Shown here in pieces: positions 1 through 64,000 of a stretch of 64,000 nt of DNA. The notes under the pieces are model-generated. The model was given only the letters and a program-made list of their open reading frames with translations, was not told the DNA's origin and did no database searches. The position numbers and the translations under genes were made by a program. The stretch comes from Lacibacter luteus. GTDB taxonomy: Bacteria; Bacteroidota; Bacteroidia; Chitinophagales; Chitinophagaceae. The stretch spans positions 1-64,000 of the forward strand of contig NZ_SDHW01000007.1 of the NCBI RefSeq assembly GCF_004118265.1, in the 5' to 3' direction. The first letter of the stretch is position 1. Each line of letters starts with the position of its first letter.

Positions 1-1175
1 CTTATCTTGGTGAAACAAGAGTAGATGGTAACTGTGCAGGTAATTACAAACTGATCCGCAGCTGGAAGGCAGAAGATGCATGTGGTAACAGTGTGACAAA
101 AACACAAACCATCACGGTAACAGATAACAAGCCCCCTGTAATTACTTGTCCGAAAGATGTGCCTTGTGGTTCAACAACAGATCCTTCAATAACCGGCAAA
201 GCAACGGCTACAGATAATTGCGGCGCAGTTACTATTACCTATAGCGATGTTGTTGTTAATAACGTAACAACACGCACATGGGTTGCCAGAGATGAATGTG
301 GTAATACATCTAGCTGTGTTCAGAAAATAGTTACAGGCCCTTGCAGTCATATTTACCATACTGGTACAACCTGTACCGATTACAAGAATCAGCTATTTGG
401 TGCTGAATTGCCACAGATCTGTTATAAAACAAATGGCAATAAAGTAGGAACAGTAACGCCAGGTGTATTCTTTTACTACACATCGTTTACTGCGCCGTCT
501 GCAAGCTTCTGTGTAGATATCGTACAGTCAAACTCATGTGGCATCGCAAACTTCACTGTGCAACAGAGCCAGGTGTCATTATGGGATAACAATTGTTTAA
601 AAGTGGCCTCAGGTGTACAGACAAATGTCGTAGGTAATTCACGGATATGTATTACGAATGCTACACCCGGAGTTGTTTATACAATTTCAGTGAAGTATGA
701 TGCAAAATCAATTGAAGGAATTGTAATCAATGGACAAACCTGTACCTACAGCTTCAAGAGTGTCATCAACGGAATCACCGTAGAAGGAAGTACAGGAACA
801 GTTGATCTGGCGCCAAATTGTACGGCAACACCGCCACCATCAACAACGTCTCCTGTAATTACACAGAATGTATCAACTCAAGGCTTATCATCCGGTAGTT
901 TGGAAACAGCGTCAACAACTGTAACAACTTATCCGAATCCATTCTATAGTGATTTAACGATTCGGATTAAGCCAAGTGTTTCCGGTAAAGCCCTTTTGGA
1001 GCTATATGATTTAAAAGGAGCACGGCTTGCTGTTATTTTTGTTGGTGATGTGCAGCAGGATATTGAAAAAGTTGTTCGATATCATGTGCCTCCGAAAATG
1101 ATGCAGACGCTGGTCTATGTACTTACAATCGGAAAAAGTAAAGTAACGGGTAAGCTGATTTCAGGAAATAAGTAA
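1..1175 (+). CDS. Secreted HYR-repeat protein with T9SS sorting domain (5' end missing)
   Basis: The reading frame is open from the first bases of the window (frame 3), so the true start lies upstream and the ATG at 93 is internal. The visible part begins inside an Ig-like/HYR-type repeat: a CGN-containing strand, then DNKPPVITCP, then a second repeat with TDNCG and DECGNTSSC. These cysteine-rich repeats are typical of large Bacteroidota surface adhesins. A beta-sandwich region follows (about 115-250 of the visible part), then a Thr/Pro linker. The last ~80 residues match a type A C-terminal sorting domain for type IX secretion (TTYPNPF near the start of the domain, ELYDLKG later). It is followed by a terminator and is unrelated in content to the pectin genes downstream. 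Confidence 0.85.
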   Translation, partial: YLGETRVDGNCAGNYKLIRSWKAEDACGNSVTKTQTITVTDNKPPVITCPKDVPCGSTTDPSITGKATATDNCGAVTITYSDVVVNNVTTRTWVARDECGNTSSCVQKIVTGPCSHIYHTGTTCTDYKNQLFGAELPQICYKTNGNKVGTVTPGVFFYYTSFTAPSASFCVDIVQSNSCGIANFTVQQSQVSLWDNNCLKVASGVQTNVVGNSRICITNATPGVVYTISVKYDAKSIEGIVINGQTCTYSFKSVINGITVEGSTGTVDLAPNCTATPPPSTTSPVITQNVSTQGLSSGSLETASTTVTTYPNPFYSDLTIRIKPSVSGKALLELYDLKGARLAVIFVGDVQQDIEKVVRYHVPPKMMQTLVYVLTIGKSKVTGKLISGNK

Positions 1176-1288
1176 TAAATGATAGCAGATATGACAGAAC
1201 CATGCCCCGTCTTTAAAATCCAGAGTTTGAATCAATGCCACATTTAGTTTCTCTCAAGGCGTGTTAAAAACGGCGAAACCTTCAATGA

Positions 1289-1321
1289 ACGGCTCTCTTT
1301 TATAAGAGAGCCGTATTTTTT
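1289..1321 (+). terminator. Rho-independent terminator after the T9SS protein
   Basis: A perfect 11-bp inverted repeat (1289-1299 and 1304-1314, 4-nt loop TTAT) is followed by a run of T at 1316-1321. It separates the surface-protein gene from the DeoR-led cassette. Confidence 0.85.
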
Positions 1322-1427
1322 ACATCTATAACTAAATGAAAAAAAGGGAATAATGTTTATAGAGAAAATATCAACCTTTCTATTTTTTTCATTTAGCTTA
1401 TATTGCTTTCGTTTGTTTTCGATTTTT

Positions 1428-1458
1428 TTTGATTTTTTGCCAATTTTCTGTAATCTTG
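1428..1458 (+). promoter_or_regulatory. Candidate Bacteroidota-type promoter for the DeoR cassette
   Basis: TTTG at 1428-1431 is followed by exactly 19 nt and then TAATCTTG at 1451-1458, which matches five of six fixed positions of the Bacteroidota -7 element TAnnTTTG. Transcription would start about 10 bp before the DeoR start codon. The rest of the 300-bp gap (1176-1475) holds the terminator and T-rich DNA, with nothing else I can recognise. Confidence 0.45.
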
Positions 1459-1464
1459 CTGCGT

Positions 1465-1472
1465 AAAACAGG
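1465..1472 (+). promoter_or_regulatory. AAAACAGG box at the DeoR start
   Basis: AAAACAGG lies between the candidate -7 element and the DeoR ATG, a position that would allow autorepression. The same 8-mer is clustered at 7233-7376 after the kinase gene. It also occurs by chance inside coding sequence, so the assignment as an operator is inference. Confidence 0.3.
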
Positions 1473-1475
1473 ATT

Positions 1476-2240
1476 ATGCTTGCAACTCATCGCCGGGATA
1501 AGATCATCGAATTACTGCAGGAAGACGGTTCCGCCAAAGTGCTGAACCTCGCCAAACTGTTTAAAGTAACCGAGGTTACCATTCGGCAGGATCTGGAAAA
1601 ACTGGAAAAAGATGGGATGATCATCCGTGAACACGGCGGCGCTTATCTCAAAAATGTAAAAGACCAGGTGCAGGCATTTTCGCTGGCCCACCAGGAGCAT
1701 CTCGATAAAAAAGAACTCATCGCCACAAAATGCCTCGATTTTATTGAAAGCGGCGATACTATCATCCTCGATTCCGGTTCCACCACCACAGAAGTAGCAA
1801 AGAAATTGAAGGGCATGAAAAACCTGACGGTCATTACCAATGCGCTCAACATTGCATTGATGCTTGGTGCAGAACCCGGCATTGAAGTAATTGTAACCGG
1901 TGGGGAGTTTAAACCGCCAACACTTTCGCTAACCGGGCAAAAAGCAGCCGACTTTTTTAAAGGACTGCATGTGCAGAAACTTTTTCTGGCAACAGCAGGC
2001 ATTTCACTCAAAGCTGGTTTGACCTATCCCAGCATCAGCGATATCGTGGTTAAGAAAGCCATGATCGAAGCAGCAGAAACAACTTATCTCGTTGCCGATT
2101 CAACCAAGATGGGTAAGGCTGCCTTTGCAAGCCTCGGTGCATTGTCGCTCATCGATTATATCATCACCGATAATGGCATTGAAGACAAACACAAACAGGT
2201 ATTTCAAGACAACGATATTGAATTAATCATAGCAAGTTAA
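1476..2240 (+). CDS. DeoR-family transcriptional regulator
   Basis: A 254-residue protein of normal length for the family. The N-terminal winged helix-turn-helix (about residues 5-58) contains the DeoR pattern VTEVTIRQDLEKLE. The C-terminal sugar-phosphate-sensing domain (about 75-235) shows DSGSTTTEVA and TGGEF, the typical effector-binding loops. Family members usually repress sugar catabolic operons and are released by a phosphorylated sugar intermediate. It sits only 4 bp before the isomerase gene, so it is very likely co-transcribed and controls the isomerase-transketolase-kinase cassette. ATG 1476 is preceded by CAGG at a short distance. The effector is unknown; by context it would be a ketose phosphate. 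Confidence 0.93.
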   Translation: MLATHRRDKIIELLQEDGSAKVLNLAKLFKVTEVTIRQDLEKLEKDGMIIREHGGAYLKNVKDQVQAFSLAHQEHLDKKELIATKCLDFIESGDTIILDSGSTTTEVAKKLKGMKNLTVITNALNIALMLGAEPGIEVIVTGGEFKPPTLSLTGQKAADFFKGLHVQKLFLATAGISLKAGLTYPSISDIVVKKAMIEAAETTYLVADSTKMGKAAFASLGALSLIDYIITDNGIEDKHKQVFQDNDIELIIAS

Positions 2241-2244
2241 AATT

Positions 2245-3666
2245 ATGAGCACAACAAATTATAAAACAGCAACGCTGGGCGTCATCATCGGTAACCGTGA
2301 TTTCTTCCCTGATAAATTGGTGGCAGAAGCAAGAACAGAAATTCTTGATCTGTTTAAACAACTCAACATCACGCCAATACTCTTGAGTGATGCCGATACT
2401 AAACTCGGCGGTGTGGAAACATTTGCAGAAGCACAGAAATGTGCAAATCTGTTTAAGCAACATGCAGACAGCATCGATGGTATTTTAGTTGTGCTGCCAA
2501 ACTTTGGTGATGAAAAAGGTGTGGCAGAAACCATCAAATGGTCGGGACTGAATGTGCCTGTGTTGATACAGGCTTATCCCGATGATCTGGGTAAGATGGA
2601 TGTGGTGAACAGGAGAGATGCGTGGTGCGGAAAAATTTCAGTGTGCAATAACCTCTATCAGTTTGGTATCAAATATTCGCTTACAACAAAACATGTGGTA
2701 AGTCCGAAAGACGAGTCGTTTATTACTGACTTGAAAAATTTTACAGCTACATGCCGTGTGGTAAATGGGTTGCGTAAAGTGCGTATTGGTGCAGTAGGTG
2801 CACGACCCACTGCTTTTAATACTGTTCGTTATAGCGAAAAACTTTTGCAGCGTAATGGTATTTCTATTACAACAGTTGATCTTTCTGAAATTTTAGGAAA
2901 TGCCAATAAATTAACTGCGGATGATAAAGCAGTGAAAGAAAAATTGGAGAAAATTCATGCATACACCAACACAGGCTTAACACCTCCTGATAAGCTGGTT
3001 CAGATTGCAAAGCTCGATGTGGTGCTTGCAAATTTTATGGAAGAAAATAGTTTGGATGCTACCGCCATTCAGTGCTGGACATCTATTCAAAAAAACTATG
3101 GTTGCAATGTGTGTACGAGCATGAGTATGATGAGTGAAAACATGTTACCCTCTGCATGCGAAGTGGATGTAACAGGTACACTCAGCATGTATGCGATGCA
3201 GTTGGCAAGTGGTTCACCGTCTGCACTGGTTGATTGGAATAATAACTATGCCGATGATGATACCAAATGCGTGTTGTTCCATTGTGGTAACTGGGCAAAA
3301 TCATTTTTACCGGATATTTCTATCAGCACTGCACCGATCCTTGGTACAAGTGTTGGCACAGAAAATACATACGGTGCATTGGATGGTCGCACACCAGCAA
3401 TGCCGCTGACTTACGGACGTATCAGTACCGATGATTGCAAAGGCATCATCAAAGCATACATCGGTGAAGGTGAATTGACCAACGATGCGCTCAACACATT
3501 TGGTAACCGTGCAGTTGCACAGATCAATAACCTACAAGGGTTAATGAATTATGTATGCCGCAATGGTTTCGAACACCATGTGGTGATGAATGCCAGCAAA
3601 ACAGCAGGCATCTTAAAAGAATCATTTGAAAATTACCTGGGCTGGGAAACTTATACTCACGGATGA
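2245..3666 (+). CDS. L-fucose/L-arabinose isomerase-family sugar isomerase
   Basis: A 473-residue cytoplasmic protein resembling the FucI-like isomerase superfamily, which converts aldoses to ketoses using a divalent metal. The C-terminal half carries the family signature SACEVDVTGTLSM, then LVDWNN, then LFHCGN. Glu306 and Asp330 are 24 residues apart, the same spacing I recall for the metal ligands of E. coli FucI, and His346 may be a further ligand. It is shorter than classical FucI (about 590), so the substrate need not be fucose. It starts 4 bp after deoR and precedes a two-subunit transketolase and an FGGY kinase. With GH140 downstream, D-apiose is an attractive substrate, but D-arabinose or L-fucose remain possible. 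Confidence 0.8.
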   Translation: MSTTNYKTATLGVIIGNRDFFPDKLVAEARTEILDLFKQLNITPILLSDADTKLGGVETFAEAQKCANLFKQHADSIDGILVVLPNFGDEKGVAETIKWSGLNVPVLIQAYPDDLGKMDVVNRRDAWCGKISVCNNLYQFGIKYSLTTKHVVSPKDESFITDLKNFTATCRVVNGLRKVRIGAVGARPTAFNTVRYSEKLLQRNGISITTVDLSEILGNANKLTADDKAVKEKLEKIHAYTNTGLTPPDKLVQIAKLDVVLANFMEENSLDATAIQCWTSIQKNYGCNVCTSMSMMSENMLPSACEVDVTGTLSMYAMQLASGSPSALVDWNNNYADDDTKCVLFHCGNWAKSFLPDISISTAPILGTSVGTENTYGALDGRTPAMPLTYGRISTDDCKGIIKAYIGEGELTNDALNTFGNRAVAQINNLQGLMNYVCRNGFEHHVVMNASKTAGILKESFENYLGWETYTHG

Positions 3667-3675
3667 TAAAAAATT

Positions 3676-3730
3676 GCTCACAGATAACACGGATTGGCAC
3701 AGATTTTTTTATCAGTGATCATCAGTGAGA
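3676..3730. repeat. Family A palindromic repeat, copy 1
   Basis: Starts GCTCACAGATAACACGGATT and ends ATCAGTGAG; the ends are imperfect inverted repeats. The right end lies 9 nt before the transketolase ATG at 3739. Related copies are at 4548, 18691-18945, 20510 and 50684. Confidence 0.85.
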
Positions 3731-3738
3731 AACAAATT

Positions 3739-4569
3739 ATGACGACCAAAGAATTAAAAATAAAATCAATTGAGTATCGTAAGAAAATACTCAAGTACAT
3801 TCTGCAGGCAAAGGCAGGGCATACCGGCGGCAGTTTATCGTGTACTGATATTATCAATGTATTGTATAACGATGTGTTGAATGTGTCACCACAAAGTTTT
3901 ACATCGCCTGACCGTGACCGTTACGTACAAAGTAAAGGTCACTGTGTGGAAGCATTGTTTGTGGTGCTGGCCGATCAGGGATTTTTTCCGGAAGAAGAGC
4001 TGAATACACTTTGCCGTTATCAATCGCATTATATCGGTCACCCGACAAGAAAAGTGAAAGGTGTTGAACAGAATACAGGAGCATTGGGTCATGGTTTGCC
4101 TATTTGCGTGGGTACTGCCATTGCAGCAAAGCTTGATAACAAAGATTACCGTGTGTTCACCTTAATGGGTGATGGTGAATTACCTGAAGGCAGCAACTGG
4201 GAAGCAGCATTGAGTGCAGCGCATTACAAACTCGATAATCTCTGTGCCATTGTTGATAAGAACAGTCTGCAGATCACAGCGTCCACATCAGATGTAATGA
4301 ATACTGATCCGTTGGATGAAAAATGGAAAGCATTTGGCTGGGCTGTAAAAGAAGTAAACGGAAATGATATTGATGAGTTAAGAGCAGCGTTCAACAGTCT
4401 GCCGTTTGAAAAAGGAAAACCATCTGTCATCATTGCGCATACAACAAAAGGCAAAGGCGTGAGCTTCATGGAGAATGAATTGAAGTGGCATCATGGTGTG
4501 CCAAGCAAAGAACAGTATGAGCAGGCGATGGAAGAATTGGATTCATTGCTCACAGATTTCTCAGATTAA
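3739..4569 (+). CDS. Transketolase, N-terminal (TPP-binding) subunit
   Basis: A 276-residue half-transketolase holding the pyrophosphate-binding domain of thiamine diphosphate. GHTGGSLS (near residue 26), SKGHCVEALF, GALGHGLP and the TPP motif GDGELPEGSNWEAA starting at residue 144 are all present. I start at ATG 3739; an upstream in-frame start at 3694 would translate repeat sequence. The last residues (SLLTDFSD) are encoded by the left arm of repeat A2. Two-subunit transketolases are usually specialised for unusual ketose phosphates, for example the AptA/AptB enzyme acting on apulose 4-phosphate. The partner subunit follows at 4636. Confidence 0.9.
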   Translation: MTTKELKIKSIEYRKKILKYILQAKAGHTGGSLSCTDIINVLYNDVLNVSPQSFTSPDRDRYVQSKGHCVEALFVVLADQGFFPEEELNTLCRYQSHYIGHPTRKVKGVEQNTGALGHGLPICVGTAIAAKLDNKDYRVFTLMGDGELPEGSNWEAALSAAHYKLDNLCAIVDKNSLQITASTSDVMNTDPLDEKWKAFGWAVKEVNGNDIDELRAAFNSLPFEKGKPSVIIAHTTKGKGVSFMENELKWHHGVPSKEQYEQAMEELDSLLTDFSD

Positions 4570-4610
4570 CACGGATATAAAAATCTGTGTCAATCCGTGT
4601 AATCAGTGAG
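4548..4610. repeat. Family A palindromic repeat, copy 2 (encodes a C-terminus)
   Basis: GCTCACAGATTTCTCAGATT at the left and AATCCGTGTAATCAGTGAG at the right form an imperfect hairpin. The left arm overlaps the last seven codons and stop of the transketolase N subunit; the right end precedes the start of the C subunit by 25 nt. Confidence 0.85.
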
Positions 4611-4635
4611 AAAAAATAAAATCAGGGAGAAAAAA

Positions 4636-5601
4636 ATGGCTGAACAAATAAACATACAACCAGGCGGAGACAAACCAAACCAGGATGTTTTTTCTGAAAC
4701 ATTGCAACGGTTAGCAGAAACAGACCGCAGCATCATTGCTGTTACAAGTGATTCACGTGGATCAGGTAAGCTCGTTCCGTTTGGAAAAAAGTTTCCACAG
4801 CAGATCGTGGAAGTAGGTATTGCTGAACAGAATCTTGTTGGTGTAGCTGCAGGTTTAGGTTCCTGCGATAAAAAAGTATTTGCAGTTTCACCTGCTTGCT
4901 TTTTAACTGCACGTTCACTGGAACAAATTAAAAACGATATCTGCTACAGCGATCATCCGGTAACTGTTGTTGGTATCAGTGCAGGTGTAAGCTATGGTGC
5001 ATTGGGCAGCACGCATCACAGTCTGCACGATTTTGCAGTATTGCGTGCCATCAACAATATCAGCATTGTTGTGCCTGCAGATAATTATGAAACAGAAAAA
5101 GCAACGGAGCTTGCTGCAGCAAGTGACAAGCCTGTGTATTTACGTTTTGGAAAAAAAATAATGCCATCGTTGAAAACAGATAACAGAGATGGGTTTGTAT
5201 TTGGTAAAGGAAGGATCATCACCGAAGGAAATGATGTGGCAATTATTGCCAATGGAGAAACGGTTTATCCGGCAGTGCAGGCAGCAGCGTTGCTGAAAGA
5301 GCAAGGTATTGAAGCAACAGTGGTGAGTATGCATACCATCAAACCATTGGATACGGAATTGCTTTCATCCTTATCAAATAAGTGCAAAGCCATCATCACT
5401 GTAGAAGAACATAGCGTGAACGGTGGATTAGGCGAAGCCTGTGCATCATGGTTATTGCAGCATGGTTATAACAAGCCGTTTAAGATCATGGGTATTCCCG
5501 ATGAATACACGGTAACAGGTTCGCAGGTGGAAATATTAAATCATTACGGAATAAGTAAAGAAGGAATTGCAAAAGAAGTGTTGAACATCATCAATAAATA
5601 A
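4636..5601 (+). CDS. Transketolase, C-terminal (pyrimidine-binding) subunit
   Basis: A 321-residue partner of the gene before it. It contains the pyrimidine-binding domain with VGIAEQN, in which Glu64 corresponds to the Glu that activates thiamine diphosphate, followed by ARSLEQIKNDICY and HHSLHD, and a C-terminal transketolase domain with VVSMHTIKPLD and VEEHSVNGGLGEA. I start at ATG 4636, after GGGAGAAAAAA; the upstream in-frame start at 4606 would translate the tail of repeat A2. Together with 3739-4569 it should form an alpha2beta2 transketolase moving a two-carbon unit from a ketose phosphate to glyceraldehyde 3-phosphate. It is not a broken gene: both halves have intact ends and motifs. 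Confidence 0.9.
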   Translation: MAEQINIQPGGDKPNQDVFSETLQRLAETDRSIIAVTSDSRGSGKLVPFGKKFPQQIVEVGIAEQNLVGVAAGLGSCDKKVFAVSPACFLTARSLEQIKNDICYSDHPVTVVGISAGVSYGALGSTHHSLHDFAVLRAINNISIVVPADNYETEKATELAAASDKPVYLRFGKKIMPSLKTDNRDGFVFGKGRIITEGNDVAIIANGETVYPAVQAAALLKEQGIEATVVSMHTIKPLDTELLSSLSNKCKAIITVEEHSVNGGLGEACASWLLQHGYNKPFKIMGIPDEYTVTGSQVEILNHYGISKEGIAKEVLNIINK

Positions 5602-5674
5602 TTGCAGTAATAATTCTGCACGATTACAGCAAACGAAAGAAAATGATTGCCCAACGTATCAGGATTTATCTGGG

Positions 5675-5695
5675 AAATCTGTGAGAGAAAATAAA
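5675..5695. repeat. Half copy of family A repeat ahead of the kinase
   Basis: Only the right arm AAATCTGTGAGAGAAAATAAAG is seen, directly before the kinase ATG. Almost the same string (ATCTGTGAGAGAAAATAAAG) stands immediately before the ATG at 50759. Confidence 0.65.
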
Positions 5696-5699
5696 GTAC

Positions 5700-7199
5700 A
5701 TGTCTAATAAATATATTCTTGCAATTGACCAGGGCACCAGCTCTACCAAATCACTCATCTTCGATGAGAAAGGACAAGCCATTGCCAAAGGCACGGAGAA
5801 TTTACATACACATTATCTCGACCATGGTTTTGTAGAACAGGAGCCGGAAGTCATTTATCAAAATGTATTGACATCAGTTGCAAAATGTTTGCAGGAGTTT
5901 GCAGCAAAAGGTTTTGATGCATCTGCAATTGCAGGCATCGGCATTTCCAATCAACGGGAAACATTTGTGGTATGGGATAAAACAGGAAAGCCATTGCACA
6001 ATGCAGTGGTGTGGCAATGCAAACGTTCGGTGCAGATCTGTGAAGAGTTGAAGCAACAGGGTTTGTCTGAACAGGTAAATCAGAAAACAGGTTTAGTGAT
6101 CGATCCTTATTTCTCTGCAACAAAACTCATCTGGCTCAATAGAAATAACGAAGCTGTAAAAAGTGCTATTCAACAAAGCGAAGCTTATTTCGGTACCATC
6201 GATACATGGTTACTCTACAAATTCAGCAACGGTAAAGCGTATGCAACTGATTATACCAATGTATCAAGAACATTACTCTTCAATCTGCATTCATTGCAGT
6301 GGGATCAAGAATTGATCGATGCATTTGGCTTAACAGGTATTCAGTTGCCCGAAGTAAAATCATCGTCAGCATCTTTTGGCGAAACAACATTGGATGGTTT
6401 GTTTGCACAGCCTGTTCCTGTTACTGCAATGATCGGCGATTCGCATGCCGCTGCTTTTGGCGAAGGTTGTTTTGAAGCTGGCACAGCCAAAGCAACTTTG
6501 GGTACTGGTTGCAGCATACTCATGAATATCGGTGATAAACCTGTGCAATCGAACAACGGTATGGTCACCACCATCTGCTGGAGTATCGATGGACGTATTG
6601 ATTATGCATTTGAAGGTGTGATCGTTTCTTGTGGTGCTACTATTGAATGGTTAAAGAATGAACTGAATTTATTTACAGATAGCAAGCAAACAGAAGCTAT
6701 GGCAACAGCAGTTGCCGATAACGGCGGAGTATATCTGATCCCGGCTTTCAGCGGATTGGGTTCACCGCATTGGCAAGCGGAACGCAGAGCGTCCATCAGC
6801 GGAATGAGTTTCGGCACAACAAAGAATCATATAGTACGGGCTGCGTTGGAATCAATTCCCTACCAAATAAAAGATGTGGTAAGCGCCATGCAGTCCGATG
6901 CAACTTTTGCATTAAAAAGTGTAAACATCAACGGGGGTATTTCAGGTAATCGTTTTGTGATGCAGATGATCGCCGATCTGTTACAGATCAACATCACCCG
7001 CTCTGCAGTAGCCGATGCTTCGGCATTGGGTGCTGCATTTTTAGCCCGGCTTGGAGCAAAATTGTATAAAAACCTGGAGGAGTTGAAAGCTTGTCTTGCG
7101 GTTGATACGGTCTATCAGCCCAACGCCGAAAGCAAATTTGAAAACTTTTACAGGCAATGGCAGCTACGGATACAGGATTATAGCAATCTCCCTTCTTAA
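5700..7199 (+). CDS. FGGY-family carbohydrate kinase (glycerol-kinase-like sequence)
   Basis: A 499-residue ATP-dependent kinase of the actin-like FGGY family. The N-terminus AIDQGTSSTKSLIFD is the phosphate-1 loop, ISNQRET and VVWQCKR follow, DPYFSATKLIWL matches FGGY signature 1, DTWLLYKFS and DYTNVSRTLLFN follow, and GDSHAA carries the presumed catalytic Asp. SISGMSFGTTKNHIVRAALE fits signature 2. Overall similarity is closest to GlpK. The neighbourhood (isomerase and two-subunit transketolase, no glycerol facilitator or glycerol-3-phosphate dehydrogenase) instead suggests that it phosphorylates the ketose made by the isomerase. The assignment of substrate is inference. It appears to end the cassette. 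Confidence 0.9.
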   Translation: MSNKYILAIDQGTSSTKSLIFDEKGQAIAKGTENLHTHYLDHGFVEQEPEVIYQNVLTSVAKCLQEFAAKGFDASAIAGIGISNQRETFVVWDKTGKPLHNAVVWQCKRSVQICEELKQQGLSEQVNQKTGLVIDPYFSATKLIWLNRNNEAVKSAIQQSEAYFGTIDTWLLYKFSNGKAYATDYTNVSRTLLFNLHSLQWDQELIDAFGLTGIQLPEVKSSSASFGETTLDGLFAQPVPVTAMIGDSHAAAFGEGCFEAGTAKATLGTGCSILMNIGDKPVQSNNGMVTTICWSIDGRIDYAFEGVIVSCGATIEWLKNELNLFTDSKQTEAMATAVADNGGVYLIPAFSGLGSPHWQAERRASISGMSFGTTKNHIVRAALESIPYQIKDVVSAMQSDATFALKSVNINGGISGNRFVMQMIADLLQINITRSAVADASALGAAFLARLGAKLYKNLEELKACLAVDTVYQPNAESKFENFYRQWQLRIQDYSNLPS

Positions 7200-7232
7200 T
7201 TCTGAAAACAAACTGATGTGCGGCTGCCTTGC

Positions 7233-7376
7233 AAAACAGGGGCTGTATACTTATGCCCGCCTGTTGGAAAATAATCCATCAAATCAGTAAAACCTTCCAT
7301 TGAACGCCCCGCCCGCCTGTTATACCTTGAACTTCGGATAAAACAGGTGATTTTGGCTTTAAAACAGGCCTGTTTT
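7233..7376. promoter_or_regulatory. Cluster of AAAACAGG boxes with a 16-bp palindrome
   Basis: In the 203-bp gap between kinase and MaoC genes AAAACAGG occurs at 7233-7240, 7340-7347 and 7361-7368, and its complement CCTGTTTT at 7369-7376. The last two form a perfect palindrome at 7361-7376. A single box also lies at the deoR start. This is a plausible operator region for the MaoC operon, perhaps bound by the DeoR protein; no clear -7 element is visible. Confidence 0.35.
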
Positions 7377-7402
7377 GGTTAAAAAACTGATTGCAGCCAG
7401 CT

Positions 7403-7846
7403 ATGTTTATACAGAAGTATTTCGAAGAATTCAAGTTAAACGATGTTCGCCAAACAAAAGGCCGAACTATTACAGAGACTGATATTGTGATCCACGCCGG
7501 TCAGTCGGGCGATTTTTTTCCTCATCATATGGATGAAGAGTGGTGCAAAAGCCAGCCGTTTAAAAAACGCATTGCACATGGTACGCTCATTTTTACTGTT
7601 GCAGTTGGTTTAACCGCCGATTTTGTAAATGAAGTAAGCATGACCTATGGTTATGAGCGCCTTCGTTTTATTAAACCGGTATTTATTAACGATACCATTA
7701 AGGTAACAGTTACCATAAAAGAGTTGAAAGATCATAAAAAACCGGAATACGGTTTAGTTACTGAGTTAGTAGAATGTTTTAACCAGCACAACGAGTTGGT
7801 GATGCTGTGCGAACATATTCTCATGGTTAAAAAAGGAAACAGTTAA
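7403..7846 (+). CDS. MaoC-like hot-dog dehydratase
   Basis: A 147-residue single-hot-dog protein of the MaoC/(R)-specific enoyl-CoA hydratase family. The active-site pattern GDFFPHH gives Asp37 and His42, matching the Asp-x4-His hydratase motif (usually GDxNPxH), and the [12 protein letters not shown] segment is typical. I start at ATG 7403; a TTG at 7391 would add four residues. The stop is 2 bp before the next ATG, so it is in one operon with the solute-binding protein and the CoA-transferase. Hydration of a CoA-linked unsaturated acid is expected; the substrate is unknown. Confidence 0.85.
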
Positions 7847-7848
7847 GC

Positions 7849-9000
7849 ATGCAAAAGATTGTATTGAATGGTATAACGTGGGGGCATAGTCGTGGAATAA
7901 CTCCTTTGCTTGCAGTATCGCAACGCTATTCTGAATTATATCCCAACGTTGAAATAAGATGGAAAAAGCGAACACTACAGGAGTTTGCTGATTTTCCAAT
8001 TGAAGAACTCACGAAAGAATATGATCTGCTCATTATCGATCATCCATGGGTTGGCTGTGCAGATGCCACAAATTGTGTATTGCCACTCAATGAATATATA
8101 GCTGCAGATTATTTAAGAGATCAGCAGGAAAATTCTGTTGGGCTTTCGCATATCAGCTATAACTATAATAATAAACAATGGGCTTTGGCCATTGATGCTG
8201 CAACACCTGCGGCCAGTTACCGGAAAGATCTGTTGAGCGATGTGCCGCAAACCTGGCAAGATGTAATTGTATTGGCAAAGCAGGGTAAAGTAGCGGTGCC
8301 TGCAATTCCAATTGATCTGCTCATGAACTTTTATACATTCTGCATTGCAAACGGTAAAGAACCGTTTCAAAACGAAGAAGAAGTAATTGATGCAGCAACA
8401 GGCATACTTGCCATTGAAACCATGAAGGAACTGTACAGTGTGGTAGATAAGAAAATGTTCAGCTGCAATCCTATTGCAGTGGCTGAGTTAATGAGTACAA
8501 CCAACGATTATTACTATTGTCCGTTTGCATACGGTTATTCCAACTATGCACGCAAAGGTTATGCACAACACTTGTTGCACTATACAGATGTGGTTGCCTT
8601 TAACGGAAAAAAATTAAGAACAACCATTGGCGGAACCGGACTTTCTGTTTCAGCTTTCAGCAAACACAAAGAAGTGGCGGTTGATTTTGCAAAGATGATT
8701 GTATCGGGCGAGTGCCAGCGTACCATGTATGTACAACATGGCGGTCAGCCCGGTCATCGTAGTGCATGGATCGATCCTTCGGCCAATCATTTAACCAATT
8801 ACTTTTTTACGCAGGTGTTACCTGTAATGGATAATGGTTATATGCGTCCACGTTACAATGGTTACCTGCATTTTCAGGATCATGCAGGCGATCCGTTGCA
8901 GCAATGTTTACTGCACGATACCGATCCGCAAAAAGCACTCGATGCTATGAATACTATTTACGAACAGAGTTTAGCCAAACAAACAGCTTTAACCGCATGA
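7849..9000 (+). CDS. Solute-binding-protein-fold protein without signal peptide
   Basis: A 383-residue protein with the layout of family 1 extracellular solute-binding proteins: LYPNVEIRWKKRTLQEF near the N-terminus, YDLLIIDHPWVG around residue 60, and the C-terminal GGTGLSVSAFSKHKEVAVDFAKM typical of sugar-binding members. The N-terminus (MQKIVLNGITWGHSRG) has no hydrophobic stretch and no lipobox, no upstream in-frame start adds one, and no ABC permease or ATPase lies nearby. It therefore appears cytoplasmic. It is wedged between MaoC (2 bp gap) and a CoA-transferase (ATGA overlap), suggesting a role as a ligand sensor or binding subunit linked to CoA chemistry. That role is inference. Confidence 0.75.
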   Translation: MQKIVLNGITWGHSRGITPLLAVSQRYSELYPNVEIRWKKRTLQEFADFPIEELTKEYDLLIIDHPWVGCADATNCVLPLNEYIAADYLRDQQENSVGLSHISYNYNNKQWALAIDAATPAASYRKDLLSDVPQTWQDVIVLAKQGKVAVPAIPIDLLMNFYTFCIANGKEPFQNEEEVIDAATGILAIETMKELYSVVDKKMFSCNPIAVAELMSTTNDYYYCPFAYGYSNYARKGYAQHLLHYTDVVAFNGKKLRTTIGGTGLSVSAFSKHKEVAVDFAKMIVSGECQRTMYVQHGGQPGHRSAWIDPSANHLTNYFFTQVLPVMDNGYMRPRYNGYLHFQDHAGDPLQQCLLHDTDPQKALDAMNTIYEQSLAKQTALTA

Positions 9001-10142
9001 TGCATTTACCCTTACAAGGAATAGTGGTGCTGGAGTTTTGCCAATATTTATCCGGTCCTTCAGCTGCTTTGCGATTGGCCGATCTTGGAGCAAGAGTAAT
9101 CAAAATCGAAAGACCGGGCACAGGCGATGCAGGAAGAAAACTGGCCATTAAAGATCTGTGGGTAGATGACAGTTCGTTGCTGTTTCATACCATCAACCGT
9201 AATAAAGAAAGTTTTACTGCTGATCTTAAAAATGAAGAAGACAAAGCAGTACTCTATCAACTTATTCAGAAAGCAGATGTACTCATTCATAATTTCCGTC
9301 CCGATGTAATGGGTAAGAACGGGCTCGATTATGCAACGGTGCAAAAGTTCAATCCAAAATTGATTTACGCCGAAATATCAGGTTATGGCAAAAAAGGTCC
9401 GTGGAAAAACAAACCGGGACAGGATCTGCTTTTGCAATCAATGGCCGGACTTGCATACACAACTGGCAATGGCAGTAACGGCCCTGTGCCGTTTGGTATT
9501 TCTATTACCGATATTATGGCCGGTTCGCAATTGGTGCAGGGTATTTTAGGTGCACTTATCCGTCGGCAAAAAACAGGTAAAGGTGCATTGATAGAAGTAA
9601 GTCTGCTGGAGTCGTTACTCGATTTTCAATTTGAATTACTCACTACTTATTTCGCTAGTGGCCAACAACCAAAACGAAGTGTTATTGCAAATGGTCAGCC
9701 GTTGTTGGGAGCGCCTTATGGTATTTACGAAACAGCAAATGGTCACCTGGCATTGGCCATGATGGATCTGCATCAGTTAGCCGATACCATTGGTTGTGCT
9801 GACTTGAAAACATTTGCTAAAGAAGATGCTTTTGCAAAGCGTGATGAGATTAAACAGCTGCTGGTCGATCATCTGTTAAAGAACGAAACCAATTACTGGT
9901 TAAGTTTATTGCAGGATGCAGGCTTGTGGGCCATGGAAGTAATGAACTGGGATGAGTTAACGGAACATGAAGCATACCGTGTATTAAAAATGGAACAGGA
10001 GATAACCGTCAACAACCATGCAATAAGTACAACAAGATGCCCTATTCGTATTGATGGCGAAAGATTGTTATCCGCAAAACCTGCGCCGCAACTGGGCGAA
10101 CAAAACGAAACGATAAGAGGCGAGTTGATAGCCGGGAGTTGA
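8997..10142 (+). CDS. Class III (CaiB/BaiF) CoA-transferase, paralog 1
   Basis: A 381-residue protein of the formyl-CoA transferase/CaiB family, which moves CoA between carboxylic acids through a glutamyl- or aspartyl-CoA intermediate. LSGPSAALRLADLGARVIKIERPGTGD is the CoA-binding N-terminus, HNFRPDVMGKNGLDY and GPWKNKPGQDLLLQ follow, and ITDIMAG carries Asp172, the position of the catalytic Asp of the family. The start overlaps the previous stop (ATGA at 8997-9000; a second ATG follows at once), indicating translational coupling. It is about 65 percent similar by eye to the gene at 10354. The acid substrates are unknown. Confidence 0.9.
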   Translation: MMHLPLQGIVVLEFCQYLSGPSAALRLADLGARVIKIERPGTGDAGRKLAIKDLWVDDSSLLFHTINRNKESFTADLKNEEDKAVLYQLIQKADVLIHNFRPDVMGKNGLDYATVQKFNPKLIYAEISGYGKKGPWKNKPGQDLLLQSMAGLAYTTGNGSNGPVPFGISITDIMAGSQLVQGILGALIRRQKTGKGALIEVSLLESLLDFQFELLTTYFASGQQPKRSVIANGQPLLGAPYGIYETANGHLALAMMDLHQLADTIGCADLKTFAKEDAFAKRDEIKQLLVDHLLKNETNYWLSLLQDAGLWAMEVMNWDELTEHEAYRVLKMEQEITVNNHAISTTRCPIRIDGERLLSAKPAPQLGEQNETIRGELIAGS

Positions 10143-10220
10143 TTGTTTATAGTTTGAAGTTTATGGTTTATAGTTAAATGTTACGGGTTAAGAGTTATGA
10201 GTGAGGTGCGGAGTGTTTAT

Positions 10221-10236
10221 CCCCTCCCGGGAGGGG
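10221..10236. repeat. Family C palindrome CCCCTCCCGGGAGGGG, copy 1
   Basis: A perfect 16-bp GC-rich palindrome in otherwise AT-rich DNA, repeated exactly at 27070. Both copies are followed by GTT and a G-rich GGGGTGGG tract (here displaced by about 30 bp). The surrounding gap 10143-10353 also holds low-complexity GAGTAATGA and ATTCACCATTCAC stretches. Confidence 0.7.
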
Positions 10237-10353
10237 TTGCAGGATTTTACAGAGCAGAGTGGCAAAGGGGGTGGGTTTTAAAAATGAGTAATGAATGATG
10301 AGTAATGAGCATGTTTCTCATTCACCATTCACTATTGACAATTCACAATAAAA

Positions 10354-11523
10354 ATGAAACTATTAGAAGATATATTGATCATTGATTTCAGCCAGTTCCT
10401 TTCGGGACCATCCGCTGCATTGCGTTTGGCCGATATGGGAGCGCAGGTGATCAAAGTGGAGCGGCCGGGCACAGGCGATATTTGCCGTGAGCTCTATGTG
10501 AGCGATGTGATGATTGAAGGCGAGTCAACTATTTTTCATGCCATCAACCGCAACAAAGAAAGTTATGCGGCCGATCTGAAAAATCCCGATGATCTGTTTA
10601 AAGTAAAACAGCTCATTGCAAAGGCCGATGTGGTGATGCATAATTTCCGTCCGGGCGTAATGGAACGCATTGGTTTGGATTACGCAAGTGTAAAACAAAT
10701 CAAGCCCGATATTATTTATGCTGAGATCAGTGGTTATGGTGCAGAAGGCCCGTGGAAAGATTTGCCCGGCCAGGATCTGTTACTGCAATCGGCATCGGGT
10801 TTAGCATGGCTTAGTAATAACAACGATGAAAGTCCAACACCTATGGGTGTAGCGGTGGTGGATATCATGGCAGGCACACATGTGGCGCAGGGAATTTTAG
10901 CTGCACTCTTTCGTAAAGGACAAACAGGCGAAGGCGCTTTGGTGCAGGTGAGTATGTTGGAGAGTATTCTTGATTTTCAGTTTGAGGTATTGACCTGTTA
11001 TTACAACGATGGCCGGCAGTTGCCTGTGCGTGGCGCAGTAAACAGTGCACATGCATATATTGCGGCACCTTATGGTCTCTATAAAACAAATGATGATTAC
11101 ATTGCATTGGCAATGACCAATATTCCAACGTTGGCCGGGCTGCTGCAATGCGAACCGTTAAAAGAATTCATTAACAGCAACGATTGGTTTTCGAAGCGTG
11201 ATGAAATAAAAGCCATACTGGCAATGCATCTTGCAACACAATCTGCACAGCATTGGTTGGCAGTATTGGAAAAAGCAGATGTTTGGTGTGCTCCCGTAAT
11301 GGATTATGATGCATTGGTAAAACAGGAAGGGTACCGTGTATTGGAAATGGAAATAAACGTAAAGACAGGGAACGGACTAACGGTGAGTACCACCCGCTGT
11401 CCGATAAAAGTGGATGGCGAATTGTTAGTGTCGGAAAAAGGTGCGCCAACATTGGGAGAGCATAACGAACAGATAGAACAACAGTTTGGATTAACTTCTC
11501 ACTTACAGGATGTAAGTAAATAA
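10354..11523 (+). CDS. Class III (CaiB/BaiF) CoA-transferase, paralog 2
   Basis: A 389-residue close paralog of the previous gene. It shares FLSGPSAALRLADMGAQVIKVERPGTGD, HNFRPGVMERIGLDY, LPGQDLLLQSASGLAWL and VVDIMAG with the presumed catalytic Asp170. Duplicated CaiB genes may form a heterodimer, as in benzylsuccinate CoA-transferase, or act on different acids; two intact active sites argue for two functional enzymes. It is separated from paralog 1 by 211 bp of repeat-rich DNA and followed after 10 bp by the amidohydrolase gene. Confidence 0.9.
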   Translation: MKLLEDILIIDFSQFLSGPSAALRLADMGAQVIKVERPGTGDICRELYVSDVMIEGESTIFHAINRNKESYAADLKNPDDLFKVKQLIAKADVVMHNFRPGVMERIGLDYASVKQIKPDIIYAEISGYGAEGPWKDLPGQDLLLQSASGLAWLSNNNDESPTPMGVAVVDIMAGTHVAQGILAALFRKGQTGEGALVQVSMLESILDFQFEVLTCYYNDGRQLPVRGAVNSAHAYIAAPYGLYKTNDDYIALAMTNIPTLAGLLQCEPLKEFINSNDWFSKRDEIKAILAMHLATQSAQHWLAVLEKADVWCAPVMDYDALVKQEGYRVLEMEINVKTGNGLTVSTTRCPIKVDGELLVSEKGAPTLGEHNEQIEQQFGLTSHLQDVSK

Positions 11524-11533
11524 GGCTTTGCCA

Positions 11534-12388
11534 ATGATACAGAAGATTGCTGATACACATGTTCATATATGGGACTTTCACCGTGCTGAATATGCATGGC
11601 TGAAAGATAATACCAGCATTCTTAATCGTACTTACTCAATTGAAGAAATAGAAACCGAACGGATAGATGCAGGAATTACAAAAGGTATTCTTGTACAGGC
11701 AGCCAATAATTTTGAAGATACCGATTGGATGCTGCATGTAGCAGTAAACACAAACTGGATCGCAGGTATTGTAGGTTGGTTGCCCTTAACCGATCCTGAG
11801 GCAACATTAAAAGCACTGCAACGGAAATACGGCAAAGAAAAATATTTTAAAGGTGTTCGTCATTTGATACATGATGAACCTGATGCTGAATGGTTGTTAC
11901 AACCGGAAGTGATCAACAGCCTGCAGATATTGGCCGATCATAATATTCCTTACGATGTAGTAGGCGTTTTACCCGAACATATTGAAACCGCTTTGGAAGT
12001 GGCAAACAAAGTTCCTGAGTTGAAGATGGTGTTCGATCATCTCAATCAACCACCCATTGCAGCAAAAGAACAATTTGGCAGGTGGGGTGAGTTGATGAAA
12101 GAAGCAGCACAGCATAAAAATTTTTATGCAAAAATTTCAGGACTTGGTGTAACCGCACAAAAAGGCGAAAGTTGGACAGCTGATGACATTAAACCTTATG
12201 TGGGTTTTGCACTTGAGCAATTTGGAGCTGATCGTTGTTTTCTTGGTGGCGATTGGCCGGTTGCATTGCTGGCGGGTTCTTACAACCACGCCTGGAAAAA
12301 TTATAAAGAAGTAATTCTTGAACTCGTAGATAAATCAGCAGCAGAAAAAATATTTTATTCCAATGCTGCAAACTTTTATTCTTTTTAA
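11534..12388 (+). CDS. Amidohydrolase family 2 protein, probable sugar lactonase
   Basis: A 284-residue TIM-barrel metal hydrolase of the amidohydrolase-2/L-fuconolactonase type. The metal motif HVHIWDF (His9, His11) is at the N-terminus, VFDHLNQPP in the middle, and LGGDWPVALL near the C-terminus supplies the conserved Asp. Relatives open lactones of L-fuconate, L-rhamnonate or related acids. I start at ATG 11534 rather than TTG 11528. It precedes a rhamnose transporter by 17 bp, which supports a role in deoxysugar acid metabolism. The substrate is not fixed by sequence. Confidence 0.8.
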   Translation: MIQKIADTHVHIWDFHRAEYAWLKDNTSILNRTYSIEEIETERIDAGITKGILVQAANNFEDTDWMLHVAVNTNWIAGIVGWLPLTDPEATLKALQRKYGKEKYFKGVRHLIHDEPDAEWLLQPEVINSLQILADHNIPYDVVGVLPEHIETALEVANKVPELKMVFDHLNQPPIAAKEQFGRWGELMKEAAQHKNFYAKISGLGVTAQKGESWTADDIKPYVGFALEQFGADRCFLGGDWPVALLAGSYNHAWKNYKEVILELVDKSAAEKIFYSNAANFYSF

Positions 12389-12405
12389 ATCATCTGCAAA
12401 AGAGT

Positions 12406-13443
12406 ATGGAAGTAATTAACGGTGTTTTGTTTCATGCAGTAGGTGCTTCCAGCGCTTCGCTTTGCTATACACCTCAAAAAAAAGTAAAAGGGTGGAGCTG
12501 GCAAACTTATTGGCTGGCGCAGGCAGCCGTGTGCTGGTTGTTATTACCCTTGCTTGTTGCTTATATCACCATCCCGCAAATAACAACTGTATTAAAAGAA
12601 GCGCCTGCTTCAGCTATGCAGAATAGTTTTTTATTGGGCTTGGCTTATGGAATTGGTGGTACTGCATTTGGTATCGCTATCCGTTATGTTGGTTTTTCGT
12701 TGACCTATGCTATCTCTGTTGGCATCAGTTGTGTGTTAGGTACATTGTTGCCGCCATTGGTAGCCGGAACACTGGGAACTATTCTTTCAGGAGCTGGTGC
12801 CGGTTATCTCATCAGCGGGGTAACCATGGGTGCTATTGGTATTGCTGTATGTGGGTTGGCTGGTCGCAGTAAAGAAAAAGATATTGAAAAGCAATCAAAG
12901 ACTGAATCTGTTTTCTCTTTGGCAAAGGGATTGCCACTTTGTTTATTAGCAGGCGTGTTATCAGCTTTGTACGGCTTTTCGTTAAATCAAGGTCAACCCA
13001 TTGCAGATGTAGCTGCAAAATATGGCGCAGGAAATTTCCAGGGAAATGTTATTTATATTTTTTCGAATTCAGGTGCATTCATCAGCACTATGATCTATTG
13101 TTTGTATTTACATCGTAAAGAAAAAACATTTGCGGAGTATAAAACAACAGGAGAGAGTGGATTGGGTATGAATTATCTCATGTCGATCTTAACTGGCATG
13201 CTGTGGTACGGACAGTTTTTCTTTTATGGATTGGGTCATGTACGCATGGGCAAGTATGAATTCAGTAGTTGGGCCATTCACATGATCTTGTTGGTGTTGT
13301 TAAGTGCCATAACAGGTTTGTTGATGAAGGAATGGAAAAACAGTAGTGGTAAAACCATTCGGCTACTTGCTGTTGCCATTATTATATTGATCACAGCAGT
13401 TTTATTATTAACACAAGGAAACAAGCTCGGAGCTGTTGGTTAA
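12406..13443 (+). CDS. rhaT: L-rhamnose/proton symporter RhaT-like
   Basis: A 345-residue inner-membrane protein with about ten hydrophobic segments, the same length as E. coli RhaT. Matching segments include the N-terminal GVLFHAVGASSAS, KKVKGWSW, YGIGGTAFGIAIRYVGFSLTYAISVGIS, GTLLPPL, and the C-terminal GMLWYGQFFFYGLGHVRMGKYEF. RhaT takes up L-rhamnose with protons; lyxose is a known secondary substrate. Two GH78 rhamnosidases in the window would supply rhamnose. The stop lies within the start region of the next gene, so these genes are co-transcribed. No rhamnose isomerase or rhamnulokinase gene is in the window. Confidence 0.92.
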   Translation: MEVINGVLFHAVGASSASLCYTPQKKVKGWSWQTYWLAQAAVCWLLLPLLVAYITIPQITTVLKEAPASAMQNSFLLGLAYGIGGTAFGIAIRYVGFSLTYAISVGISCVLGTLLPPLVAGTLGTILSGAGAGYLISGVTMGAIGIAVCGLAGRSKEKDIEKQSKTESVFSLAKGLPLCLLAGVLSALYGFSLNQGQPIADVAAKYGAGNFQGNVIYIFSNSGAFISTMIYCLYLHRKEKTFAEYKTTGESGLGMNYLMSILTGMLWYGQFFFYGLGHVRMGKYEFSSWAIHMILLVLLSAITGLLMKEWKNSSGKTIRLLAVAIIILITAVLLLTQGNKLGAVG

Positions 13444-13459
13444 AAATTCAGAAGTTGAA

Positions 13460-14530
13460 ATGGTGAATCATCAAAGAGATATTGCTTCTTTACAATTGCC
13501 AATTTATATTATTGGTGCTGGCGGTATTGTAAATGCTGCACACCTTCCTGCCTATATGCTGGCGGGTTTTCATGTTGCGGGCATTTGTGATATTGATCCA
13601 TCAAAAGCGTATACGACAGCAGAACGTTTTGGTATTAAAGAGGTGTTTGCAAGCCCGGAGGAATTATTGAAACAGTTACCTGCAAATGCAGTGATCGATA
13701 TTGCAGTGCCCGGCCCTGCATTGATTCCATTGTTGGAACAATTGCCTGATGGTGCGCCGGTGTTGTTGCAAAAACCAATGGGCGAAGATGTTGAATCAGC
13801 AAAGAAAATCCTTGAGATCTGCAAGCGGAAGAACCTGCATGCAGCAGTTAATTTTCAATTGCGTTATGCACCGTTCATTCTCGAAGTAAAACGAATGATG
13901 GCAGAAGGATTGCTCGGCGACATCAACGATATTGAAGTGAATGTAAATGTGTACACGCCCTGGCATTTGTGGGATTTCTTAATGAAGTCACCTCGTGTGG
14001 AAATTCTCTATCACAGCATTCACTACATCGATCTTGTTCGTCATATACTCGGCAATCCCGTATCGGTGTATGCAAAATCAACAAAGCATCCGAGTATGCC
14101 TGCTCTTGCATCCGTACGCAGCAACATCATCATGGATTATGGTGATATGATCAGAGCAAATATTTTGACCAATCATTGTCACAACTACGGTACACCCAAA
14201 CAACAATCGTACATCAAGTTTGAAGGAACAAAAGGTGCAGTGCTCATCAACTTTGGTGCACTCATCAATTATCCTCGTGGCGAAGCCGATAGTTTTGAAT
14301 ATGTTTTTTTAGAAGATGGAAAAGAACCGGTGTGGCAGGAAAAGAAAATTGAAGGCAGTTGGTTTCCACATGCATTCATCGGCACAATGGAACAGGTAAT
14401 GCTGGCTGCTGCAGGAAAAATTGAAAAGCCTGATAACGCTGTGGAAGATTGCATTTACACAATGGCATGTACTGAAGCGGCATACATGAGTTGCCAGCAA
14501 GGTGGTATTCAACTTAACGAACTGATTTAA
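13460..14530 (+). CDS. Gfo/Idh/MocA-family oxidoreductase
   Basis: A 356-residue NAD(P)-dependent sugar oxidoreductase. The Rossmann motif GAGGIVNAAHLPAY is near residue 20, the cofactor/active-site loop is LLQKPMGEDVE (QKP instead of the common EKP), and the substrate domain has YHSIHYIDLVRHILG with the conserved active-site His. I start at ATG 13460, 16 bp after the rhaT stop; a TTG at 13436 overlapping rhaT would add eight residues. Members oxidise or reduce hexoses, inositols or sugar acids. It ends the MaoC-to-Gfo gene run, followed by paired hairpins. Confidence 0.87.
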   Translation: MVNHQRDIASLQLPIYIIGAGGIVNAAHLPAYMLAGFHVAGICDIDPSKAYTTAERFGIKEVFASPEELLKQLPANAVIDIAVPGPALIPLLEQLPDGAPVLLQKPMGEDVESAKKILEICKRKNLHAAVNFQLRYAPFILEVKRMMAEGLLGDINDIEVNVNVYTPWHLWDFLMKSPRVEILYHSIHYIDLVRHILGNPVSVYAKSTKHPSMPALASVRSNIIMDYGDMIRANILTNHCHNYGTPKQQSYIKFEGTKGAVLINFGALINYPRGEADSFEYVFLEDGKEPVWQEKKIEGSWFPHAFIGTMEQVMLAAAGKIEKPDNAVEDCIYTMACTEAAYMSCQQGGIQLNELI

Positions 14531-14531
14531 T

Positions 14532-14625
14532 AAACCCTGACGGCGGCTATCAGCCCCGTCAGCGGTTATAAATATTTTTTTAATTCTGTTACAACCGCCG
14601 TCAGGGTTTTCAACCGCTGACGGGG
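14532..14625. repeat. Interleaved double inverted repeat
   Basis: Arm 1 (14532-14546, 15 bp) is perfectly complementary to 14595-14609, and arm 2 (14554-14567, 14 bp) to 14612-14625, so the two stems cross. Arms 1 and 2 also share CTGACGG/CCGTCAG, which allows two local 7-bp hairpins, each followed by a T-run (14575-14581 and 14632-14637). It may act as a terminator between the oxidoreductase and pectate lyase genes. Confidence 0.75.
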
Positions 14626-14651
14626 TTGCAATTTTTTAAGAGCAGCGTGCA

Positions 14652-16037
14652 ATGAAAAAACAACTGGTATTTGCATTTTTATTTTTTACACAATATTTGT
14701 TTGCTCAACAACCAGCGTTCCCTGGTGCGGAAGGTTTTGGTAAATATGCAACAGGAGGAAGAGGAGGCAAAGTTGTTGCAGTAACCAATCTCAACGATAG
14801 TGGCGAAGGAAGTTTCCGTTGGGCATTGGAACAATTTCCTGGCGAAGCGTTAACGGTTATCTTTCGTGTATCAGGAATTATTGAATTGCAATCGAAGATC
14901 CAGATCAAACGTTCCAACTTAACAATAGCCGGACAAACAGCTCCCGGCGATGGCATCTGTTTAAAAAATCAATCACTCATTTTAAATGGTGCTTCATCAA
15001 AAGGTAATCATGGCAATATCATTGTCCGTTTCATTCGTTCACGTCCCGGTGGTACATTAAAAACAGGATTGTATGGTTTTGATATGGAGAACTGTCATGA
15101 TGTAATTGTTGATCATTGCAGTTTCAGTTGGGCCAATGAAGAATGTGCAGCGATGTACGATACAAAGAATGTAACTGTGCAATGGTGTATTGTGAGTGAA
15201 GGTTTGTACGAAGCTGGTCATCAGAAAGGACATCGTTCATACGGTGGTGTATGGGGCGGACAGTATGCGTCGTATCATCACAACTTATTGGCGCATCTCA
15301 ACAGTCGTGCTGTTCGTTTCAATGGAGCAAGGGCACATGATACTATTGCGTTGATCGATTACCGTAACAATATTATTTACAACTGGGGCAATGCCAATGC
15401 TGCTTATGGCGGCGAAGTAAATATTGCAGGCGGCGTATCGCAGGTGAATATCGTTAACAATTATTACAAACCCGGTCCGGCAACTTCATCAGAATTAAAA
15501 TTTGTCAACGCTTCTTTTCAAAAAGAAAACAGCAAAGGAACAGGACAATGGTTTGTGGAAGGTAATATCATGGAGGGCGATAAAGCATTAACGAAGAAGA
15601 ATGTGAATGGCGTTGATCTGAAAGCACAGGGTTATCCTTCAGAAGCAATTTCAGACAAAGCATTTCCTGTAAACATTGCATTGCCCGTTGAAACTGCAAA
15701 AGAATCATACGAGAAAGTATTACGTTATGCAGGTGCCATCTTTCCGAAACGTGATGCAACAGACGAACGTGTAGTGAACGAAACAAAAACAGGGACAGCA
15801 ATTGGCAGAGGTGTGTTTGGTAAGCCCGGCATTATTGATAGTCCGGTTGCTGTTGGTGGTTGGGCTGAATATATAACTGCAGCTGCACCTGTTGATACAG
15901 ATAATGATGGTATGCCCGATGCATGGGAAACAAAAAAAGGTTTGAATCCAAATGATGCAAATGATCGCAACAAAGTGGATGCAAGCGGTTATACCATGCT
16001 GGAAATTTATTTAAACGAATTAGTGGAAGTGAAATAA
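14652..16037 (+). CDS. Secreted pectate lyase, family PL1 (copy 1)
   Basis: A 461-residue protein with signal peptide ending near FAQQP. The mature protein starts FPGAEGFGKYATGGRGGKV and continues VTNLNDSGEGSFRWAL, IIELQSKI and TIAGQTAPGDGICL, the right-handed beta-helix signature of Bacteroidota PL1 pectate lyases. DHCSFSWANEEC and YRNNIIYNWG follow. The C-terminus has a calcium-binding-like DTDNDGMPDAWE and a short helix, as in the other two PL1 proteins here. It cleaves polygalacturonate by beta-elimination outside the cytoplasm or in the periplasm. It is shorter than copies 2 and 3, lacking their N-terminal ~65-residue extension. The next gene starts 1 bp after its stop codon. Confidence 0.92.
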   Translation: MKKQLVFAFLFFTQYLFAQQPAFPGAEGFGKYATGGRGGKVVAVTNLNDSGEGSFRWALEQFPGEALTVIFRVSGIIELQSKIQIKRSNLTIAGQTAPGDGICLKNQSLILNGASSKGNHGNIIVRFIRSRPGGTLKTGLYGFDMENCHDVIVDHCSFSWANEECAAMYDTKNVTVQWCIVSEGLYEAGHQKGHRSYGGVWGGQYASYHHNLLAHLNSRAVRFNGARAHDTIALIDYRNNIIYNWGNANAAYGGEVNIAGGVSQVNIVNNYYKPGPATSSELKFVNASFQKENSKGTGQWFVEGNIMEGDKALTKKNVNGVDLKAQGYPSEAISDKAFPVNIALPVETAKESYEKVLRYAGAIFPKRDATDERVVNETKTGTAIGRGVFGKPGIIDSPVAVGGWAEYITAAAPVDTDNDGMPDAWETKKGLNPNDANDRNKVDASGYTMLEIYLNELVEVK

Positions 16038-16038
16038 T

Positions 16039-18690
16039 ATGAAGCAGATTTTCTTTGTTATATCATTAGTAGTTTGTTCAGTGCTTTCGGCGCAAGTGAA
16101 GATCGAGAACAAACAAGTTTCATCAAGAACAAAGTTTGGCGAACAGCGATTGAATGCAACCATTACACAGTTAAAACTAAATACTGTCAAACACAGTATT
16201 GTCCTAAGCAAACAACCAACCGGTAAGAAAGAAGGTTTCACAATTGAAACAAAAAATAACCGTACTACTATTATAGGTAATGATGAGTCAGGAATTTTGT
16301 ATGGCTGTTTAGCTTTTGCTGATGAATTAAAGAAGACAAAAAAGTTTCCTGGTACCTATTCATTCAGCGATGCTCCCGAAATGGTCTTACGTGGTGCATG
16401 TATTGGTGTACAAAAACCGTATTATCTCCCCGGCCGAACTGTGTACGAATATCCTTACACACCTGAAACTTTCCCCTGGTTCTACGATAAAAAATTATGG
16501 ATACAATATTTGGATTCAATGGTAGCCAACCGTATGAATTCATTGTATCTCTGGAACGGTCATCCGTTTGCATCCTTGGTAAAGCTGAAAGATTATCCTT
16601 ATGCAGTGGAAGTGGATGATGCAACGTTCAAAAAGAATGAAGAGATCTATCGCTTCTTAACAACGGAAGCTGATAAGCGTGGCATTTGGGTGATACAGAT
16701 GTTTTACAATATCATCGTCTCAAAACCATTTGCTGAACACCACAAGATCAAAACGCAGGAACGTGAACGACCCATCATTCCGTTGATCTCAGATTATACA
16801 CGTAAATCCATTGCAGCATTCGTAGAAAAATATCCAAACGTTGGGTTGATGGTTTGTCTGGGCGAAGCAATGGAAGGTGTAGGAAAAGATGATATTGAAT
16901 GGTTCACACAAACCATTATCCCCGGTGTAAAAGATGGATTGAAAGCATTGAACAAAACAGAAGAACCACCCATTGTTTTGCGTGCACATGATACTGATGC
17001 GCCTGCAGTGATGCGTGCTTCCTTGCCACTCTATAAAAATTTATATACGGAAGCAAAGTTCAATGGTGAAGCATTGACCTATGCAAGGCCAAGAGGAAGC
17101 TGGGCTGAGTTACATCAAACATTAAGCAGGCTCGGCAGTGTACAAATTGAGAACGTACACATCCTTGCGAATCTTGAACCTTTCCGTTATGGGTCACCTG
17201 ATTTTATTCAGCAGAGTGTAATTGGTATGCACGAAGTAATGGGCGGTAACGGTTTGCATTTGTATCCGCAGGCATCCTATTGGGATTGGCCTTACAGTGC
17301 GGATAGTGTAAAGGGCAAACGTTTATTGCAAATTGAGCGTGACTGGATCTGGTACAGTGCATGGAGCCGTTATGCATGGAAAGCAAAACGAAACCGTGAA
17401 GAAGAGATTGTTTATTGGAGCAAGCAATTGGCATCGAAGTTTGGATGCAGTGAAGCTGATGGCAGAAGAATATTAACAGCGTATGAAGAAAGCGGCGAGA
17501 TTGCTCCGAAATTGTTGCGTCGTTTTGGTATTACTGATGGTAACCGACAAACATTGACATTGGGTATGCTGATGACACAACTCATCAATCCGTTCCGCTA
17601 TGGTTTGTTTACGTTGTTGTATGATGCGGAAGCACCCGAAGGTGAAATGATCCTTGATTATGCAGATAAACAACAGAAAGGCATCAAACATATTGGTGAA
17701 ACACCACCGCAGGTAGCCAAGGAAGTTGTTGTACACGGTAACAATGCAGTTACTTCTATTATGGAAGTTTCAAGAAGAATTACGAAGAACAAAGAAGAAT
17801 TCAACCGTATTGTAAACGATATGTATTGCTACAAAGCAATGGCCGATCATTTCAGCAGTAAGGTGCAGGCAGCAGTACAATTACTTAAATACAAATACAG
17901 TGGCAATATTGCTGATCTTGAACTGGCAGTGCCCATGCTTGAAAAAAGTGTAAACGATTATAAAGAACTGGCGGCATTAACTGCAGATACTTATCTCTAC
18001 GCTAACAGTATGCAGACACAGCAACGCAAAATCCCCATGCGTGGTTCAAATGCAACTTTTAAACATTGGACAGAAATGGTGCCTGTGTTTGAAACAGAAC
18101 TCAAGACATTTAAATACAAAATTGATTCACTCAAGAACAGGTCTAACGTAAAAGCACAGGAACGCAAATCACTTCAGCAGGTAGATGTTAAACTGAATCA
18201 TGTTCCTGTTGTGTTGAATGAAGGTGCTGTACTTTTTAGTGACACCAGTTTTCGCATTAAGCAACTGGCACCTGAGTTAAAAGGTTTGAAAGCAGTAGAG
18301 CTTTCTTTTAGCAGACAATTACGTCAACCAACCGAGATTAATTTTTATACGGATAAACCGGTGAAGATATTGGTGGGCTATTTCAAAACGCAACGTGCTG
18401 CATTTACTACTGATACTGTATTTGCAAAAGCGCCTGAGCTTGAAACAAATGCAAGTGCGGATGATTATGGCCAGGCCGAAATAAAAATTTCCAATGCCAT
18501 TGCTATTGAAGGTATGCCTCCGGTGAACATTCACAGCTATTCATTCAAAGCAGGATCACATACATTGAAATTGCCGAAAGGAGTTTGCCTGGTGCTGGGT
18601 TTTGTGGATGGCACACAAATCATCCCTGTATATGATGCCATGCTGATGGGTGATGCAAAGAATAGAAATATTGATTGGTTATTTGAATAG
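16039..18690 (+). CDS. Putative secreted glycoside hydrolase of unassigned family
   Basis: An 883-residue protein with signal peptide (cleavage near VLSAQ). Residues 20-115 look like the alpha/beta N-terminal domain seen in GH20, GH67 and GH84 enzymes (GFTIETKN, GILYGCLAFADEL). A probable TIM barrel follows (about 120-450) with acidic strand ends such as MVCLGEAMEG, then a helical region (450-690) and a beta-sandwich end. The stop is 2 kb before GH28, and the start is 1 bp after the PL1 stop, so it is translationally linked to pectate lyase. I cannot place it in a known family; an alpha-glucuronidase-like or hexosaminidase-like fold acting on a pectin side chain is my guess. Confidence 0.65.
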   Translation: MKQIFFVISLVVCSVLSAQVKIENKQVSSRTKFGEQRLNATITQLKLNTVKHSIVLSKQPTGKKEGFTIETKNNRTTIIGNDESGILYGCLAFADELKKTKKFPGTYSFSDAPEMVLRGACIGVQKPYYLPGRTVYEYPYTPETFPWFYDKKLWIQYLDSMVANRMNSLYLWNGHPFASLVKLKDYPYAVEVDDATFKKNEEIYRFLTTEADKRGIWVIQMFYNIIVSKPFAEHHKIKTQERERPIIPLISDYTRKSIAAFVEKYPNVGLMVCLGEAMEGVGKDDIEWFTQTIIPGVKDGLKALNKTEEPPIVLRAHDTDAPAVMRASLPLYKNLYTEAKFNGEALTYARPRGSWAELHQTLSRLGSVQIENVHILANLEPFRYGSPDFIQQSVIGMHEVMGGNGLHLYPQASYWDWPYSADSVKGKRLLQIERDWIWYSAWSRYAWKAKRNREEEIVYWSKQLASKFGCSEADGRRILTAYEESGEIAPKLLRRFGITDGNRQTLTLGMLMTQLINPFRYGLFTLLYDAEAPEGEMILDYADKQQKGIKHIGETPPQVAKEVVVHGNNAVTSIMEVSRRITKNKEEFNRIVNDMYCYKAMADHFSSKVQAAVQLLKYKYSGNIADLELAVPMLEKSVNDYKELAALTADTYLYANSMQTQQRKIPMRGSNATFKHWTEMVPVFETELKTFKYKIDSLKNRSNVKAQERKSLQQVDVKLNHVPVVLNEGAVLFSDTSFRIKQLAPELKGLKAVELSFSRQLRQPTEINFYTDKPVKILVGYFKTQRAAFTTDTVFAKAPELETNASADDYGQAEIKISNAIAIEGMPPVNIHSYSFKAGSHTLKLPKGVCLVLGFVDGTQIIPVYDAMLMGDAKNRNIDWLFE

Positions 18691-18950
18691 TCTCTCACAG
18701 ATTACTCAGATTAGCACAGAAAAATCCGTGAACATCCGTGAAATCTGCGAGCATGGAATAGAAATGTTGATTGGTTATTTGAATAGCTCTTACAGATTAC
18801 GCAGATTAGCACAGAATTTTCTGTGAACATCCGTGAAATCTGCGAGCAAGGAATAGAAATGTTGATTGGTTATTTGAATAGCTCTCACAGTTTACACAGA
18901 TTCGGACAGAAAATTCTGTGATCATTAGTGTTATCGGTGAGCAAAAAATA
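18661..18950. repeat. Tandem triplication of gene tail plus family A repeat
   Basis: A unit of 95-96 bp beginning AATAGAAAT(A/G)TTGATTGG recurs at 18661, 18757 and 18852. The first copy is the coding end (RNIDWLFE and stop) of the hydrolase gene; the next two carry the same tail as non-coding DNA. Each unit then contains a family A palindrome (CACAGATTA...ATCTGCGAG). The third right end GGTGAG lies 14 nt before the GH28 start. Confidence 0.9.
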
Positions 18951-18955
18951 AATAA

Positions 18956-20503
18956 ATGAAAAAACTGATTCTTTTTGTTTTTGTTACAGCCGTTTGCTTT
19001 ACCGCAACGGCTCAGCGTTTTTATGATGTTATTAAATACGGTGCAAAGAACGACAGCAGCAAGATCGCAACAAAGCCCATTGCCGATGCTATTGCAGCTG
19101 CATCAAAAGCGGGAGGCGGTACAGTGTATTTTCCTGCGGGAAAATATTTAACCGGTCCAATTCATTTAAAAAGTAACATCACCATTTTGATTGATGCAGG
19201 TGCCGAGCTGCACTTCTCAGATAATTTTGATGATTACCTGCCGATGGTGGAGAGTCGTTATGAAGGTGTGGATGTAAAAAGTTTTTCGCCATTGTTTTAT
19301 GCATACAAAGCGGAGAACATTGCCATCACCGGAAGAGGCACGATCAATGGTCATGGGCAAAAGTGGTGGAACTATGCATTAACGTTTTACAAAAACCAAA
19401 CAGAACGAAACAAATATCAACTCCTGTTTGATAGTTTGAATAAAGATATTCTGCTGCCGGATGATCCAACACAAATGAAACGTGGATTTCTGCGTCCGCC
19501 GTTTATACAACCATTGTATTGCAAGAATGTATTGATCGAAGGCATCACTATTACCAATTCACCTTTCTGGACAGTAACACCTGAGTTCTGCGAAAACGTA
19601 ACGATTAAAGCAGTCACAATTAATAATCCACCTTCACCAAATACAGATGGTATCAATCCATCGAGTTGCAGGTATGTGCATATTTCCGATTGCCATATCA
19701 GTGTGGGTGATGATTGCATTACGATCAAATCAGGGAAAGATCTTCCGGGAAGAACAAAAGCAACACCAGCTGAAAATTATACTATCACCAATTGTACCAT
19801 GCTTAGTGGACATGGTGGCGTGGTGATCGGCAGTGAAATGAGTGGTGATGTAAAGAAGATCACCATCAGCAATTGTGTGTTCGATGGAACGGATCGTGGC
19901 ATTCGCATTAAAACAGCAAGAGGAAGAGGTGGTGTAGTGGAAGATATCCGTGTAGATAATATTGTGATGAAGAACATCAAAGCACAGGCGATCGTGCTCG
20001 ATATGGAATATGCAAAAACACAACCTGCACCCGTGAGCGAACGTACGCCGCAGTTCCGCAATATCCGGTTGAGTAATATCACTGCTTACACCAAACAGGC
20101 GATGTTCATTAACGGTCTGGATGAAATGCCTGTGAGTGAGATCAGTTTGAATGATTGTGTGTTTGAAGCAGAAACAGGTATTACGATCCGCAATGGTAAA
20201 GATATTGAACTGCATAACGTAAGAGTGAATACAAAAACAGGTGCATCATTGTCAGTTGAAAAAACTGAACGTTTAACGGTAAATGGTTTTGTTTCAGCGA
20301 AGCCGTTGACAACTGCACCGCTTATCCGTTTAACAAATGTTGAGAATGTGTTGCTGATGAACAACTGGCCCTTCAACGGAACAAAAACATTTGCAGAGAT
20401 AAAAGGTGCAAACACAAAAAATATTTTGTTTAAGAATAATACACTTGGAGAAGCAGCGGTGATAGTTGCGGATGATGTGAAGAAGGAAGAGGTGAAGCAG
20501 TAG
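18956..20503 (+). CDS. Secreted polygalacturonase, family GH28
   Basis: A 515-residue beta-helix protein with signal peptide ending TATAQ. All four GH28 motifs are present: NTDG at 229-232, DD at 252-253, GHG at 285-287 and RIK at 317-319; the three Asp are the catalytic residues and His286 and the RIK motif line the subsites. The N-terminus FYDVIKYGAKNDSSK and AGGGTVYFPAGKYLTG is typical of bacterial exo-acting members. It should hydrolyse alpha-1,4-galacturonate chains or oligomers, possibly also rhamnogalacturonan. It is preceded by the tandem repeat and followed by repeat A copy 5. Confidence 0.95.
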   Translation: MKKLILFVFVTAVCFTATAQRFYDVIKYGAKNDSSKIATKPIADAIAAASKAGGGTVYFPAGKYLTGPIHLKSNITILIDAGAELHFSDNFDDYLPMVESRYEGVDVKSFSPLFYAYKAENIAITGRGTINGHGQKWWNYALTFYKNQTERNKYQLLFDSLNKDILLPDDPTQMKRGFLRPPFIQPLYCKNVLIEGITITNSPFWTVTPEFCENVTIKAVTINNPPSPNTDGINPSSCRYVHISDCHISVGDDCITIKSGKDLPGRTKATPAENYTITNCTMLSGHGGVVIGSEMSGDVKKITISNCVFDGTDRGIRIKTARGRGGVVEDIRVDNIVMKNIKAQAIVLDMEYAKTQPAPVSERTPQFRNIRLSNITAYTKQAMFINGLDEMPVSEISLNDCVFEAETGITIRNGKDIELHNVRVNTKTGASLSVEKTERLTVNGFVSAKPLTTAPLIRLTNVENVLLMNNWPFNGTKTFAEIKGANTKNILFKNNTLGEAAVIVADDVKKEEVKQ

Positions 20504-20509
20504 TGGGTT

Positions 20510-20570
20510 GCTCACAGATGACACAGATGATCACAGATTTTTTTCTGTGTTAATCCGTGTAATCAGTGAG
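20510..20570. repeat. Family A palindromic repeat, copy 5
   Basis: GCTCACAGATGACACAGATGATCACAGATT pairs imperfectly with TCTGTGTTAATCCGTGTAATCAGTGAG. It starts 6 bp after the GH28 stop and ends 67 nt before the GH95 start. Confidence 0.85.
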
Positions 20571-20637
20571 AAAAAAAGATGAATAGAATTGTTGCAGTAC
20601 AAGAGTGCGACGCAACAGAAGCTTAATAGAAATTCAA

Positions 20638-23430
20638 ATGATGACTTACAAAAAAATAATTTTGGCTTTCGCATTACTCTTAACGTGTAATGCATTTTCT
20701 TTTGCGCAGGATTTAAAACTCTGGTACAACAAACCGGCTGTTAAGTGGACGGAAGCATTGCCCATTGGTAATGGTCGTTTGGGTGCAATGGTGTTTGGTG
20801 CAATTGACAATGATCATTTACAGTTTAATGAAGAAACATTGTGGACGGGTGAGCCGAGGGCTTACAGCAGACCGGGTGCGTACAAGTATTTAGACAGCAT
20901 TCGCCAGTTGTTGTTTGCAGGAAAGCAAAAAGAAGCAGAGGCGTTGGCTGAGAAAGAATTTATGGGGTTGAAAAGTTTTGAAGGTGAACGCAGCGGATGG
21001 ATAACCAAAGCAACGGTCGATAAAAAATATGCTGCAGCAAATTTTGATGACAGCAAATGGCCAACGATGACGGTGCCGAGTTGGGAAGGATGGGAGCAGG
21101 TTGGTCATGGTGGATTGGATGGCGCTGTGTGGTTGCGTACAAGTTTTGTGTTGCCTGATGATTGGAAGGAAGAAGATATGATCGCTGATTTCAACCGCAT
21201 TCGTGATTGGGATTACTCGTATGTGAATGGTGTGTTGGTTGGCAGTCAGCAAAATACTGAAGGAAGAAAATATACTGTTGCAAAAAATCTCTTACACAAA
21301 GGCAAGAATACAATCGCCATACTAGTGCTGAATTTTTCGGATAAAGGTGGCGTGTATGGTTATAAAGACACGAGCATTCATATTGGTATTGCACCTGTAA
21401 GTAATCCCAATGCAAAAATTTCATTGAATGGTGATTGGAAATATTTTGTGGTAGATGATAATCCGCCACCCGTTGGTGCTTACCAGGCAGCGTATCAACC
21501 ATTCGGTGATCTGCATTTAAAGTTTGCCAACACTACTGCTGCAACGAATTACAAAAGAGAACTGGATATAACCAATGCAGTTGCTGCAACAACTTATTCA
21601 TTGAATGGCGTGAATTACAGAAGAGAATATTTAGTGAGTCAACCGAACCAGGTAATTGCTGTTCATTTAACTGCATCGCAAAAACAAAGCGTCAGTTTTG
21701 AAGCGGAGCTGAGCAGTGCACATAAAAATTATACCGTTACAAAAGTGGGAAATGATCTTGTGTTATCGGTGAAAGTAAGAACAGGTGCATTGCGTGGCGA
21801 AAGTTATTTGCGTGTAGTTGCAAAAAGCGGAACGGTAAAAATTGATAATGGAAAATTGATCATCAGTAATGCAGACGAAGCAACACTTTACTTAACTGCA
21901 GGTACAAACTATAAAAACTACAAAGACATTACTGCTGATCCAAAACAACCCTGCATTACAGCACTGGCATCAATTGCCGGAAAAACTTATCTGCAGATCA
22001 AAGCGGCACATATAAAAGAATATCAGCAATATTTCAATACATTTTCATTGAACCTTGGTAAATCGGCCAATGAAAGTTTACCAACCGATGAACGTATTGA
22101 ACAGTTTGCAACAGCAAATGATCCATCGTTTGTTGCGTTGTATCTGCAATACGGTCGTTATTTATTGATCGCTTCATCAAGACCGGGAACAAGACCGGCA
22201 AACCTGCAAGGTATCTGGAACGATCTTGTAAATCCGCCATGGGGCAGTAAGTACACCACCAACATCAATGCAGAAATGAATTACTGGCCAGCAGAGTTGT
22301 TGAATCTTTTGCCGTTGCATCAACCATTGTTTGATATGATCAGTGAATTGGCGATTACAGGAAAGCAAACGGCAAAAGATCATTACAACGCACCGGGTTG
22401 GGTATTGCATCACAACACCGATGTGTGGAGAGGTACTGCACCGATCAATGCAGCCAATCATGGTATCTGGGTTACAGGTGGCGCATGGTTGTGTCAGCAT
22501 TTGTGGGAGCGTTATCAATTCACACAGGATAAAAACTTTTTAAAGAACAAAGCTTATCCCATTATGAAAGATGCCGCTTTGTTTTTTAATGCATTTCTTA
22601 TTAAAGATCCGAAGACAGGTTATCTCATCAGCACACCATCCAACTCACCTGAGCAAGGTGGATTGGTGGCTGGCCCAACAATGGATCACCAGATCATTCG
22701 TGATTTGTTTAAGAATGTAATTGCTGCAAGTGAAGTGCTGAATGTGGATGCGGAGTTACGTACAATACTGAAAGAAAAATACAAACAGATCGCACCAAAC
22801 ACAATTGGTAAACACGGACAATTGCAGGAGTGGATGGAGGATGTTGATAATCCGAATAACAAACATCGTCATGTGTCGCATCTGTGGGGATTGTATCCCG
22901 GCAATGAAATTAATTGGGATGAAACACCGGAGATCACCAAAGCTGCCAAGCAATCACTCATTTTCCGTGGCGATGAAGCAACAGGTTGGAGTCTTGGTTG
23001 GAAAATTAATTTCTGGGCGAGATTTAAAGATGGTGATCATGCATTTCACATGATCAAGATGTTGATGAGCCCGGCAAAGAATGGTGCAGGCAGTTATCCG
23101 AATTTATTTGATGCACATCCGCCATTCCAGATCGATGGAAATTTTGGCGGTGCTGCAGGTATCGGTGAAATGCTGATACAAAGTCATACAAAATATATTG
23201 ACATCCTGCCTGCCTTGCCGTCGGCTTTAGCCAGCGGAGAAGTGAAAGGCATTTGTGCAAGAGGTGGTTTTGTTGTGGATATGCAATGGAGCGAAGGGAA
23301 GTTGATGAAGTTGAAAGTAAGATCAATTGCAGGTACTGAATTGCGTTTGCGTTATAATGGAAAGATCGTAACAATTAAAACAATTAAGAACGGAGAGTAT
23401 CAGTTTGATGGACAGCTCAGATCATTATAG
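20638..23430 (+). CDS. Secreted GH95 alpha-L-fucosidase/alpha-L-galactosidase with inserted domain
   Basis: A 930-residue protein with signal peptide ending FSFAQ. Residues 30-90 match the GH95 N-terminus (AVKWTEALPIGNGRLGAMVFG, NEETLWTGEP). About residues 110-260 are an extra beta-sandwich resembling a GH2 sugar-binding domain (AVWLRTSFVLPDDW, SYVNGVLVG, KGKNTIAILVLN). The (alpha/alpha)6 catalytic part has NIN at 542-544, Glu672 in SNSPEQG and Asp833 in FQIDGNFG, corresponding to the known GH95 catalytic set. It would release terminal alpha-L-fucose or alpha-L-galactose, both present in rhamnogalacturonan II. ATG 20638 is chosen; the GTG at 20605 would precede the signal peptide with ten charged residues. 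Confidence 0.92.
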   Translation: MMTYKKIILAFALLLTCNAFSFAQDLKLWYNKPAVKWTEALPIGNGRLGAMVFGAIDNDHLQFNEETLWTGEPRAYSRPGAYKYLDSIRQLLFAGKQKEAEALAEKEFMGLKSFEGERSGWITKATVDKKYAAANFDDSKWPTMTVPSWEGWEQVGHGGLDGAVWLRTSFVLPDDWKEEDMIADFNRIRDWDYSYVNGVLVGSQQNTEGRKYTVAKNLLHKGKNTIAILVLNFSDKGGVYGYKDTSIHIGIAPVSNPNAKISLNGDWKYFVVDDNPPPVGAYQAAYQPFGDLHLKFANTTAATNYKRELDITNAVAATTYSLNGVNYRREYLVSQPNQVIAVHLTASQKQSVSFEAELSSAHKNYTVTKVGNDLVLSVKVRTGALRGESYLRVVAKSGTVKIDNGKLIISNADEATLYLTAGTNYKNYKDITADPKQPCITALASIAGKTYLQIKAAHIKEYQQYFNTFSLNLGKSANESLPTDERIEQFATANDPSFVALYLQYGRYLLIASSRPGTRPANLQGIWNDLVNPPWGSKYTTNINAEMNYWPAELLNLLPLHQPLFDMISELAITGKQTAKDHYNAPGWVLHHNTDVWRGTAPINAANHGIWVTGGAWLCQHLWERYQFTQDKNFLKNKAYPIMKDAALFFNAFLIKDPKTGYLISTPSNSPEQGGLVAGPTMDHQIIRDLFKNVIAASEVLNVDAELRTILKEKYKQIAPNTIGKHGQLQEWMEDVDNPNNKHRHVSHLWGLYPGNEINWDETPEITKAAKQSLIFRGDEATGWSLGWKINFWARFKDGDHAFHMIKMLMSPAKNGAGSYPNLFDAHPPFQIDGNFGGAAGIGEMLIQSHTKYIDILPALPSALASGEVKGICARGGFVVDMQWSEGKLMKLKVRSIAGTELRLRYNGKIVTIKTIKNGEYQFDGQLRSL

Positions 23431-26400
23431 TATCAATATTTTTCTTTCACGCAAAGACGCAAAGGCGCAAAGTTTAAAACATAAGTTTCTTTGCGTCTCT
23501 GCTTCTCTGCACCTCTGCGTGAAACCCTTTGTGATTCTCTTTGTCTTCGTGTCTCTGTGGTTTAATTCTTCCGCACAACGCCAGGATATTTCATTAAACG
23601 AAAACTGGCTGACCATTGCAACAAGTAACGATCAGCAATTACCAGCGAATACGTATCAGGCAACCATCAACAGCAACTGGAAGAAAGTAAACGTTCCGCA
23701 TAACTGGGATCAGTACGAGGGTTACAGAAGGTTGTTACACGGAAATCGTCATGGCGATTCATGGTATCGAAAAACATTTACAAGCACACAAACAAAAACC
23801 GGCAAACGTTTCTTTTTGTTTTTTGAAGGAGTAGGATCGTACGCCGCTGTTTATCTCAACAATAAAAAAGTTGGTGAACATATTGGCGGACGAACAACGT
23901 TTACATTGGATGTAACCGATGTGATCAAAACAGATGGCACAACAAATCGATTGGCAGTAAGAGCTTATCACCCATCCAATATTCAAAACCTTCCCTGGGT
24001 TTGTGGAGGTTGCAGTGATGAACGTGGTTTTAGTGAAGGCTCACAGCCGATGGGTATTTTTCGTCCCGTGCATTTAATTGTTACGAATGATGTACGCATT
24101 GAACCGTTTGGCGTGCATGCATGGGCTGATATAACAGAGAAAGAAGTGCAGCTGAATATTGCAACCACACTTAAAAACTATTCACAGAAGAAAAGAGATA
24201 TTGTTGTTGAACACAGATTGATTGATGCCAATGGCAAAGAAGTAAAAAAGATAGTTGAAAAAGGTGTAAGTGTAGAAAAAGGAACTTCTGTTGAACAAAA
24301 ATCCGACATCATACATCCGACATCAGCCATCAATCTCTGGTCTGTTGAAAACCCTTATCTCTACAAAATCATTTCAGTTGTAAAAGAAAACAATGTTGTT
24401 CTTGATAAAATTGCAACAGAATTTGGTTTCAGAACCATCAACTGGAAAAATCCAACCAACCAGTTTTTCTTAAACGGAAAACCCGTTTTCATTAACGGTA
24501 TTGCGGAGTATGAACATTTGCTGGGACAAAGTCATGCGTTCAGTAAGGAACAAATTGTATCCCGTTTCAAATGGATGCAAGCTGCTGGCTTCAACGCCTT
24601 CCGTGATGGGCATCAACCGCATCATTTATTATACGGACAGTTGTGCGATGCAAAAGGAATTCTTTGGTGGACACAGTTGAGTGCACATGTGTGGTATGAT
24701 TCGCCTGAGTTCAGAAATAATTTTAAACAACTGTTGAGAGAATGGGTGATCGAACGACGCAACAGTCCGTCGATTATTTTATGGGGTTTGCAGAATGAAA
24801 GCAAACTGCCTGAAGATTTTGCAAAAGAATGTACAGAATTAATTCGTTCACTTGATCCAACTGTATCTACACAACGTTTGGTTACAACCTGCAACGGTGG
24901 AGAAGGAACCGATTGGGATGTACCGCAAAACTGGACGGGCACTTATGGTGGTAATCCTGCAACGTATGGTGATGATGTAAAGAAGCAAGTGTTGATCGGT
25001 GAGTATGGTGCATGGCGCACAATTGATCTGCATACTGAAGGTGGCTTTGTACAAAATGGAATTTTGAGTGAAGATCGTATGGTGCAGTTGATGGAGCAGA
25101 AAGTGCGTTTAGCCGAATCAGTGAAAGACAGCAGTGCCGGGCATTTCTTTTGGTTGCTCACATCGCATGATAATCCCGGTCGTGTACAAGGTGGTGAAGG
25201 TTTGCGTGAACTCGATCGCATTGGTCCGGTGAATTATAAAGGATTGCTTACACCATGGGAAGAACCAACGGATGCGTATTACATGTTCCGCAGCAATTAT
25301 GCTGATAAGAACAAAGAACCGATGGTTTACATTGTTTCGCATACATGGCCCAACCGATGGATGAAGCCCGGTATTAAAGACAGTATTTATGTGTACAGCA
25401 ATTGCGATGAAGTGGAATTGTTTAATGATGTAAATGGTTCATCGTTTGGCAAGCAAAAGAAGAATGGCATCGGCACACATTTTCAATGGGACAATGTGAA
25501 CATACAATACAATGTGTTGTATGCAGTGGGTTATGTGAAAGGGAAAGCAGTTGCAAGAGATACCATTGTGTTGCATCATTTACCACAATCACCCAACTTT
25601 AAGCAACTGTATGCAAATGCAAAACCGTTAACCAAACCAACAGCAGGTTGTAATTATATCTATCGCATCAATTGTGGCGGGGCAGCGTATAAAGATGAAA
25701 ATGGAAATACATGGGCTGCAGATAAAGGCTTTGCAACATCATGGACAAAAGATTTTCAGGAAGTGCCGGTGAACTTTGCAAGTCAACGCAGAACATTTTC
25801 TCCAATCAAAAATACAAATGACTGGAAGCTGTTTCAAAGCTTCCGCTATGGAAAGGATAAACTCAGTTACGAATTTCCATTGCCCGATGGTGAATACTTA
25901 GTAGAACTTTATTTTGTTGAACCGTGGTTGGGAATTGGTGGAGGTACTAATGCAAAAGGCATGCGTTTGTTTGATGTAGCCATTAACGGAAAGACTGTTA
26001 TTGATGACTTGGATATCTGGAATGAAGTTGGAGTTAATACAGCTTTGAAGAAAACAGTAAAAGCAAAGATCAGCGGCGGTAAGATGATCATTTCATTTCC
26101 TGAAAGCAAATCGGGACAGGCTGTTATTTCTGCGATTGCCATTGCTTCAACAAAGAATGGTATTAAACCGGCAGCAGCATCATCGCTTATCAGCAAACTT
26201 TCATGTAACAATTGTACAGAACAAAGTTGGTTGGATATTGGGGATAAAAATTATACTTATTCAAATACCACTATAAATAGCTTGCCTTCAAATTTATTTG
26301 GGGCTGACTGGATACGGTTGGATCAGAACAAAGAAAGCAGTCCGGTGTCATTTACAACAAATGTGGAGCTGGATCTTTTTTTTGCGGTGAAAGAGAATCG

Positions 26401-26968
26401 ATCTTTCTCTGATGCCGAGGTTTTGAATACGCAACTAATTACTGATGGAATTGGAGGAACTGAATATAAGATATACCGCAGAAGATATGCTGCAAACAAA
26501 GAAGTTAAGCTGATGATCGATCCATACACATTGGTTTTTTATCTTCCTGTCAACAAAATGCAACCTGCATACGATTTAAAACCAATTACGCCTTATCGCA
26601 CAAACGTTGCAATCATTAGCGATGGTGTAACAAAGGATTCTGTTAACGGAAGATTATGTGCTCTTGTAAAAACAAATGAAGCAGCAAACATGCAATGGCC
26701 TGTGCAAACAGGAGTGGCTGATATTTATTCTATCACTGTGAAATATTATTACCCGAAAGAACAAATAGTAAAAGGTAAACTGTCTTTATACGATGCAGGT
26801 GGCAACAGGATGATGCAGGAAGATGTGCAGTTTACTTTTACACGTGTAGGTAAGTGGAATCAGTTTACGGTCAATACCGGTTCGCAGATCAACGCCGGTA
26901 ATTATGTGGTGAAGCTTGAATTGGAGAATGGAGAGCAACTGGCGGTGTCGGGGATAGAGATACAATAG
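23408..26968 (+). CDS. GH2-family glycosidase with malectin domain; signal peptide from repeat B
   Basis: An 1186-residue protein overlapping the GH95 gene by 23 bp. Residues ~13-58 are translated from repeat family B and form the signal peptide (VKPFVILFVFVSLWFNSSAQ); GTG 23519 inside the repeat is an alternative start that gives a cleaner signal peptide. The mature part has the GH2 sugar-binding domain (WYRKTF, VYLNNKKVGEHIGG), an Ig-like domain, and a TIM barrel with Glu464 (LQNES, acid/base) and Glu532 (IGEYG, nucleophile). A malectin-like domain (YRINCGGAAYKDENG) spans about 750-925, followed by ~260 residues of unassigned beta-rich sequence. It is a beta-galactosidase- or beta-glucuronidase-like enzyme; exact specificity is unknown. 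Confidence 0.88.
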   Translation: MDSSDHYSINIFLSRKDAKAQSLKHKFLCVSASLHLCVKPFVILFVFVSLWFNSSAQRQDISLNENWLTIATSNDQQLPANTYQATINSNWKKVNVPHNWDQYEGYRRLLHGNRHGDSWYRKTFTSTQTKTGKRFFLFFEGVGSYAAVYLNNKKVGEHIGGRTTFTLDVTDVIKTDGTTNRLAVRAYHPSNIQNLPWVCGGCSDERGFSEGSQPMGIFRPVHLIVTNDVRIEPFGVHAWADITEKEVQLNIATTLKNYSQKKRDIVVEHRLIDANGKEVKKIVEKGVSVEKGTSVEQKSDIIHPTSAINLWSVENPYLYKIISVVKENNVVLDKIATEFGFRTINWKNPTNQFFLNGKPVFINGIAEYEHLLGQSHAFSKEQIVSRFKWMQAAGFNAFRDGHQPHHLLYGQLCDAKGILWWTQLSAHVWYDSPEFRNNFKQLLREWVIERRNSPSIILWGLQNESKLPEDFAKECTELIRSLDPTVSTQRLVTTCNGGEGTDWDVPQNWTGTYGGNPATYGDDVKKQVLIGEYGAWRTIDLHTEGGFVQNGILSEDRMVQLMEQKVRLAESVKDSSAGHFFWLLTSHDNPGRVQGGEGLRELDRIGPVNYKGLLTPWEEPTDAYYMFRSNYADKNKEPMVYIVSHTWPNRWMKPGIKDSIYVYSNCDEVELFNDVNGSSFGKQKKNGIGTHFQWDNVNIQYNVLYAVGYVKGKAVARDTIVLHHLPQSPNFKQLYANAKPLTKPTAGCNYIYRINCGGAAYKDENGNTWAADKGFATSWTKDFQEVPVNFASQRRTFSPIKNTNDWKLFQSFRYGKDKLSYEFPLPDGEYLVELYFVEPWLGIGGGTNAKGMRLFDVAINGKTVIDDLDIWNEVGVNTALKKTVKAKISGGKMIISFPESKSGQAVISAIAIASTKNGIKPAAASSLISKLSCNNCTEQSWLDIGDKNYTYSNTTINSLPSNLFGADWIRLDQNKESSPVSFTTNVELDLFFAVKENRSFSDAEVLNTQLITDGIGGTEYKIYRRRYAANKEVKLMIDPYTLVFYLPVNKMQPAYDLKPITPYRTNVAIISDGVTKDSVNGRLCALVKTNEAANMQWPVQTGVADIYSITVKYYYPKEQIVKGKLSLYDAGGNRMMQEDVQFTFTRVGKWNQFTVNTGSQINAGNYVVKLELENGEQLAVSGIEIQ
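23441..23565. repeat. Family B repeat, copy 1 (coding)
   Basis: TCACGCAAAGACGCAAAGGCGCAAAG at the left and CTTTGTCTTCGTGTCTCTGTGG at the right, with an additional internal TTTGCGTCTCTGCTTCTC. It lies entirely inside the coding frame of the GH2-malectin gene. Confidence 0.85.
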
Positions 26969-26972
26969 TATT

Positions 26973-27006
26973 TGAACCACAAAGACACAGAGAACACAAA
27001 GCAACA
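26973..27006. repeat. Family B half repeat, copy 2
   Basis: GAACCACAAAGACACAGAGAACACAAAG follows the GH2-malectin stop codon by 6 bp; only the left arm is visible. Confidence 0.7.
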
Positions 27007-27069
27007 CTAAGAGATCAAGTTGATTGAACTAAATGAGATTGCTTGACATGTCAGGGCTGTGAGTAGCTT

Positions 27070-27095
27070 CCCCTCCCGGGAGGGGTTGGGGTGGG
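27070..27095. repeat. Family C palindrome, copy 2
   Basis: CCCCTCCCGGGAGGGG, identical to 10221-10236, followed directly by TTGGGGTGGG. It ends 13 bp before the GH78 ATG at 27109. Confidence 0.7.
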
Positions 27096-27108
27096 TAAAA
27101 AAATAGAA

Positions 27109-29844
27109 ATGAAGAAAATTATATTTATACAGATTTGTCTATTACTGAACATTGTTGCTTCAGCTCAACTTTCTGTTGTCAATCTTCGTTGCGAAAGCAC
27201 AACGAATCCATTGGGTATTGAAGCTGCACAACCAAAACTGAGTTGGCAGTTACAATCTTCGCAGCAAAATGTATTGCAGACAGCGTATCGCATTCTTGTT
27301 GCTGATGATGAAGCCTTGTTGAAAAAGAACATCGGCAATGTGTGGGACTCAAAACAAATTAAATCATCTGCTTCCATACAAGTTGCTTATGCAGGCAAGG
27401 CCTTGCAATCAACAAAAAAATATTTCTGGAAAGTACAGGTGTGGGATAACAAAGCAAATGCATCAGCATGGAGCAGTACTGCTCATTGGCAAATGGGTTT
27501 GCAGCAAATAAAAGACTGGAGCAATGCAAAATGGATCGGTTATGATGAGCCGCTTGATTCATTGCGGATCTTTCCGCTTATACACCAGGGTGGTAAAAGA
27601 AGCTGGGGTGCAAGAAGAAATGTATTGCCCATCATGCGCAAAGAATTTTCTGTACAGAAGCAAATTAAATCAGCTACAGCGTTTATTTGTGGTCTTGGTC
27701 ATTTTGAATTATTCATCAACGGAACAAAGACCGGTGATCATTTTTTAGATCCCGGTTGGACGAACTATGCTAAACAGGCGCAATACGTGAGCTTTGATGT
27801 AACAAAACAGTTACAACAAGGAAAGAATGCAATTGCTGTGATGTTGGGCAATGGGTTTTATTATATACCCGGGCAACGCTATCGTAAAATGACAGGCGCT
27901 TATGGTCACCCTAAAATGATCATGCGTACATTGGTTGAATACGCAGATGGTACAACAGAAAATATCATTAGTGATGAAAGTTGGAGTACAGCATCATCGC
28001 CCATTATTTTCAGCAGCATATTTGGAGGAGAAGATTATGATGCAACATTGGAGCAAACGGGTTGGAGCAAGCCAGGTTTTAATGCTGCACAATGGAAAAA
28101 AGTCATCACCACCACCGGTCCTCAGCAATTAATTGCTCAATCGCAACCACCGGTGAAGATCATGCAACGGTTCAACGTGAAGAATAAAAAAGAATTATCG
28201 AAAGATGTAACTGTGTATGATCTCGGGCAGAATTTTTCAGGCATTCCTTCTGTTACAGTTAGCGGAGGTAAATATGATACAATAAAAATTTATTGCGGCG
28301 AATTAATAAATGCGGATGGAACAGTGAATCAAAAAGCAACGGGCTCGCCTTCTTACTTCACTTACATTCTCAATGGCAATGCCGATGAAAGCTGGCATCC
28401 GCAATTCAGCTATACAGGCTTTCGCTATATGCAGGTGCATTGTATTGCAAAAGATAGTTTACAACCATTACCCATTGTAAAAAATATTGAAGGACTGCAT
28501 ATAAGAAGCGCCATGCAATCAATTGGCTCGTTTAATTGTTCCAATGAATTGTTTAATCAAACAAATACATTGATTGATTGGGCAATTAAAAGTAATGCAG
28601 TGAGTTTGTTTACGGATTGTCCGCACCGTGAAAAGTTGGGTTGGTTGGAACAAACACATTTAATGGGTTCGTCAGTACAATATAATTATGATATTGCAAC
28701 GTTGAACAGGAAAATGGTGAACGACATGGTTCAAACGCAATATGCAAATGGAAAAATTCCGGAAATAGCACCGGAATTTACTGTGTTTACGCCACCCTTT
28801 GATGAAAGCCCGGAGTGGGGCAGTGCTGCAATCATTTTACCCTGGTATAATTACAAATGGTATGGTGATAAGCAAACGTTACTGGATGCATATCCTGCAA
28901 TGAAAAAGTATGTGGCGTATTTGCTTACAAAAGATTCATCGTTTATTTTGAAACATGGTCTTGGTGATTGGTTTGATATTGGTCCTAAGAAATCGGGATT
29001 TGCCCAAATGACGAAAATGGGTGTTACAGCTACTGCAACTTTGTATTACGATTTAAACATACTGACAGACATTGCAATCCTATTAAATAAATCAACTGAT
29101 GCAAAAGAATACAAAGTATTGGCAACTGAAGTAAAAAAAGCATTTAATAAAGCTTTCTTTAATTCAACAACGTTGCAATACGATTCGGCCAGTCAAACAG
29201 CCAACGCTATGGCTTTGTATATGGGATTGGTGGAGCCGCAATATAAAAATGCAGTAGTGAATGCATTAATAAAAGATATCAAAAGCCGTAACAATGGATT
29301 AACAGCAGGCGATATTGGTTACCGTTATGTATTGCGTGCATTGGAAGAAGCCGGAAGAAGTGATATAATATTTGATATGAACAGCCGTGATGATGTGCCG
29401 GGTTATGGGTTTCAGTTAAAACATGGAGCAACGGCATTAACAGAAAGCTGGCAGGCTTATGAAAGTGTAAGCAATAATCATTTCATGCTGGGGCATTTAA
29501 TGGAATGGTTCTTTGCCGGGCTTGCAGGTATTCAGCAAAGCAATACATCTGTTGCATATAAAGAAGTGGTGATCAAGCCCGAAGTGGTGGGCGATATTAC
29601 AAATGCAAAAGCATCATTTGAATCACCGTACGGAGTGATTAAAAGTGAGTGGACAAAAACAGAATCTGTATTTAACTTTCAGGTGCAGATTCCGGCAAAC
29701 AGTACAGCGGTTATCTACATTCCAGCAAAGAAAGGCCAAACCGTTTTGCAGAATGGAAAGAAAGCAACAGTTGTTTATGCAAGCGGAAAAGCGGTAGTAA
29801 AAGTTGGTTCAGGTGATTATCAATTTAGTGTAGCAAATAATTAA
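27109..29844 (+). CDS. Secreted alpha-L-rhamnosidase, family GH78
   Basis: A 911-residue protein with signal peptide ending VASAQ. The N-terminal fibronectin-like domain begins VVNLRCESTTNPLGIEAAQPKLSW, a GH78 hallmark. Beta-sandwich domains follow (CGLGHFELFINGTKTGD, VYDLGQNFSG), then the (alpha/alpha)6 catalytic domain with DCPHREKLGWLEQ (general-acid region) and Glu779 in TALTESWQAYES (base region). A C-terminal beta-sandwich closes the protein. It releases terminal alpha-L-rhamnose from rhamnogalacturonan. ATG 27109 is used; GTG 27091 lies in repeat C. The alcohol dehydrogenase gene follows after 11 bp. Confidence 0.94.
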   Translation: MKKIIFIQICLLLNIVASAQLSVVNLRCESTTNPLGIEAAQPKLSWQLQSSQQNVLQTAYRILVADDEALLKKNIGNVWDSKQIKSSASIQVAYAGKALQSTKKYFWKVQVWDNKANASAWSSTAHWQMGLQQIKDWSNAKWIGYDEPLDSLRIFPLIHQGGKRSWGARRNVLPIMRKEFSVQKQIKSATAFICGLGHFELFINGTKTGDHFLDPGWTNYAKQAQYVSFDVTKQLQQGKNAIAVMLGNGFYYIPGQRYRKMTGAYGHPKMIMRTLVEYADGTTENIISDESWSTASSPIIFSSIFGGEDYDATLEQTGWSKPGFNAAQWKKVITTTGPQQLIAQSQPPVKIMQRFNVKNKKELSKDVTVYDLGQNFSGIPSVTVSGGKYDTIKIYCGELINADGTVNQKATGSPSYFTYILNGNADESWHPQFSYTGFRYMQVHCIAKDSLQPLPIVKNIEGLHIRSAMQSIGSFNCSNELFNQTNTLIDWAIKSNAVSLFTDCPHREKLGWLEQTHLMGSSVQYNYDIATLNRKMVNDMVQTQYANGKIPEIAPEFTVFTPPFDESPEWGSAAIILPWYNYKWYGDKQTLLDAYPAMKKYVAYLLTKDSSFILKHGLGDWFDIGPKKSGFAQMTKMGVTATATLYYDLNILTDIAILLNKSTDAKEYKVLATEVKKAFNKAFFNSTTLQYDSASQTANAMALYMGLVEPQYKNAVVNALIKDIKSRNNGLTAGDIGYRYVLRALEEAGRSDIIFDMNSRDDVPGYGFQLKHGATALTESWQAYESVSNNHFMLGHLMEWFFAGLAGIQQSNTSVAYKEVVIKPEVVGDITNAKASFESPYGVIKSEWTKTESVFNFQVQIPANSTAVIYIPAKKGQTVLQNGKKATVVYASGKAVVKVGSGDYQFSVANN

Positions 29845-29855
29845 TAAAGGATTTT

Positions 29856-30869
29856 ATGAAAGCATTAGTGTGTCAGCAACCGGGTTCGTTCGAATATGTA
29901 GAAAAAGAAAGACCAGCAATTCAACCCGGTCGAGCTATTTTGAAAGTAAAACGCATTGGCATTTGCGGAACTGATCTGCACGCCTTCGAAGGAACACAAC
30001 CATACTTTGTTTATCCACGTGTGCTTGGTCATGAGTTGGGTTGTGAAATTGTACAGGTTGATGCAGATGCCGGTTTTGAAGTGGGCGAACGTGTAACGCT
30101 CATTCCTTATTTCAATTGCGGCGAATGTATTGCATGCAGAAATGGTTTGCCCAACTGTTGTGCAGCCATCAATGTGTTTGGTGTGCATGTGGATGGTGGT
30201 ATGATGGAATATATTTCAGTGCCCACTTCTGCATTGTTACATGGCGGCGATATGAGTTTTGATGAACTGGCACTTGTTGAGCCATTGGCCATTGGTGCAC
30301 ATGGCATCCGCAGAGCAGGTGTTCGCTCAGGTGAGTTTGTATTGGTGATTGGTGCAGGTCCGATCGGTTTGGGCATTATCGAATTTGGTCGCATTGCAGG
30401 CGGACAAGTAATTGCAATGGACGTAAACGATACACGTTTGAATTTCTGTAAGGATAAATTAAAGGTACAGCATACCATCAACCCGTTGAATGAAGATGTG
30501 ATGCAGCGTTTAAAAGAAATCACCAATGGCGATATGCCGACAGTGGTGATCGATGCAACAGGAAATCAAAAAGCCATCAACAGTGCATTTTTGTACATGG
30601 CACATGGCGCAAGATATGTGCTGGTCGGTTTACAAAAAGGCGAATTGATTGTTGCGCATCCCGAATTTCACAAACGTGAAGCAACACTTATGAGCAGCCG
30701 CAATGCCACGCAGGAAGATTTTGATCATGTGATGATGTGTATGCGTAATAAACTCGTTGATCCGTCAACGTACATTACGCATCGTGTACAGTTTGATGCA
30801 GTGAAAGATAATTTCAAAAGCTGGCTCGATCCAAAGAACGGAGTAATTAAAGCAATGGTGGAAGTTTGA
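29856..30869 (+). CDS. Zinc-dependent medium-chain dehydrogenase
   Basis: A 337-residue cytoplasmic dehydrogenase. Catalytic zinc ligands Cys37 (GICGTD), His59 and Glu60 (GHELG) and structural zinc cysteines 88, 91, 94 and 102 are all present. The NAD-binding fold has VLVIGAGPIGLG. It resembles the polyol/L-idonate and L-galactonate 5-dehydrogenase branch. It sits directly behind GH78 and before an aldo/keto reductase, so oxidation of a released 6-deoxyhexose or of a sugar acid is likely. No signal peptide. Substrate unproven. Confidence 0.88.
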   Translation: MKALVCQQPGSFEYVEKERPAIQPGRAILKVKRIGICGTDLHAFEGTQPYFVYPRVLGHELGCEIVQVDADAGFEVGERVTLIPYFNCGECIACRNGLPNCCAAINVFGVHVDGGMMEYISVPTSALLHGGDMSFDELALVEPLAIGAHGIRRAGVRSGEFVLVIGAGPIGLGIIEFGRIAGGQVIAMDVNDTRLNFCKDKLKVQHTINPLNEDVMQRLKEITNGDMPTVVIDATGNQKAINSAFLYMAHGARYVLVGLQKGELIVAHPEFHKREATLMSSRNATQEDFDHVMMCMRNKLVDPSTYITHRVQFDAVKDNFKSWLDPKNGVIKAMVEV

Positions 30870-30871
30870 TT

Positions 30872-30935
30872 CGCCACAAAGACGCTAAGTCTCGAAGTAG
30901 CACAAAGAATTGAAGAGTAATTGCCACAGAAGCAT
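30872..30935. repeat. Degenerate family B repeat, copy 3
   Basis: GCCACAAAGACGCTAAGTCTCGAAGTAGCACAAAG and a second GCCACAGAAGCATGG; the right arm is lost. It starts just after the dehydrogenase stop. Confidence 0.55.
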
Positions 30936-30994
30936 GGATGAATTAAAACCTATCGTCTTCCAGTCTTCCCGGCTAACTAAAAAACATAGGCAAA

Positions 30995-31981
30995 ATGCAA
31001 TACAGAACATTAGGTAAAACAGGGTTTAATATTTCAGCTATCAGTCTTGGTACATGGCAGGTGGGAGGTAAGTGGGGCAGTGCATTCGATGAAAAAAATG
31101 CAGATGCTATTTTAAATACTGCAGTTGATAACGGCGTCAACTTTATTGATACTGCAGATGTGTACAGCGATGGTGAAAGTGAAAAAGCCATTGGCCGTTT
31201 TCTGAAAACAAGAAAAGAAAAGCTATTTGTCGCTACAAAGTGTGGTCGACAAATTCAGCCGCATGTCAACGAAGGTTATACTCCGGCAGTTTTAAGAAAG
31301 TATGTAGAAGATAGTTTAACTCGCTTGCAGGTGGAAACAATTGATCTCATTCAATTGCATTGCCCGCCAACAGCAGTTTTCTATCGTCCTGAAATATTTG
31401 GTTTGTTTGATGATTTGAAGAAAGAAGGAAAGATTCAACACTTAGGTGTAAGCGTTGAGAAAGTGGAAGAAGCATTAAAGGCAATTGAGTTTGAGAATGT
31501 AACAACGGTGCAGATCATCTTCAATATGTTTCGCCAGCGCCCGGCAGAATTATTTTTTGAACAGGCGAAAAAGAAAAACATTGGTGTGATTGTTCGTGTG
31601 CCATTGGCGAGTGGATTGTTGACAGGTCATTACTCAGCACAAACAGTTTTTGAAACTGGAGATCATCGTCAGTTTAATCGCAATGGCGAATCATTTGATA
31701 AAGGCGAAACTTTTTCAGGCATTGATTACGCCACAGGTTTACAGGCAGTGGAAGAATTGAAACAAATTGTTCCTGCGGGAAAATCATTAGCTGCAATGGC
31801 GTTGAAATGGATTCTGGATTTCGATGCAGTGAGTACGGTTATTCCCGGAGCTTCAAAACCCGAACAGGTAACCCGCAACTTGGAAGCATTGAAGGAGCAA
31901 TCGCTCAGCAGTGAGCAGTTGCAACAGGTGCAGGCTGTGTATGAAAAATATATCAAGCAGGCTGTGCATCATTTGTGGTAA
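30995..31981 (+). CDS. Aldo/keto reductase
   Basis: A 328-residue NAD(P)H-dependent oxidoreductase. The catalytic tetrad is complete: Asp52 and Tyr57 (FIDTADVY), Lys82 (VATKCG) and His122 (IDLIQLHCP). The C-terminal cofactor-binding segment STVIPGASKPEQVTRN is typical. Some homologs act as L-fucose or L-rhamnose dehydrogenases, forming lactones, and this would pair with the lactonase at 11534. It is flanked on both sides by family B repeats. Specificity is inference. Confidence 0.88.
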   Translation: MQYRTLGKTGFNISAISLGTWQVGGKWGSAFDEKNADAILNTAVDNGVNFIDTADVYSDGESEKAIGRFLKTRKEKLFVATKCGRQIQPHVNEGYTPAVLRKYVEDSLTRLQVETIDLIQLHCPPTAVFYRPEIFGLFDDLKKEGKIQHLGVSVEKVEEALKAIEFENVTTVQIIFNMFRQRPAELFFEQAKKKNIGVIVRVPLASGLLTGHYSAQTVFETGDHRQFNRNGESFDKGETFSGIDYATGLQAVEELKQIVPAGKSLAAMALKWILDFDAVSTVIPGASKPEQVTRNLEALKEQSLSSEQLQQVQAVYEKYIKQAVHHLW

Positions 31982-31987
31982 AGGAGG

Positions 31988-32079
31988 GAACCACAAAGAC
32001 GCAATGGCAGAAAGATGCACAAAGAAAAACGTCTTCTAATCGTTAAAAGAAACTGCCACGGAGGCACGGAAAACACGGA
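31988..32079. repeat. Family B repeat, copy 4 (degenerate)
   Basis: GAACCACAAAGACGCAATGGCAGAAAGATGCACAAAG followed by CTGCCACGGAGGCACGGAAAACACGG; two left-arm-type halves in the gap between the reductase and GH2 genes, ending a few bases before ATG 32085. Confidence 0.55.
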
Positions 32080-32084
32080 ACAAA

Positions 32085-34505
32085 ATGAAGTCGACTAAAA
32101 ATAAATTACCCATTGTTGCTTTACTGTTGTTGAGTTTAATTTCAACAGCGCAGGTTCGTTCTATTGCAGATTTCAACAACGGATGGAAATTCTTTTTAGG
32201 CAATGATAGTCTTGCAAGCAATGCAAACTATAACGATACGAAATGGAGAAGTTTAAACCTGCCGCACGACTGGAGTATTGAAAGCAATTTTTCTTCTTCA
32301 TTTCCTGCAACCAATCAGGGCGGTGCATTGCCCGGTGGTATTGGCTGGTATCGTAAAACATTTACCGTTCCTGCAACATCAAAGAACAAAGTCACACGTA
32401 TTGAGTTTGATGGTGTGTATAAAAACAGCGAAGTATGGATCAACGGACATTATCTTGGTAAGCGCCCCTATGGCTATATTAATTTCTCTTATGATCTCAC
32501 TCCACATTTAAATTATGGTAAGCCGAATGTGATTGCGGTAAAAGTGGATAACAGTCTGCAGCCCGATTCAAGATGGTACAGCGGCAGTGGTATTTACAGG
32601 GATGTGAAGTTGGTGACTACAAACAATGTGGCTATTGCTGAGGCAGGCGTATTCATTGCAACTCCAATCGTCAGCAAAAACAAAGCAACAGTTTCCATTC
32701 AATACAACGTAGCAAACACAGGTACGCAGAAAGAAATTGTAAATCTTTACACAGATTTGTATGATGCAGCAGGAAAAAAAATCGCTACATCAAAACAAGT
32801 TGTATTACGCACAATACCTGTCGGAGGCTATGCGTATGCAGATCAAATACAAATTGCAGCACCCATACTTTGGTCAACAGCAAAACCTTACTTGTACAAA
32901 GCTGTTACAAAAATTGAACGCAATGGTCAACTCATCGATGAAGTAAAAACAAACTTCGGTATCCGTTCCTTCCGTTTCGATGCCGCAAATGGTTTCTTTC
33001 TCAACAATGAGCCATTAAAAATACAAGGCGTTTGTATGCATCACGATCTGGGGGCATTGGGAGCAGCATATAATCATGCCGCAGCAAAACGCCAGTTGAA
33101 CATATTAAAAGAGATGGGCGTGAATGCTATCCGTTTTTCACACAATCCGCCTGCCGCAGCTATTCTTGATCTATGTGATGAAATGGGATTCCTGGTGCAA
33201 GTAGAAGCATTCGACATGTGGAAGAAAAAGAAAAACAAGTTTGATTACAATCTCTTCTTCGACGAATGGCATGCAAGGGATATACAGGCAATGGTATTGC
33301 GTGACCGAAATCATCCTTCTGTTTTTATGTGGAGCATCGGTAATGAAATAAGAGAACAATTCGACAGCACAGGCACTACAATCGCCAAACGTTTGGTTGA
33401 ACTGGTAAAAGCATTGGATACAACACGACCTGTAACCTGCGCCTTAACCGAAAATTTCCCGGAGAAAAACTTTATCTGGAAATCAGGCGCATTGGATATA
33501 CTCGGCTTCAACTATAAGTTGTACGATTATGCTGATTTGCCCAACCGTTTTCCCGGTCAGTCATTTGTTGCAACAGAAACAGCATCGGCCTTAGCAACTC
33601 GTGGTTCGTACGATATGCCGAGCGACAGCAACCGCCTTTGGCCACCCGATGGTAAAACGCCAACAGTAAAAGGCAATGCAGATATGAGTGTATCTGCCTA
33701 CGATCATGTTTATGCATACTGGGGTTCATCGCATGAAGCGGCAATGGTAGCAGTGAATAAATACAAATACATGTCGGGTATGTTTGTGTGGAGTGGTTTC
33801 GATTTTATTGGTGAACCTGTGCCTTATGCATGGCCGGCCCGCAGTTCGTATTATGGTATTGTTGATCTTGCCGGGTTTCCTAAAGATGTTTTTTATCTTT
33901 ATCAAAGCGAATGGACAACGAAACCGATGCTTCATTTATTTCCGCATTGGAACTGGAACAAAGGCGATACGGTGGATGTATGGGCTTATTATAACAATGC
34001 CGATGAAGTAGAATTATTCCTCAATGGAAAATCATTAGGCAGCAAATCGAAAACAACGGATGTCTTACATGTCAAGTGGCGTGTGCCTTACGAAGCGGGA
34101 ATTATAAAAGCTGTTTCAAAAAAGAACGGCAGGGTAGTACTCTCAAAAGAAATTAAAACTGCAGCATCCCTTTCGAAAATACTTGTAACTGCTGATCGTA
34201 CTAAACTCAAAGCCAATGGAAAAGACCTTTCGTTTCTTACAATAAAACTGGTTGACAAAGATGGAAATCTTGTTCCCGATGCAGACCGTTTTGTTGATGT
34301 TATTGTAAAAGGGGCGGGAGCTTTAGCCGGAACTGACAATGGTTTCCCGGCCGATACGGTTTCATTGAAAAGTTCGCAACGTAAAACCTGGAAAGGGATG
34401 GCTTTAGCAATTGTGCAGACCAATGTAAAAAAGGGAAATATTACCGTTGTTGTAAAGTCTGCCGGTTTAAAAGACGTAATCATTACCCTTGAAACCGAAG
34501 AGTAG
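32085..34505 (+). CDS. Secreted GH2 beta-galactosidase-like enzyme
   Basis: An 806-residue GH2 protein with a normal signal peptide (LLLLSLISTAQ). Sugar-binding domain: WRSLNLPHDWSIES, GIGWYRKTF, EVWINGHYLGKRPYGY. TIM barrel: GVCMHHDLGALG, IRFSHNPPAA, acid/base Glu421 in SIGNEI and nucleophile Glu498 in VATETAS. C-terminal DUF4982-like and Ig domains follow (VEVWAYYNNADEVELFLNG-type segment, VDVWAYYN here). It fits Bacteroidota beta-galactosidases trimming galactan or RG side chains; alpha-L-arabinopyranosidase or beta-glucuronidase activity cannot be excluded. Confidence 0.9.
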   Translation: MKSTKNKLPIVALLLLSLISTAQVRSIADFNNGWKFFLGNDSLASNANYNDTKWRSLNLPHDWSIESNFSSSFPATNQGGALPGGIGWYRKTFTVPATSKNKVTRIEFDGVYKNSEVWINGHYLGKRPYGYINFSYDLTPHLNYGKPNVIAVKVDNSLQPDSRWYSGSGIYRDVKLVTTNNVAIAEAGVFIATPIVSKNKATVSIQYNVANTGTQKEIVNLYTDLYDAAGKKIATSKQVVLRTIPVGGYAYADQIQIAAPILWSTAKPYLYKAVTKIERNGQLIDEVKTNFGIRSFRFDAANGFFLNNEPLKIQGVCMHHDLGALGAAYNHAAAKRQLNILKEMGVNAIRFSHNPPAAAILDLCDEMGFLVQVEAFDMWKKKKNKFDYNLFFDEWHARDIQAMVLRDRNHPSVFMWSIGNEIREQFDSTGTTIAKRLVELVKALDTTRPVTCALTENFPEKNFIWKSGALDILGFNYKLYDYADLPNRFPGQSFVATETASALATRGSYDMPSDSNRLWPPDGKTPTVKGNADMSVSAYDHVYAYWGSSHEAAMVAVNKYKYMSGMFVWSGFDFIGEPVPYAWPARSSYYGIVDLAGFPKDVFYLYQSEWTTKPMLHLFPHWNWNKGDTVDVWAYYNNADEVELFLNGKSLGSKSKTTDVLHVKWRVPYEAGIIKAVSKKNGRVVLSKEIKTAASLSKILVTADRTKLKANGKDLSFLTIKLVDKDGNLVPDADRFVDVIVKGAGALAGTDNGFPADTVSLKSSQRKTWKGMALAIVQTNVKKGNITVVVKSAGLKDVIITLETEE

Positions 34506-34522
34506 AAGGCGTAATAAGCTTT

Positions 34523-34536
34523 CGGGAACGTTTCCG
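34523..34536. promoter_or_regulatory. LacI-operator-like near-palindrome
   Basis: CGGGAACGTTTCCG has a central CG and arms matching at six of seven positions, resembling LacI/GalR-type operators. It lies 18 bp after the GH2 stop and 140 bp before the DUF3826 gene. No LacI gene is in the window, so the role is speculative. I find no clear -7 element in this 170-bp gap. Confidence 0.25.
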
Positions 34537-34675
34537 TAACTATTTATTGAATAGTAAAATAATCCATCAACTTAGCAAAACCTTACATTTTTAAGGCTGG
34601 ACGTCAATGTAATTTTAGACCATGATTTAAACATCGTTTTTGTTTGAATCGGTTAACGATTAAAAGGCTTCAGGT

Positions 34676-35419
34676 ATGAGTTTAAGTTTGCCATTTCAGG
34701 ATCATTTGCATAGTGCTGCCGGTATATTAAAAAGCAGTACATCTTCTTTTAAAAAAATAGTGGTTACAGCAATTGTTACTGTTTTTGCATTTTGTACAGC
34801 AGTTGCACAAAACACACCAACTCCCGAAGAAAAAGCAGCTTACATTAAAGTAATTACAGAACGTGCTGCAAAAATCGTTAACACACTTTCTATTAAAGAT
34901 TCAGCAACGTATAAAAACGTTCTGGCATTGTTGGTCGATCAGTACAGCAATATCAACCGCATTAACGAAGAAACTAAAATAGCTTTAGCAGCAATCAAAC
35001 AGCAATCAATCACCGCTCAGGAATCTGCTCTTCAGGTACAAAAGCAGGAGGAGAAAAAAACAGCGCAGCTTCAGCAACTGCACACATCTTTTCTTGCCGG
35101 GTTACAAAAGAATTTAACTGAAGGGCAGATTGAGCAGGTGAAAGACGGGATGACCTACGGTGTATTAAAGGTTACATACACCGCCTACCAGGATATGATT
35201 CCAACACTTACAGAAGAACAAAAAAAGAAAATTTACACATGGTTGGTAGAAGCAAGAGAACTGGCAATGGATGGCGAATCATCAGATAAAAAGCACGCCA
35301 TTTTTGGTAAGTACAAAGGCCGCATCAACAATTATCTTTCTGCAGCAGGTTACGATCTTACGAAGGAACGGGAAGAGTGGCAGAAACGCATCAACGCAAA
35401 AAAAGAATCTTCGAAATAA
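34676..35419 (+). CDS. DUF3826-type periplasmic/secreted protein
   Basis: A 247-residue protein. After ~25 polar residues a hydrophobic segment (IVVTAIVTVFAFCTAVAQ) serves as signal peptide; GTG or ATG starts closer to it are not better placed. The mature part is mostly helical with many Lys, Glu and Gln and a likely coiled coil (about 95-150), then MTYGVLKVTYTAYQDMIPTLTEEQKKKIYTWLVEARELAMD, the conserved region of DUF3826 proteins found beside pectin SusC/D pairs. Function unknown; no catalytic motif is apparent. It opens the SusCD operon, 38 bp before susC. Confidence 0.75.
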   Translation: MSLSLPFQDHLHSAAGILKSSTSSFKKIVVTAIVTVFAFCTAVAQNTPTPEEKAAYIKVITERAAKIVNTLSIKDSATYKNVLALLVDQYSNINRINEETKIALAAIKQQSITAQESALQVQKQEEKKTAQLQQLHTSFLAGLQKNLTEGQIEQVKDGMTYGVLKVTYTAYQDMIPTLTEEQKKKIYTWLVEARELAMDGESSDKKHAIFGKYKGRINNYLSAAGYDLTKEREEWQKRINAKKESSK

Positions 35420-35457
35420 TTTAACTACTGATTTTTCTTAAAAACCCAAAAAGCAAA

Positions 35458-38400
35458 ATGCCATATAACATGAAGTATTTGCGATTACCAAAACTGCTGT
35501 TACTTTCCGTGTTTTCATTTTTTGCGGTAGCCCTTTATGCACAGGAATTAACTGTGAGTGGTACCGTAACAAGTAAAGACAATGGAGAACCTCTGGAAGG
35601 AGTTAGTGTTAAAGTAAAAAACTCTTCCATTGGTACAACAACCAAAAAAGACGGAACCTTTACACTTAAAGTTCCATCATCATCATCCATACTGGTGTTC
35701 TCGTATGTAGGATTTGCCGGCTTTGAAAGCAGGGCATCTGCATCGGGCGCATTATCAGTACAGCTGGAGCGTAATAACAACGACCGCCTTGAAGAGGTGG
35801 TTGTTATTGGTTACGGCACCAAAAAACGTGTAAACGTGCAAGGTTCGGTTGGAACCATTAAGGCGGCCGAGATCGAAGATTTGCCTGTTGCCAATCTTCC
35901 ATCGGCTTTAGTAAACCGTATACCGGGTGTGGGTGTAAACTTCAGCTCGGGTAAACCGGGTTCTACCACAACCATCAACATCCGTAACGCAACAACTTTC
36001 CCTGGTGCGCCAACAGGTGTTACCAATCAGCCGTTGATTGTTATTGATGGTATTATTTCCAACCCAACACAATGGTCGCAGGCAACGAATGCCGATTGGT
36101 TCGAAAACCTCGACGCAAGCCAGATTGAAGACATTACTTTTCTTAAAGATGCCTCTGCGGCTATTTATGGTGCTGCGGGTGCAAAGGGTGTAATATTAAT
36201 TACTACCAAAAAAGGTAAAGCCGGTAAACCAAAAATTTCTTATTCAGGTTATTTCGGTGTATCAACTGAAGCAATAAAAAATAAATCACTTACTGCTTAC
36301 GAGCATGCTAAGTTTCTGAACGATGGTTATGAGATGACGGGAGCACCGCTCAACCAGCGTTTTTCACAAGCCGATCTGGATTCGTTAAAGTCTATGCCCG
36401 ATAAATCGTGGTACGACTATTTCTGGAAAAACGGTAAAGTTCAACGTCATACCATTAACGTTTCCGGTGGTACCGATAAGGTTACTTTGTTTGCTGGTGG
36501 TAGTTATTATAACGAAACAGGTAACTACGGTATTACTCAAAATAACAAATACAGTTTCCGTACGGGTATGAATGCGGTAATTGTTGAAGGACTTTCTGCA
36601 CAGGTAAACTTTGCATCAGACTTCAACAGAGAACGTAGCAATAACTGGAAGAATGCAAACACAGAAACAGACGATGCTACGATTCGTGCATTATATCTTA
36701 CTCCTAAATGGATTCCTGTTGAAATTAACGGGCTGCCGGTTGCCTTTGGCGGTAACGCTGCACCTAATAACAGTACAGGTAATCCATGGAGCATGTTAGG
36801 CGTACACCGTTCGGGTGCTTACAGAGATGCAAAATCACAAGGTCTTTCTGTAAACGCATCGCTTGAATGGAAACCGAAATTTGTTAAAGGTTTTGCTGCA
36901 AGAGTGCAGTTTGGTAACAACACACGTACCAATAACTCTTTAGGATATTATCCAACGTATTTGATCTACAACTTTCAAAGCAGAGGTCAAAATGGTTTGC
37001 TGTTGTCCGATCAGTTAAACACAACAACTCCTTCAAGAAGAGTAACAAGCCAGTCCGATCAGATCGAAGAAGGTATTACAACTTCTAAAAACTACCAGTT
37101 TATTACTACGCTTTCGTACGGTCGCAAATTTGGCGATCATGATATGGATGTAATGGTGGGTTTTGATCAGGGCGAAGCAGATAGTAAAAACTACCTGTTG
37201 TCTAAAACAGGACAGATCGTTGCAGGTGTAGATGAGTTCTGGGCGTTCAGCAACGATCCTTCTACATTAGGCAGCATTCAGGATGCATTGCGTAATCCGC
37301 AATTCTTCCGTAGTGCAAAACGTTCGTATATCAGCCGTGCAAACTATTCGTTTAAGGGCAGATACTTCTTCGAATTTATAGGTCGTGCCGATGCGTCAGT
37401 AAACTTTTTACCTTCTAAACGCTGGGGCTTTTTCCCAACCGTTGGTTTAGGTTGGAAAATAAGTGATGAAAGTTTCTTTAGAAATGTTACGTTCGTAAAC
37501 TCACTTAAGCTTCGTGCAAACTATGGTATTGTGGGTGAAGACAGGGTAGGTAACCGTTTGTGGGAATCACGTTTTACACAAACAACAGGCGTTGTTATTG
37601 GCAATGCTGTTACCGGTGGTTTAGATCCGAACATCTATCCTAATCCAGATCTTACCTGGGAAAAAGCAAGAACGCTTAACGCCGGTTTCGACGCATCGTT
37701 CCTCAGCAACAAACTCACTCTTACTGTAGATTTCTATAATCGTTATAGCTACGATGGTTTCGATACTTATTCAGCAAGTGTGTTTCCTCCAACAGCAGGT
37801 ATTCCTCCTCCGGTAGTAAACTATGGTCGTCAGCTTAGCTGGGGTTCTGAGTTCTCTGTAGGTTACCGTACACGATTTGGTAAGAACTGGGGTATTAATG
37901 CAGATGTAAACTTTGGCTGGAGTAACAGTATGATGTTGCAGGTGTTTTATAACGAAGCATGGCTTGGAACTTATGGTCCTGATCAGTTAGGTATTATGAT
38001 CGGCAGAGATCCACGCAAATATAACAGTACCAATTTAGGTTACATCGCAAAAGGAATTTTGCGCACACAAGCCGAAGTTGATGCGGTTCTTGCAAAAAAT
38101 CCCAACTACTTAATTGGCGGAGCCAAACCACAGGTAGGTTTTATGGATTTTGAAGATATTAATGGCGATGGTCAGATCAACGATCTGGATATTACAACGA
38201 TGTACGATCGTACATCACCATTTGCTTCTTTTGGTATTACATTAGGGGCAACCTACAAAGAGTTTAAACTGCAAATGAATATGAACCTGCGTATTGGTGG
38301 TAAAGTTGCTTACGATGGTGAAGCAAGAAAAGTACCTACCACTACACAAAATGCACCTGCATTCTGGGCCGATCATTGGACTCCTTCAACTCCTAATGGT

Positions 38401-38676
38401 AAGTACCCAAGAGCCGATGCGCCGCTTGCAAGAGAAAACTCAACGTTCTGGATTGTTGATGGTACACAAAGCCGCATTAACAATGCTGTATTATCGTACC
38501 AGATGCCAAAACACATTGCAGCTAAATTTAAAGTTCCGGATCTGCGTATAATGGTAACAGGTACAAACCTCTTTAGCATTATTAATCCGTTAAAATATAA
38601 AGATCCATACACTTCAAACTTTGCAAACTATCCAACACTCCGTACAATTTCATTGGGTATTAATGCAAGCTTATAA
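35458..38676 (+). CDS. susC: SusC/RagA-type TonB-linked outer membrane transporter
   Basis: A 1072-residue outer membrane protein. Signal peptide ends ALYAQ. A carboxypeptidase-D-like domain (about 31-110: VSGTVTSKDNGEPLEGVSVKVK) precedes the TonB-box region (LEEVVVIGYGTKKR) and plug domain (GSVGTIKAAEIEDLP, NRIPGVGV, ILITTKKG). A 22-strand barrel follows, ending TISLGINASL. It imports oligosaccharides energised by TonB, with SusD as lid. Two in-frame ATGs (35458 and 35470) are possible; I keep the first. susD follows after 31 bp. The specific ligand is inferred from neighbours to be a pectic oligomer. Confidence 0.97.
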   Translation: MPYNMKYLRLPKLLLLSVFSFFAVALYAQELTVSGTVTSKDNGEPLEGVSVKVKNSSIGTTTKKDGTFTLKVPSSSSILVFSYVGFAGFESRASASGALSVQLERNNNDRLEEVVVIGYGTKKRVNVQGSVGTIKAAEIEDLPVANLPSALVNRIPGVGVNFSSGKPGSTTTINIRNATTFPGAPTGVTNQPLIVIDGIISNPTQWSQATNADWFENLDASQIEDITFLKDASAAIYGAAGAKGVILITTKKGKAGKPKISYSGYFGVSTEAIKNKSLTAYEHAKFLNDGYEMTGAPLNQRFSQADLDSLKSMPDKSWYDYFWKNGKVQRHTINVSGGTDKVTLFAGGSYYNETGNYGITQNNKYSFRTGMNAVIVEGLSAQVNFASDFNRERSNNWKNANTETDDATIRALYLTPKWIPVEINGLPVAFGGNAAPNNSTGNPWSMLGVHRSGAYRDAKSQGLSVNASLEWKPKFVKGFAARVQFGNNTRTNNSLGYYPTYLIYNFQSRGQNGLLLSDQLNTTTPSRRVTSQSDQIEEGITTSKNYQFITTLSYGRKFGDHDMDVMVGFDQGEADSKNYLLSKTGQIVAGVDEFWAFSNDPSTLGSIQDALRNPQFFRSAKRSYISRANYSFKGRYFFEFIGRADASVNFLPSKRWGFFPTVGLGWKISDESFFRNVTFVNSLKLRANYGIVGEDRVGNRLWESRFTQTTGVVIGNAVTGGLDPNIYPNPDLTWEKARTLNAGFDASFLSNKLTLTVDFYNRYSYDGFDTYSASVFPPTAGIPPPVVNYGRQLSWGSEFSVGYRTRFGKNWGINADVNFGWSNSMMLQVFYNEAWLGTYGPDQLGIMIGRDPRKYNSTNLGYIAKGILRTQAEVDAVLAKNPNYLIGGAKPQVGFMDFEDINGDGQINDLDITTMYDRTSPFASFGITLGATYKEFKLQMNMNLRIGGKVAYDGEARKVPTTTQNAPAFWADHWTPSTPNGKYPRADAPLARENSTFWIVDGTQSRINNAVLSYQMPKHIAAKFKVPDLRIMVTGTNLFSIINPLKYKDPYTSNFANYPTLRTISLGINASL

Positions 38677-38707
38677 TTTGAATTGTAACAACACAAAACG
38701 AACAAAA

Positions 38708-40558
38708 ATGAAGCAGATAAAATATACAGGTTCTTTTATACTGGCAGCAATATTACTGTTGTCTACAACATTGTCTTCCTGTAAAAAAGATTCCGAATTC
38801 TTTAATATCGAAGATCCGCAGGGTATCGACTCAAAAATATGGGAGGATGAAGGTGCGGTTGGCCTGTTCCTTAACAGAACGTATGGTTTAATTATACCAC
38901 AATGGCCGGTACCGGGTACAGCACCAGGTAATATTCACATCACTTCCGATGAAATGAATGGTGGTAACACCGCTTTCTTATACGGTACACTGGTTGAGAA
39001 CTCTGTTACCGATTTAGGTACCGGCAATACGATTACCACTAACCGTTATTTCGATATCAGAAGATGTAACCTTGCATTGGAAGGTATTGATTCAAGCAAA
39101 GCAATTCCATTAGCAACTAAGAAAATCCTTCGTGGTCAGTTTTATTTTCTGCGTGCATATACTTATTTCCGTATGGTTAGCTTATACGGAGGTATTCCAT
39201 TAGTATTAAAAGTGCAGGAATTAAGTAATGAAGGTATACCTGCAGTTCCACGTGCCAAAACAAGTGAATGTATTGCAGCCATTGTAAGAGATTTTGATTC
39301 TGCAGCAGCAAATTTACCTGCAACATGGGCAACAACAGAAGCTGGCCGTGTAACAAGAGGTACAGCAATGGCAATGAAGGGTAAAACATTACTGTTCTGG
39401 GCAAGCCCGCAGTTTAACCCTACCAATATTGCCAGTCGTTGGGAAGATGCTTACCAGGCAAATAAAGCAGCATACGACCAATGTGTGGCAGATGGATATG
39501 CGTTGGTTACGAGATACTCCGATATCTTTCTTACAGAAGATCATAAAGAAGCGATGATTGTAAGAAAGTATACAACAACCAGAGACTGGGGTACTAACAT
39601 TGAAGCTATTACAAGACCAAGTTCTGAGTCGCCAAGTGGTAGTGGTTCGTTTCAGCCAACATGGAACCTGGTACAGGCATATGGTATGAGCGATGGATTA
39701 CCAACTTCACATGCTTCTTCAGGTTATAGTGCCAACCAATTCTGGATAAACCGTGATCCACGTTTTGATGCAACCATTGCATACAACGGTGCTTTGTGGG
39801 CGTTGAGTGGTAAAGCAACTCGTCGTCAATGGCAATACAACGGTGTAATTGATGAAACATCATCCACTATTGTTACAGGGTTTTATAACCGTCGTTTCTG
39901 CAACACAACACTTACTCCTACCCAAGCTGTTTATGCATCGAGTACCGGTGGCGGTAGTGGTATGGATTGGATTGAAATGCGTTTTGCAGAGGTGATTATG
40001 AACCTTGCAGAATGTGCAAATGAAACAGGTCGTTTAGCAGATGCTAAAAACTACGTACGTGCAATCAGACAAAGAGCAGGTATTGTTGCCGGTTCTTACG
40101 ATTATGGTTTAGGTGTTGCAACAGATGCAGCTTCTATGCGTACTCTTCTTTTAAACGAACGCCAGGTAGAATTTGCAATGGAAGGAAAGCGATATAACGA
40201 TTTAAGAAGAACAAGAAATCTGGGTTTATTAGCTGCAAGACAATCGTATAAACTGGCTCCTAAATCTCCATACTTTGCAGGGGCTTTGCCTTCGGGCGGA
40301 CCTGTTGCAGGACGTATTTACCTGGATGTGCCAAATACACAGGGGCAACGCCCAAGAGATACGGTTAACATTAATAACCTTGCTTCATTCTCAATGGTGT
40401 TTACTCTTCCCGGAACAGTTGCAAGTCTTGAAGGTTCTAATGTGGTAAGTATTCCAAACAAGTATTATTTCTATGCTTTGCCCAACTGGTTCAGTCAAAA
40501 CTTCTTTATTGAACAAACACAGGGCTGGGTTAATGGTACATTCGATCCTTTACAATAA
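38708..40558 (+). CDS. susD: SusD/RagB-type surface glycan-binding lipoprotein
   Basis: A 616-residue lipoprotein with lipobox LSSC (Cys25) followed by KKDS. The N-terminal SusD-like region (about 80-190) and C-terminal RagB domain with NLAECANETGRLADAKNYVRAIRQRAG, LLLNERQVEFAMEGKRYNDLRR are clear and full length. It binds glycan at the cell surface as the lid of the SusC barrel. I start at ATG 38708; the longer frame from 38621 overlaps susC and lacks a signal peptide at its start. Confidence 0.97.
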   Translation: MKQIKYTGSFILAAILLLSTTLSSCKKDSEFFNIEDPQGIDSKIWEDEGAVGLFLNRTYGLIIPQWPVPGTAPGNIHITSDEMNGGNTAFLYGTLVENSVTDLGTGNTITTNRYFDIRRCNLALEGIDSSKAIPLATKKILRGQFYFLRAYTYFRMVSLYGGIPLVLKVQELSNEGIPAVPRAKTSECIAAIVRDFDSAAANLPATWATTEAGRVTRGTAMAMKGKTLLFWASPQFNPTNIASRWEDAYQANKAAYDQCVADGYALVTRYSDIFLTEDHKEAMIVRKYTTTRDWGTNIEAITRPSSESPSGSGSFQPTWNLVQAYGMSDGLPTSHASSGYSANQFWINRDPRFDATIAYNGALWALSGKATRRQWQYNGVIDETSSTIVTGFYNRRFCNTTLTPTQAVYASSTGGGSGMDWIEMRFAEVIMNLAECANETGRLADAKNYVRAIRQRAGIVAGSYDYGLGVATDAASMRTLLLNERQVEFAMEGKRYNDLRRTRNLGLLAARQSYKLAPKSPYFAGALPSGGPVAGRIYLDVPNTQGQRPRDTVNINNLASFSMVFTLPGTVASLEGSNVVSIPNKYYFYALPNWFSQNFFIEQTQGWVNGTFDPLQ

Positions 40559-40583
40559 GTCTTAAACTAAAATAACTACAACA

Positions 40584-41522
40584 ATGAAAAAATATTTGAC
40601 AGGGATTTTTGCAGCGGGCTTATTGTTAACCGCCTGCGAAAAAAAGGTGGCCCCGGTTGATGAATATTATGTAACCGTAGAATACAACAAGGTATCGGCA
40701 AAGGATTTAACCGGCGATATTGAATTGAATCCGAAGGATAGTATCTATCTCAATTTCACAATCAGTTCGCCAAACGATATGGCTTATATCGAGATACAGA
40801 AAAATGGAACAAGAATAGATACGTTTCAACTGAACACTCCTGAAAAGCGCAGAAGTTTTTCGGCAATTAAAGGTTATAGAGTAGATAGTGCTGCGGGCAA
40901 TTATACATACCGTGTAATGGCAAGAAGTGCAAGAGGTATCTATATGGGTGATGGCGGTAAAGAATTGAATGTAACCGTAAAACCAGATTTCTATTTCTGG
41001 TCGTATCGTATACTGCAGGTGCCCGATTCTGTAACACAAACCAATAAATGTTACTACTCAACAAAGGATGGTAAGATTTATAGTTATGCTGATGGTCCGG
41101 GTAACTCATCGTCAATCGATTTTGGTTTTTATTGGGATACAACAGGCCGTGGTACAGCATCAACAACCGATGATTTGAAACATACGCTCTATGCCCTTAA
41201 TGCTCCACAATCACAGATTGCGTTTAATGATGTTTCGCAAAGTAGTTGGACAAAGAATGCAACCTTGTTAAAGAAAATGCCTTCTTCCATCAACTTTGTA
41301 ACCAACTTAACATCAGCCGGTGCAATTCAAACATTAATTGGTGGAAATATGACATCGGGCACTGCTTCGAAAATAAGTACCGTAAGTACTGCTTCCGGCA
41401 GCAACGTTATCGGGTTTAAAACAGTAAGTGGAAAGTTTGGTGCAATTTTGATCCGTTATGTAAACGGCGATTCTCCAAACAAAACAACACAGATAGAGGT
41501 AGATGTAAAAGTGCAGAAATAG
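40584..41522 (+). CDS. Surface lipoprotein behind SusD (probable glycan-binding protein)
   Basis: A 312-residue lipoprotein with lipobox LTAC (Cys18). It is largely predicted beta-structure: an Ig/fibronectin-like domain (about 30-130, with AYIEIQKNGTRIDTFQL and YRVMARSARG) and a second beta domain (140-312). No catalytic motif. Its position directly after susD and before a strong terminator matches SusE/SusF-like surface glycan-binding proteins, which differ widely in sequence. I do not recognise the family. Confidence 0.7.
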   Translation: MKKYLTGIFAAGLLLTACEKKVAPVDEYYVTVEYNKVSAKDLTGDIELNPKDSIYLNFTISSPNDMAYIEIQKNGTRIDTFQLNTPEKRRSFSAIKGYRVDSAAGNYTYRVMARSARGIYMGDGGKELNVTVKPDFYFWSYRILQVPDSVTQTNKCYYSTKDGKIYSYADGPGNSSSIDFGFYWDTTGRGTASTTDDLKHTLYALNAPQSQIAFNDVSQSSWTKNATLLKKMPSSINFVTNLTSAGAIQTLIGGNMTSGTASKISTVSTASGSNVIGFKTVSGKFGAILIRYVNGDSPNKTTQIEVDVKVQK

Positions 41523-41540
41523 GGTTTGTATAACACTAAA

Positions 41541-41578
41541 AATAAAAAGAGAAAGTGTTATCACTTTCTCTTTTTATT
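41541..41578 (+). terminator. Terminator of the SusCD operon
   Basis: A perfect 17-bp inverted repeat (41541-41557 with 41562-41578, loop TTAT). A and T tracts at both ends of the stem make it usable in both directions. Confidence 0.88.
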
Positions 41579-41745
41579 AGAGCAGGTTTCATCGAAATAA
41601 ATCGTCTTAATCAGTATACATTCAATACATAAAATAACCATTCAAAAAAAGCTTGCAGTAATCGTTGATGATTGTTTCAGATAACAGAAGTTGCAAATTG
41701 TTTTGGTTATTAGGTGTGCAAATAAAAACAATAAGAATTCAACAC

Positions 41746-43395
41746 ATGAAATTCGTTCGTTACAAACTTTACAGTTTAGCAGTTTGTTTGGCAGTAACAG
41801 GCAGTGCATTTGCTCAGTATCCTGATATTCCAAAAGATGTTCAGCAAAAATCAGATTCATTAATGCGTGCCGCAAATAGACACTCCGACTCGGCATGGCA
41901 GGCAGCATGGCCAATTATTCAGCAGCAAGCGAAAGAAGGGAAACCATACATTCCATGGGCTTCACGTTACGATGAGTTGCCGCAATCTGATGTACTGGCA
42001 TTTCCCGGAGCAGAAGGTGGTGGTCGTTACAGCTTTGGTGGTCGTGGTGGTAAAGTATTTGTTGTAACAAACTTAAATGATGATGGTCCCGGTAGTTTAC
42101 GTTGGGCTTGTGAACAAGGTGGTGCAAGAATTATTGTGTTCAATGTGGCAGGTATCATTCGTTTACAAACACCGCTAATCATTCGTGCACCTTACATCAC
42201 CATTGCAGGACAAACAGCACCGGGTGATGGTGTGTGTATTGCAGGTGAAAGCGTATGGATCAACACACATGATGTGATCATCCGTTACATGCGTTTCCGC
42301 CGTGGTGAAACATGGGTTGGTCGCCGTGATGATGCGATTGGGGGAAACCCAATTGGTAATATTATTATCGATCACGTAAGTGCAACATGGGGATTGGATG
42401 AAAACATGAGCATGTATCGCCACATGTATAACGATAGTACAGGTAAAATTGAAGATAAATTCGGTACCGTAAACATCACCATTCAGAACTCCATTTTTGG
42501 TGAGGCGTTGGATACATGGAATCATGCATTCGGCAGTACACTTGGTGGTGAGAACTGTACATTTATGCGTAACCTTTGGGCAAACAATGCTGGTCGTAAC
42601 CCATCAGTTGGCTGGAATGGTATTTTCAACTTTGCCAACAACGTTGTGTACAACTGGGTACACCGTAGCATCGATGGTGGCGATTACCGTGCACAATACA
42701 ATATCATCAACAACTATTTTAAACCGGGCCCGGCAACACCCAAAACGCCGATCGCTTATCGTATTCTTAAACCGGAAAGCGGAAGAAGTAAACTCAAAGA
42801 AAAATATTATGGCCGGGCATTTGTAAACGGAAATATTGTTGAAGGTTATCCTGAAGTAACAAAAGATAACTGGAATGGTGGTGTACAGATTGAAGAAGAA
42901 AAAAATGCAGGCGACTACAAAGATTATATAAAAGTAAATAAGCCGTTGCCGATGTCGCCGATCACGATTCTTCCTGCAGAGGACGCAAGAAAATATGTAT
43001 TGGCCAACGCAGGAGCAACATTACCTAAGCGTGATCCGGTTGATACCCGCATTGTAAAAGAAGCAACAACGGGAAAGGTTGATTACAATCCAAATGTGAA
43101 ATTACCCGAAACGCAATTCAAGCATCGTCGTATGCCAATTGATTCATACAAAATAGGCATCATTACAGATCCTGCACAGGTAGGTGGTTATCCTGAATAC
43201 AAAGGAACGCCTTATGTTGACAGTGATAATGATGGTATGCCTGATGCGTATGAAGTGAAAGTTGGTTTGAATCCAAAAGATGCATCTGATTCTGGCAAAA
43301 TAGCAAAGAACGGTTACAGTAATATTGAGAATTATCTCAACAGCGTAGTGGATGTGAAAAAAGTAACTCCATCAACAACTACTTCTGTGAAGTAA
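41746..43395 (+). CDS. Secreted pectate lyase, family PL1 (copy 2)
   Basis: A 549-residue protein with signal peptide ending SAFAQ. A ~70-residue helical N-terminal extension (PDIPKDVQQKSDSLM, AKEGKPYIPWASRYDELPQ) precedes the PL1 beta-helix: FPGAEGGGRYSFGGRGGKV, VTNLNDDGPGSLRWACEQGG, TIAGQTAPGDGVCIAGES, IIDHVSATWGLDENMSMYRH. The end carries DSDNDGMPDAYEVKVGLNP and SNIENYLNSVV, a short calcium-binding-like tail. I use ATG 41746; the in-frame ATG at 41665 would place 27 residues before the signal peptide. It is a close paralog of the next gene and begins a new unit after the SusCD terminator. Confidence 0.92.
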   Translation: MKFVRYKLYSLAVCLAVTGSAFAQYPDIPKDVQQKSDSLMRAANRHSDSAWQAAWPIIQQQAKEGKPYIPWASRYDELPQSDVLAFPGAEGGGRYSFGGRGGKVFVVTNLNDDGPGSLRWACEQGGARIIVFNVAGIIRLQTPLIIRAPYITIAGQTAPGDGVCIAGESVWINTHDVIIRYMRFRRGETWVGRRDDAIGGNPIGNIIIDHVSATWGLDENMSMYRHMYNDSTGKIEDKFGTVNITIQNSIFGEALDTWNHAFGSTLGGENCTFMRNLWANNAGRNPSVGWNGIFNFANNVVYNWVHRSIDGGDYRAQYNIINNYFKPGPATPKTPIAYRILKPESGRSKLKEKYYGRAFVNGNIVEGYPEVTKDNWNGGVQIEEEKNAGDYKDYIKVNKPLPMSPITILPAEDARKYVLANAGATLPKRDPVDTRIVKEATTGKVDYNPNVKLPETQFKHRRMPIDSYKIGIITDPAQVGGYPEYKGTPYVDSDNDGMPDAYEVKVGLNPKDASDSGKIAKNGYSNIENYLNSVVDVKKVTPSTTTSVK

Positions 43396-43400
43396 TATAA

Positions 43401-43437
43401 AAATGAAAAGCCAATGTATATTGGCTTTTCATTTTTT
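43401..43437 (+). terminator. Terminator between the tandem pectate lyases
   Basis: A perfect 15-bp inverted repeat (43401-43415 with 43420-43434, loop GTAT) ending in a T-run to 43437. It lies 6 bp after the stop codon. Confidence 0.85.
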
Positions 43438-43511
43438 GAATGGCTATATGTACATCTGTTCATTTTTAACAAGTGAGGAAAACCTGATTGTTTAAAACGA
43501 AAGTGTTTCAA

Positions 43512-45146
43512 ATGAAAAAACATATTCTATCACTGATGATTGCCGGGATATCTATTGCAACAACGGCATTAGCACAGTACCCTGTTATTCCACAACGTGT
43601 AGAAGATTCAGCAAATGCTGTTTACAGTCAGTATCAGCAACGTTCGAAAGAACAATGGAAAAAAGCAATGCTCGTTGTAGAGGCAGAAGCAAAGAATGGT
43701 AAACCATATATTCCCTGGGCAGCAAAGCCGGAAGATCTTCCACAAGCTTCTATACCTGCATTTCCGGGTGCAGAAGGTGGTGGTGCATTCAGCTTTGGTG
43801 GTCGTGGCGGTAAAGTGTATGTGGTTACTAATTTGAATGATGATGGCGAAGGAAGTTTTCGTTGGGCATGTGAGCAGGGTGGTGCACGTGTTGTTGTGTT
43901 TAACGTAGCAGGTATCATTCGTTTAAAAAGCCCGGTTAACATCAATGCTCCTTATATTACTATTGCCGGACAAACAGCTCCCGGTGATGGTGTGTGTATT
44001 GCTGGTGAAAGTGTGTTGATCAATACGCATGATGTTGTGATTCGTTATATGCGTTTCCGCAGAGGTGAAACAGAAGTCACTCGCCGTGATGATGCAATAG
44101 GTGGCAACGGTGTTGGAAATATTATTATCGATCATGTTTCTGCAAGCTGGGGATTAGATGAGAACATGAGCATGTATCGCCATGTGTACGACAGAGGTGG
44201 TGAAAAACAAGAGAAACTTCCTACAGTGAACATCACAATTCAGAATTCAATTTTCTCGGAAGCACTGGATACGTATAATCATTCATTCGGTAGCACTATT
44301 GGCGGATTAAACAGTACGTTCATGCGTAACCTTTGGGCCAATAACATCAGCCGCAATCCTTCTATTGGTATGTATGGCGACTTTGGTTTTGTGAACAATG
44401 TTATTTTCAACTGGTGGAACCGCAGTGCAGATGGTGGCGATAACAATTCCCGTTTTCAATTCATCAATAATTATTACAAGCCTGGTCCAATGACTCCGGC
44501 TGGTAAACCAATCAGCTATCGCATTTTGAAACCAGAGGCTGGTCGTGATAAAGCAAATGCCAATGTATATGGCAAGGCTTATGTTACAGGAAATATTGTG
44601 GAAGGCAACGAACGTGTAACAAAAGACAACTGGGATGGTGGCGTACAGGTTGAAGATAATGATGAAGGGGTTAAATATCTGAAGGATATTCGTGTAAACG
44701 AACCTTTCCCAATGGCGAAGGTTGTGATCATTCCAACCAAAGATGCGTACAATTATGTATTGGCAAATGTTGGCGCCACATTGCCTAAAAGAGATCCGGT
44801 TGATACACGTATCATTGAAACAGTAACAACAGGAAAGATCACTTACAAAGAAGGCGGGTTAACAGACATTGGCAAACAGTACATCAAAAGAAGATTGCCT
44901 TCTGATTCTTATAAGCAAGGTATTATTACACATCCATCGCAGGTGGGTGGTTATCCTGAATACAAAGGCACACCATACAAAGACAGTGATAACGATGGTA
45001 TGCCTGATGCATACGAAACGAAGAATGGATTGAATGCAAAAGATGCATCTGATGCGGGTAAGATCACAAAGAACGGCTACAGTAATATTGAAAACTATCT
45101 TAACAGCGTAGTGGACGAAAAAACGGTGAAGCCGGCACAGAAATAA
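43512..45146 (+). CDS. Secreted pectate lyase, family PL1 (copy 3)
   Basis: A 544-residue tandem paralog of copy 2, with the same N-terminal extension, PL1 beta-helix (FPGAEGGGAFSFGGRGGKV, TIAGQTAPGDGVCIAGES, IIDHVSASWGLDENMS) and DSDNDGMPDAYETKNGLN tail. Signal peptide ends TALAQ. The variable middle (PVTRRDD and the loop after MYRHVYD) differs from copy 2, which may alter substrate range or methyl-ester tolerance. ATG 43512 follows an A-rich leader; a TTG at 43488 is less likely. The beta-helix gene follows after 49 bp. Confidence 0.92.
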   Translation: MKKHILSLMIAGISIATTALAQYPVIPQRVEDSANAVYSQYQQRSKEQWKKAMLVVEAEAKNGKPYIPWAAKPEDLPQASIPAFPGAEGGGAFSFGGRGGKVYVVTNLNDDGEGSFRWACEQGGARVVVFNVAGIIRLKSPVNINAPYITIAGQTAPGDGVCIAGESVLINTHDVVIRYMRFRRGETEVTRRDDAIGGNGVGNIIIDHVSASWGLDENMSMYRHVYDRGGEKQEKLPTVNITIQNSIFSEALDTYNHSFGSTIGGLNSTFMRNLWANNISRNPSIGMYGDFGFVNNVIFNWWNRSADGGDNNSRFQFINNYYKPGPMTPAGKPISYRILKPEAGRDKANANVYGKAYVTGNIVEGNERVTKDNWDGGVQVEDNDEGVKYLKDIRVNEPFPMAKVVIIPTKDAYNYVLANVGATLPKRDPVDTRIIETVTTGKITYKEGGLTDIGKQYIKRRLPSDSYKQGIITHPSQVGGYPEYKGTPYKDSDNDGMPDAYETKNGLNAKDASDAGKITKNGYSNIENYLNSVVDEKTVKPAQK

Positions 45147-45195
45147 CTAAGGATTCAACACATACTGTTTGTATCTTATAACCAGTTTGAAAGGA

Positions 45196-48177
45196 ATGAA
45201 CGTGAAAAAAAAGACAGTATACCAGATTATCGTTTTAGTCAGCAGCTTATTCATGCAACAGGCTTTACTTGCGCAAAAGCAGGCAAAGCCTGTTCCTCCT
45301 TTATACAGTGAGAAAGGGAAATTAGTTTATACCCCGGATCAATCAGGTAACCGTATTCCTGATTTTTCTTATTGTGGTTATAAAGCATCAGAACAACCTA
45401 TACCAACTGTTGATGTGAAAGTAACAGTGCCTGCTAAACCAGGCGATGCTACTGCACGCATTCAGGCAGCGATTGATCATGTAAGTAAACTGCCGTTGGA
45501 TGCAAATGGTTTTCGTGGTGCGGTGTTGTTATTACCGGGCAGGCACGAAGTGTTGGGACAGTTACGTATTGCAGCATCAGGTGTAGTGTTGCGTGGAAGT
45601 GGAGTGAAGAATACGACTTTGGTTGGTGCAGGAACAGGAAGATTAGCGTTGATCAAAATTGTTGGGAAGAACACAATTTCAAAAGAACTCTCCGGTTTGA
45701 AAATAACAGACGCATATGTACCTGTGAATGCAATGAGTTTTCATGTAGATCAGATCAATATAAAGGATCACTCAAACAAGATCATTATTCGTCGTCCATC
45801 AACATCTAACTGGATCAACTTATTAGGTACTGATCATTTTGGTGGGGGTATTACAGCTCTTGGCTGGAAACCCGGTGAGAAAGACTTGTTCTTCGATCGC
45901 AGCATTACAAAAGTAGAAGGCAATACTGTTTATATTGATGCACCGATCACCACTGCGCTCGATACAACTTACGGTGGTGCTTCCGTTTATTTTTACAACA
46001 ACGATGGTCGCATTAATAATTGCGGCGTAGAAAATATTCAACTTGTTTCTACCTACAATCAATCAAATCCAAAAGATGAAGATCATCGTTGGAATGCGAT
46101 CAATATTGAAAATGCAGAAGATTGCTGGGTACGTCAAATAACCTTCCAGCATTTTGCAGGCAGTGCAGTAAGCGTATTGGAAACAAGCAAACGCATTACG
46201 GTTGAAGATTGTATTTCATTAGCACCTGTTTCAGAAATTGGCGGTCAACGTCGCTATACATTTTTAACTACAGGTCAGCAAACTTTGTTTCAACGTTGTT
46301 ATGCCGAATATGGTTATCATGATTTTGCTGTAGGTTTTTGTGCAGCAGGCCCCAATGCATTTGTTCAATGCGAATCAATTCTTCCTTACAGTTTTAGTGG
46401 TGCGATTGATAGTTGGGCTAGCGGAGTCTTGTTTGATGTAGTGAATGTAGACGGCAATGCATTACGTTTTGGTAATCGTTACCAGGATGCAAACGGCGCA
46501 GGTTGGGCAGCGGCCAACAGTGTATTCTGGAATTGTAGTGCAGCACGCATTGATTGTTACAAACCACCAACAGCACAAAACTGGGCCTTTGGTAGCTGGA
46601 GCCAGTTTGCAGGCGATGGTTATTGGAACGAAAGTAATAACAGCATTACACCAAGAAGTTTGTATTATGCACAGTTGCGTGAACGCATCAATAAAAATAT
46701 AGAAGCGCAGGCCCAGATCATGGATGTGCCAACAGAAGCAAGCAGTAGTCCATCTGTTGATGTTGCACAGGCACTTACAAAAGAGGCATCGAAACCAAGG
46801 CTTCAATTGAAACAATGGATTGAGCAAGCTGCTACACGTACAAAGATTTCTGTCGCCTATAATAATGTAAAAACGATTGATGAAGTTGGAGTGCAACAGA
46901 AACCAAAACCAACATTGGCACCTGCATTGCAAATCAAAAATGGTGTGTTGGTAAGAGGTGATGAATTGGTAACAGGCAAACGCATTAGTGTACAATGGTG
47001 GAGTGGTGGGTTGCAACCAAAAGATATTAAAGATGCAAGACCGCATATTACACGTTTTGTTCCCGGTCGTACAGGCAAAGGTTTAACGGATGATCTGAAC
47101 GAAGTGGTAACAGAAATGAAAGCAACAAATAATGTTGCCATTGAACACAACTATGGTTTGTGGTACGATAGAAGACGAGATGATCATGAACGCATCCGCC
47201 GTATGGATGGTGAAGTATGGCCGCCGTTTTATGAGTTACCATTTGCAAGAAGCGGAAAAGAAACAGCATGGGATGGGTTGAGTAAATACGATCTTACCAA
47301 ATACAATTTGTTTTATTGGAGCAGACTGAAACAGTTTGCAGATCTGGCCGATCAGAATGGTTTGATCCTGATGCACCAGAATTATTTTCAACACAACATC
47401 ATTGAAGCAGGCGCACACTATGCCGATTTTCCCTGGCGTACTGCCAACAATATCAACAACACCGGTTTTGTTGAACCTGTAAATTATGCAGGTGATAAAC
47501 GGATATTTTATGCTGAACAATTTTATGATCTGTCGAATCCCATTCGAAAAGAACTCCATAAAAAATACATTCGGCAATGTTTGTCAAATTTCAAAGACAA
47601 CAGCGGTGTTATTCAACTCATCAGTGAAGAATATACAGGGCCTCTTCATTTCGTAAAATTCTGGCTCGATGTAATTCGTGAATGGGAAAAGGAAACAGGA
47701 AAGCATCCGCTCATCGCTTTAAGTGTTACCAAAGATGTGCAGGATTCTATTTTGAGTATGCCTGCTTATGCGGCCGTAGTTGATATCATCGATATCCGTT
47801 ACTGGCATTACCAGGCCGATGGCACAGCGTATGCACCAAAAGGTGGAGAGAATCTTGCTCCCCGTCAGCATGCCCGTTTGCTCAAACCAAAGAAAACAAG
47901 TTTCGAACAGGTGTATCGTGCAGTAAAGGAATACCGCACAAAATATCCAACCAAAGCAGTTATTTACAGTGGTGATAGTTATCCTGAATTTTCAATGGCT
48001 TCGTTTATGGCCGGAGGAAGTATGCCGGTGTTGCCTGGAAATATGGATGCCACATTACTGAAAGCAGCAGTGGGTATGAAGCCGGTAACATCAACCACTG
48101 CCAATGAATATATTTTGAGTGATGGTAAGAACAGCATTGTTTATAATTCAGAAACAAGGAAACTGGAAAAGCGATAA
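45196..48177 (+). CDS. Large secreted beta-helix protein with C-terminal barrel-like domain
   Basis: A 993-residue protein with signal peptide ending ALLAQ. Residues ~60-480 form a right-handed parallel beta-helix (ATARIQAAIDHVSKLP at its cap, GVVLRGSGVKNTTLVG, NCGVENIQLVS, DCWVRQITFQHFAGSAVSV), the architecture of pectate lyases and GH28/GH141 enzymes. The second half (about 560-990) looks like an alpha/beta barrel with NVAIEHNYGLWYDRRRDDHERIRR and ISEEYTGPLHF. I cannot assign a CAZy family. The position between PL1 copies and an apiosidase-like gene argues for a role in rhamnogalacturonan breakdown. AAAGG stands 2 nt before ATG 45196. Confidence 0.7.
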   Translation: MNVKKKTVYQIIVLVSSLFMQQALLAQKQAKPVPPLYSEKGKLVYTPDQSGNRIPDFSYCGYKASEQPIPTVDVKVTVPAKPGDATARIQAAIDHVSKLPLDANGFRGAVLLLPGRHEVLGQLRIAASGVVLRGSGVKNTTLVGAGTGRLALIKIVGKNTISKELSGLKITDAYVPVNAMSFHVDQINIKDHSNKIIIRRPSTSNWINLLGTDHFGGGITALGWKPGEKDLFFDRSITKVEGNTVYIDAPITTALDTTYGGASVYFYNNDGRINNCGVENIQLVSTYNQSNPKDEDHRWNAINIENAEDCWVRQITFQHFAGSAVSVLETSKRITVEDCISLAPVSEIGGQRRYTFLTTGQQTLFQRCYAEYGYHDFAVGFCAAGPNAFVQCESILPYSFSGAIDSWASGVLFDVVNVDGNALRFGNRYQDANGAGWAAANSVFWNCSAARIDCYKPPTAQNWAFGSWSQFAGDGYWNESNNSITPRSLYYAQLRERINKNIEAQAQIMDVPTEASSSPSVDVAQALTKEASKPRLQLKQWIEQAATRTKISVAYNNVKTIDEVGVQQKPKPTLAPALQIKNGVLVRGDELVTGKRISVQWWSGGLQPKDIKDARPHITRFVPGRTGKGLTDDLNEVVTEMKATNNVAIEHNYGLWYDRRRDDHERIRRMDGEVWPPFYELPFARSGKETAWDGLSKYDLTKYNLFYWSRLKQFADLADQNGLILMHQNYFQHNIIEAGAHYADFPWRTANNINNTGFVEPVNYAGDKRIFYAEQFYDLSNPIRKELHKKYIRQCLSNFKDNSGVIQLISEEYTGPLHFVKFWLDVIREWEKETGKHPLIALSVTKDVQDSILSMPAYAAVVDIIDIRYWHYQADGTAYAPKGGENLAPRQHARLLKPKKTSFEQVYRAVKEYRTKYPTKAVIYSGDSYPEFSMASFMAGGSMPVLPGNMDATLLKAAVGMKPVTSTTANEYILSDGKNSIVYNSETRKLEKR

Positions 48178-48382
48178 CGCAGTGATGGAATAAATTACTG
48201 ACTTGATGGAAATATTTATCCTAATCTGAGTTTTTGCCTATGTAAAGTTACCTTTAAGAGTTGCCGGTTGCGGAGCCGTAGAGGTTGTTGAAAAGAGTTA
48301 ACGAAAGCCAATGACTTTGTTCCGGTTTTAAAGGATTCCATATTTTTTATTGCGGATTTCAATATCAGAAAGATTTTTAACG
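48178..48382. other. 205-bp gene-free gap
   Basis: Between the beta-helix protein and the apiosidase-like gene. I see no repeat copy, no convincing hairpin and no clear promoter element in it, only T-rich stretches before the next gene. Confidence 0.5.
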
Positions 48383-49792
48383 ATGAAGATTCTCTTACAA
48401 CGATTTGCTTCGGCTTCTCTGCAAATGGTCATTCTCAACATTGTCACTCTCTTATTTTGTTTACAAAGCCAGGCACAGGTTAAACAACTAAAAGTATCTG
48501 CCAATAAACGTTTCTTTCAAACCATTGATGGTAAACCATTCTTCTGGATCGGTGATACCGGCTGGTTATTATTTGTAAAATGCAGTCGTGAAGATGCGAT
48601 CAAATATCTTGAAACAAGAAAGCAACAAGGTTTTAACGTGGTGCAGGTAATGGTGCTGCACGACATGAACAATACAAAGAATGTGTATGGCGATTATGCA
48701 TTGATCAACGAGGATGCTTCAAAGCCAAATGTTACAAGGGGAAATAATTTTGCTGATACAACTGCTTACGATTATTGGGATCATGTTGATTTTATTGTGG
48801 ACGAAGCAGCGAAGCGTGGTATTTACATGGCAATGGTTCCTGTTTGGGGCAGCAATGTAAAAGGCGGTAAAGTAAATGCAAAGCAGGGTGAAGTGTATGC
48901 AACGTTTTTAGCCAACCGTTATAAAAACAGAACAAACATCATTTGGCTCAATGGTGGTGATGTAAGAGGAACAGAAGGATTGGATGTGTGGAAAGTGATT
49001 GGACCTACGATAAAAAAGCTCGACCCTAAACATTTGATGACTTATCATCCACGTGGCCGCACATCTTCCAGCGATTGGTTTCATAATGAAGCATGGCTTG
49101 ATTTCAATATGTTTCAAAGTGGGCATAAAAATTATACGCAGGATACCAGCAGCAACGAAACCAATCACTACGGCGAAGACAACTGGAAATTTATTGATGT
49201 TGATTACAACTTAAAACCGGTGAAGCCAACATTGGATGGCGAACCTTCTTATGAAAATATTCCACATGGCCTGCACGATAGTTTGCAGCCACGTTGGAAA
49301 GATGCAGACCTGCGTCGTTATGCTTACTGGAGTGTGTTTGCAGGTGGTGCAGGATTTACCTATGGCGAAAATGCAACGATGCAATTTAATAAAATGGGCG
49401 ATTGGACAGCCAACTATGGTGTAACCATGAACTGGAAACAGGCGGTAATATCACCCGGTGCAACGCAAATGGTTCATCTGAAAAAACTCATGCTGAGTAA
49501 ATCGTATTTTGATCGAGTACCTGCACAGGAATTGGTGGTTGACAGCGGCGAACGTTACAATCGGGTTGCTGCAACAAGAGGAACAAACTATGCAATGTTC
49601 TATGTGTACAATGGACGAAGCTTTACCATTGATGCAACGAAGCTGAGGTTTACTGCATCAAAAGCAAACTGGTTCAATCCGGCTAACGGTAAACAACAAC
49701 CGGTTGTAGGATATAAAAAGGATACAACAACTTTTGATCCTCCAGGTGAACAGAAAGACGGTAACGATTGGGTATTGATTTTAGAGAAATAA
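48383..49792 (+). CDS. GH140-like apiosidase (DUF4038 family)
   Basis: A 469-residue secreted protein (signal peptide ends QSQAQ). The TIM barrel of the DUF4038/apiosidase type begins QTIDGKPFFWIGDTGWLLF and shows Asp193 in IIWLNGGDVRG and Glu287 in TLDGEPSYENI, the expected catalytic pair. A C-terminal beta-sandwich (about 380-469: WFNPANGKQQPV) matches the domain that accompanies these barrels. GH140 enzymes such as B. thetaiotaomicron BT1012 release side chains linked through D-apiose from rhamnogalacturonan II. I start at ATG 48383 rather than TTG 48350. It is separated from the GH43 gene by 3 bp. Confidence 0.85.
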   Translation: MKILLQRFASASLQMVILNIVTLLFCLQSQAQVKQLKVSANKRFFQTIDGKPFFWIGDTGWLLFVKCSREDAIKYLETRKQQGFNVVQVMVLHDMNNTKNVYGDYALINEDASKPNVTRGNNFADTTAYDYWDHVDFIVDEAAKRGIYMAMVPVWGSNVKGGKVNAKQGEVYATFLANRYKNRTNIIWLNGGDVRGTEGLDVWKVIGPTIKKLDPKHLMTYHPRGRTSSSDWFHNEAWLDFNMFQSGHKNYTQDTSSNETNHYGEDNWKFIDVDYNLKPVKPTLDGEPSYENIPHGLHDSLQPRWKDADLRRYAYWSVFAGGAGFTYGENATMQFNKMGDWTANYGVTMNWKQAVISPGATQMVHLKKLMLSKSYFDRVPAQELVVDSGERYNRVAATRGTNYAMFYVYNGRSFTIDATKLRFTASKANWFNPANGKQQPVVGYKKDTTTFDPPGEQKDGNDWVLILEK

Positions 49793-49795
49793 GCC

Positions 49796-50719
49796 ATGCA
49801 TAGGAAATTATTAATTATTAATTGTTCATTATTAATTCTGCTGGCTTCTTGCAGTCGCAGGGCTTACCTGTTCACATCCTTTCACGAACCGGCCGATGCA
49901 GGTTTGCGGATGTTGTATAGTTATGATGGTAGAAACTGGACAGATCTTGATACAGTTCTTCTACAACCGAAAGTGGGTAACCAGAAAGTAATGCGTGATC
50001 CAAGCATGGTACAAGGGCCAGATGGTACATTTCATTTGGTGTGGACGAGTAGCTGGCGTGGCGATCTTGGTTTTGGTTATGCTTCGTCAAAAGATTTATT
50101 CAACTGGAGTGAACAGCAGTTTATTCCGGTGATGAAGAATGAGCCAACAACAGTCAATACATGGGCGCCTGAATTATTTTATGATGATGAACAAAAGCAA
50201 TACATCATTATCTGGGCAAGTTGTATTCCCGGCAGGTTTGAAAGAGGGATTGAAGAAGACAGCAACAATCATCGCATGTATGTGACCACGACACCTGATT
50301 TTAAAAGCTTCAGTGAAACAAAATTTTTTCTTGATCCGAAGTTCAGTGTAATTGATGCGGTAATTGTAAAACGGAAGAAAGATGATTATGTGTTGGTGTT
50401 GAAAGATAACACAAGACCGGAGCGAAATATTAAAGTAGCATTTGGTACATCGCCACTTGGACCATGGACAAATATTTCAAAACCATTCTCGGATAATTTT
50501 ACAGAAGGACCATCAGTAGTGAAGTTGAAAGATGAATGGCTGATCTATTTTGATTCGTACCGAAAGAAAATTTATGAAGCAGTTGCAACAAAAGACTTTG
50601 TGAAGTTTGAAAATGTAACGACAAAAGTAAAAGTACCGGAAGGGCATAAACACGGGACAATTGTAACAGTTAAAAAAAGAATTGCTCACAGATTGATCAG
50701 ATTAACACAGAAAAAATAA
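49796..50719 (+). CDS. GH43-like five-bladed propeller glycosidase, lipoprotein
   Basis: A 307-residue lipoprotein with lipobox LASC (Cys19). The three GH43 acidic residues are visible: Asp in VMRDPSMVQ, Asp in SVIDAVIV and Glu in TEGPSVVKL, with NTWAPELFYDD between them. Family members remove arabinofuranose, xylose or galactofuranose-like units. The signal sequence is encoded by an A/T repeat (TTATTAATTATTAATTG), and the last residues (AHRLIRLTQKK) by the left arm of repeat A6. The gene starts 3 bp after the apiosidase gene. Confidence 0.87.
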   Translation: MHRKLLIINCSLLILLASCSRRAYLFTSFHEPADAGLRMLYSYDGRNWTDLDTVLLQPKVGNQKVMRDPSMVQGPDGTFHLVWTSSWRGDLGFGYASSKDLFNWSEQQFIPVMKNEPTTVNTWAPELFYDDEQKQYIIIWASCIPGRFERGIEEDSNNHRMYVTTTPDFKSFSETKFFLDPKFSVIDAVIVKRKKDDYVLVLKDNTRPERNIKVAFGTSPLGPWTNISKPFSDNFTEGPSVVKLKDEWLIYFDSYRKKIYEAVATKDFVKFENVTTKVKVPEGHKHGTIVTVKKRIAHRLIRLTQKK

Positions 50720-50747
50720 ATCAGTGTACATCCGTGTGATCTGTGAG
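50684..50747. repeat. Family A palindromic repeat, copy 6 (encodes a C-terminus)
   Basis: GCTCACAGATTGATCAGATTAACACAG at the left, ATCCGTGTGATCTGTGAG at the right. The left arm is translated as the last 11 residues of the GH43 gene; the right end is 11 nt from ATG 50759. Confidence 0.87.
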
Positions 50748-50758
50748 AGAAAATAAAG

Positions 50759-52576
50759 ATGAAAAGAATTACTGTCATATTATTATTGATCTGTGCGAAC
50801 ATTTCGGCCCAGGACACAGTTCGCTACACAGGCACAACTTTATCCAACGTTGATTACCATCACGGACAATTATCGCCGGCAGTTGGTGTACACAATATTC
50901 AAACCATGCGAGCCAACCGTGCAGATACAGGCGCCACTTCATGGACGTACAATCATGCACCCATGCTGGCTTACTGGAACAACACATTTTATCTTGAATA
51001 CTTAAGCGATCCTGTTGGTGAGCATATTCCTCCGGGTCAAACATTATTACAATCATCAAAAGATGGTTACAACTGGAATTCACCCATTGTGATCTTTCCT
51101 CCATACAAAGTGCCCGATGGTTTTGTAAAACCGGGCAAGACAGACACAGCAAAGAATGTATACGCAGTGATGCATCAGCGGATGGGTTTTTACACATCAA
51201 AGTCGAAGCGTTTGTTTGCACTGGCGTTTTATGGAATCGTCATTGGGCAGAAAGATGATCCCAACGATGGTAACGGTATTGGTCGGGCGATACGTGAAAT
51301 AAAAGCAGATGGTAGTTTTGGCCCAATCCATTTTCTGCGGTATAATCATTCGTTCAATGAAAAGAATACTGCTTATCCGTTTTACAAATCATCAAAAGAC
51401 AAAGGCTTTGTTGCTGCATGTGATGAAATACTCAGCACTCCTTTGTTAATGATGCAGACGGTAGAAGAAGGAGATCGCAATGATCCGTTGATTCCTTTGC
51501 AGAAAGATTTCAAAGCATTCAACTATTATCATTTGCCTAATGGAAATGTAGTGGCACTCTGGAAATATGCATTGACAACAATCAGCAAAGACGAAGGCAA
51601 GACCTGGCAATACAATCCCACAAGAGCACCGGGCTTTGTCAACGCCAATGCCAAGATCTGGGGACAACGCACAACTGATGGCAAATATGCAACAGTATAC
51701 AATCCTTCTGAATTTCGCTGGCCTCTGGCTGTTAGTGTAAGTGATGATGGATTAAATTATAAAAACATGTTGCTGGTGAATGGCGAGATCACTTCCATGC
51801 GTTATGGTGGTGCGTATAAAAGTTATGGTCCACAGTATGTACGTGGCATCCAGGAAATGGATGGCAAACCAACCGATAATAATATGTGGGTGACCTACAG
51901 TGTGAACAAAGAAGATATGTGGGTGAGCCGTGTGCCTGTGCCGATCAAAGGAAAAGTAACAACGCCTGTAAACGATGTGTTCAATAATTTACCTGCAGGA
52001 AAAGAATTGAATGAATGGAATATTTACAGTCCGCTTTGGTGCAGGGTGAATATAGAAACACTCAACAATCAGAAAGTAGTGGCCTTGCACGATAGCGATC
52101 CGTTTGATTATGCGAAACTGGAACGCATTTTTCCTGAATCAAAAAATGTAACGGTTGAGTTTACCGTAAGTGCACAACAAACAAATGCCGGTAGTCTTGA
52201 AATTGAATTGCTTGATAAAAAGGGAACAGCCACACTTCGTTTGATGCTCGATTCAACCGGAAGCATTTTAACCAAACAAGGCTATCGCAACAAGAGCCTG
52301 GGTAAATACAAAGCAGGTGAACAACTCAATATCAAAATTGAATTAAATACCGCTACACGTTTTTATACCGTAACGATCAATAATGATAAACCGAATCTGA
52401 ATGTATTTTTCCAGCCGGTGGAATCAGTCGAACGATTATCATTCCGTACGGGAGCAGTGCGTCGCTTTCCTGATGCAGACACACCAACAGACCAGGATTA
52501 TGATCTGCCCGGCGCTGATGCCAAAGCAAAAGAAGCGGTTTATTATATTCATTCGGTAAAAACAAGAGGACTGTAA
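50759..52576 (+). CDS. Secreted beta-propeller protein of sialidase-like fold, unassigned
   Basis: A 605-residue protein with a short signal peptide (LLLICANISAQ). Residues 30-400 look like a six-bladed propeller: SWTYNHAPMLAYWNNTFYLEYLSDPVG, LLQSSKDGYNWNSP, TISKDEGKTWQY (an Asp-box). The last ~190 residues are a LamG-like beta-sandwich (NVTVEFTVSAQQTNAGSLEIELLDKKG). The family is often labelled exo-alpha-sialidase, but the Arg triad of true sialidases is not evident, and the context is pectin. I would not name a substrate. The stop overlaps the next start by one base (TAATG). Confidence 0.7.
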   Translation: MKRITVILLLICANISAQDTVRYTGTTLSNVDYHHGQLSPAVGVHNIQTMRANRADTGATSWTYNHAPMLAYWNNTFYLEYLSDPVGEHIPPGQTLLQSSKDGYNWNSPIVIFPPYKVPDGFVKPGKTDTAKNVYAVMHQRMGFYTSKSKRLFALAFYGIVIGQKDDPNDGNGIGRAIREIKADGSFGPIHFLRYNHSFNEKNTAYPFYKSSKDKGFVAACDEILSTPLLMMQTVEEGDRNDPLIPLQKDFKAFNYYHLPNGNVVALWKYALTTISKDEGKTWQYNPTRAPGFVNANAKIWGQRTTDGKYATVYNPSEFRWPLAVSVSDDGLNYKNMLLVNGEITSMRYGGAYKSYGPQYVRGIQEMDGKPTDNNMWVTYSVNKEDMWVSRVPVPIKGKVTTPVNDVFNNLPAGKELNEWNIYSPLWCRVNIETLNNQKVVALHDSDPFDYAKLERIFPESKNVTVEFTVSAQQTNAGSLEIELLDKKGTATLRLMLDSTGSILTKQGYRNKSLGKYKAGEQLNIKIELNTATRFYTVTINNDKPNLNVFFQPVESVERLSFRTGAVRRFPDADTPTDQDYDLPGADAKAKEAVYYIHSVKTRGL

Positions 52577-54174
52577 TGAATAAGATAGTAAGGACATTAA
52601 AGTTTTATTTGAACCACAAAAACGCAAAGGCTCAAAGTTTCACAAAGCCTTTGTGTTTCTTCGTGCTCTCTGTGACTTTGTGGTTCAATTCGTTTTCTCA
52701 ACAAAAGCCACTTGTATTAAAACAGGATCAGTTCAAACATTATGTAGATTATTTCAACAAAATGGAAGAACCGAATATTGAGCAGGCCATCCCCAATGCA
52801 AAAAGCTGGGAGTGGATGAAGAAAAATATTCCGTTGTTTGAATGTCCGCAACAGAATTTTGAAGAGATCTTTTATTATCGTTGGTGGACATTGCGTAAAC
52901 ACATCAAGAAAACAGAGAAAGGATTTGTATTTACCGAGTTTTTGATCCAACGTAATTATGCCGATAAATACAATCTTATCTCCAGCGGTCTTGGTCATCA
53001 TATTTACGAAAGCCGTTGGCTCCATGATAAAACTTACATGGATAACAACCTGCATGTATGGTATCGTGGCAATGATGGACAGCCAATGAAAAAACTCAGA
53101 GCTTACAGTGGATGGAATGAAGATGCTGTCTACAATCGTTTTCTTGTGAATGGAGATAAGAATTTTGTGATTGACTTATTGCCGGATATGAAAGCCAATT
53201 ATGCAGGATGGGAACAGGAAAAGAAAGCTGCAAACGGGTTATTCTGGCAATACGATGTGCGTGATGCAATGGAAGAAACAATCAGTGGTGGAAGAACAGA
53301 AAAGAATCCACGTCCTTCAATCAATGGTTATATGTTTGGGAATGCGAAAGCATTGGCTGCCATTGCACAACTGAACAAAGAAAATACGGAAGCAGCGTTA
53401 TACAACCGCAAAGCAGATTCTATTAAACAACTCTCTCAACAATTGATGTGGCATCCGCAGCACCAGTTTTTTGAAGTAAAGAAAGAGAAAGGCGATACAT
53501 TGTCGAATGTAAAAGAAGAGATCGGTTTTATTCCCTGGTATTTCAATATGCCCGATGCAACGTATAGCGTGGCATGGAGAAGCTTGATGGATACAAAAAC
53601 TTTCTGTGCACCTTTTGGTATTACAACTGCTGATCGTAGTCATCCTGAATTTCGTACACATGGTTGTTGCAAATGTGAGTGGGATGGTGCAGTGTGGCCG
53701 TTTGCAACAGCACAAACATTAACCGGTATGGCGAACCTGTTGAACAATTATCAACAGGATTATGTGGCCGATAGTAATTATTTCAGCTTGCTCAATACGT
53801 ATGTTGAATCGCAATATTATCGTGGCCGTCCGTATATTGGCGAATACCTTGATGAAAAAACTGGATTTTGGTTAAAGGGTGATGAAGAGCGTAGCCGCTA
53901 TTACAATCATTCAACATTTAATGATCTCATCATTAGTGGACTTGTTGGTCTGCGTCCGAGAGCGGATAATACAATTGAAGTAAATCCTTTACTGCCTGAT
54001 AATAAATGGAATTGGTTTTGTCTGGATAATGTGTTGTATCATGGCAAGATCGTTACCATCATCTGGGATAAAGACGGAACAAAATATAAAAAAGGAACTG
54101 GCTTGAGTGTGTGGGTGAATGGAAAGAAAGTGGCTTCGTCGGTTAAGCTGGAAAAAATCACTGGAAAATTATGA
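52576..54174 (+). CDS. Secreted (alpha/alpha)6-barrel glycosidase-like protein; signal peptide from repeat B
   Basis: A 532-residue protein coupled to the previous gene by TAATG. Residues ~12-43 are encoded by repeat B5, giving the signal peptide PLCFFVLSVTLWFNSFSQ. The mature part has the repeating helical pattern of an (alpha/alpha)6 barrel: YYRWWTLRKHI, RWLHDKTYMDNNL, GWNEDAVYNRFL, CEWDGAVWPFATAQTLTGMANLL, YNHSTFNDLIISGLVGLRPR. This resembles GH63/MGH1-like or GH142-like enzymes. Specificity is unknown; beta-L-arabinofuranosidase would suit the context. Confidence 0.75.
   Translation: MNKIVRTLKFYLNHKNAKAQSFTKPLCFFVLSVTLWFNSFSQQKPLVLKQDQFKHYVDYFNKMEEPNIEQAIPNAKSWEWMKKNIPLFECPQQNFEEIFYYRWWTLRKHIKKTEKGFVFTEFLIQRNYADKYNLISSGLGHHIYESRWLHDKTYMDNNLHVWYRGNDGQPMKKLRAYSGWNEDAVYNRFLVNGDKNFVIDLLPDMKANYAGWEQEKKAANGLFWQYDVRDAMEETISGGRTEKNPRPSINGYMFGNAKALAAIAQLNKENTEAALYNRKADSIKQLSQQLMWHPQHQFFEVKKEKGDTLSNVKEEIGFIPWYFNMPDATYSVAWRSLMDTKTFCAPFGITTADRSHPEFRTHGCCKCEWDGAVWPFATAQTLTGMANLLNNYQQDYVADSNYFSLLNTYVESQYYRGRPYIGEYLDEKTGFWLKGDEERSRYYNHSTFNDLIISGLVGLRPRADNTIEVNPLLPDNKWNWFCLDNVLYHGKIVTIIWDKDGTKYKKGTGLSVWVNGKKVASSVKLEKITGKL
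52608..52689. repeat. Family B repeat, copy 5 (coding)
   Basis: The best-preserved copy: TTGAACCACAAA (52609-52620) pairs perfectly with TTTGTGGTTCAA (52677-52688), and inner CGCAAAGG/CCTTTGTG also pair. All of it is read as codons of the (alpha/alpha)6 protein. Confidence 0.92.
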
Positions 54175-56999
54175 TTGTTTTTTTTGCCACAAAGACGCAA
54201 AGACATAAAGCAGCACAAAGAAACTCCTTTGTGAATCTCTGTGTCCTTTGTGTCTCCGTGGTTCTCTTCTTTCCCTTGTTTTCTTTTTCGCAACAAACAC
54301 AAAAAATCTATCTCTCCGGTACTGGCAGCGACCAAACTGTACAATGGGATTTCTTTTGCACCGGCGGCATGAATGCCAACAAGTGGACAAAGATCGCTGT
54401 GCCAAGTTGCTGGGAATTACAAGGCTTTGGTAAATACGATTATGGTTTTGCAAAAGACAGTGTGCGTGGAAAAGAAAAGGGTTTATACAAACATCGTTTC
54501 AATGCGCCTGCCAACTGGAAAGGTAAAGTCATCAATATCGTGTTTGAAGGCGTGATGACGGATGCAGAAGTAAAAGTAAATGGTAAGTCGGCGGGAGCAA
54601 TTCATCAGGGAGCGTTCTATGCTTTTAAATACGACATCAGTAAACTACTCAACTACGGAAAAGAAAATACGCTTGAAGTAACTGTTGCCAAACATTCAGC
54701 CAATCAATCGGTGAATGAAGCAGAACGTAAAGCTGACTTCTGGATATTTGGCGGCATCTTCCGTCCGGTTTGGTTGGAAGTATTACCAACAGTGCATATT
54801 GAACAGGTGGCAATTGATGCAAAAGTAAATGGAAACTTTACTGCAAAAATTCAAACCAATGCAGCGCCTGAATCAGTAACACTTCAACTATATTCTTCAC
54901 TTACTGAAAAGTTTGGCAACCCGATTGCCATGCAGTGGGATAAAGCAAGCAATGGAATTACTGTAAAGAATCAATTCGCATCGCCAAAGCAATGGAATGC
55001 AGAAGCCCCAATTTTATACAAAGCTGTTATTACCATTTATAAGAATGGAAAGGAGCTGCACACCGTTACAAAACAATTCGGTTTCCGCACAGTGGAAGTA
55101 AAACAGCGTGATGGTATTTATGTAAACGGTGTGAAGGTGAAAATGAAAGGTGTGAATCGTCATGCCTTTCGTCCGGAGACAGGGAGAACAACTAGTAAAC
55201 AGATCAGTATTGAAGATGTATTGCTGATAAAAGAAATGAACATGAATGCTGTGCGGATGAGTCATTATCCGCCCGATGATCATTTTTTGGATGTGTGTGA
55301 TTCGCTTGGTTTGTTTGTAATGGATGAACTCGCTGGCTGGCATGGCAACTACGATGAGACGACAGGAAAGAAGTTGTTGAAAGAAATGATCGATCATGAT
55401 GTGAATCATCCTTCTATTATTATCTGGGCAAACGGCAACGAAGGCGGTCACAATTTCGCACTCGATAAATACTTCACCGAATTTGATATTCAGCAACGAC
55501 CGGTTGTGCATCCCTGGCAATTGTTTGGCGGTTTTGATACCCAGCATTACCGTGAATACAATTATGGCATCGGTAATTATGAGAATGGAAAAGACATTGT
55601 AATGCCAACTGAATTTTTACACGGACAGTTTGATGGTGGTCATGGTGCAGGTATTGAAGACTATTGGGAAAAGATGTGGCACAACCCTTTAAGTGCAGGA
55701 GGTTTTCTCTGGGACTTTGCAGACAATGCTGTTGTAAGAAAAGATAAGAACGATTCGTTGGATACCGATAAGCATCGGGCAGCAGATGGTATTGTTGGTC
55801 CGCATCACGAAAAGGAAGCAAGCTTTTATACCATTAAAGAAGTTTGGAGCCCGGTATTTTTTGAACGCAGAGAAATTGCTGAAGGTTTTGATGGGAAACT
55901 CAACATTGAGAACCGTTATCATTACACAAATACAAAAGAATGTTCTTTCAGTTGGAAGTTGAAACGTTTTGATGTAACCACTTCCAAAGAAACAGAAGGC
56001 AAAGCAACTGCTCCCGATATTCAACCCGGCGCAAAAGGAACTGTACAAATTCCGTTACCTGCTGACTGGAAAAATTATGATGTGCTGTATGTAACGGTGA
56101 AAGACCGTTATCAAAAAGAATTGTTTACCTGGAGTTTCCCCATCAGTAGTCCTGCAACAACAGGCGCAAGAATGATTGTAAAAGAAGGAAACAATCCAAT
56201 CAATACTTCAGAAAAAGATTCATTGCTCACAGTTGCAGTAAAAGATGTAGCGGTTGTATTGAATAAAAATAACGGCTTACTTGTTTCGGTGAAGAATAGT
56301 AAAGGTGAATTACCGTTTAACAACGGTCCCGTTTTACAAGATGGTGTAAATAATTTCAAATCTTTTAAACAGTATAAAGAAGGAAACAATCTTGTATTGG
56401 AATCTTCTTTCAACCAGAAAGAAAGTTACAATACACTCAAGTGGACGATCTATCCTTCAGGTTGGGTGCAGTTGCAGGTGAATTATTTTCCTGCTGCTTA
56501 CTTCACCAATTTTGCAGGCATCAATTTTTCTTTCCCTGAAAAAGAAATTCAATCAGTAACCTACATGGGCGATGGTCCTTATCGTGTATGGAAAAACCGT
56601 TTGAAAGGAAACCAGTTTGGCGTGTGGAGTAAAACGTACAACAATACCGAAACAGGTGAGGCGCCGTGGATCTATCCTGAGTTCAAAGGGTATCATTCAA
56701 ATTTCTATGGTGGACACTTCTTCACCAAAACAAACCGTTTCACTGTTGTAACAGAAAACGAAGGATTGTTCCTGCGACTGTTTACACCTGCCTGGAAAAC
56801 TGATCAGTGGCATAATTATGAACCGCTGTTTCCAACAGGTGATATTTCTTTTATGCAGGGCATCAGCAGCATCGGCAGTAAAACGCAACGCAACGAAACA
56901 ACAGGCCCCATGGGCAGTAAGAATATTTTTTACGATTACGAAAAAGATCCGTCAAGGGCTTTACACATCAACTTATACTTTAACTTCTCTGCACAGTAA
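54171..56999 (+). CDS. Secreted GH2-family glycosidase; signal peptide from repeat B
   Basis: A 942-residue GH2 protein whose ATG overlaps the previous stop (ATGA). Residues 5-33 are translated from repeat B6 and the signal peptide is LCVLCVSVVLFFPLFSFSQ; GTG 54231 inside the repeat is an alternative start. The mature enzyme has the sugar-binding domain (WTKIAVPSCWELQGFG, IFGGIFRPVWLEV), Ig domain, and barrel with GVNRHAF, VRMSHYPPD, acid/base Glu424 (ANGNEGG) and nucleophile Glu481 (MPTEFLHG). C-terminal DUF4981 and beta-galactosidase small-chain-like domains follow. It is likely a beta-galactosidase or related exo-enzyme. The GH78 fusion gene begins 1 bp after its stop. Confidence 0.9.
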   Translation: MIVFFATKTQRHKAAQRNSFVNLCVLCVSVVLFFPLFSFSQQTQKIYLSGTGSDQTVQWDFFCTGGMNANKWTKIAVPSCWELQGFGKYDYGFAKDSVRGKEKGLYKHRFNAPANWKGKVINIVFEGVMTDAEVKVNGKSAGAIHQGAFYAFKYDISKLLNYGKENTLEVTVAKHSANQSVNEAERKADFWIFGGIFRPVWLEVLPTVHIEQVAIDAKVNGNFTAKIQTNAAPESVTLQLYSSLTEKFGNPIAMQWDKASNGITVKNQFASPKQWNAEAPILYKAVITIYKNGKELHTVTKQFGFRTVEVKQRDGIYVNGVKVKMKGVNRHAFRPETGRTTSKQISIEDVLLIKEMNMNAVRMSHYPPDDHFLDVCDSLGLFVMDELAGWHGNYDETTGKKLLKEMIDHDVNHPSIIIWANGNEGGHNFALDKYFTEFDIQQRPVVHPWQLFGGFDTQHYREYNYGIGNYENGKDIVMPTEFLHGQFDGGHGAGIEDYWEKMWHNPLSAGGFLWDFADNAVVRKDKNDSLDTDKHRAADGIVGPHHEKEASFYTIKEVWSPVFFERREIAEGFDGKLNIENRYHYTNTKECSFSWKLKRFDVTTSKETEGKATAPDIQPGAKGTVQIPLPADWKNYDVLYVTVKDRYQKELFTWSFPISSPATTGARMIVKEGNNPINTSEKDSLLTVAVKDVAVVLNKNNGLLVSVKNSKGELPFNNGPVLQDGVNNFKSFKQYKEGNNLVLESSFNQKESYNTLKWTIYPSGWVQLQVNYFPAAYFTNFAGINFSFPEKEIQSVTYMGDGPYRVWKNRLKGNQFGVWSKTYNNTETGEAPWIYPEFKGYHSNFYGGHFFTKTNRFTVVTENEGLFLRLFTPAWKTDQWHNYEPLFPTGDISFMQGISSIGSKTQRNETTGPMGSKNIFYDYEKDPSRALHINLYFNFSAQ
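54186..54265. repeat. Family B repeat, copy 6 (coding)
   Basis: GCCACAAAGACGCAAAGACATAAAG at the left pairs with CTTTGTGTCTCCGTGGTTC at the right. Read as codons 6-32 of the GH2 gene at 54171, in a frame shifted by one relative to copies 1 and 5. Confidence 0.9.
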
Positions 57000-57000
57000 A

Positions 57001-60000
57001 ATGAAAAAGTTAATAACGATACTTGTTCTTCTTGTTTCCATTCAGCAATTATCAGCACAGGTAACTGTTACCAATCTCCGTTGCGAAATGCTGCTGAATC
57101 CATTGGGCATTGAAACAAAACAACCACGCCTCAGCTGGCAGTTGCAAAGTAATCAACGTAACGTAGTACAAACGAGCTACCAGGTATTGGTGAGCAGCAC
57201 TGCACAAAATCTGCAGCAAAACAAAGGCGATGTTTGGAACTCCGGCAACATCAACAGCAATCAATCATTGCATGTACAATACAAGGGTGCTGAGCTGAAA
57301 CCTGGAAAAACATATTTCTGGAAAGTATTGATACAAACAAATAAAGGCAAAGCAACAGTCACACAAACAGCTTTCTTTTCAACCGGACTTACAAACGATT
57401 TATGGAAAGCAAAATGGATCGGTTACGATAGAGCATCGGAGTGGGACAGCGTTACACAATGGAGCCGCTTAAGTGCAAGATACCTGCGCAAAGAATTTCA
57501 AAGTGCAGCAACGGTAAAACGTGCAACGATTTATTTATCGGGGCTTGGTATGTATGAACTGTACATCAACGGTAAAAAGATCGGTGACCAGGTGCTGGCA
57601 CCAAACCCGACTGATTATCGCAAAACTTATTTCTACAACACGCATGATGTAACGCAGCAGATCAAAGCAGGAAAGAATGCTGTTGCAACTGTATTGGGCA
57701 ATGGCCGTTTCTTTACTATGCGTCAGAATTACAAAACGCATAAGCATAACACCTTTGGAATGCCCAAACTGTTGTTGCAGTTGGAGATTGAATACACAGA
57801 TGGTACAAGCAAAACCATTGTGAGTGATGAAAGCTGGAAGCTGAATGTGGATGGGCCTATCCGCAGCAATAATGAATACGATGGTGAAGAGTATGATGCA
57901 CGCAAAGAATTTATTGGCTGGACGAATGCAGGTTTCAACGATACAAAATGGATGCAACCTGAATTGGTAGAAGCGCCAACCGGAAAGTTGGTAGCGCAAA
58001 TGAGCCAACCAATGAAAGTGATGCAAACCATCAAACCTGTTTCCATTAAAAAAACTGCCGGCGGAAAATATATACTTGATATGGGACAGAATTTTGCAGG
58101 ATGGATCAAACTGCAAAACATCAACGGCAAAAAAGGAGAGAAGGTGACACTTCGTTTTGCAGAGAGCTTACAATCGAACGGAGAAATTTTTGTAGCGAAT
58201 CTTCGTGATGCAAAAGTGACCAACATTTATACATTGAAAGGAACAGGCAACGAAGTATGGCAACCTTCTTTTGTGTACAATGGTTTTCGTTATGTGGAGG
58301 TATCAACATTCCCCGGCACACCAACCATTAACCAGTTTGAAGGCAAGCTTGTGTATGATGCATTGGAAACAACAGGATCATTTCAAACAGCAAACGCAAC
58401 ACTCAATCGTATTTATCAAAACGCATGGTGGGGCATTGCATCGAATTACAAAGGCATGCCGGTTGATTGTCCGCAGCGCAACGAACGTCAACCCTGGTTA
58501 GGTGATCGTACGGTTGGTTCACAAGGCGAAAGTTATGTGTTCAACAATGCGACGTTGTATGCAAAGTGGATGCAGGATATTGAAGACAGCCAAACGGATG
58601 AAGGAAGTATTCCTGATGTGGCGCCTGCGTTCTGGAATTATTACAGCGATGATGTTACATGGCCTGCTGCGTACTTCTTCGTCACAAATAATTTATACAA
58701 CCAGTTTGGTGATGTTACGCCGATTCAGAAACATTATCCATCCATGAAAAAATGGATGATGTACATGAAGAGCAAGTACATGAAGAATTACATCATCACC
58801 CGTGATAAATATGGCGATTGGTGTGTGCCGCCTGAAAGCCTGAATCTTATTCATGCAAAAGACAGTAACCGTTTAACCGATGGTAAACTTATTGCGACAG
58901 CTTACTATTACAAGTTGCTTTCGTATATGCAACGCTTTGCCAATATTACCAACAACAAAGAAGATGCAAACTATTATGGTTTGTTGAGTGACAGCATCCG
59001 CACTGCTTTTCAACAAACATTTTATAATCCAAAACTGAAACAATACAGCAACAATACAGTTACTGCAAACCTCTTGCCTTTGTACTTTGGTATTTGTCCG
59101 GATTCATTGCGTGGGCCTGTGTTTGATAAGATCCGCATTAAAGTGCATGTAGAAAATCATGGGCATATCAGTACGGGTTTAATTGGTTCGCAATGGATCA
59201 TGCGTGGATTAACGGAATATGGTTATGCAGACATGGCCTATATCATGGCTTCGAACAAAACTTATCCGAGCTGGGGTTATATGGCAGAAAATGGTGCTAC
59301 TACTATTTGGGAATTGTGGAATGGCAATACGGCTGATCCCGGTATGAACAGTCAGAATCATGTGATGTTGTTGGGTGATCTGCTGACCTGGTTCTATGAA
59401 AATCTTGCAGGCATCCGTACGAATAAAACAGATGTTGCTTTTAAGAAGATCATTATGAAACCAACGATTCCTGCAGGTTTGGATTTTGTAAAAGCATCGT
59501 ACAACAGTTTTCATGGATTGATCAAAAGCGAATGGAAAAATTCTATCGAGCAATTTGAATGGAAGATCAGCATACCTGCCAATACATCTGCAACAGTTTA
59601 TATTCCTGCAAACAGTGTAGAAGAAATCACCGAAAGCGGAGTTGCTATCGCCAACAGCAAAGACATCAAATTCATAAAAGAAGATGATGGAGCAGTTGTG
59701 TTGGAAATTGCATCGGGTAACTACACATTCATCCGTAACAAGAAATTCAAAAAAGGAATTGTGAAAGATGAATTTATTTTCGAACGTGCATCATTCCCCG
59801 AAAGTCATGCCGCAACAATTGAAGAAACACCCGAAGGGTTGATCGCTGCATGGTTTGGTGGTACGAAAGAAGGCAACAAAGATGTGTGCATCTGGACAAG
59901 TCATTATAAAAATGGTAAATGGACTGCACCTGCAAAAGTTGCGGATGGTGTAATGAATGATACCTTGCGTTATTCAACCTACAATCCTGTTTTGTTTTAT

Positions 60001-60792
60001 GCACCGAATGGTGAGTTGTTATTGTTTTATAAAATAGGCCCCAACGTTGCGGGATGGACAGGCTGGATGAAACGCAGCAAAGACAACGGACACACCTGGA
60101 GCGAACGGGAAGCATTGCCGCAAGGATTTTTAGGTCCTATCAAAAACAAACCGGAACTGATCAACGGTGTGTTGTATTGCCCAAGCAGTACAGAAGTAGG
60201 TGGATGGAAAGCACATATCGAATTCACAAGCGATAACGGTCGCACATGGACGAAGACAGGCCCTATCAACGATCCGAAAATTTTGCAGGCCATTCAGCCA
60301 AGTATTTTAAAATATGCAGATGGTCGTTTGCAGATACTTTGTCGCAGCCGTAATCACTCACTCAACGAAAGCTGGAGCAGTGATGGCGGTAAAACTTGGA
60401 GCACCATGCAGGCATCGCCGTTACCAAATAATAATTCAGGAACAGATGCGGTAACATTGAAAGATGGAAGACATTTGCTGGTGTACAATCATAATCTACC
60501 TAATTCGTCGTGGGTGGGTGGTAAAGGTCCACGTACACCGTTGAATGTAGCTGTAACAAAAGATGGTAAAGTGTGGAGTGCTGCATTGATACTGGAAGAT
60601 TCGCCTATCAGTCAGTATTCTTATCCATCGGTGATACAAACAAAAGATGGACTGGTGCATATTGTTTATACATGGCGAAGAGAGAAAGTGAAACATGTGG
60701 TGGTTGATCCAAGCAAACTGGAGTTGAAAGAAATTGTGAATAAGCAATGGCCGGGAGTGAAAGCGAATGAAGGAAAAACAACGGATGATTAA
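57001..60792 (+). CDS. GH78 alpha-L-rhamnosidase fused to sialidase-fold propeller
   Basis: A 1263-residue two-enzyme fusion with signal peptide ending QLSAQ. Residues ~20-905 are a complete GH78: VTNLRCEMLLNPLGIETKQPRLSW, ILDMGQNFAG, the acid region DCPQRNERQPWLGD, and Glu771 in TTIWELWNG. Residues ~915-1263 are a BNR/sialidase-type propeller with FPESHAATIEE, AAWFGGTKEG and three Asp-boxes (SKDNGHTWS, TSDNGRTWT, SSDGGKTWS), similar to the BNR_2 family. The frame runs through without stop or frameshift. I start at ATG 57001; the frame is open to 56818 inside the GH2 gene, but a signal peptide fits only here. Likely acts on adjoining linkages of a rhamnose-containing side chain. Confidence 0.9.
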   Translation: MKKLITILVLLVSIQQLSAQVTVTNLRCEMLLNPLGIETKQPRLSWQLQSNQRNVVQTSYQVLVSSTAQNLQQNKGDVWNSGNINSNQSLHVQYKGAELKPGKTYFWKVLIQTNKGKATVTQTAFFSTGLTNDLWKAKWIGYDRASEWDSVTQWSRLSARYLRKEFQSAATVKRATIYLSGLGMYELYINGKKIGDQVLAPNPTDYRKTYFYNTHDVTQQIKAGKNAVATVLGNGRFFTMRQNYKTHKHNTFGMPKLLLQLEIEYTDGTSKTIVSDESWKLNVDGPIRSNNEYDGEEYDARKEFIGWTNAGFNDTKWMQPELVEAPTGKLVAQMSQPMKVMQTIKPVSIKKTAGGKYILDMGQNFAGWIKLQNINGKKGEKVTLRFAESLQSNGEIFVANLRDAKVTNIYTLKGTGNEVWQPSFVYNGFRYVEVSTFPGTPTINQFEGKLVYDALETTGSFQTANATLNRIYQNAWWGIASNYKGMPVDCPQRNERQPWLGDRTVGSQGESYVFNNATLYAKWMQDIEDSQTDEGSIPDVAPAFWNYYSDDVTWPAAYFFVTNNLYNQFGDVTPIQKHYPSMKKWMMYMKSKYMKNYIITRDKYGDWCVPPESLNLIHAKDSNRLTDGKLIATAYYYKLLSYMQRFANITNNKEDANYYGLLSDSIRTAFQQTFYNPKLKQYSNNTVTANLLPLYFGICPDSLRGPVFDKIRIKVHVENHGHISTGLIGSQWIMRGLTEYGYADMAYIMASNKTYPSWGYMAENGATTIWELWNGNTADPGMNSQNHVMLLGDLLTWFYENLAGIRTNKTDVAFKKIIMKPTIPAGLDFVKASYNSFHGLIKSEWKNSIEQFEWKISIPANTSATVYIPANSVEEITESGVAIANSKDIKFIKEDDGAVVLEIASGNYTFIRNKKFKKGIVKDEFIFERASFPESHAATIEETPEGLIAAWFGGTKEGNKDVCIWTSHYKNGKWTAPAKVADGVMNDTLRYSTYNPVLFYAPNGELLLFYKIGPNVAGWTGWMKRSKDNGHTWSEREALPQGFLGPIKNKPELINGVLYCPSSTEVGGWKAHIEFTSDNGRTWTKTGPINDPKILQAIQPSILKYADGRLQILCRSRNHSLNESWSSDGGKTWSTMQASPLPNNNSGTDAVTLKDGRHLLVYNHNLPNSSWVGGKGPRTPLNVAVTKDGKVWSAALILEDSPISQYSYPSVIQTKDGLVHIVYTWRREKVKHVVVDPSKLELKEIVNKQWPGVKANEGKTTDD

Positions 60793-60864
60793 TTGAACCA
60801 CAGAGGCACGGAGGCACAAAGCAATCACTAAGTTCTTTTCTCTGTGTCTTTGCGTCTCCGTGGT
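60793..60864. repeat. Family B repeat, copy 7
   Basis: TTGAACCACAGAGGCACGGAGGCACAAAG at the left pairs with CTGTGTCTTTGCGTCTCCGTGG at the right. It fills the gap between the GH78 fusion stop and the symporter ATG at 60877. Confidence 0.87.
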
Positions 60865-60876
60865 AAAAAGATAACG

Positions 60877-62451
60877 ATGCACAATTTGCCATTTATCGAT
60901 CTTGCAGTAATTGCACTGTACATGCTTGCCATGGTGGGCATTGGATTTTATTTTTCACGCAAGAACAAAAACAGCGATCAGTTTACCAAAGCATCGGGTC
61001 GTATTCCCGGCTGGGCCATCGGTCTTTCTATCTACGCAACATTTTTAAGCAGCAATACTTTTTTAGGCGTGCCCGGCAAAGCATTCGGCAGTAATTGGAA
61101 TGCATTTGTGTTCAGCATTTCCATGCCGTTGGCTGCATGGGTAGCATCAAAATATTTTGTACCCTTTTACAGAAGCACCGGCGAAATATCAGCATACACA
61201 CATTTAGAAAAACGTTTTGGTCCATGGGCAAGAACATACGCTGTTGTTTGTTTTTTGTTGACACAGTTTGCACGCATGGGTTCTATCTTTTTTGGTATTG
61301 CATTAAGCTTGCAGGCACTTACGGGTTTCAGCATGCAATCCATCATGATCGTGATGGGCATTTGTATCATCATCTACACTGTGCTTGGTGGTATGGAAGC
61401 TGTGATCTGGACAGAAGTGGCACAAGGCATCATCAAAACACTCGGCGCATTATTGATCTTGTTTTTAATTGTGAAAGATCTGCCCGGTGGTTTTTCTGCT
61501 ATTGTTGATGTAGCAAAAGCCGATGATAAATTCAGTCTCGGCAGTTTGTCGCCCGATTTTACACAATCAACTTTTTGGGTAGTGTTGTTCTATGGTTTTT
61601 TTATCAACCTGAATAATTTCGGGATGGATCAGAACTATATTCAACGCTATCATACTGCACAAACAGCAAAGCAGGCAGCAAAATCGGTTTGGTTATGTGT
61701 GTGGATGTATGTGCCTGCATCGTTGTTGTTCTTCATTATCGGCACAGCCTTGTATGCATTCTATCAAACACAACCCGGTTTGATCGATCCGGTGAAACTG
61801 CAGGTAGCAGCCGAACGGTTAGGGGTAGCCGCAACTTCACCCGAAGCACAACAATTAGCTGCAACATTAGCACCTGCCGATTATGGCGATAAAGTATTAC
61901 CATTTTTTATGGTGAACAATATTCCAACAGGATTAGTTGGGTTGATCGTATCTGCATTGTTATCGGCTGCCATGAGTACCATCAGCAGTAATATGAATGC
62001 ATCGGCCACGGTGTTCACTGTTGACATTTACCAGAAATATTTCAAACCCGATATTACCGATAAACGCAAACTTTATCTGTTGCACGTATCAACCATTGTA
62101 TTTGGCGTAATTGGTTTGTGTACCGGCCTGGCTATGATCGGTGCAAAAAGTCTGCTTGATATCTGGTGGGAGCTGAGTGGTATTTTTGCAGGAGGTATGC
62201 TGGGTTTGTTCTTGCTCGGACTCATCAGCCGGCAAACAAAAAATGCCGCAGCCATTACGGCCGTTATCATTGGTATTATTGTGATCCTATGGATGACCTT
62301 CTCCGGAAAGCTCAATGAAAACTATGCGTTCTTACGAAATCCGCTGCATAAGAATATGATCATTGTGGTTGGTACGCTCTCTATTTTCCTTGCGGGTTTG
62401 CTGGCAACACGCCTGCTGCAACGCAAACAGGAAAATAATACAGCAGAATAG
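60877..62451 (+). CDS. Sodium:solute symporter (SSS family)
   Basis: A 524-residue inner-membrane transporter with about 13-14 hydrophobic segments. IDLAVIALYMLAMVGIGFYFSRKN starts the protein; ASGRIPGWAIGLSIYATFLSSNTFLGVPGKAF, GGMEAVIWTEVAQG, and AALLSAAMSTISSNMNASATVFTVDIY are SSS-family hallmarks with the Na+-site serines. It probably imports a monosaccharide, uronate or sialic-acid-like product released by the glycosidases. I start at ATG 60877, after the repeat; earlier in-frame starts lie in the repeat. Followed after 61 bp by the aldolase gene. Confidence 0.92.
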   Translation: MHNLPFIDLAVIALYMLAMVGIGFYFSRKNKNSDQFTKASGRIPGWAIGLSIYATFLSSNTFLGVPGKAFGSNWNAFVFSISMPLAAWVASKYFVPFYRSTGEISAYTHLEKRFGPWARTYAVVCFLLTQFARMGSIFFGIALSLQALTGFSMQSIMIVMGICIIIYTVLGGMEAVIWTEVAQGIIKTLGALLILFLIVKDLPGGFSAIVDVAKADDKFSLGSLSPDFTQSTFWVVLFYGFFINLNNFGMDQNYIQRYHTAQTAKQAAKSVWLCVWMYVPASLLFFIIGTALYAFYQTQPGLIDPVKLQVAAERLGVAATSPEAQQLAATLAPADYGDKVLPFFMVNNIPTGLVGLIVSALLSAAMSTISSNMNASATVFTVDIYQKYFKPDITDKRKLYLLHVSTIVFGVIGLCTGLAMIGAKSLLDIWWELSGIFAGGMLGLFLLGLISRQTKNAAAITAVIIGIIVILWMTFSGKLNENYAFLRNPLHKNMIIVVGTLSIFLAGLLATRLLQRKQENNTAE

Positions 62452-62512
62452 CAAGATTCAGCATTTCTCATGCAGACGAAATGTAGAAAATTTAACCCCT
62501 AAATGTCTTGCC

Positions 62513-63490
62513 ATGGAGGAAAAGAAGTTTGTCCCGGTTATGATCACCCCTTACAATCTCAAAGCAGAGGTTGATCTGGATGTAGTAAGCATACTCGTTG
62601 AGTTTTATTTAGCTGCAGGTGTAAAAGGTTTTTTCGCCAACTGTCTCAGCAGCGAAATGTTCAGCATAACAGAAAATGAGCGTCTCGAATTAACGGAGCA
62701 TATTGTAAAACAAGTGCGGGGAAGAGTACCCGTTGTGGCAACCGGTTCGTTTGGATTGACCATTGCCGATAAAGCACAGTTCACAAAAAAGATCTACGAT
62801 ACGGGTATTGATGCAGCTATTATGATCACTGGTCATTTTGCAAAAGAAGAAGACAGTGATGAAGTTTTGCTCCGCAATTTTGAACAAATGTTTTTGGCAA
62901 CAGGTAATATTCCGTTGGGTATGTATGAATGCCCGGCGCCTTACAAACGCATCATTGGTCCCGATGTGTTTCGTCAATTACTATCAGCCAACAAACTTAT
63001 TTATCACAAGGACACATCCATTCAATTAGAGAATGTAAAAGCCAAGCTGGATATTTTAAAAGAAACAAATAACCAACTGGAGTTTTACGATGCACATACA
63101 CCCAATGCCATGTACAGTGTGCAGATGGGCGCAAAAGGTATGTCATCTATCTCCGGAAATTTTTATCCGGAAGTAATGGTGTGGATGGTGAACAATGCAA
63201 ACAATCCCGATAAGCAGGAAGAAGTAAAATGGTTGCAGGAGGAGTTGACAAAAGTTGATCCGCTCATTCATATTGCATACCCCATGTGTTCGAAATATTT
63301 TTTACAGAAGAGAGGATTGCCTGTACGAACCATTAGCCGTGCCGTTGCAACCAAGTTAACACCCGAACAACGACAAACATTAGATGATATATACGATCGT
63401 TTCCAGCATTGGTGCGAAAAACTGGGCATTCAGCAAGTAGATATTGCTTCCATTGCAGGAACAAACAGTTTAGAGGAAACAGTGTATTAA
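62513..63490 (+). CDS. DHDPS/NAL-family lyase (keto-acid aldolase or dehydratase)
   Basis: A 325-residue TIM-barrel enzyme of the dihydrodipicolinate synthase/N-acetylneuraminate lyase family. Schiff-base Lys166 (YHKDTS) and Tyr138 (GMYECP) occupy the expected positions; VATGSFGLTIADK and GAKGMSSISGNFYPE are also conserved. It does not belong to lysine synthesis by context: it lies behind a sugar symporter and before an iron alcohol dehydrogenase. Cleavage of a 2-keto-3-deoxy sugar acid to pyruvate and an aldehyde is most plausible. The start is ATG 62513; the frame extends back into the symporter gene without a better start. Confidence 0.85.
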   Translation: MEEKKFVPVMITPYNLKAEVDLDVVSILVEFYLAAGVKGFFANCLSSEMFSITENERLELTEHIVKQVRGRVPVVATGSFGLTIADKAQFTKKIYDTGIDAAIMITGHFAKEEDSDEVLLRNFEQMFLATGNIPLGMYECPAPYKRIIGPDVFRQLLSANKLIYHKDTSIQLENVKAKLDILKETNNQLEFYDAHTPNAMYSVQMGAKGMSSISGNFYPEVMVWMVNNANNPDKQEEVKWLQEELTKVDPLIHIAYPMCSKYFLQKRGLPVRTISRAVATKLTPEQRQTLDDIYDRFQHWCEKLGIQQVDIASIAGTNSLEETVY

Positions 63491-63499
63491 ACAAAGAAC

Positions 63500-64000
63500 A
63501 TGGCAGAGCTTCCATTGCGTATTTTTTTTCCGGGCAAACTGGTAACAGGTAACGGAACATTTGAACAGTTGATCGATGATGTAGTGGCATTGCAGCCAAC
63601 AAAAGTTTTTATTGTTACCATCGATCCGTTGCAAAAGATCATTGATACATTTACTGCAAAACTCACTGCACAAAAAATAAAATGTGTTACGGATACATCC
63701 ATTGTTGCTGAACCAAGCTTCAGCGATTTTGAAACATTGATGAAAAAGGTAACACCGTTCAATCCCGATGTGGTGATTGGTATTGGGGGTGGCAGTGTAT
63801 TGGATATAGCCAAACTCGTAGCTGCACAGTTAGAGAATGAACAGCAGTTGCGTGAATATGTGGGCATTGGTTTGTTGAAAGGAAGAAAGAAAAAACTCAT
63901 TTGTGTTCCTGCAACATCGGGCACAGGTAGCGAAGTATCGCCCAATGCTATTTTTGTTGATGATGCAGATAACCAGAAGAAAGGAATTATCAGTCCTTAC
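63500..64000 (+). CDS. Iron-containing alcohol dehydrogenase (3' end missing)
   Basis: The first 167 residues of a group III alcohol dehydrogenase; the frame is open to the window edge. NAD-binding GIGGGSVLDIAK and CVPATSGTGSEVSPNA are clear. The N-terminus ALPLRIFFPGKL-like start (MAELPLRIFFPGKLVTG) follows the aldolase stop by 9 bp. Family members reduce lactaldehyde, glycolaldehyde or similar products, so it may reduce the aldehyde formed by the neighbouring aldolase. The metal ligands lie beyond the window. Confidence 0.88.
   Translation, partial: MAELPLRIFFPGKLVTGNGTFEQLIDDVVALQPTKVFIVTIDPLQKIIDTFTAKLTAQKIKCVTDTSIVAEPSFSDFETLMKKVTPFNPDVVIGIGGGSVLDIAKLVAAQLENEQQLREYVGIGLLKGRKKKLICVPATSGTGSEVSPNAIFVDDADNQKKGIISPY

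Follow-up and report, generated by a model that had tools for sequence, protein, structure and literature searches.

A short palindromic repeat read in frame at the N-termini of Lacibacter luteus enzymes as a putative source of signal peptides

We analyzed a stretch of 64,000 nucleotides (hereafter, the window; positions 1 to 64,000 of contig NZ_SDHW01000007.1) from Lacibacter luteus, the genome of which falls in the same genus group as Lacibacter cauensis. Two neighboring open reading frames (ORFs) of the window share the letters TAATG: ORF 50759-52576 ends with TAA, and ORF 52576-54174 begins with ATG, as the earlier note on this DNA had described. The features considered here include copies of a palindrome of about 60 to 115 nt, referred to as repeat B, and are as follows.

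23405 to 26968, forward strand: GH2/malectin-domain enzyme with an N-terminal compound repeat
23444 to 23564, forward strand: compound repeat made of a CACGCAAAG palindrome and, after it, the right half of repeat B, in frame (LWFN)
26972 to 27011, reverse strand: half copy of repeat B between ORFs
52576 to 54174, forward strand: MGH1-like glycoside hydrolase with a GH65 C-terminal domain; its start overlaps the upstream stop (TAATG)
52609 to 52688, forward strand: full-length repeat B, read in frame as the n-region and h-region of a putative signal peptide
54171 to 56999, forward strand: GH2 enzyme (MIVFFATKTQRHKAAQRNSFVNLCVLCVSVVLFFPLFSFSQQ...); its start and the preceding stop codon overlap (ATGA)
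54182 to 54266, forward strand: copy of repeat B whose GTG-GTT frame is read as a putative signal peptide; 87.7 bits
60793 to 60868, forward strand: repeat B copy straight after the stop codon at 60790 to 60792; not read as a signal peptide (for comparison)

We confirmed that the palindrome at 52609-52688 lies in frame at the N-terminus of ORF 52576-54174. Its arms (TTGAACCACAAA and TTTGTGGTTCAA) pair over 12 bp, the length of the terminal arms claimed previously, and its reading as codons also stood: the copy, given in single brackets, is read through in MNKIVRTLKFY[LNHKNAKAQSFTKPLCFFVLSVTLWF]NSFSQQKPLVLK and is followed by NSFSQQ, so that the N-terminus has the order n-region, h-region, and NSFSQ. 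The protein matches an MGH1-like glycoside hydrolase domain and a GH65 C-terminal domain. A covariance model of repeat B, built from eight copies, recognized the palindrome with an E value of 1.3e-18, the copy itself being among the eight building sequences. It had been described as the best preserved in the window, a description that did not survive scoring with the model (84.9 bits versus 87.7 bits for the copy at 54182-54266). As RNA, this strand has a folding energy of -30.8 kcal/mol (z, -5.1 versus dinucleotide shuffles).

The genome (5.07 Mb) contains repeat B at no fewer than 22 distinct places, of which at least 13 fall in the 23- to 98-kb stretch of the contig of the window; of the 608 first-look candidates, 150 were scored, and two rows at E values of about 0.09 were excluded. 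Seven of the 22 copies found (a minimum for the copy total) are read through at ORF N-termini as predicted signal peptides. These ORFs, their products, and the ends of their repeat-made N-termini are as follows.

23405: GH2; SSAQ
52576: MGH1-like; SFSQ
54171: GH2; SFSQ
69480: AP_endonuc_2 domain; SNAQ
93037: GH88; SFAQ
94491: GH2; TKAQ
97822: GH130, just below the cut-off; KSQ

A peptide-profile search added an eighth gene (GH43, at C11:527143), in which the right arm occurs alone (MTKLKFSFVILCVLCAFVVQTSSAQ). ORF 52576, presented earlier as a second case, is thus one of at least eight genes, and the adjacent ORF 54171 had been overlooked. The copy at 23405 is not a plain B; it joins the CACGCAAAG palindrome to the right half of the repeat. 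LWFNS is indeed common to 52576 and 23405, as claimed, and no rule of a single right-arm frame follows, given that the eight genes use two frames (TGG-TTC [LWFN] in three and GTG-GTT [VV] in five). The features of Sec signal peptides (positive n-region, hydrophobic h-region, and small-x-small end) were recognized solely by reading and on the Kyte-Doolittle scale; on this basis, the N-termini would work as Sec signals. The start of 97822 is unsure, with a GTG further in being common to the congeners. Four weak peptide hits (C2:25042, C11:177499, C26:155217, and C27:21415) were rejected as repeat signal peptides after reading.

If the true starts lay further downstream, the B repeats would be ordinary intergenic palindromes in an open frame upstream of them. 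Such a later start is likely for several ORFs that we rejected as repeat signal peptides and did not count, i.e., 88172 (MERILATYYIE after the repeat), 60844, L039, and G020:L155, in each of which a plausible ATG follows the repeat. In contrast, the seven ORFs listed above contain no in-frame ATG between the repeat and the sequence shared with orthologs, and a later start would therefore remove the signal peptide. The reading of the repeat is also conserved in congeners, with changes favoring third codon positions. We consider the later-start explanation improbable.

We compared the orthologs of up to six congeners. An N-terminal profile match to B was present in all six orthologs of 94491 and in five of six for 97822, and the right-arm h-region of 69480 was recognizable by eye in six of six. 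For 52576, five of seven genomes gave a profile match (G000, G002, G006, G010, and G013), that of G010 covering the h-region only partly; the right-arm h-region of G003 and G009 was recognized by eye only. In five ortholog sets, the minimum numbers of changes at codon positions 1, 2, and 3 were 66, 57, and 104 (P = 6e-5 for the excess at position 3); the sets were aligned by translation and selected as having B-like N-termini in a single frame (omitting 54171 of G002, G009, and G010, 97822 of G002, and 52576 of G002, G006, and G010), and the changes are not fully independent. On the level of sequence, the read-through, the conservation in congeners, and the codon periodicity support the earlier proposal that the repeat is a source of signal peptides.

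Another explanation is that the repeat acts mainly as an RNA hairpin regulating the translation or processing of the operon mRNA, with the peptide as a tolerated by-product. The strong hairpin formed by 52609-52688 is what such a role would predict, and the N-terminus of 52576 gave a z of -4.4 in G000 (mononucleotide shuffles). However, the same N-terminus showed no excess hairpin in the five congeners folded (-0.7 to +0.3), which kept the right-arm-like peptide, and Rfam gave zero matches at E values of ≤0.1 within 52000-54500. This RNA role has, in our judgment, little chance of being the main one.

Orthologs of 54171 carry three palindrome families across genomes. An N-terminal B match was found in four of seven (G000, G003, G006, and G013), and a B-like copy, followed by a second hydrophobic stretch, is likewise present in the ortholog of Terrimonas pollutisoli (L255). 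In G002 and G009, the signal peptide is instead made from a ATTCACCATTCACTATTCAC-type arm, the partner arm of which lies before the start (34 and 27 nt, respectively); G040 has an arm of this type, for which a partner was looked for and not found, and G010 has a similar-looking stretch. In a Chitinophagales metagenome-assembled genome (L258), the place is taken by a TTTTTACTTTTTACTTTTG palindrome with 47-nt arms that are 74% complementary. Exact matches to an ATTCAC motif, with overlapping matches counted more than once, numbered 14 versus 0 for the reversed pattern in G009, 23 versus 0 in G040, 7 versus 1 in G010, 3 versus 0 in G000, and 1 versus 2 in G002.

These orthologs bear on the idea that one old repeat-derived signal peptide cassette passed between neighboring genes by duplication or gene conversion, with no repeated domestication. 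A SLVRSVRY(S/A)A module before B is common to 93037 and the remnant at 82398, the CACGCAAAG-plus-half-B architecture is common to 23405 and 69480, and the repeat signal peptides cluster in one region, all of which would fit such a spread. However, the cases differ in right-arm frame (two frames), n-region, and insertion point, and the 54171 orthologs of other genomes use other palindromes. We therefore regard the single cassette as unlikely, though as less so than either a later start or an RNA role. For 93037, orthologs in G002, G006, G013, and the outgroup G040 have an ordinary signal peptide, and those in G000 and G009 have one made of B. This distribution suggests one exchange of an ordinary for a repeat signal peptide, the polarity of which rests mainly on the outgroup because single-gene trees disagree on the order of the congeners.

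The composition of the arms offers a reason why such a palindrome could be read as an export signal. The left arm (CCACAAAGACGCAAAG) is A/C rich and encodes K, R, H, Q, T, and N, and the right arm (CTTTGTGTCTTTGTGG), its complement, encodes L, F, V, C, and S. Because codons for K, R, H, and Q thus face codons for L, F, V, C, and S, open readings of both orientations frequently consist of an n-region and then an h-region. We read 79 copies (≥70 nt; 27 genomes) that are not read at gene starts in six frames, and peptides were called signal peptide-like if a net charge of ≥+2 preceded an 11-residue stretch with a mean hydropathy of ≥1.8. Of the 474 readings, 113 were open and 48 were both open and signal peptide-like (10.1% of all readings; 42% of open ones), compared with 69 of 9,480 dinucleotide shuffles (0.7%) and 93 of 6,000 intergenic 82-mers of the same contig (1.6%). 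Seven palindromes of family A, the other palindrome family of the window, gave 0 of 42. The difference between copies and shuffles held at thresholds of 1.5 (12.9 versus 1.3%) and 2.1 (8.0 versus 0.2%). All three right-arm frames can give signal peptide-like peptides when open (by frame, 10 of the 30, 18 of the 38, and 10 of the 29 readings that were open; this split omits 20 strand readings with no clear right end). Three quarters of the readings contain a stop, and the property is therefore frequent rather than certain. The earlier interpretation is partly supported: it appears right in substance, and its fixed reading frame gives way to a property of complementary arms.

Genes of the GxxExxY family (PF13366) are candidate partners of repeat B. 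Among the matches listed, they occurred at 10 places with open frames, all 10 above the Pfam cut-off, and all four proteins tested also matched TIGR04256. At each of the eight loci that we read, inverted arms flank the gene, and these vary from copy to copy: B arms at L015, arms of family A at L011, and arms of the CACGCAAAG palindrome seen at 23444 at L013. Across 35 loci, the median arm score was 21 within loci versus 13 across loci, with cross pairs including loci of the same arm family and four truncated loci omitted. Eighteen of the 35 exceeded the 95th percentile of cross-locus pairs, and 13 beat every cross pair in their own row and column; five scored ≤14 (control median, 13), so that the arm evidence is not uniform. 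Near flanks exceeded far flanks for inverted arms in 33 loci (P = 5e-9). At the metH junction, 7 of 14 congeners have, at the stop codon, a GxxExxY gene whose arms are those of B or related to them; five others have a gap of 58 to 92 nt, G009 has the left arm only, and G008 has an unrelated 1,291 nt. Empty sites corresponding to 88194 and 89527 occur in G006 and G013 and show insertion at gene junctions; reading gave no clear target-site duplication there.

Given the similar arms around GxxExxY genes and the presence or absence of the element at metH, the palindrome behaves as an arms-only form. Repeat B is most likely the gene-less form, resembling a miniature inverted-repeat transposable element (MITE), of an element carrying a GxxExxY/PDDEXK_3 gene, and the nuclease encoded by this gene would move the element. 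Like MITEs, B occurs as short, dispersed inverted repeats, and the ends of a larger relative match its own (L015 and metH); the empty sites in G006 and G013 would also fit, although no clear target-site duplication accompanies them. Unlike MITEs, this relative carries a PDDEXK_3 (GxxExxY) gene in place of a known transposase. REP/RAYT systems also consist of short intergenic bacterial palindromes; however, the one Y1_Tnp gene found in L. luteus has, by reading, another repeat at its flanks, and the closest B copy among the matches listed is about 1.5 kb away, leading us to reject a RAYT/REP origin of B.

A survey of 140 B places placed 62 between genes and 40 with their beginning within the first 100 codons, along with 26 partial at the 5' end, 11 partial at the 3' end, 1 inside a 3' end, and 0 internal; the copies from relatives were high-scoring ones and form a nonrandom sample, and the cluster was chosen for its signal peptide cases. 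The test proposed in the earlier note, on overlap with 5' gene ends and on enrichment in secreted proteins, gave a mixed outcome. Nearly all repeat signal peptides are in one syntenic region of about 75 kb. Of the copies of ≥70 nt in this cluster, 22 of 31 fell in the 5' class and 20 of 31 were signal peptides by reading (88195 and G009:66203 being the 5'-class copies that were not). Elsewhere in the genus, the corresponding numbers were 1 of 23 and 0 of 23, and other genera gave 5 of 53 and 0 of 53; this survey does not include the C11 gene that has only the right arm or its relative in G009. A peptide search (A3) of 147 genomes of the family, with up to 51 candidates per genome, matched ORFs of ≥300 amino acids only in G000, G009, and G040, and we rejected a family-wide rule among the candidates scored.

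All seven read-through cases have signal peptide-like c-regions by reading, but 37 of the 60 ORFs of the region are signal peptide-like on a crude scale (which missed ORF 69480); because of this local background, seven of seven is only mildly unexpected (chance, approximately 0.03). Surveyed copies outside the cluster gave no signal peptide. The case for repeat-made signal peptides is strong at one locus and in one genus and unproven as a general process.

Of 112 copies of ≥60 nt, 94 have a stop codon facing them at a distance of up to 400 nt. In 13 of these, the distance is 0 to 4 nt (P = 4e-4; control points, 4.6%), and 12 overlap the stop and provide it, a class with no matched control because the arm end TTGA contains a stop. 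Counting orthologous copies separately, closeness to stops was observed for 23 of 57 copies in the genus (G000, 7 of 18; other congeners, 16 of 39) and for 2 of 37 in other genera (P = 0.5). By the same edges, the signal peptide copies lie 5 nt (97822), 10 nt (54171), and 33 nt (52576) or more beyond the upstream stop. With none of the seven within 4 nt of a stop, we rejected a direct link between stop closeness and the signal peptide cases, and that packed junctions explain the position of these copies is no more than a hypothesis.

On the sequence evidence, we think it probable that repeat B, as a MITE-like relative of the GxxExxY element landing in packed operons, supplies signal peptides. 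Repeat B would move as a small palindromic element, mostly at gene junctions. In a packed operon, the start of each gene coincides with or precedes the stop of the one before it, and a junction copy could fall in the first codons of the downstream gene, i.e., in its signal peptide region, and the [A/S]xAQ-like end of the host gene would remain downstream of the inserted copy. Such insertions could keep export working and become fixed; the left arm and hairpin might decay later, with the right arm staying as the h-region. Both the reason for the positions of the copies and this order of events are what we infer from the comparisons above.

We found one precedent. A Yersinia palindromic repeat (YPAL/RU-2) forms part of the predicted signal peptide of YPO1552, homologs of which carry other signal peptides (Delihas 2007, PMC2759123, PMC2229807). 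YPAL/RU-2, as described there, concerns one small putative exported protein, compared with at least eight genes in one genome of L. luteus; repeat B adds conservation among orthologs, along with coding periodicity, the use of several palindrome families at one gene, and a candidate coding partner. Among the titles and abstract beginnings listed from open-license PMC text, none besides Delihas concerned a palindrome-made signal peptide, and none of the matches listed there tied GxxExxY genes to inverted repeats. The term "signal peptide" is absent from the main text of a 2024 review of MITEs (PMC10969869). Rickettsia palindromic elements are described as kept in frame within protein genes (PMC10969869, PMC2229807). 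Repeat B resembles them in being a palindrome in frame inside a protein gene. Rickettsia palindromic elements sit at various places within proteins, whereas B is N-terminal and used as a putative signal peptide.

To our knowledge, the origin and replacement of signal peptides are little documented. Repeat B, a single mobile family, offers several examples, in which one genus shows both ordinary and repeat-made signal peptides, and a simple reason is offered, namely, that the complement of codons for basic residues encodes hydrophobic residues. The results also suggest what role GxxExxY genes might have, namely, that of the coding part of a mobile palindromic element. We tentatively raise the possibility, which we hold with less than even confidence, that GxxExxY genes define a widespread mobile palindromic class and that gene-less palindromes, because their complementary arms encode basic and then hydrophobic residues, are a continuing source of signal peptides in Bacteroidota, with several palindrome families taking one another's place at the same gene. 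If this is true, gene-less palindromes would act as ready-made export signals for secreted enzymes of Bacteroidota.

A CACGCAAAG palindrome adjoins the right half of repeat B in two predicted signal peptides (window 23444-23564, ORF 23405; contig C26 69555-69698, ORF 69480). Its arms are the same as those at one GxxExxY gene locus (L013). These compounds look as if one palindrome had landed inside another.

The arms of family A, the second palindrome family of the window (sequence beginning CTCACAGATTACACAGATT), flank another GxxExxY gene (L011). Family A palindromes lie at the following window positions:
3674-4616
18690-18976
20507-20578
50681-50755
A 95-bp unit is repeated in tandem (~3 copies) at 18655-18976, with a family A palindrome inside each copy.

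A repeat-type signal peptide was also found apart from an enzyme body on C26 (loci L033 and L034):
82398-82482, predicted signal peptide within a 68-amino-acid ORF
83966-86092, similar enzyme body, beginning without a signal peptide
ORF 82534-83901 lies between them. The counterpart in the congener G013 is unbroken, its signal peptide running on into the enzyme body (ORF 30985-33267, numbered in the joined stretch).

Elsewhere in the window, adjacent ORFs of 576 and 552 amino acids (41665-45146) share long stretches (76-80% DNA identity), and a more distant relative lies near 14652-16037.

The intergenic junction at window 60793-60868 carries a B copy here and in G006, and other sequence, in part palindromic, in G009, G002, and G013. 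The comparison suggests a reusable landing site.
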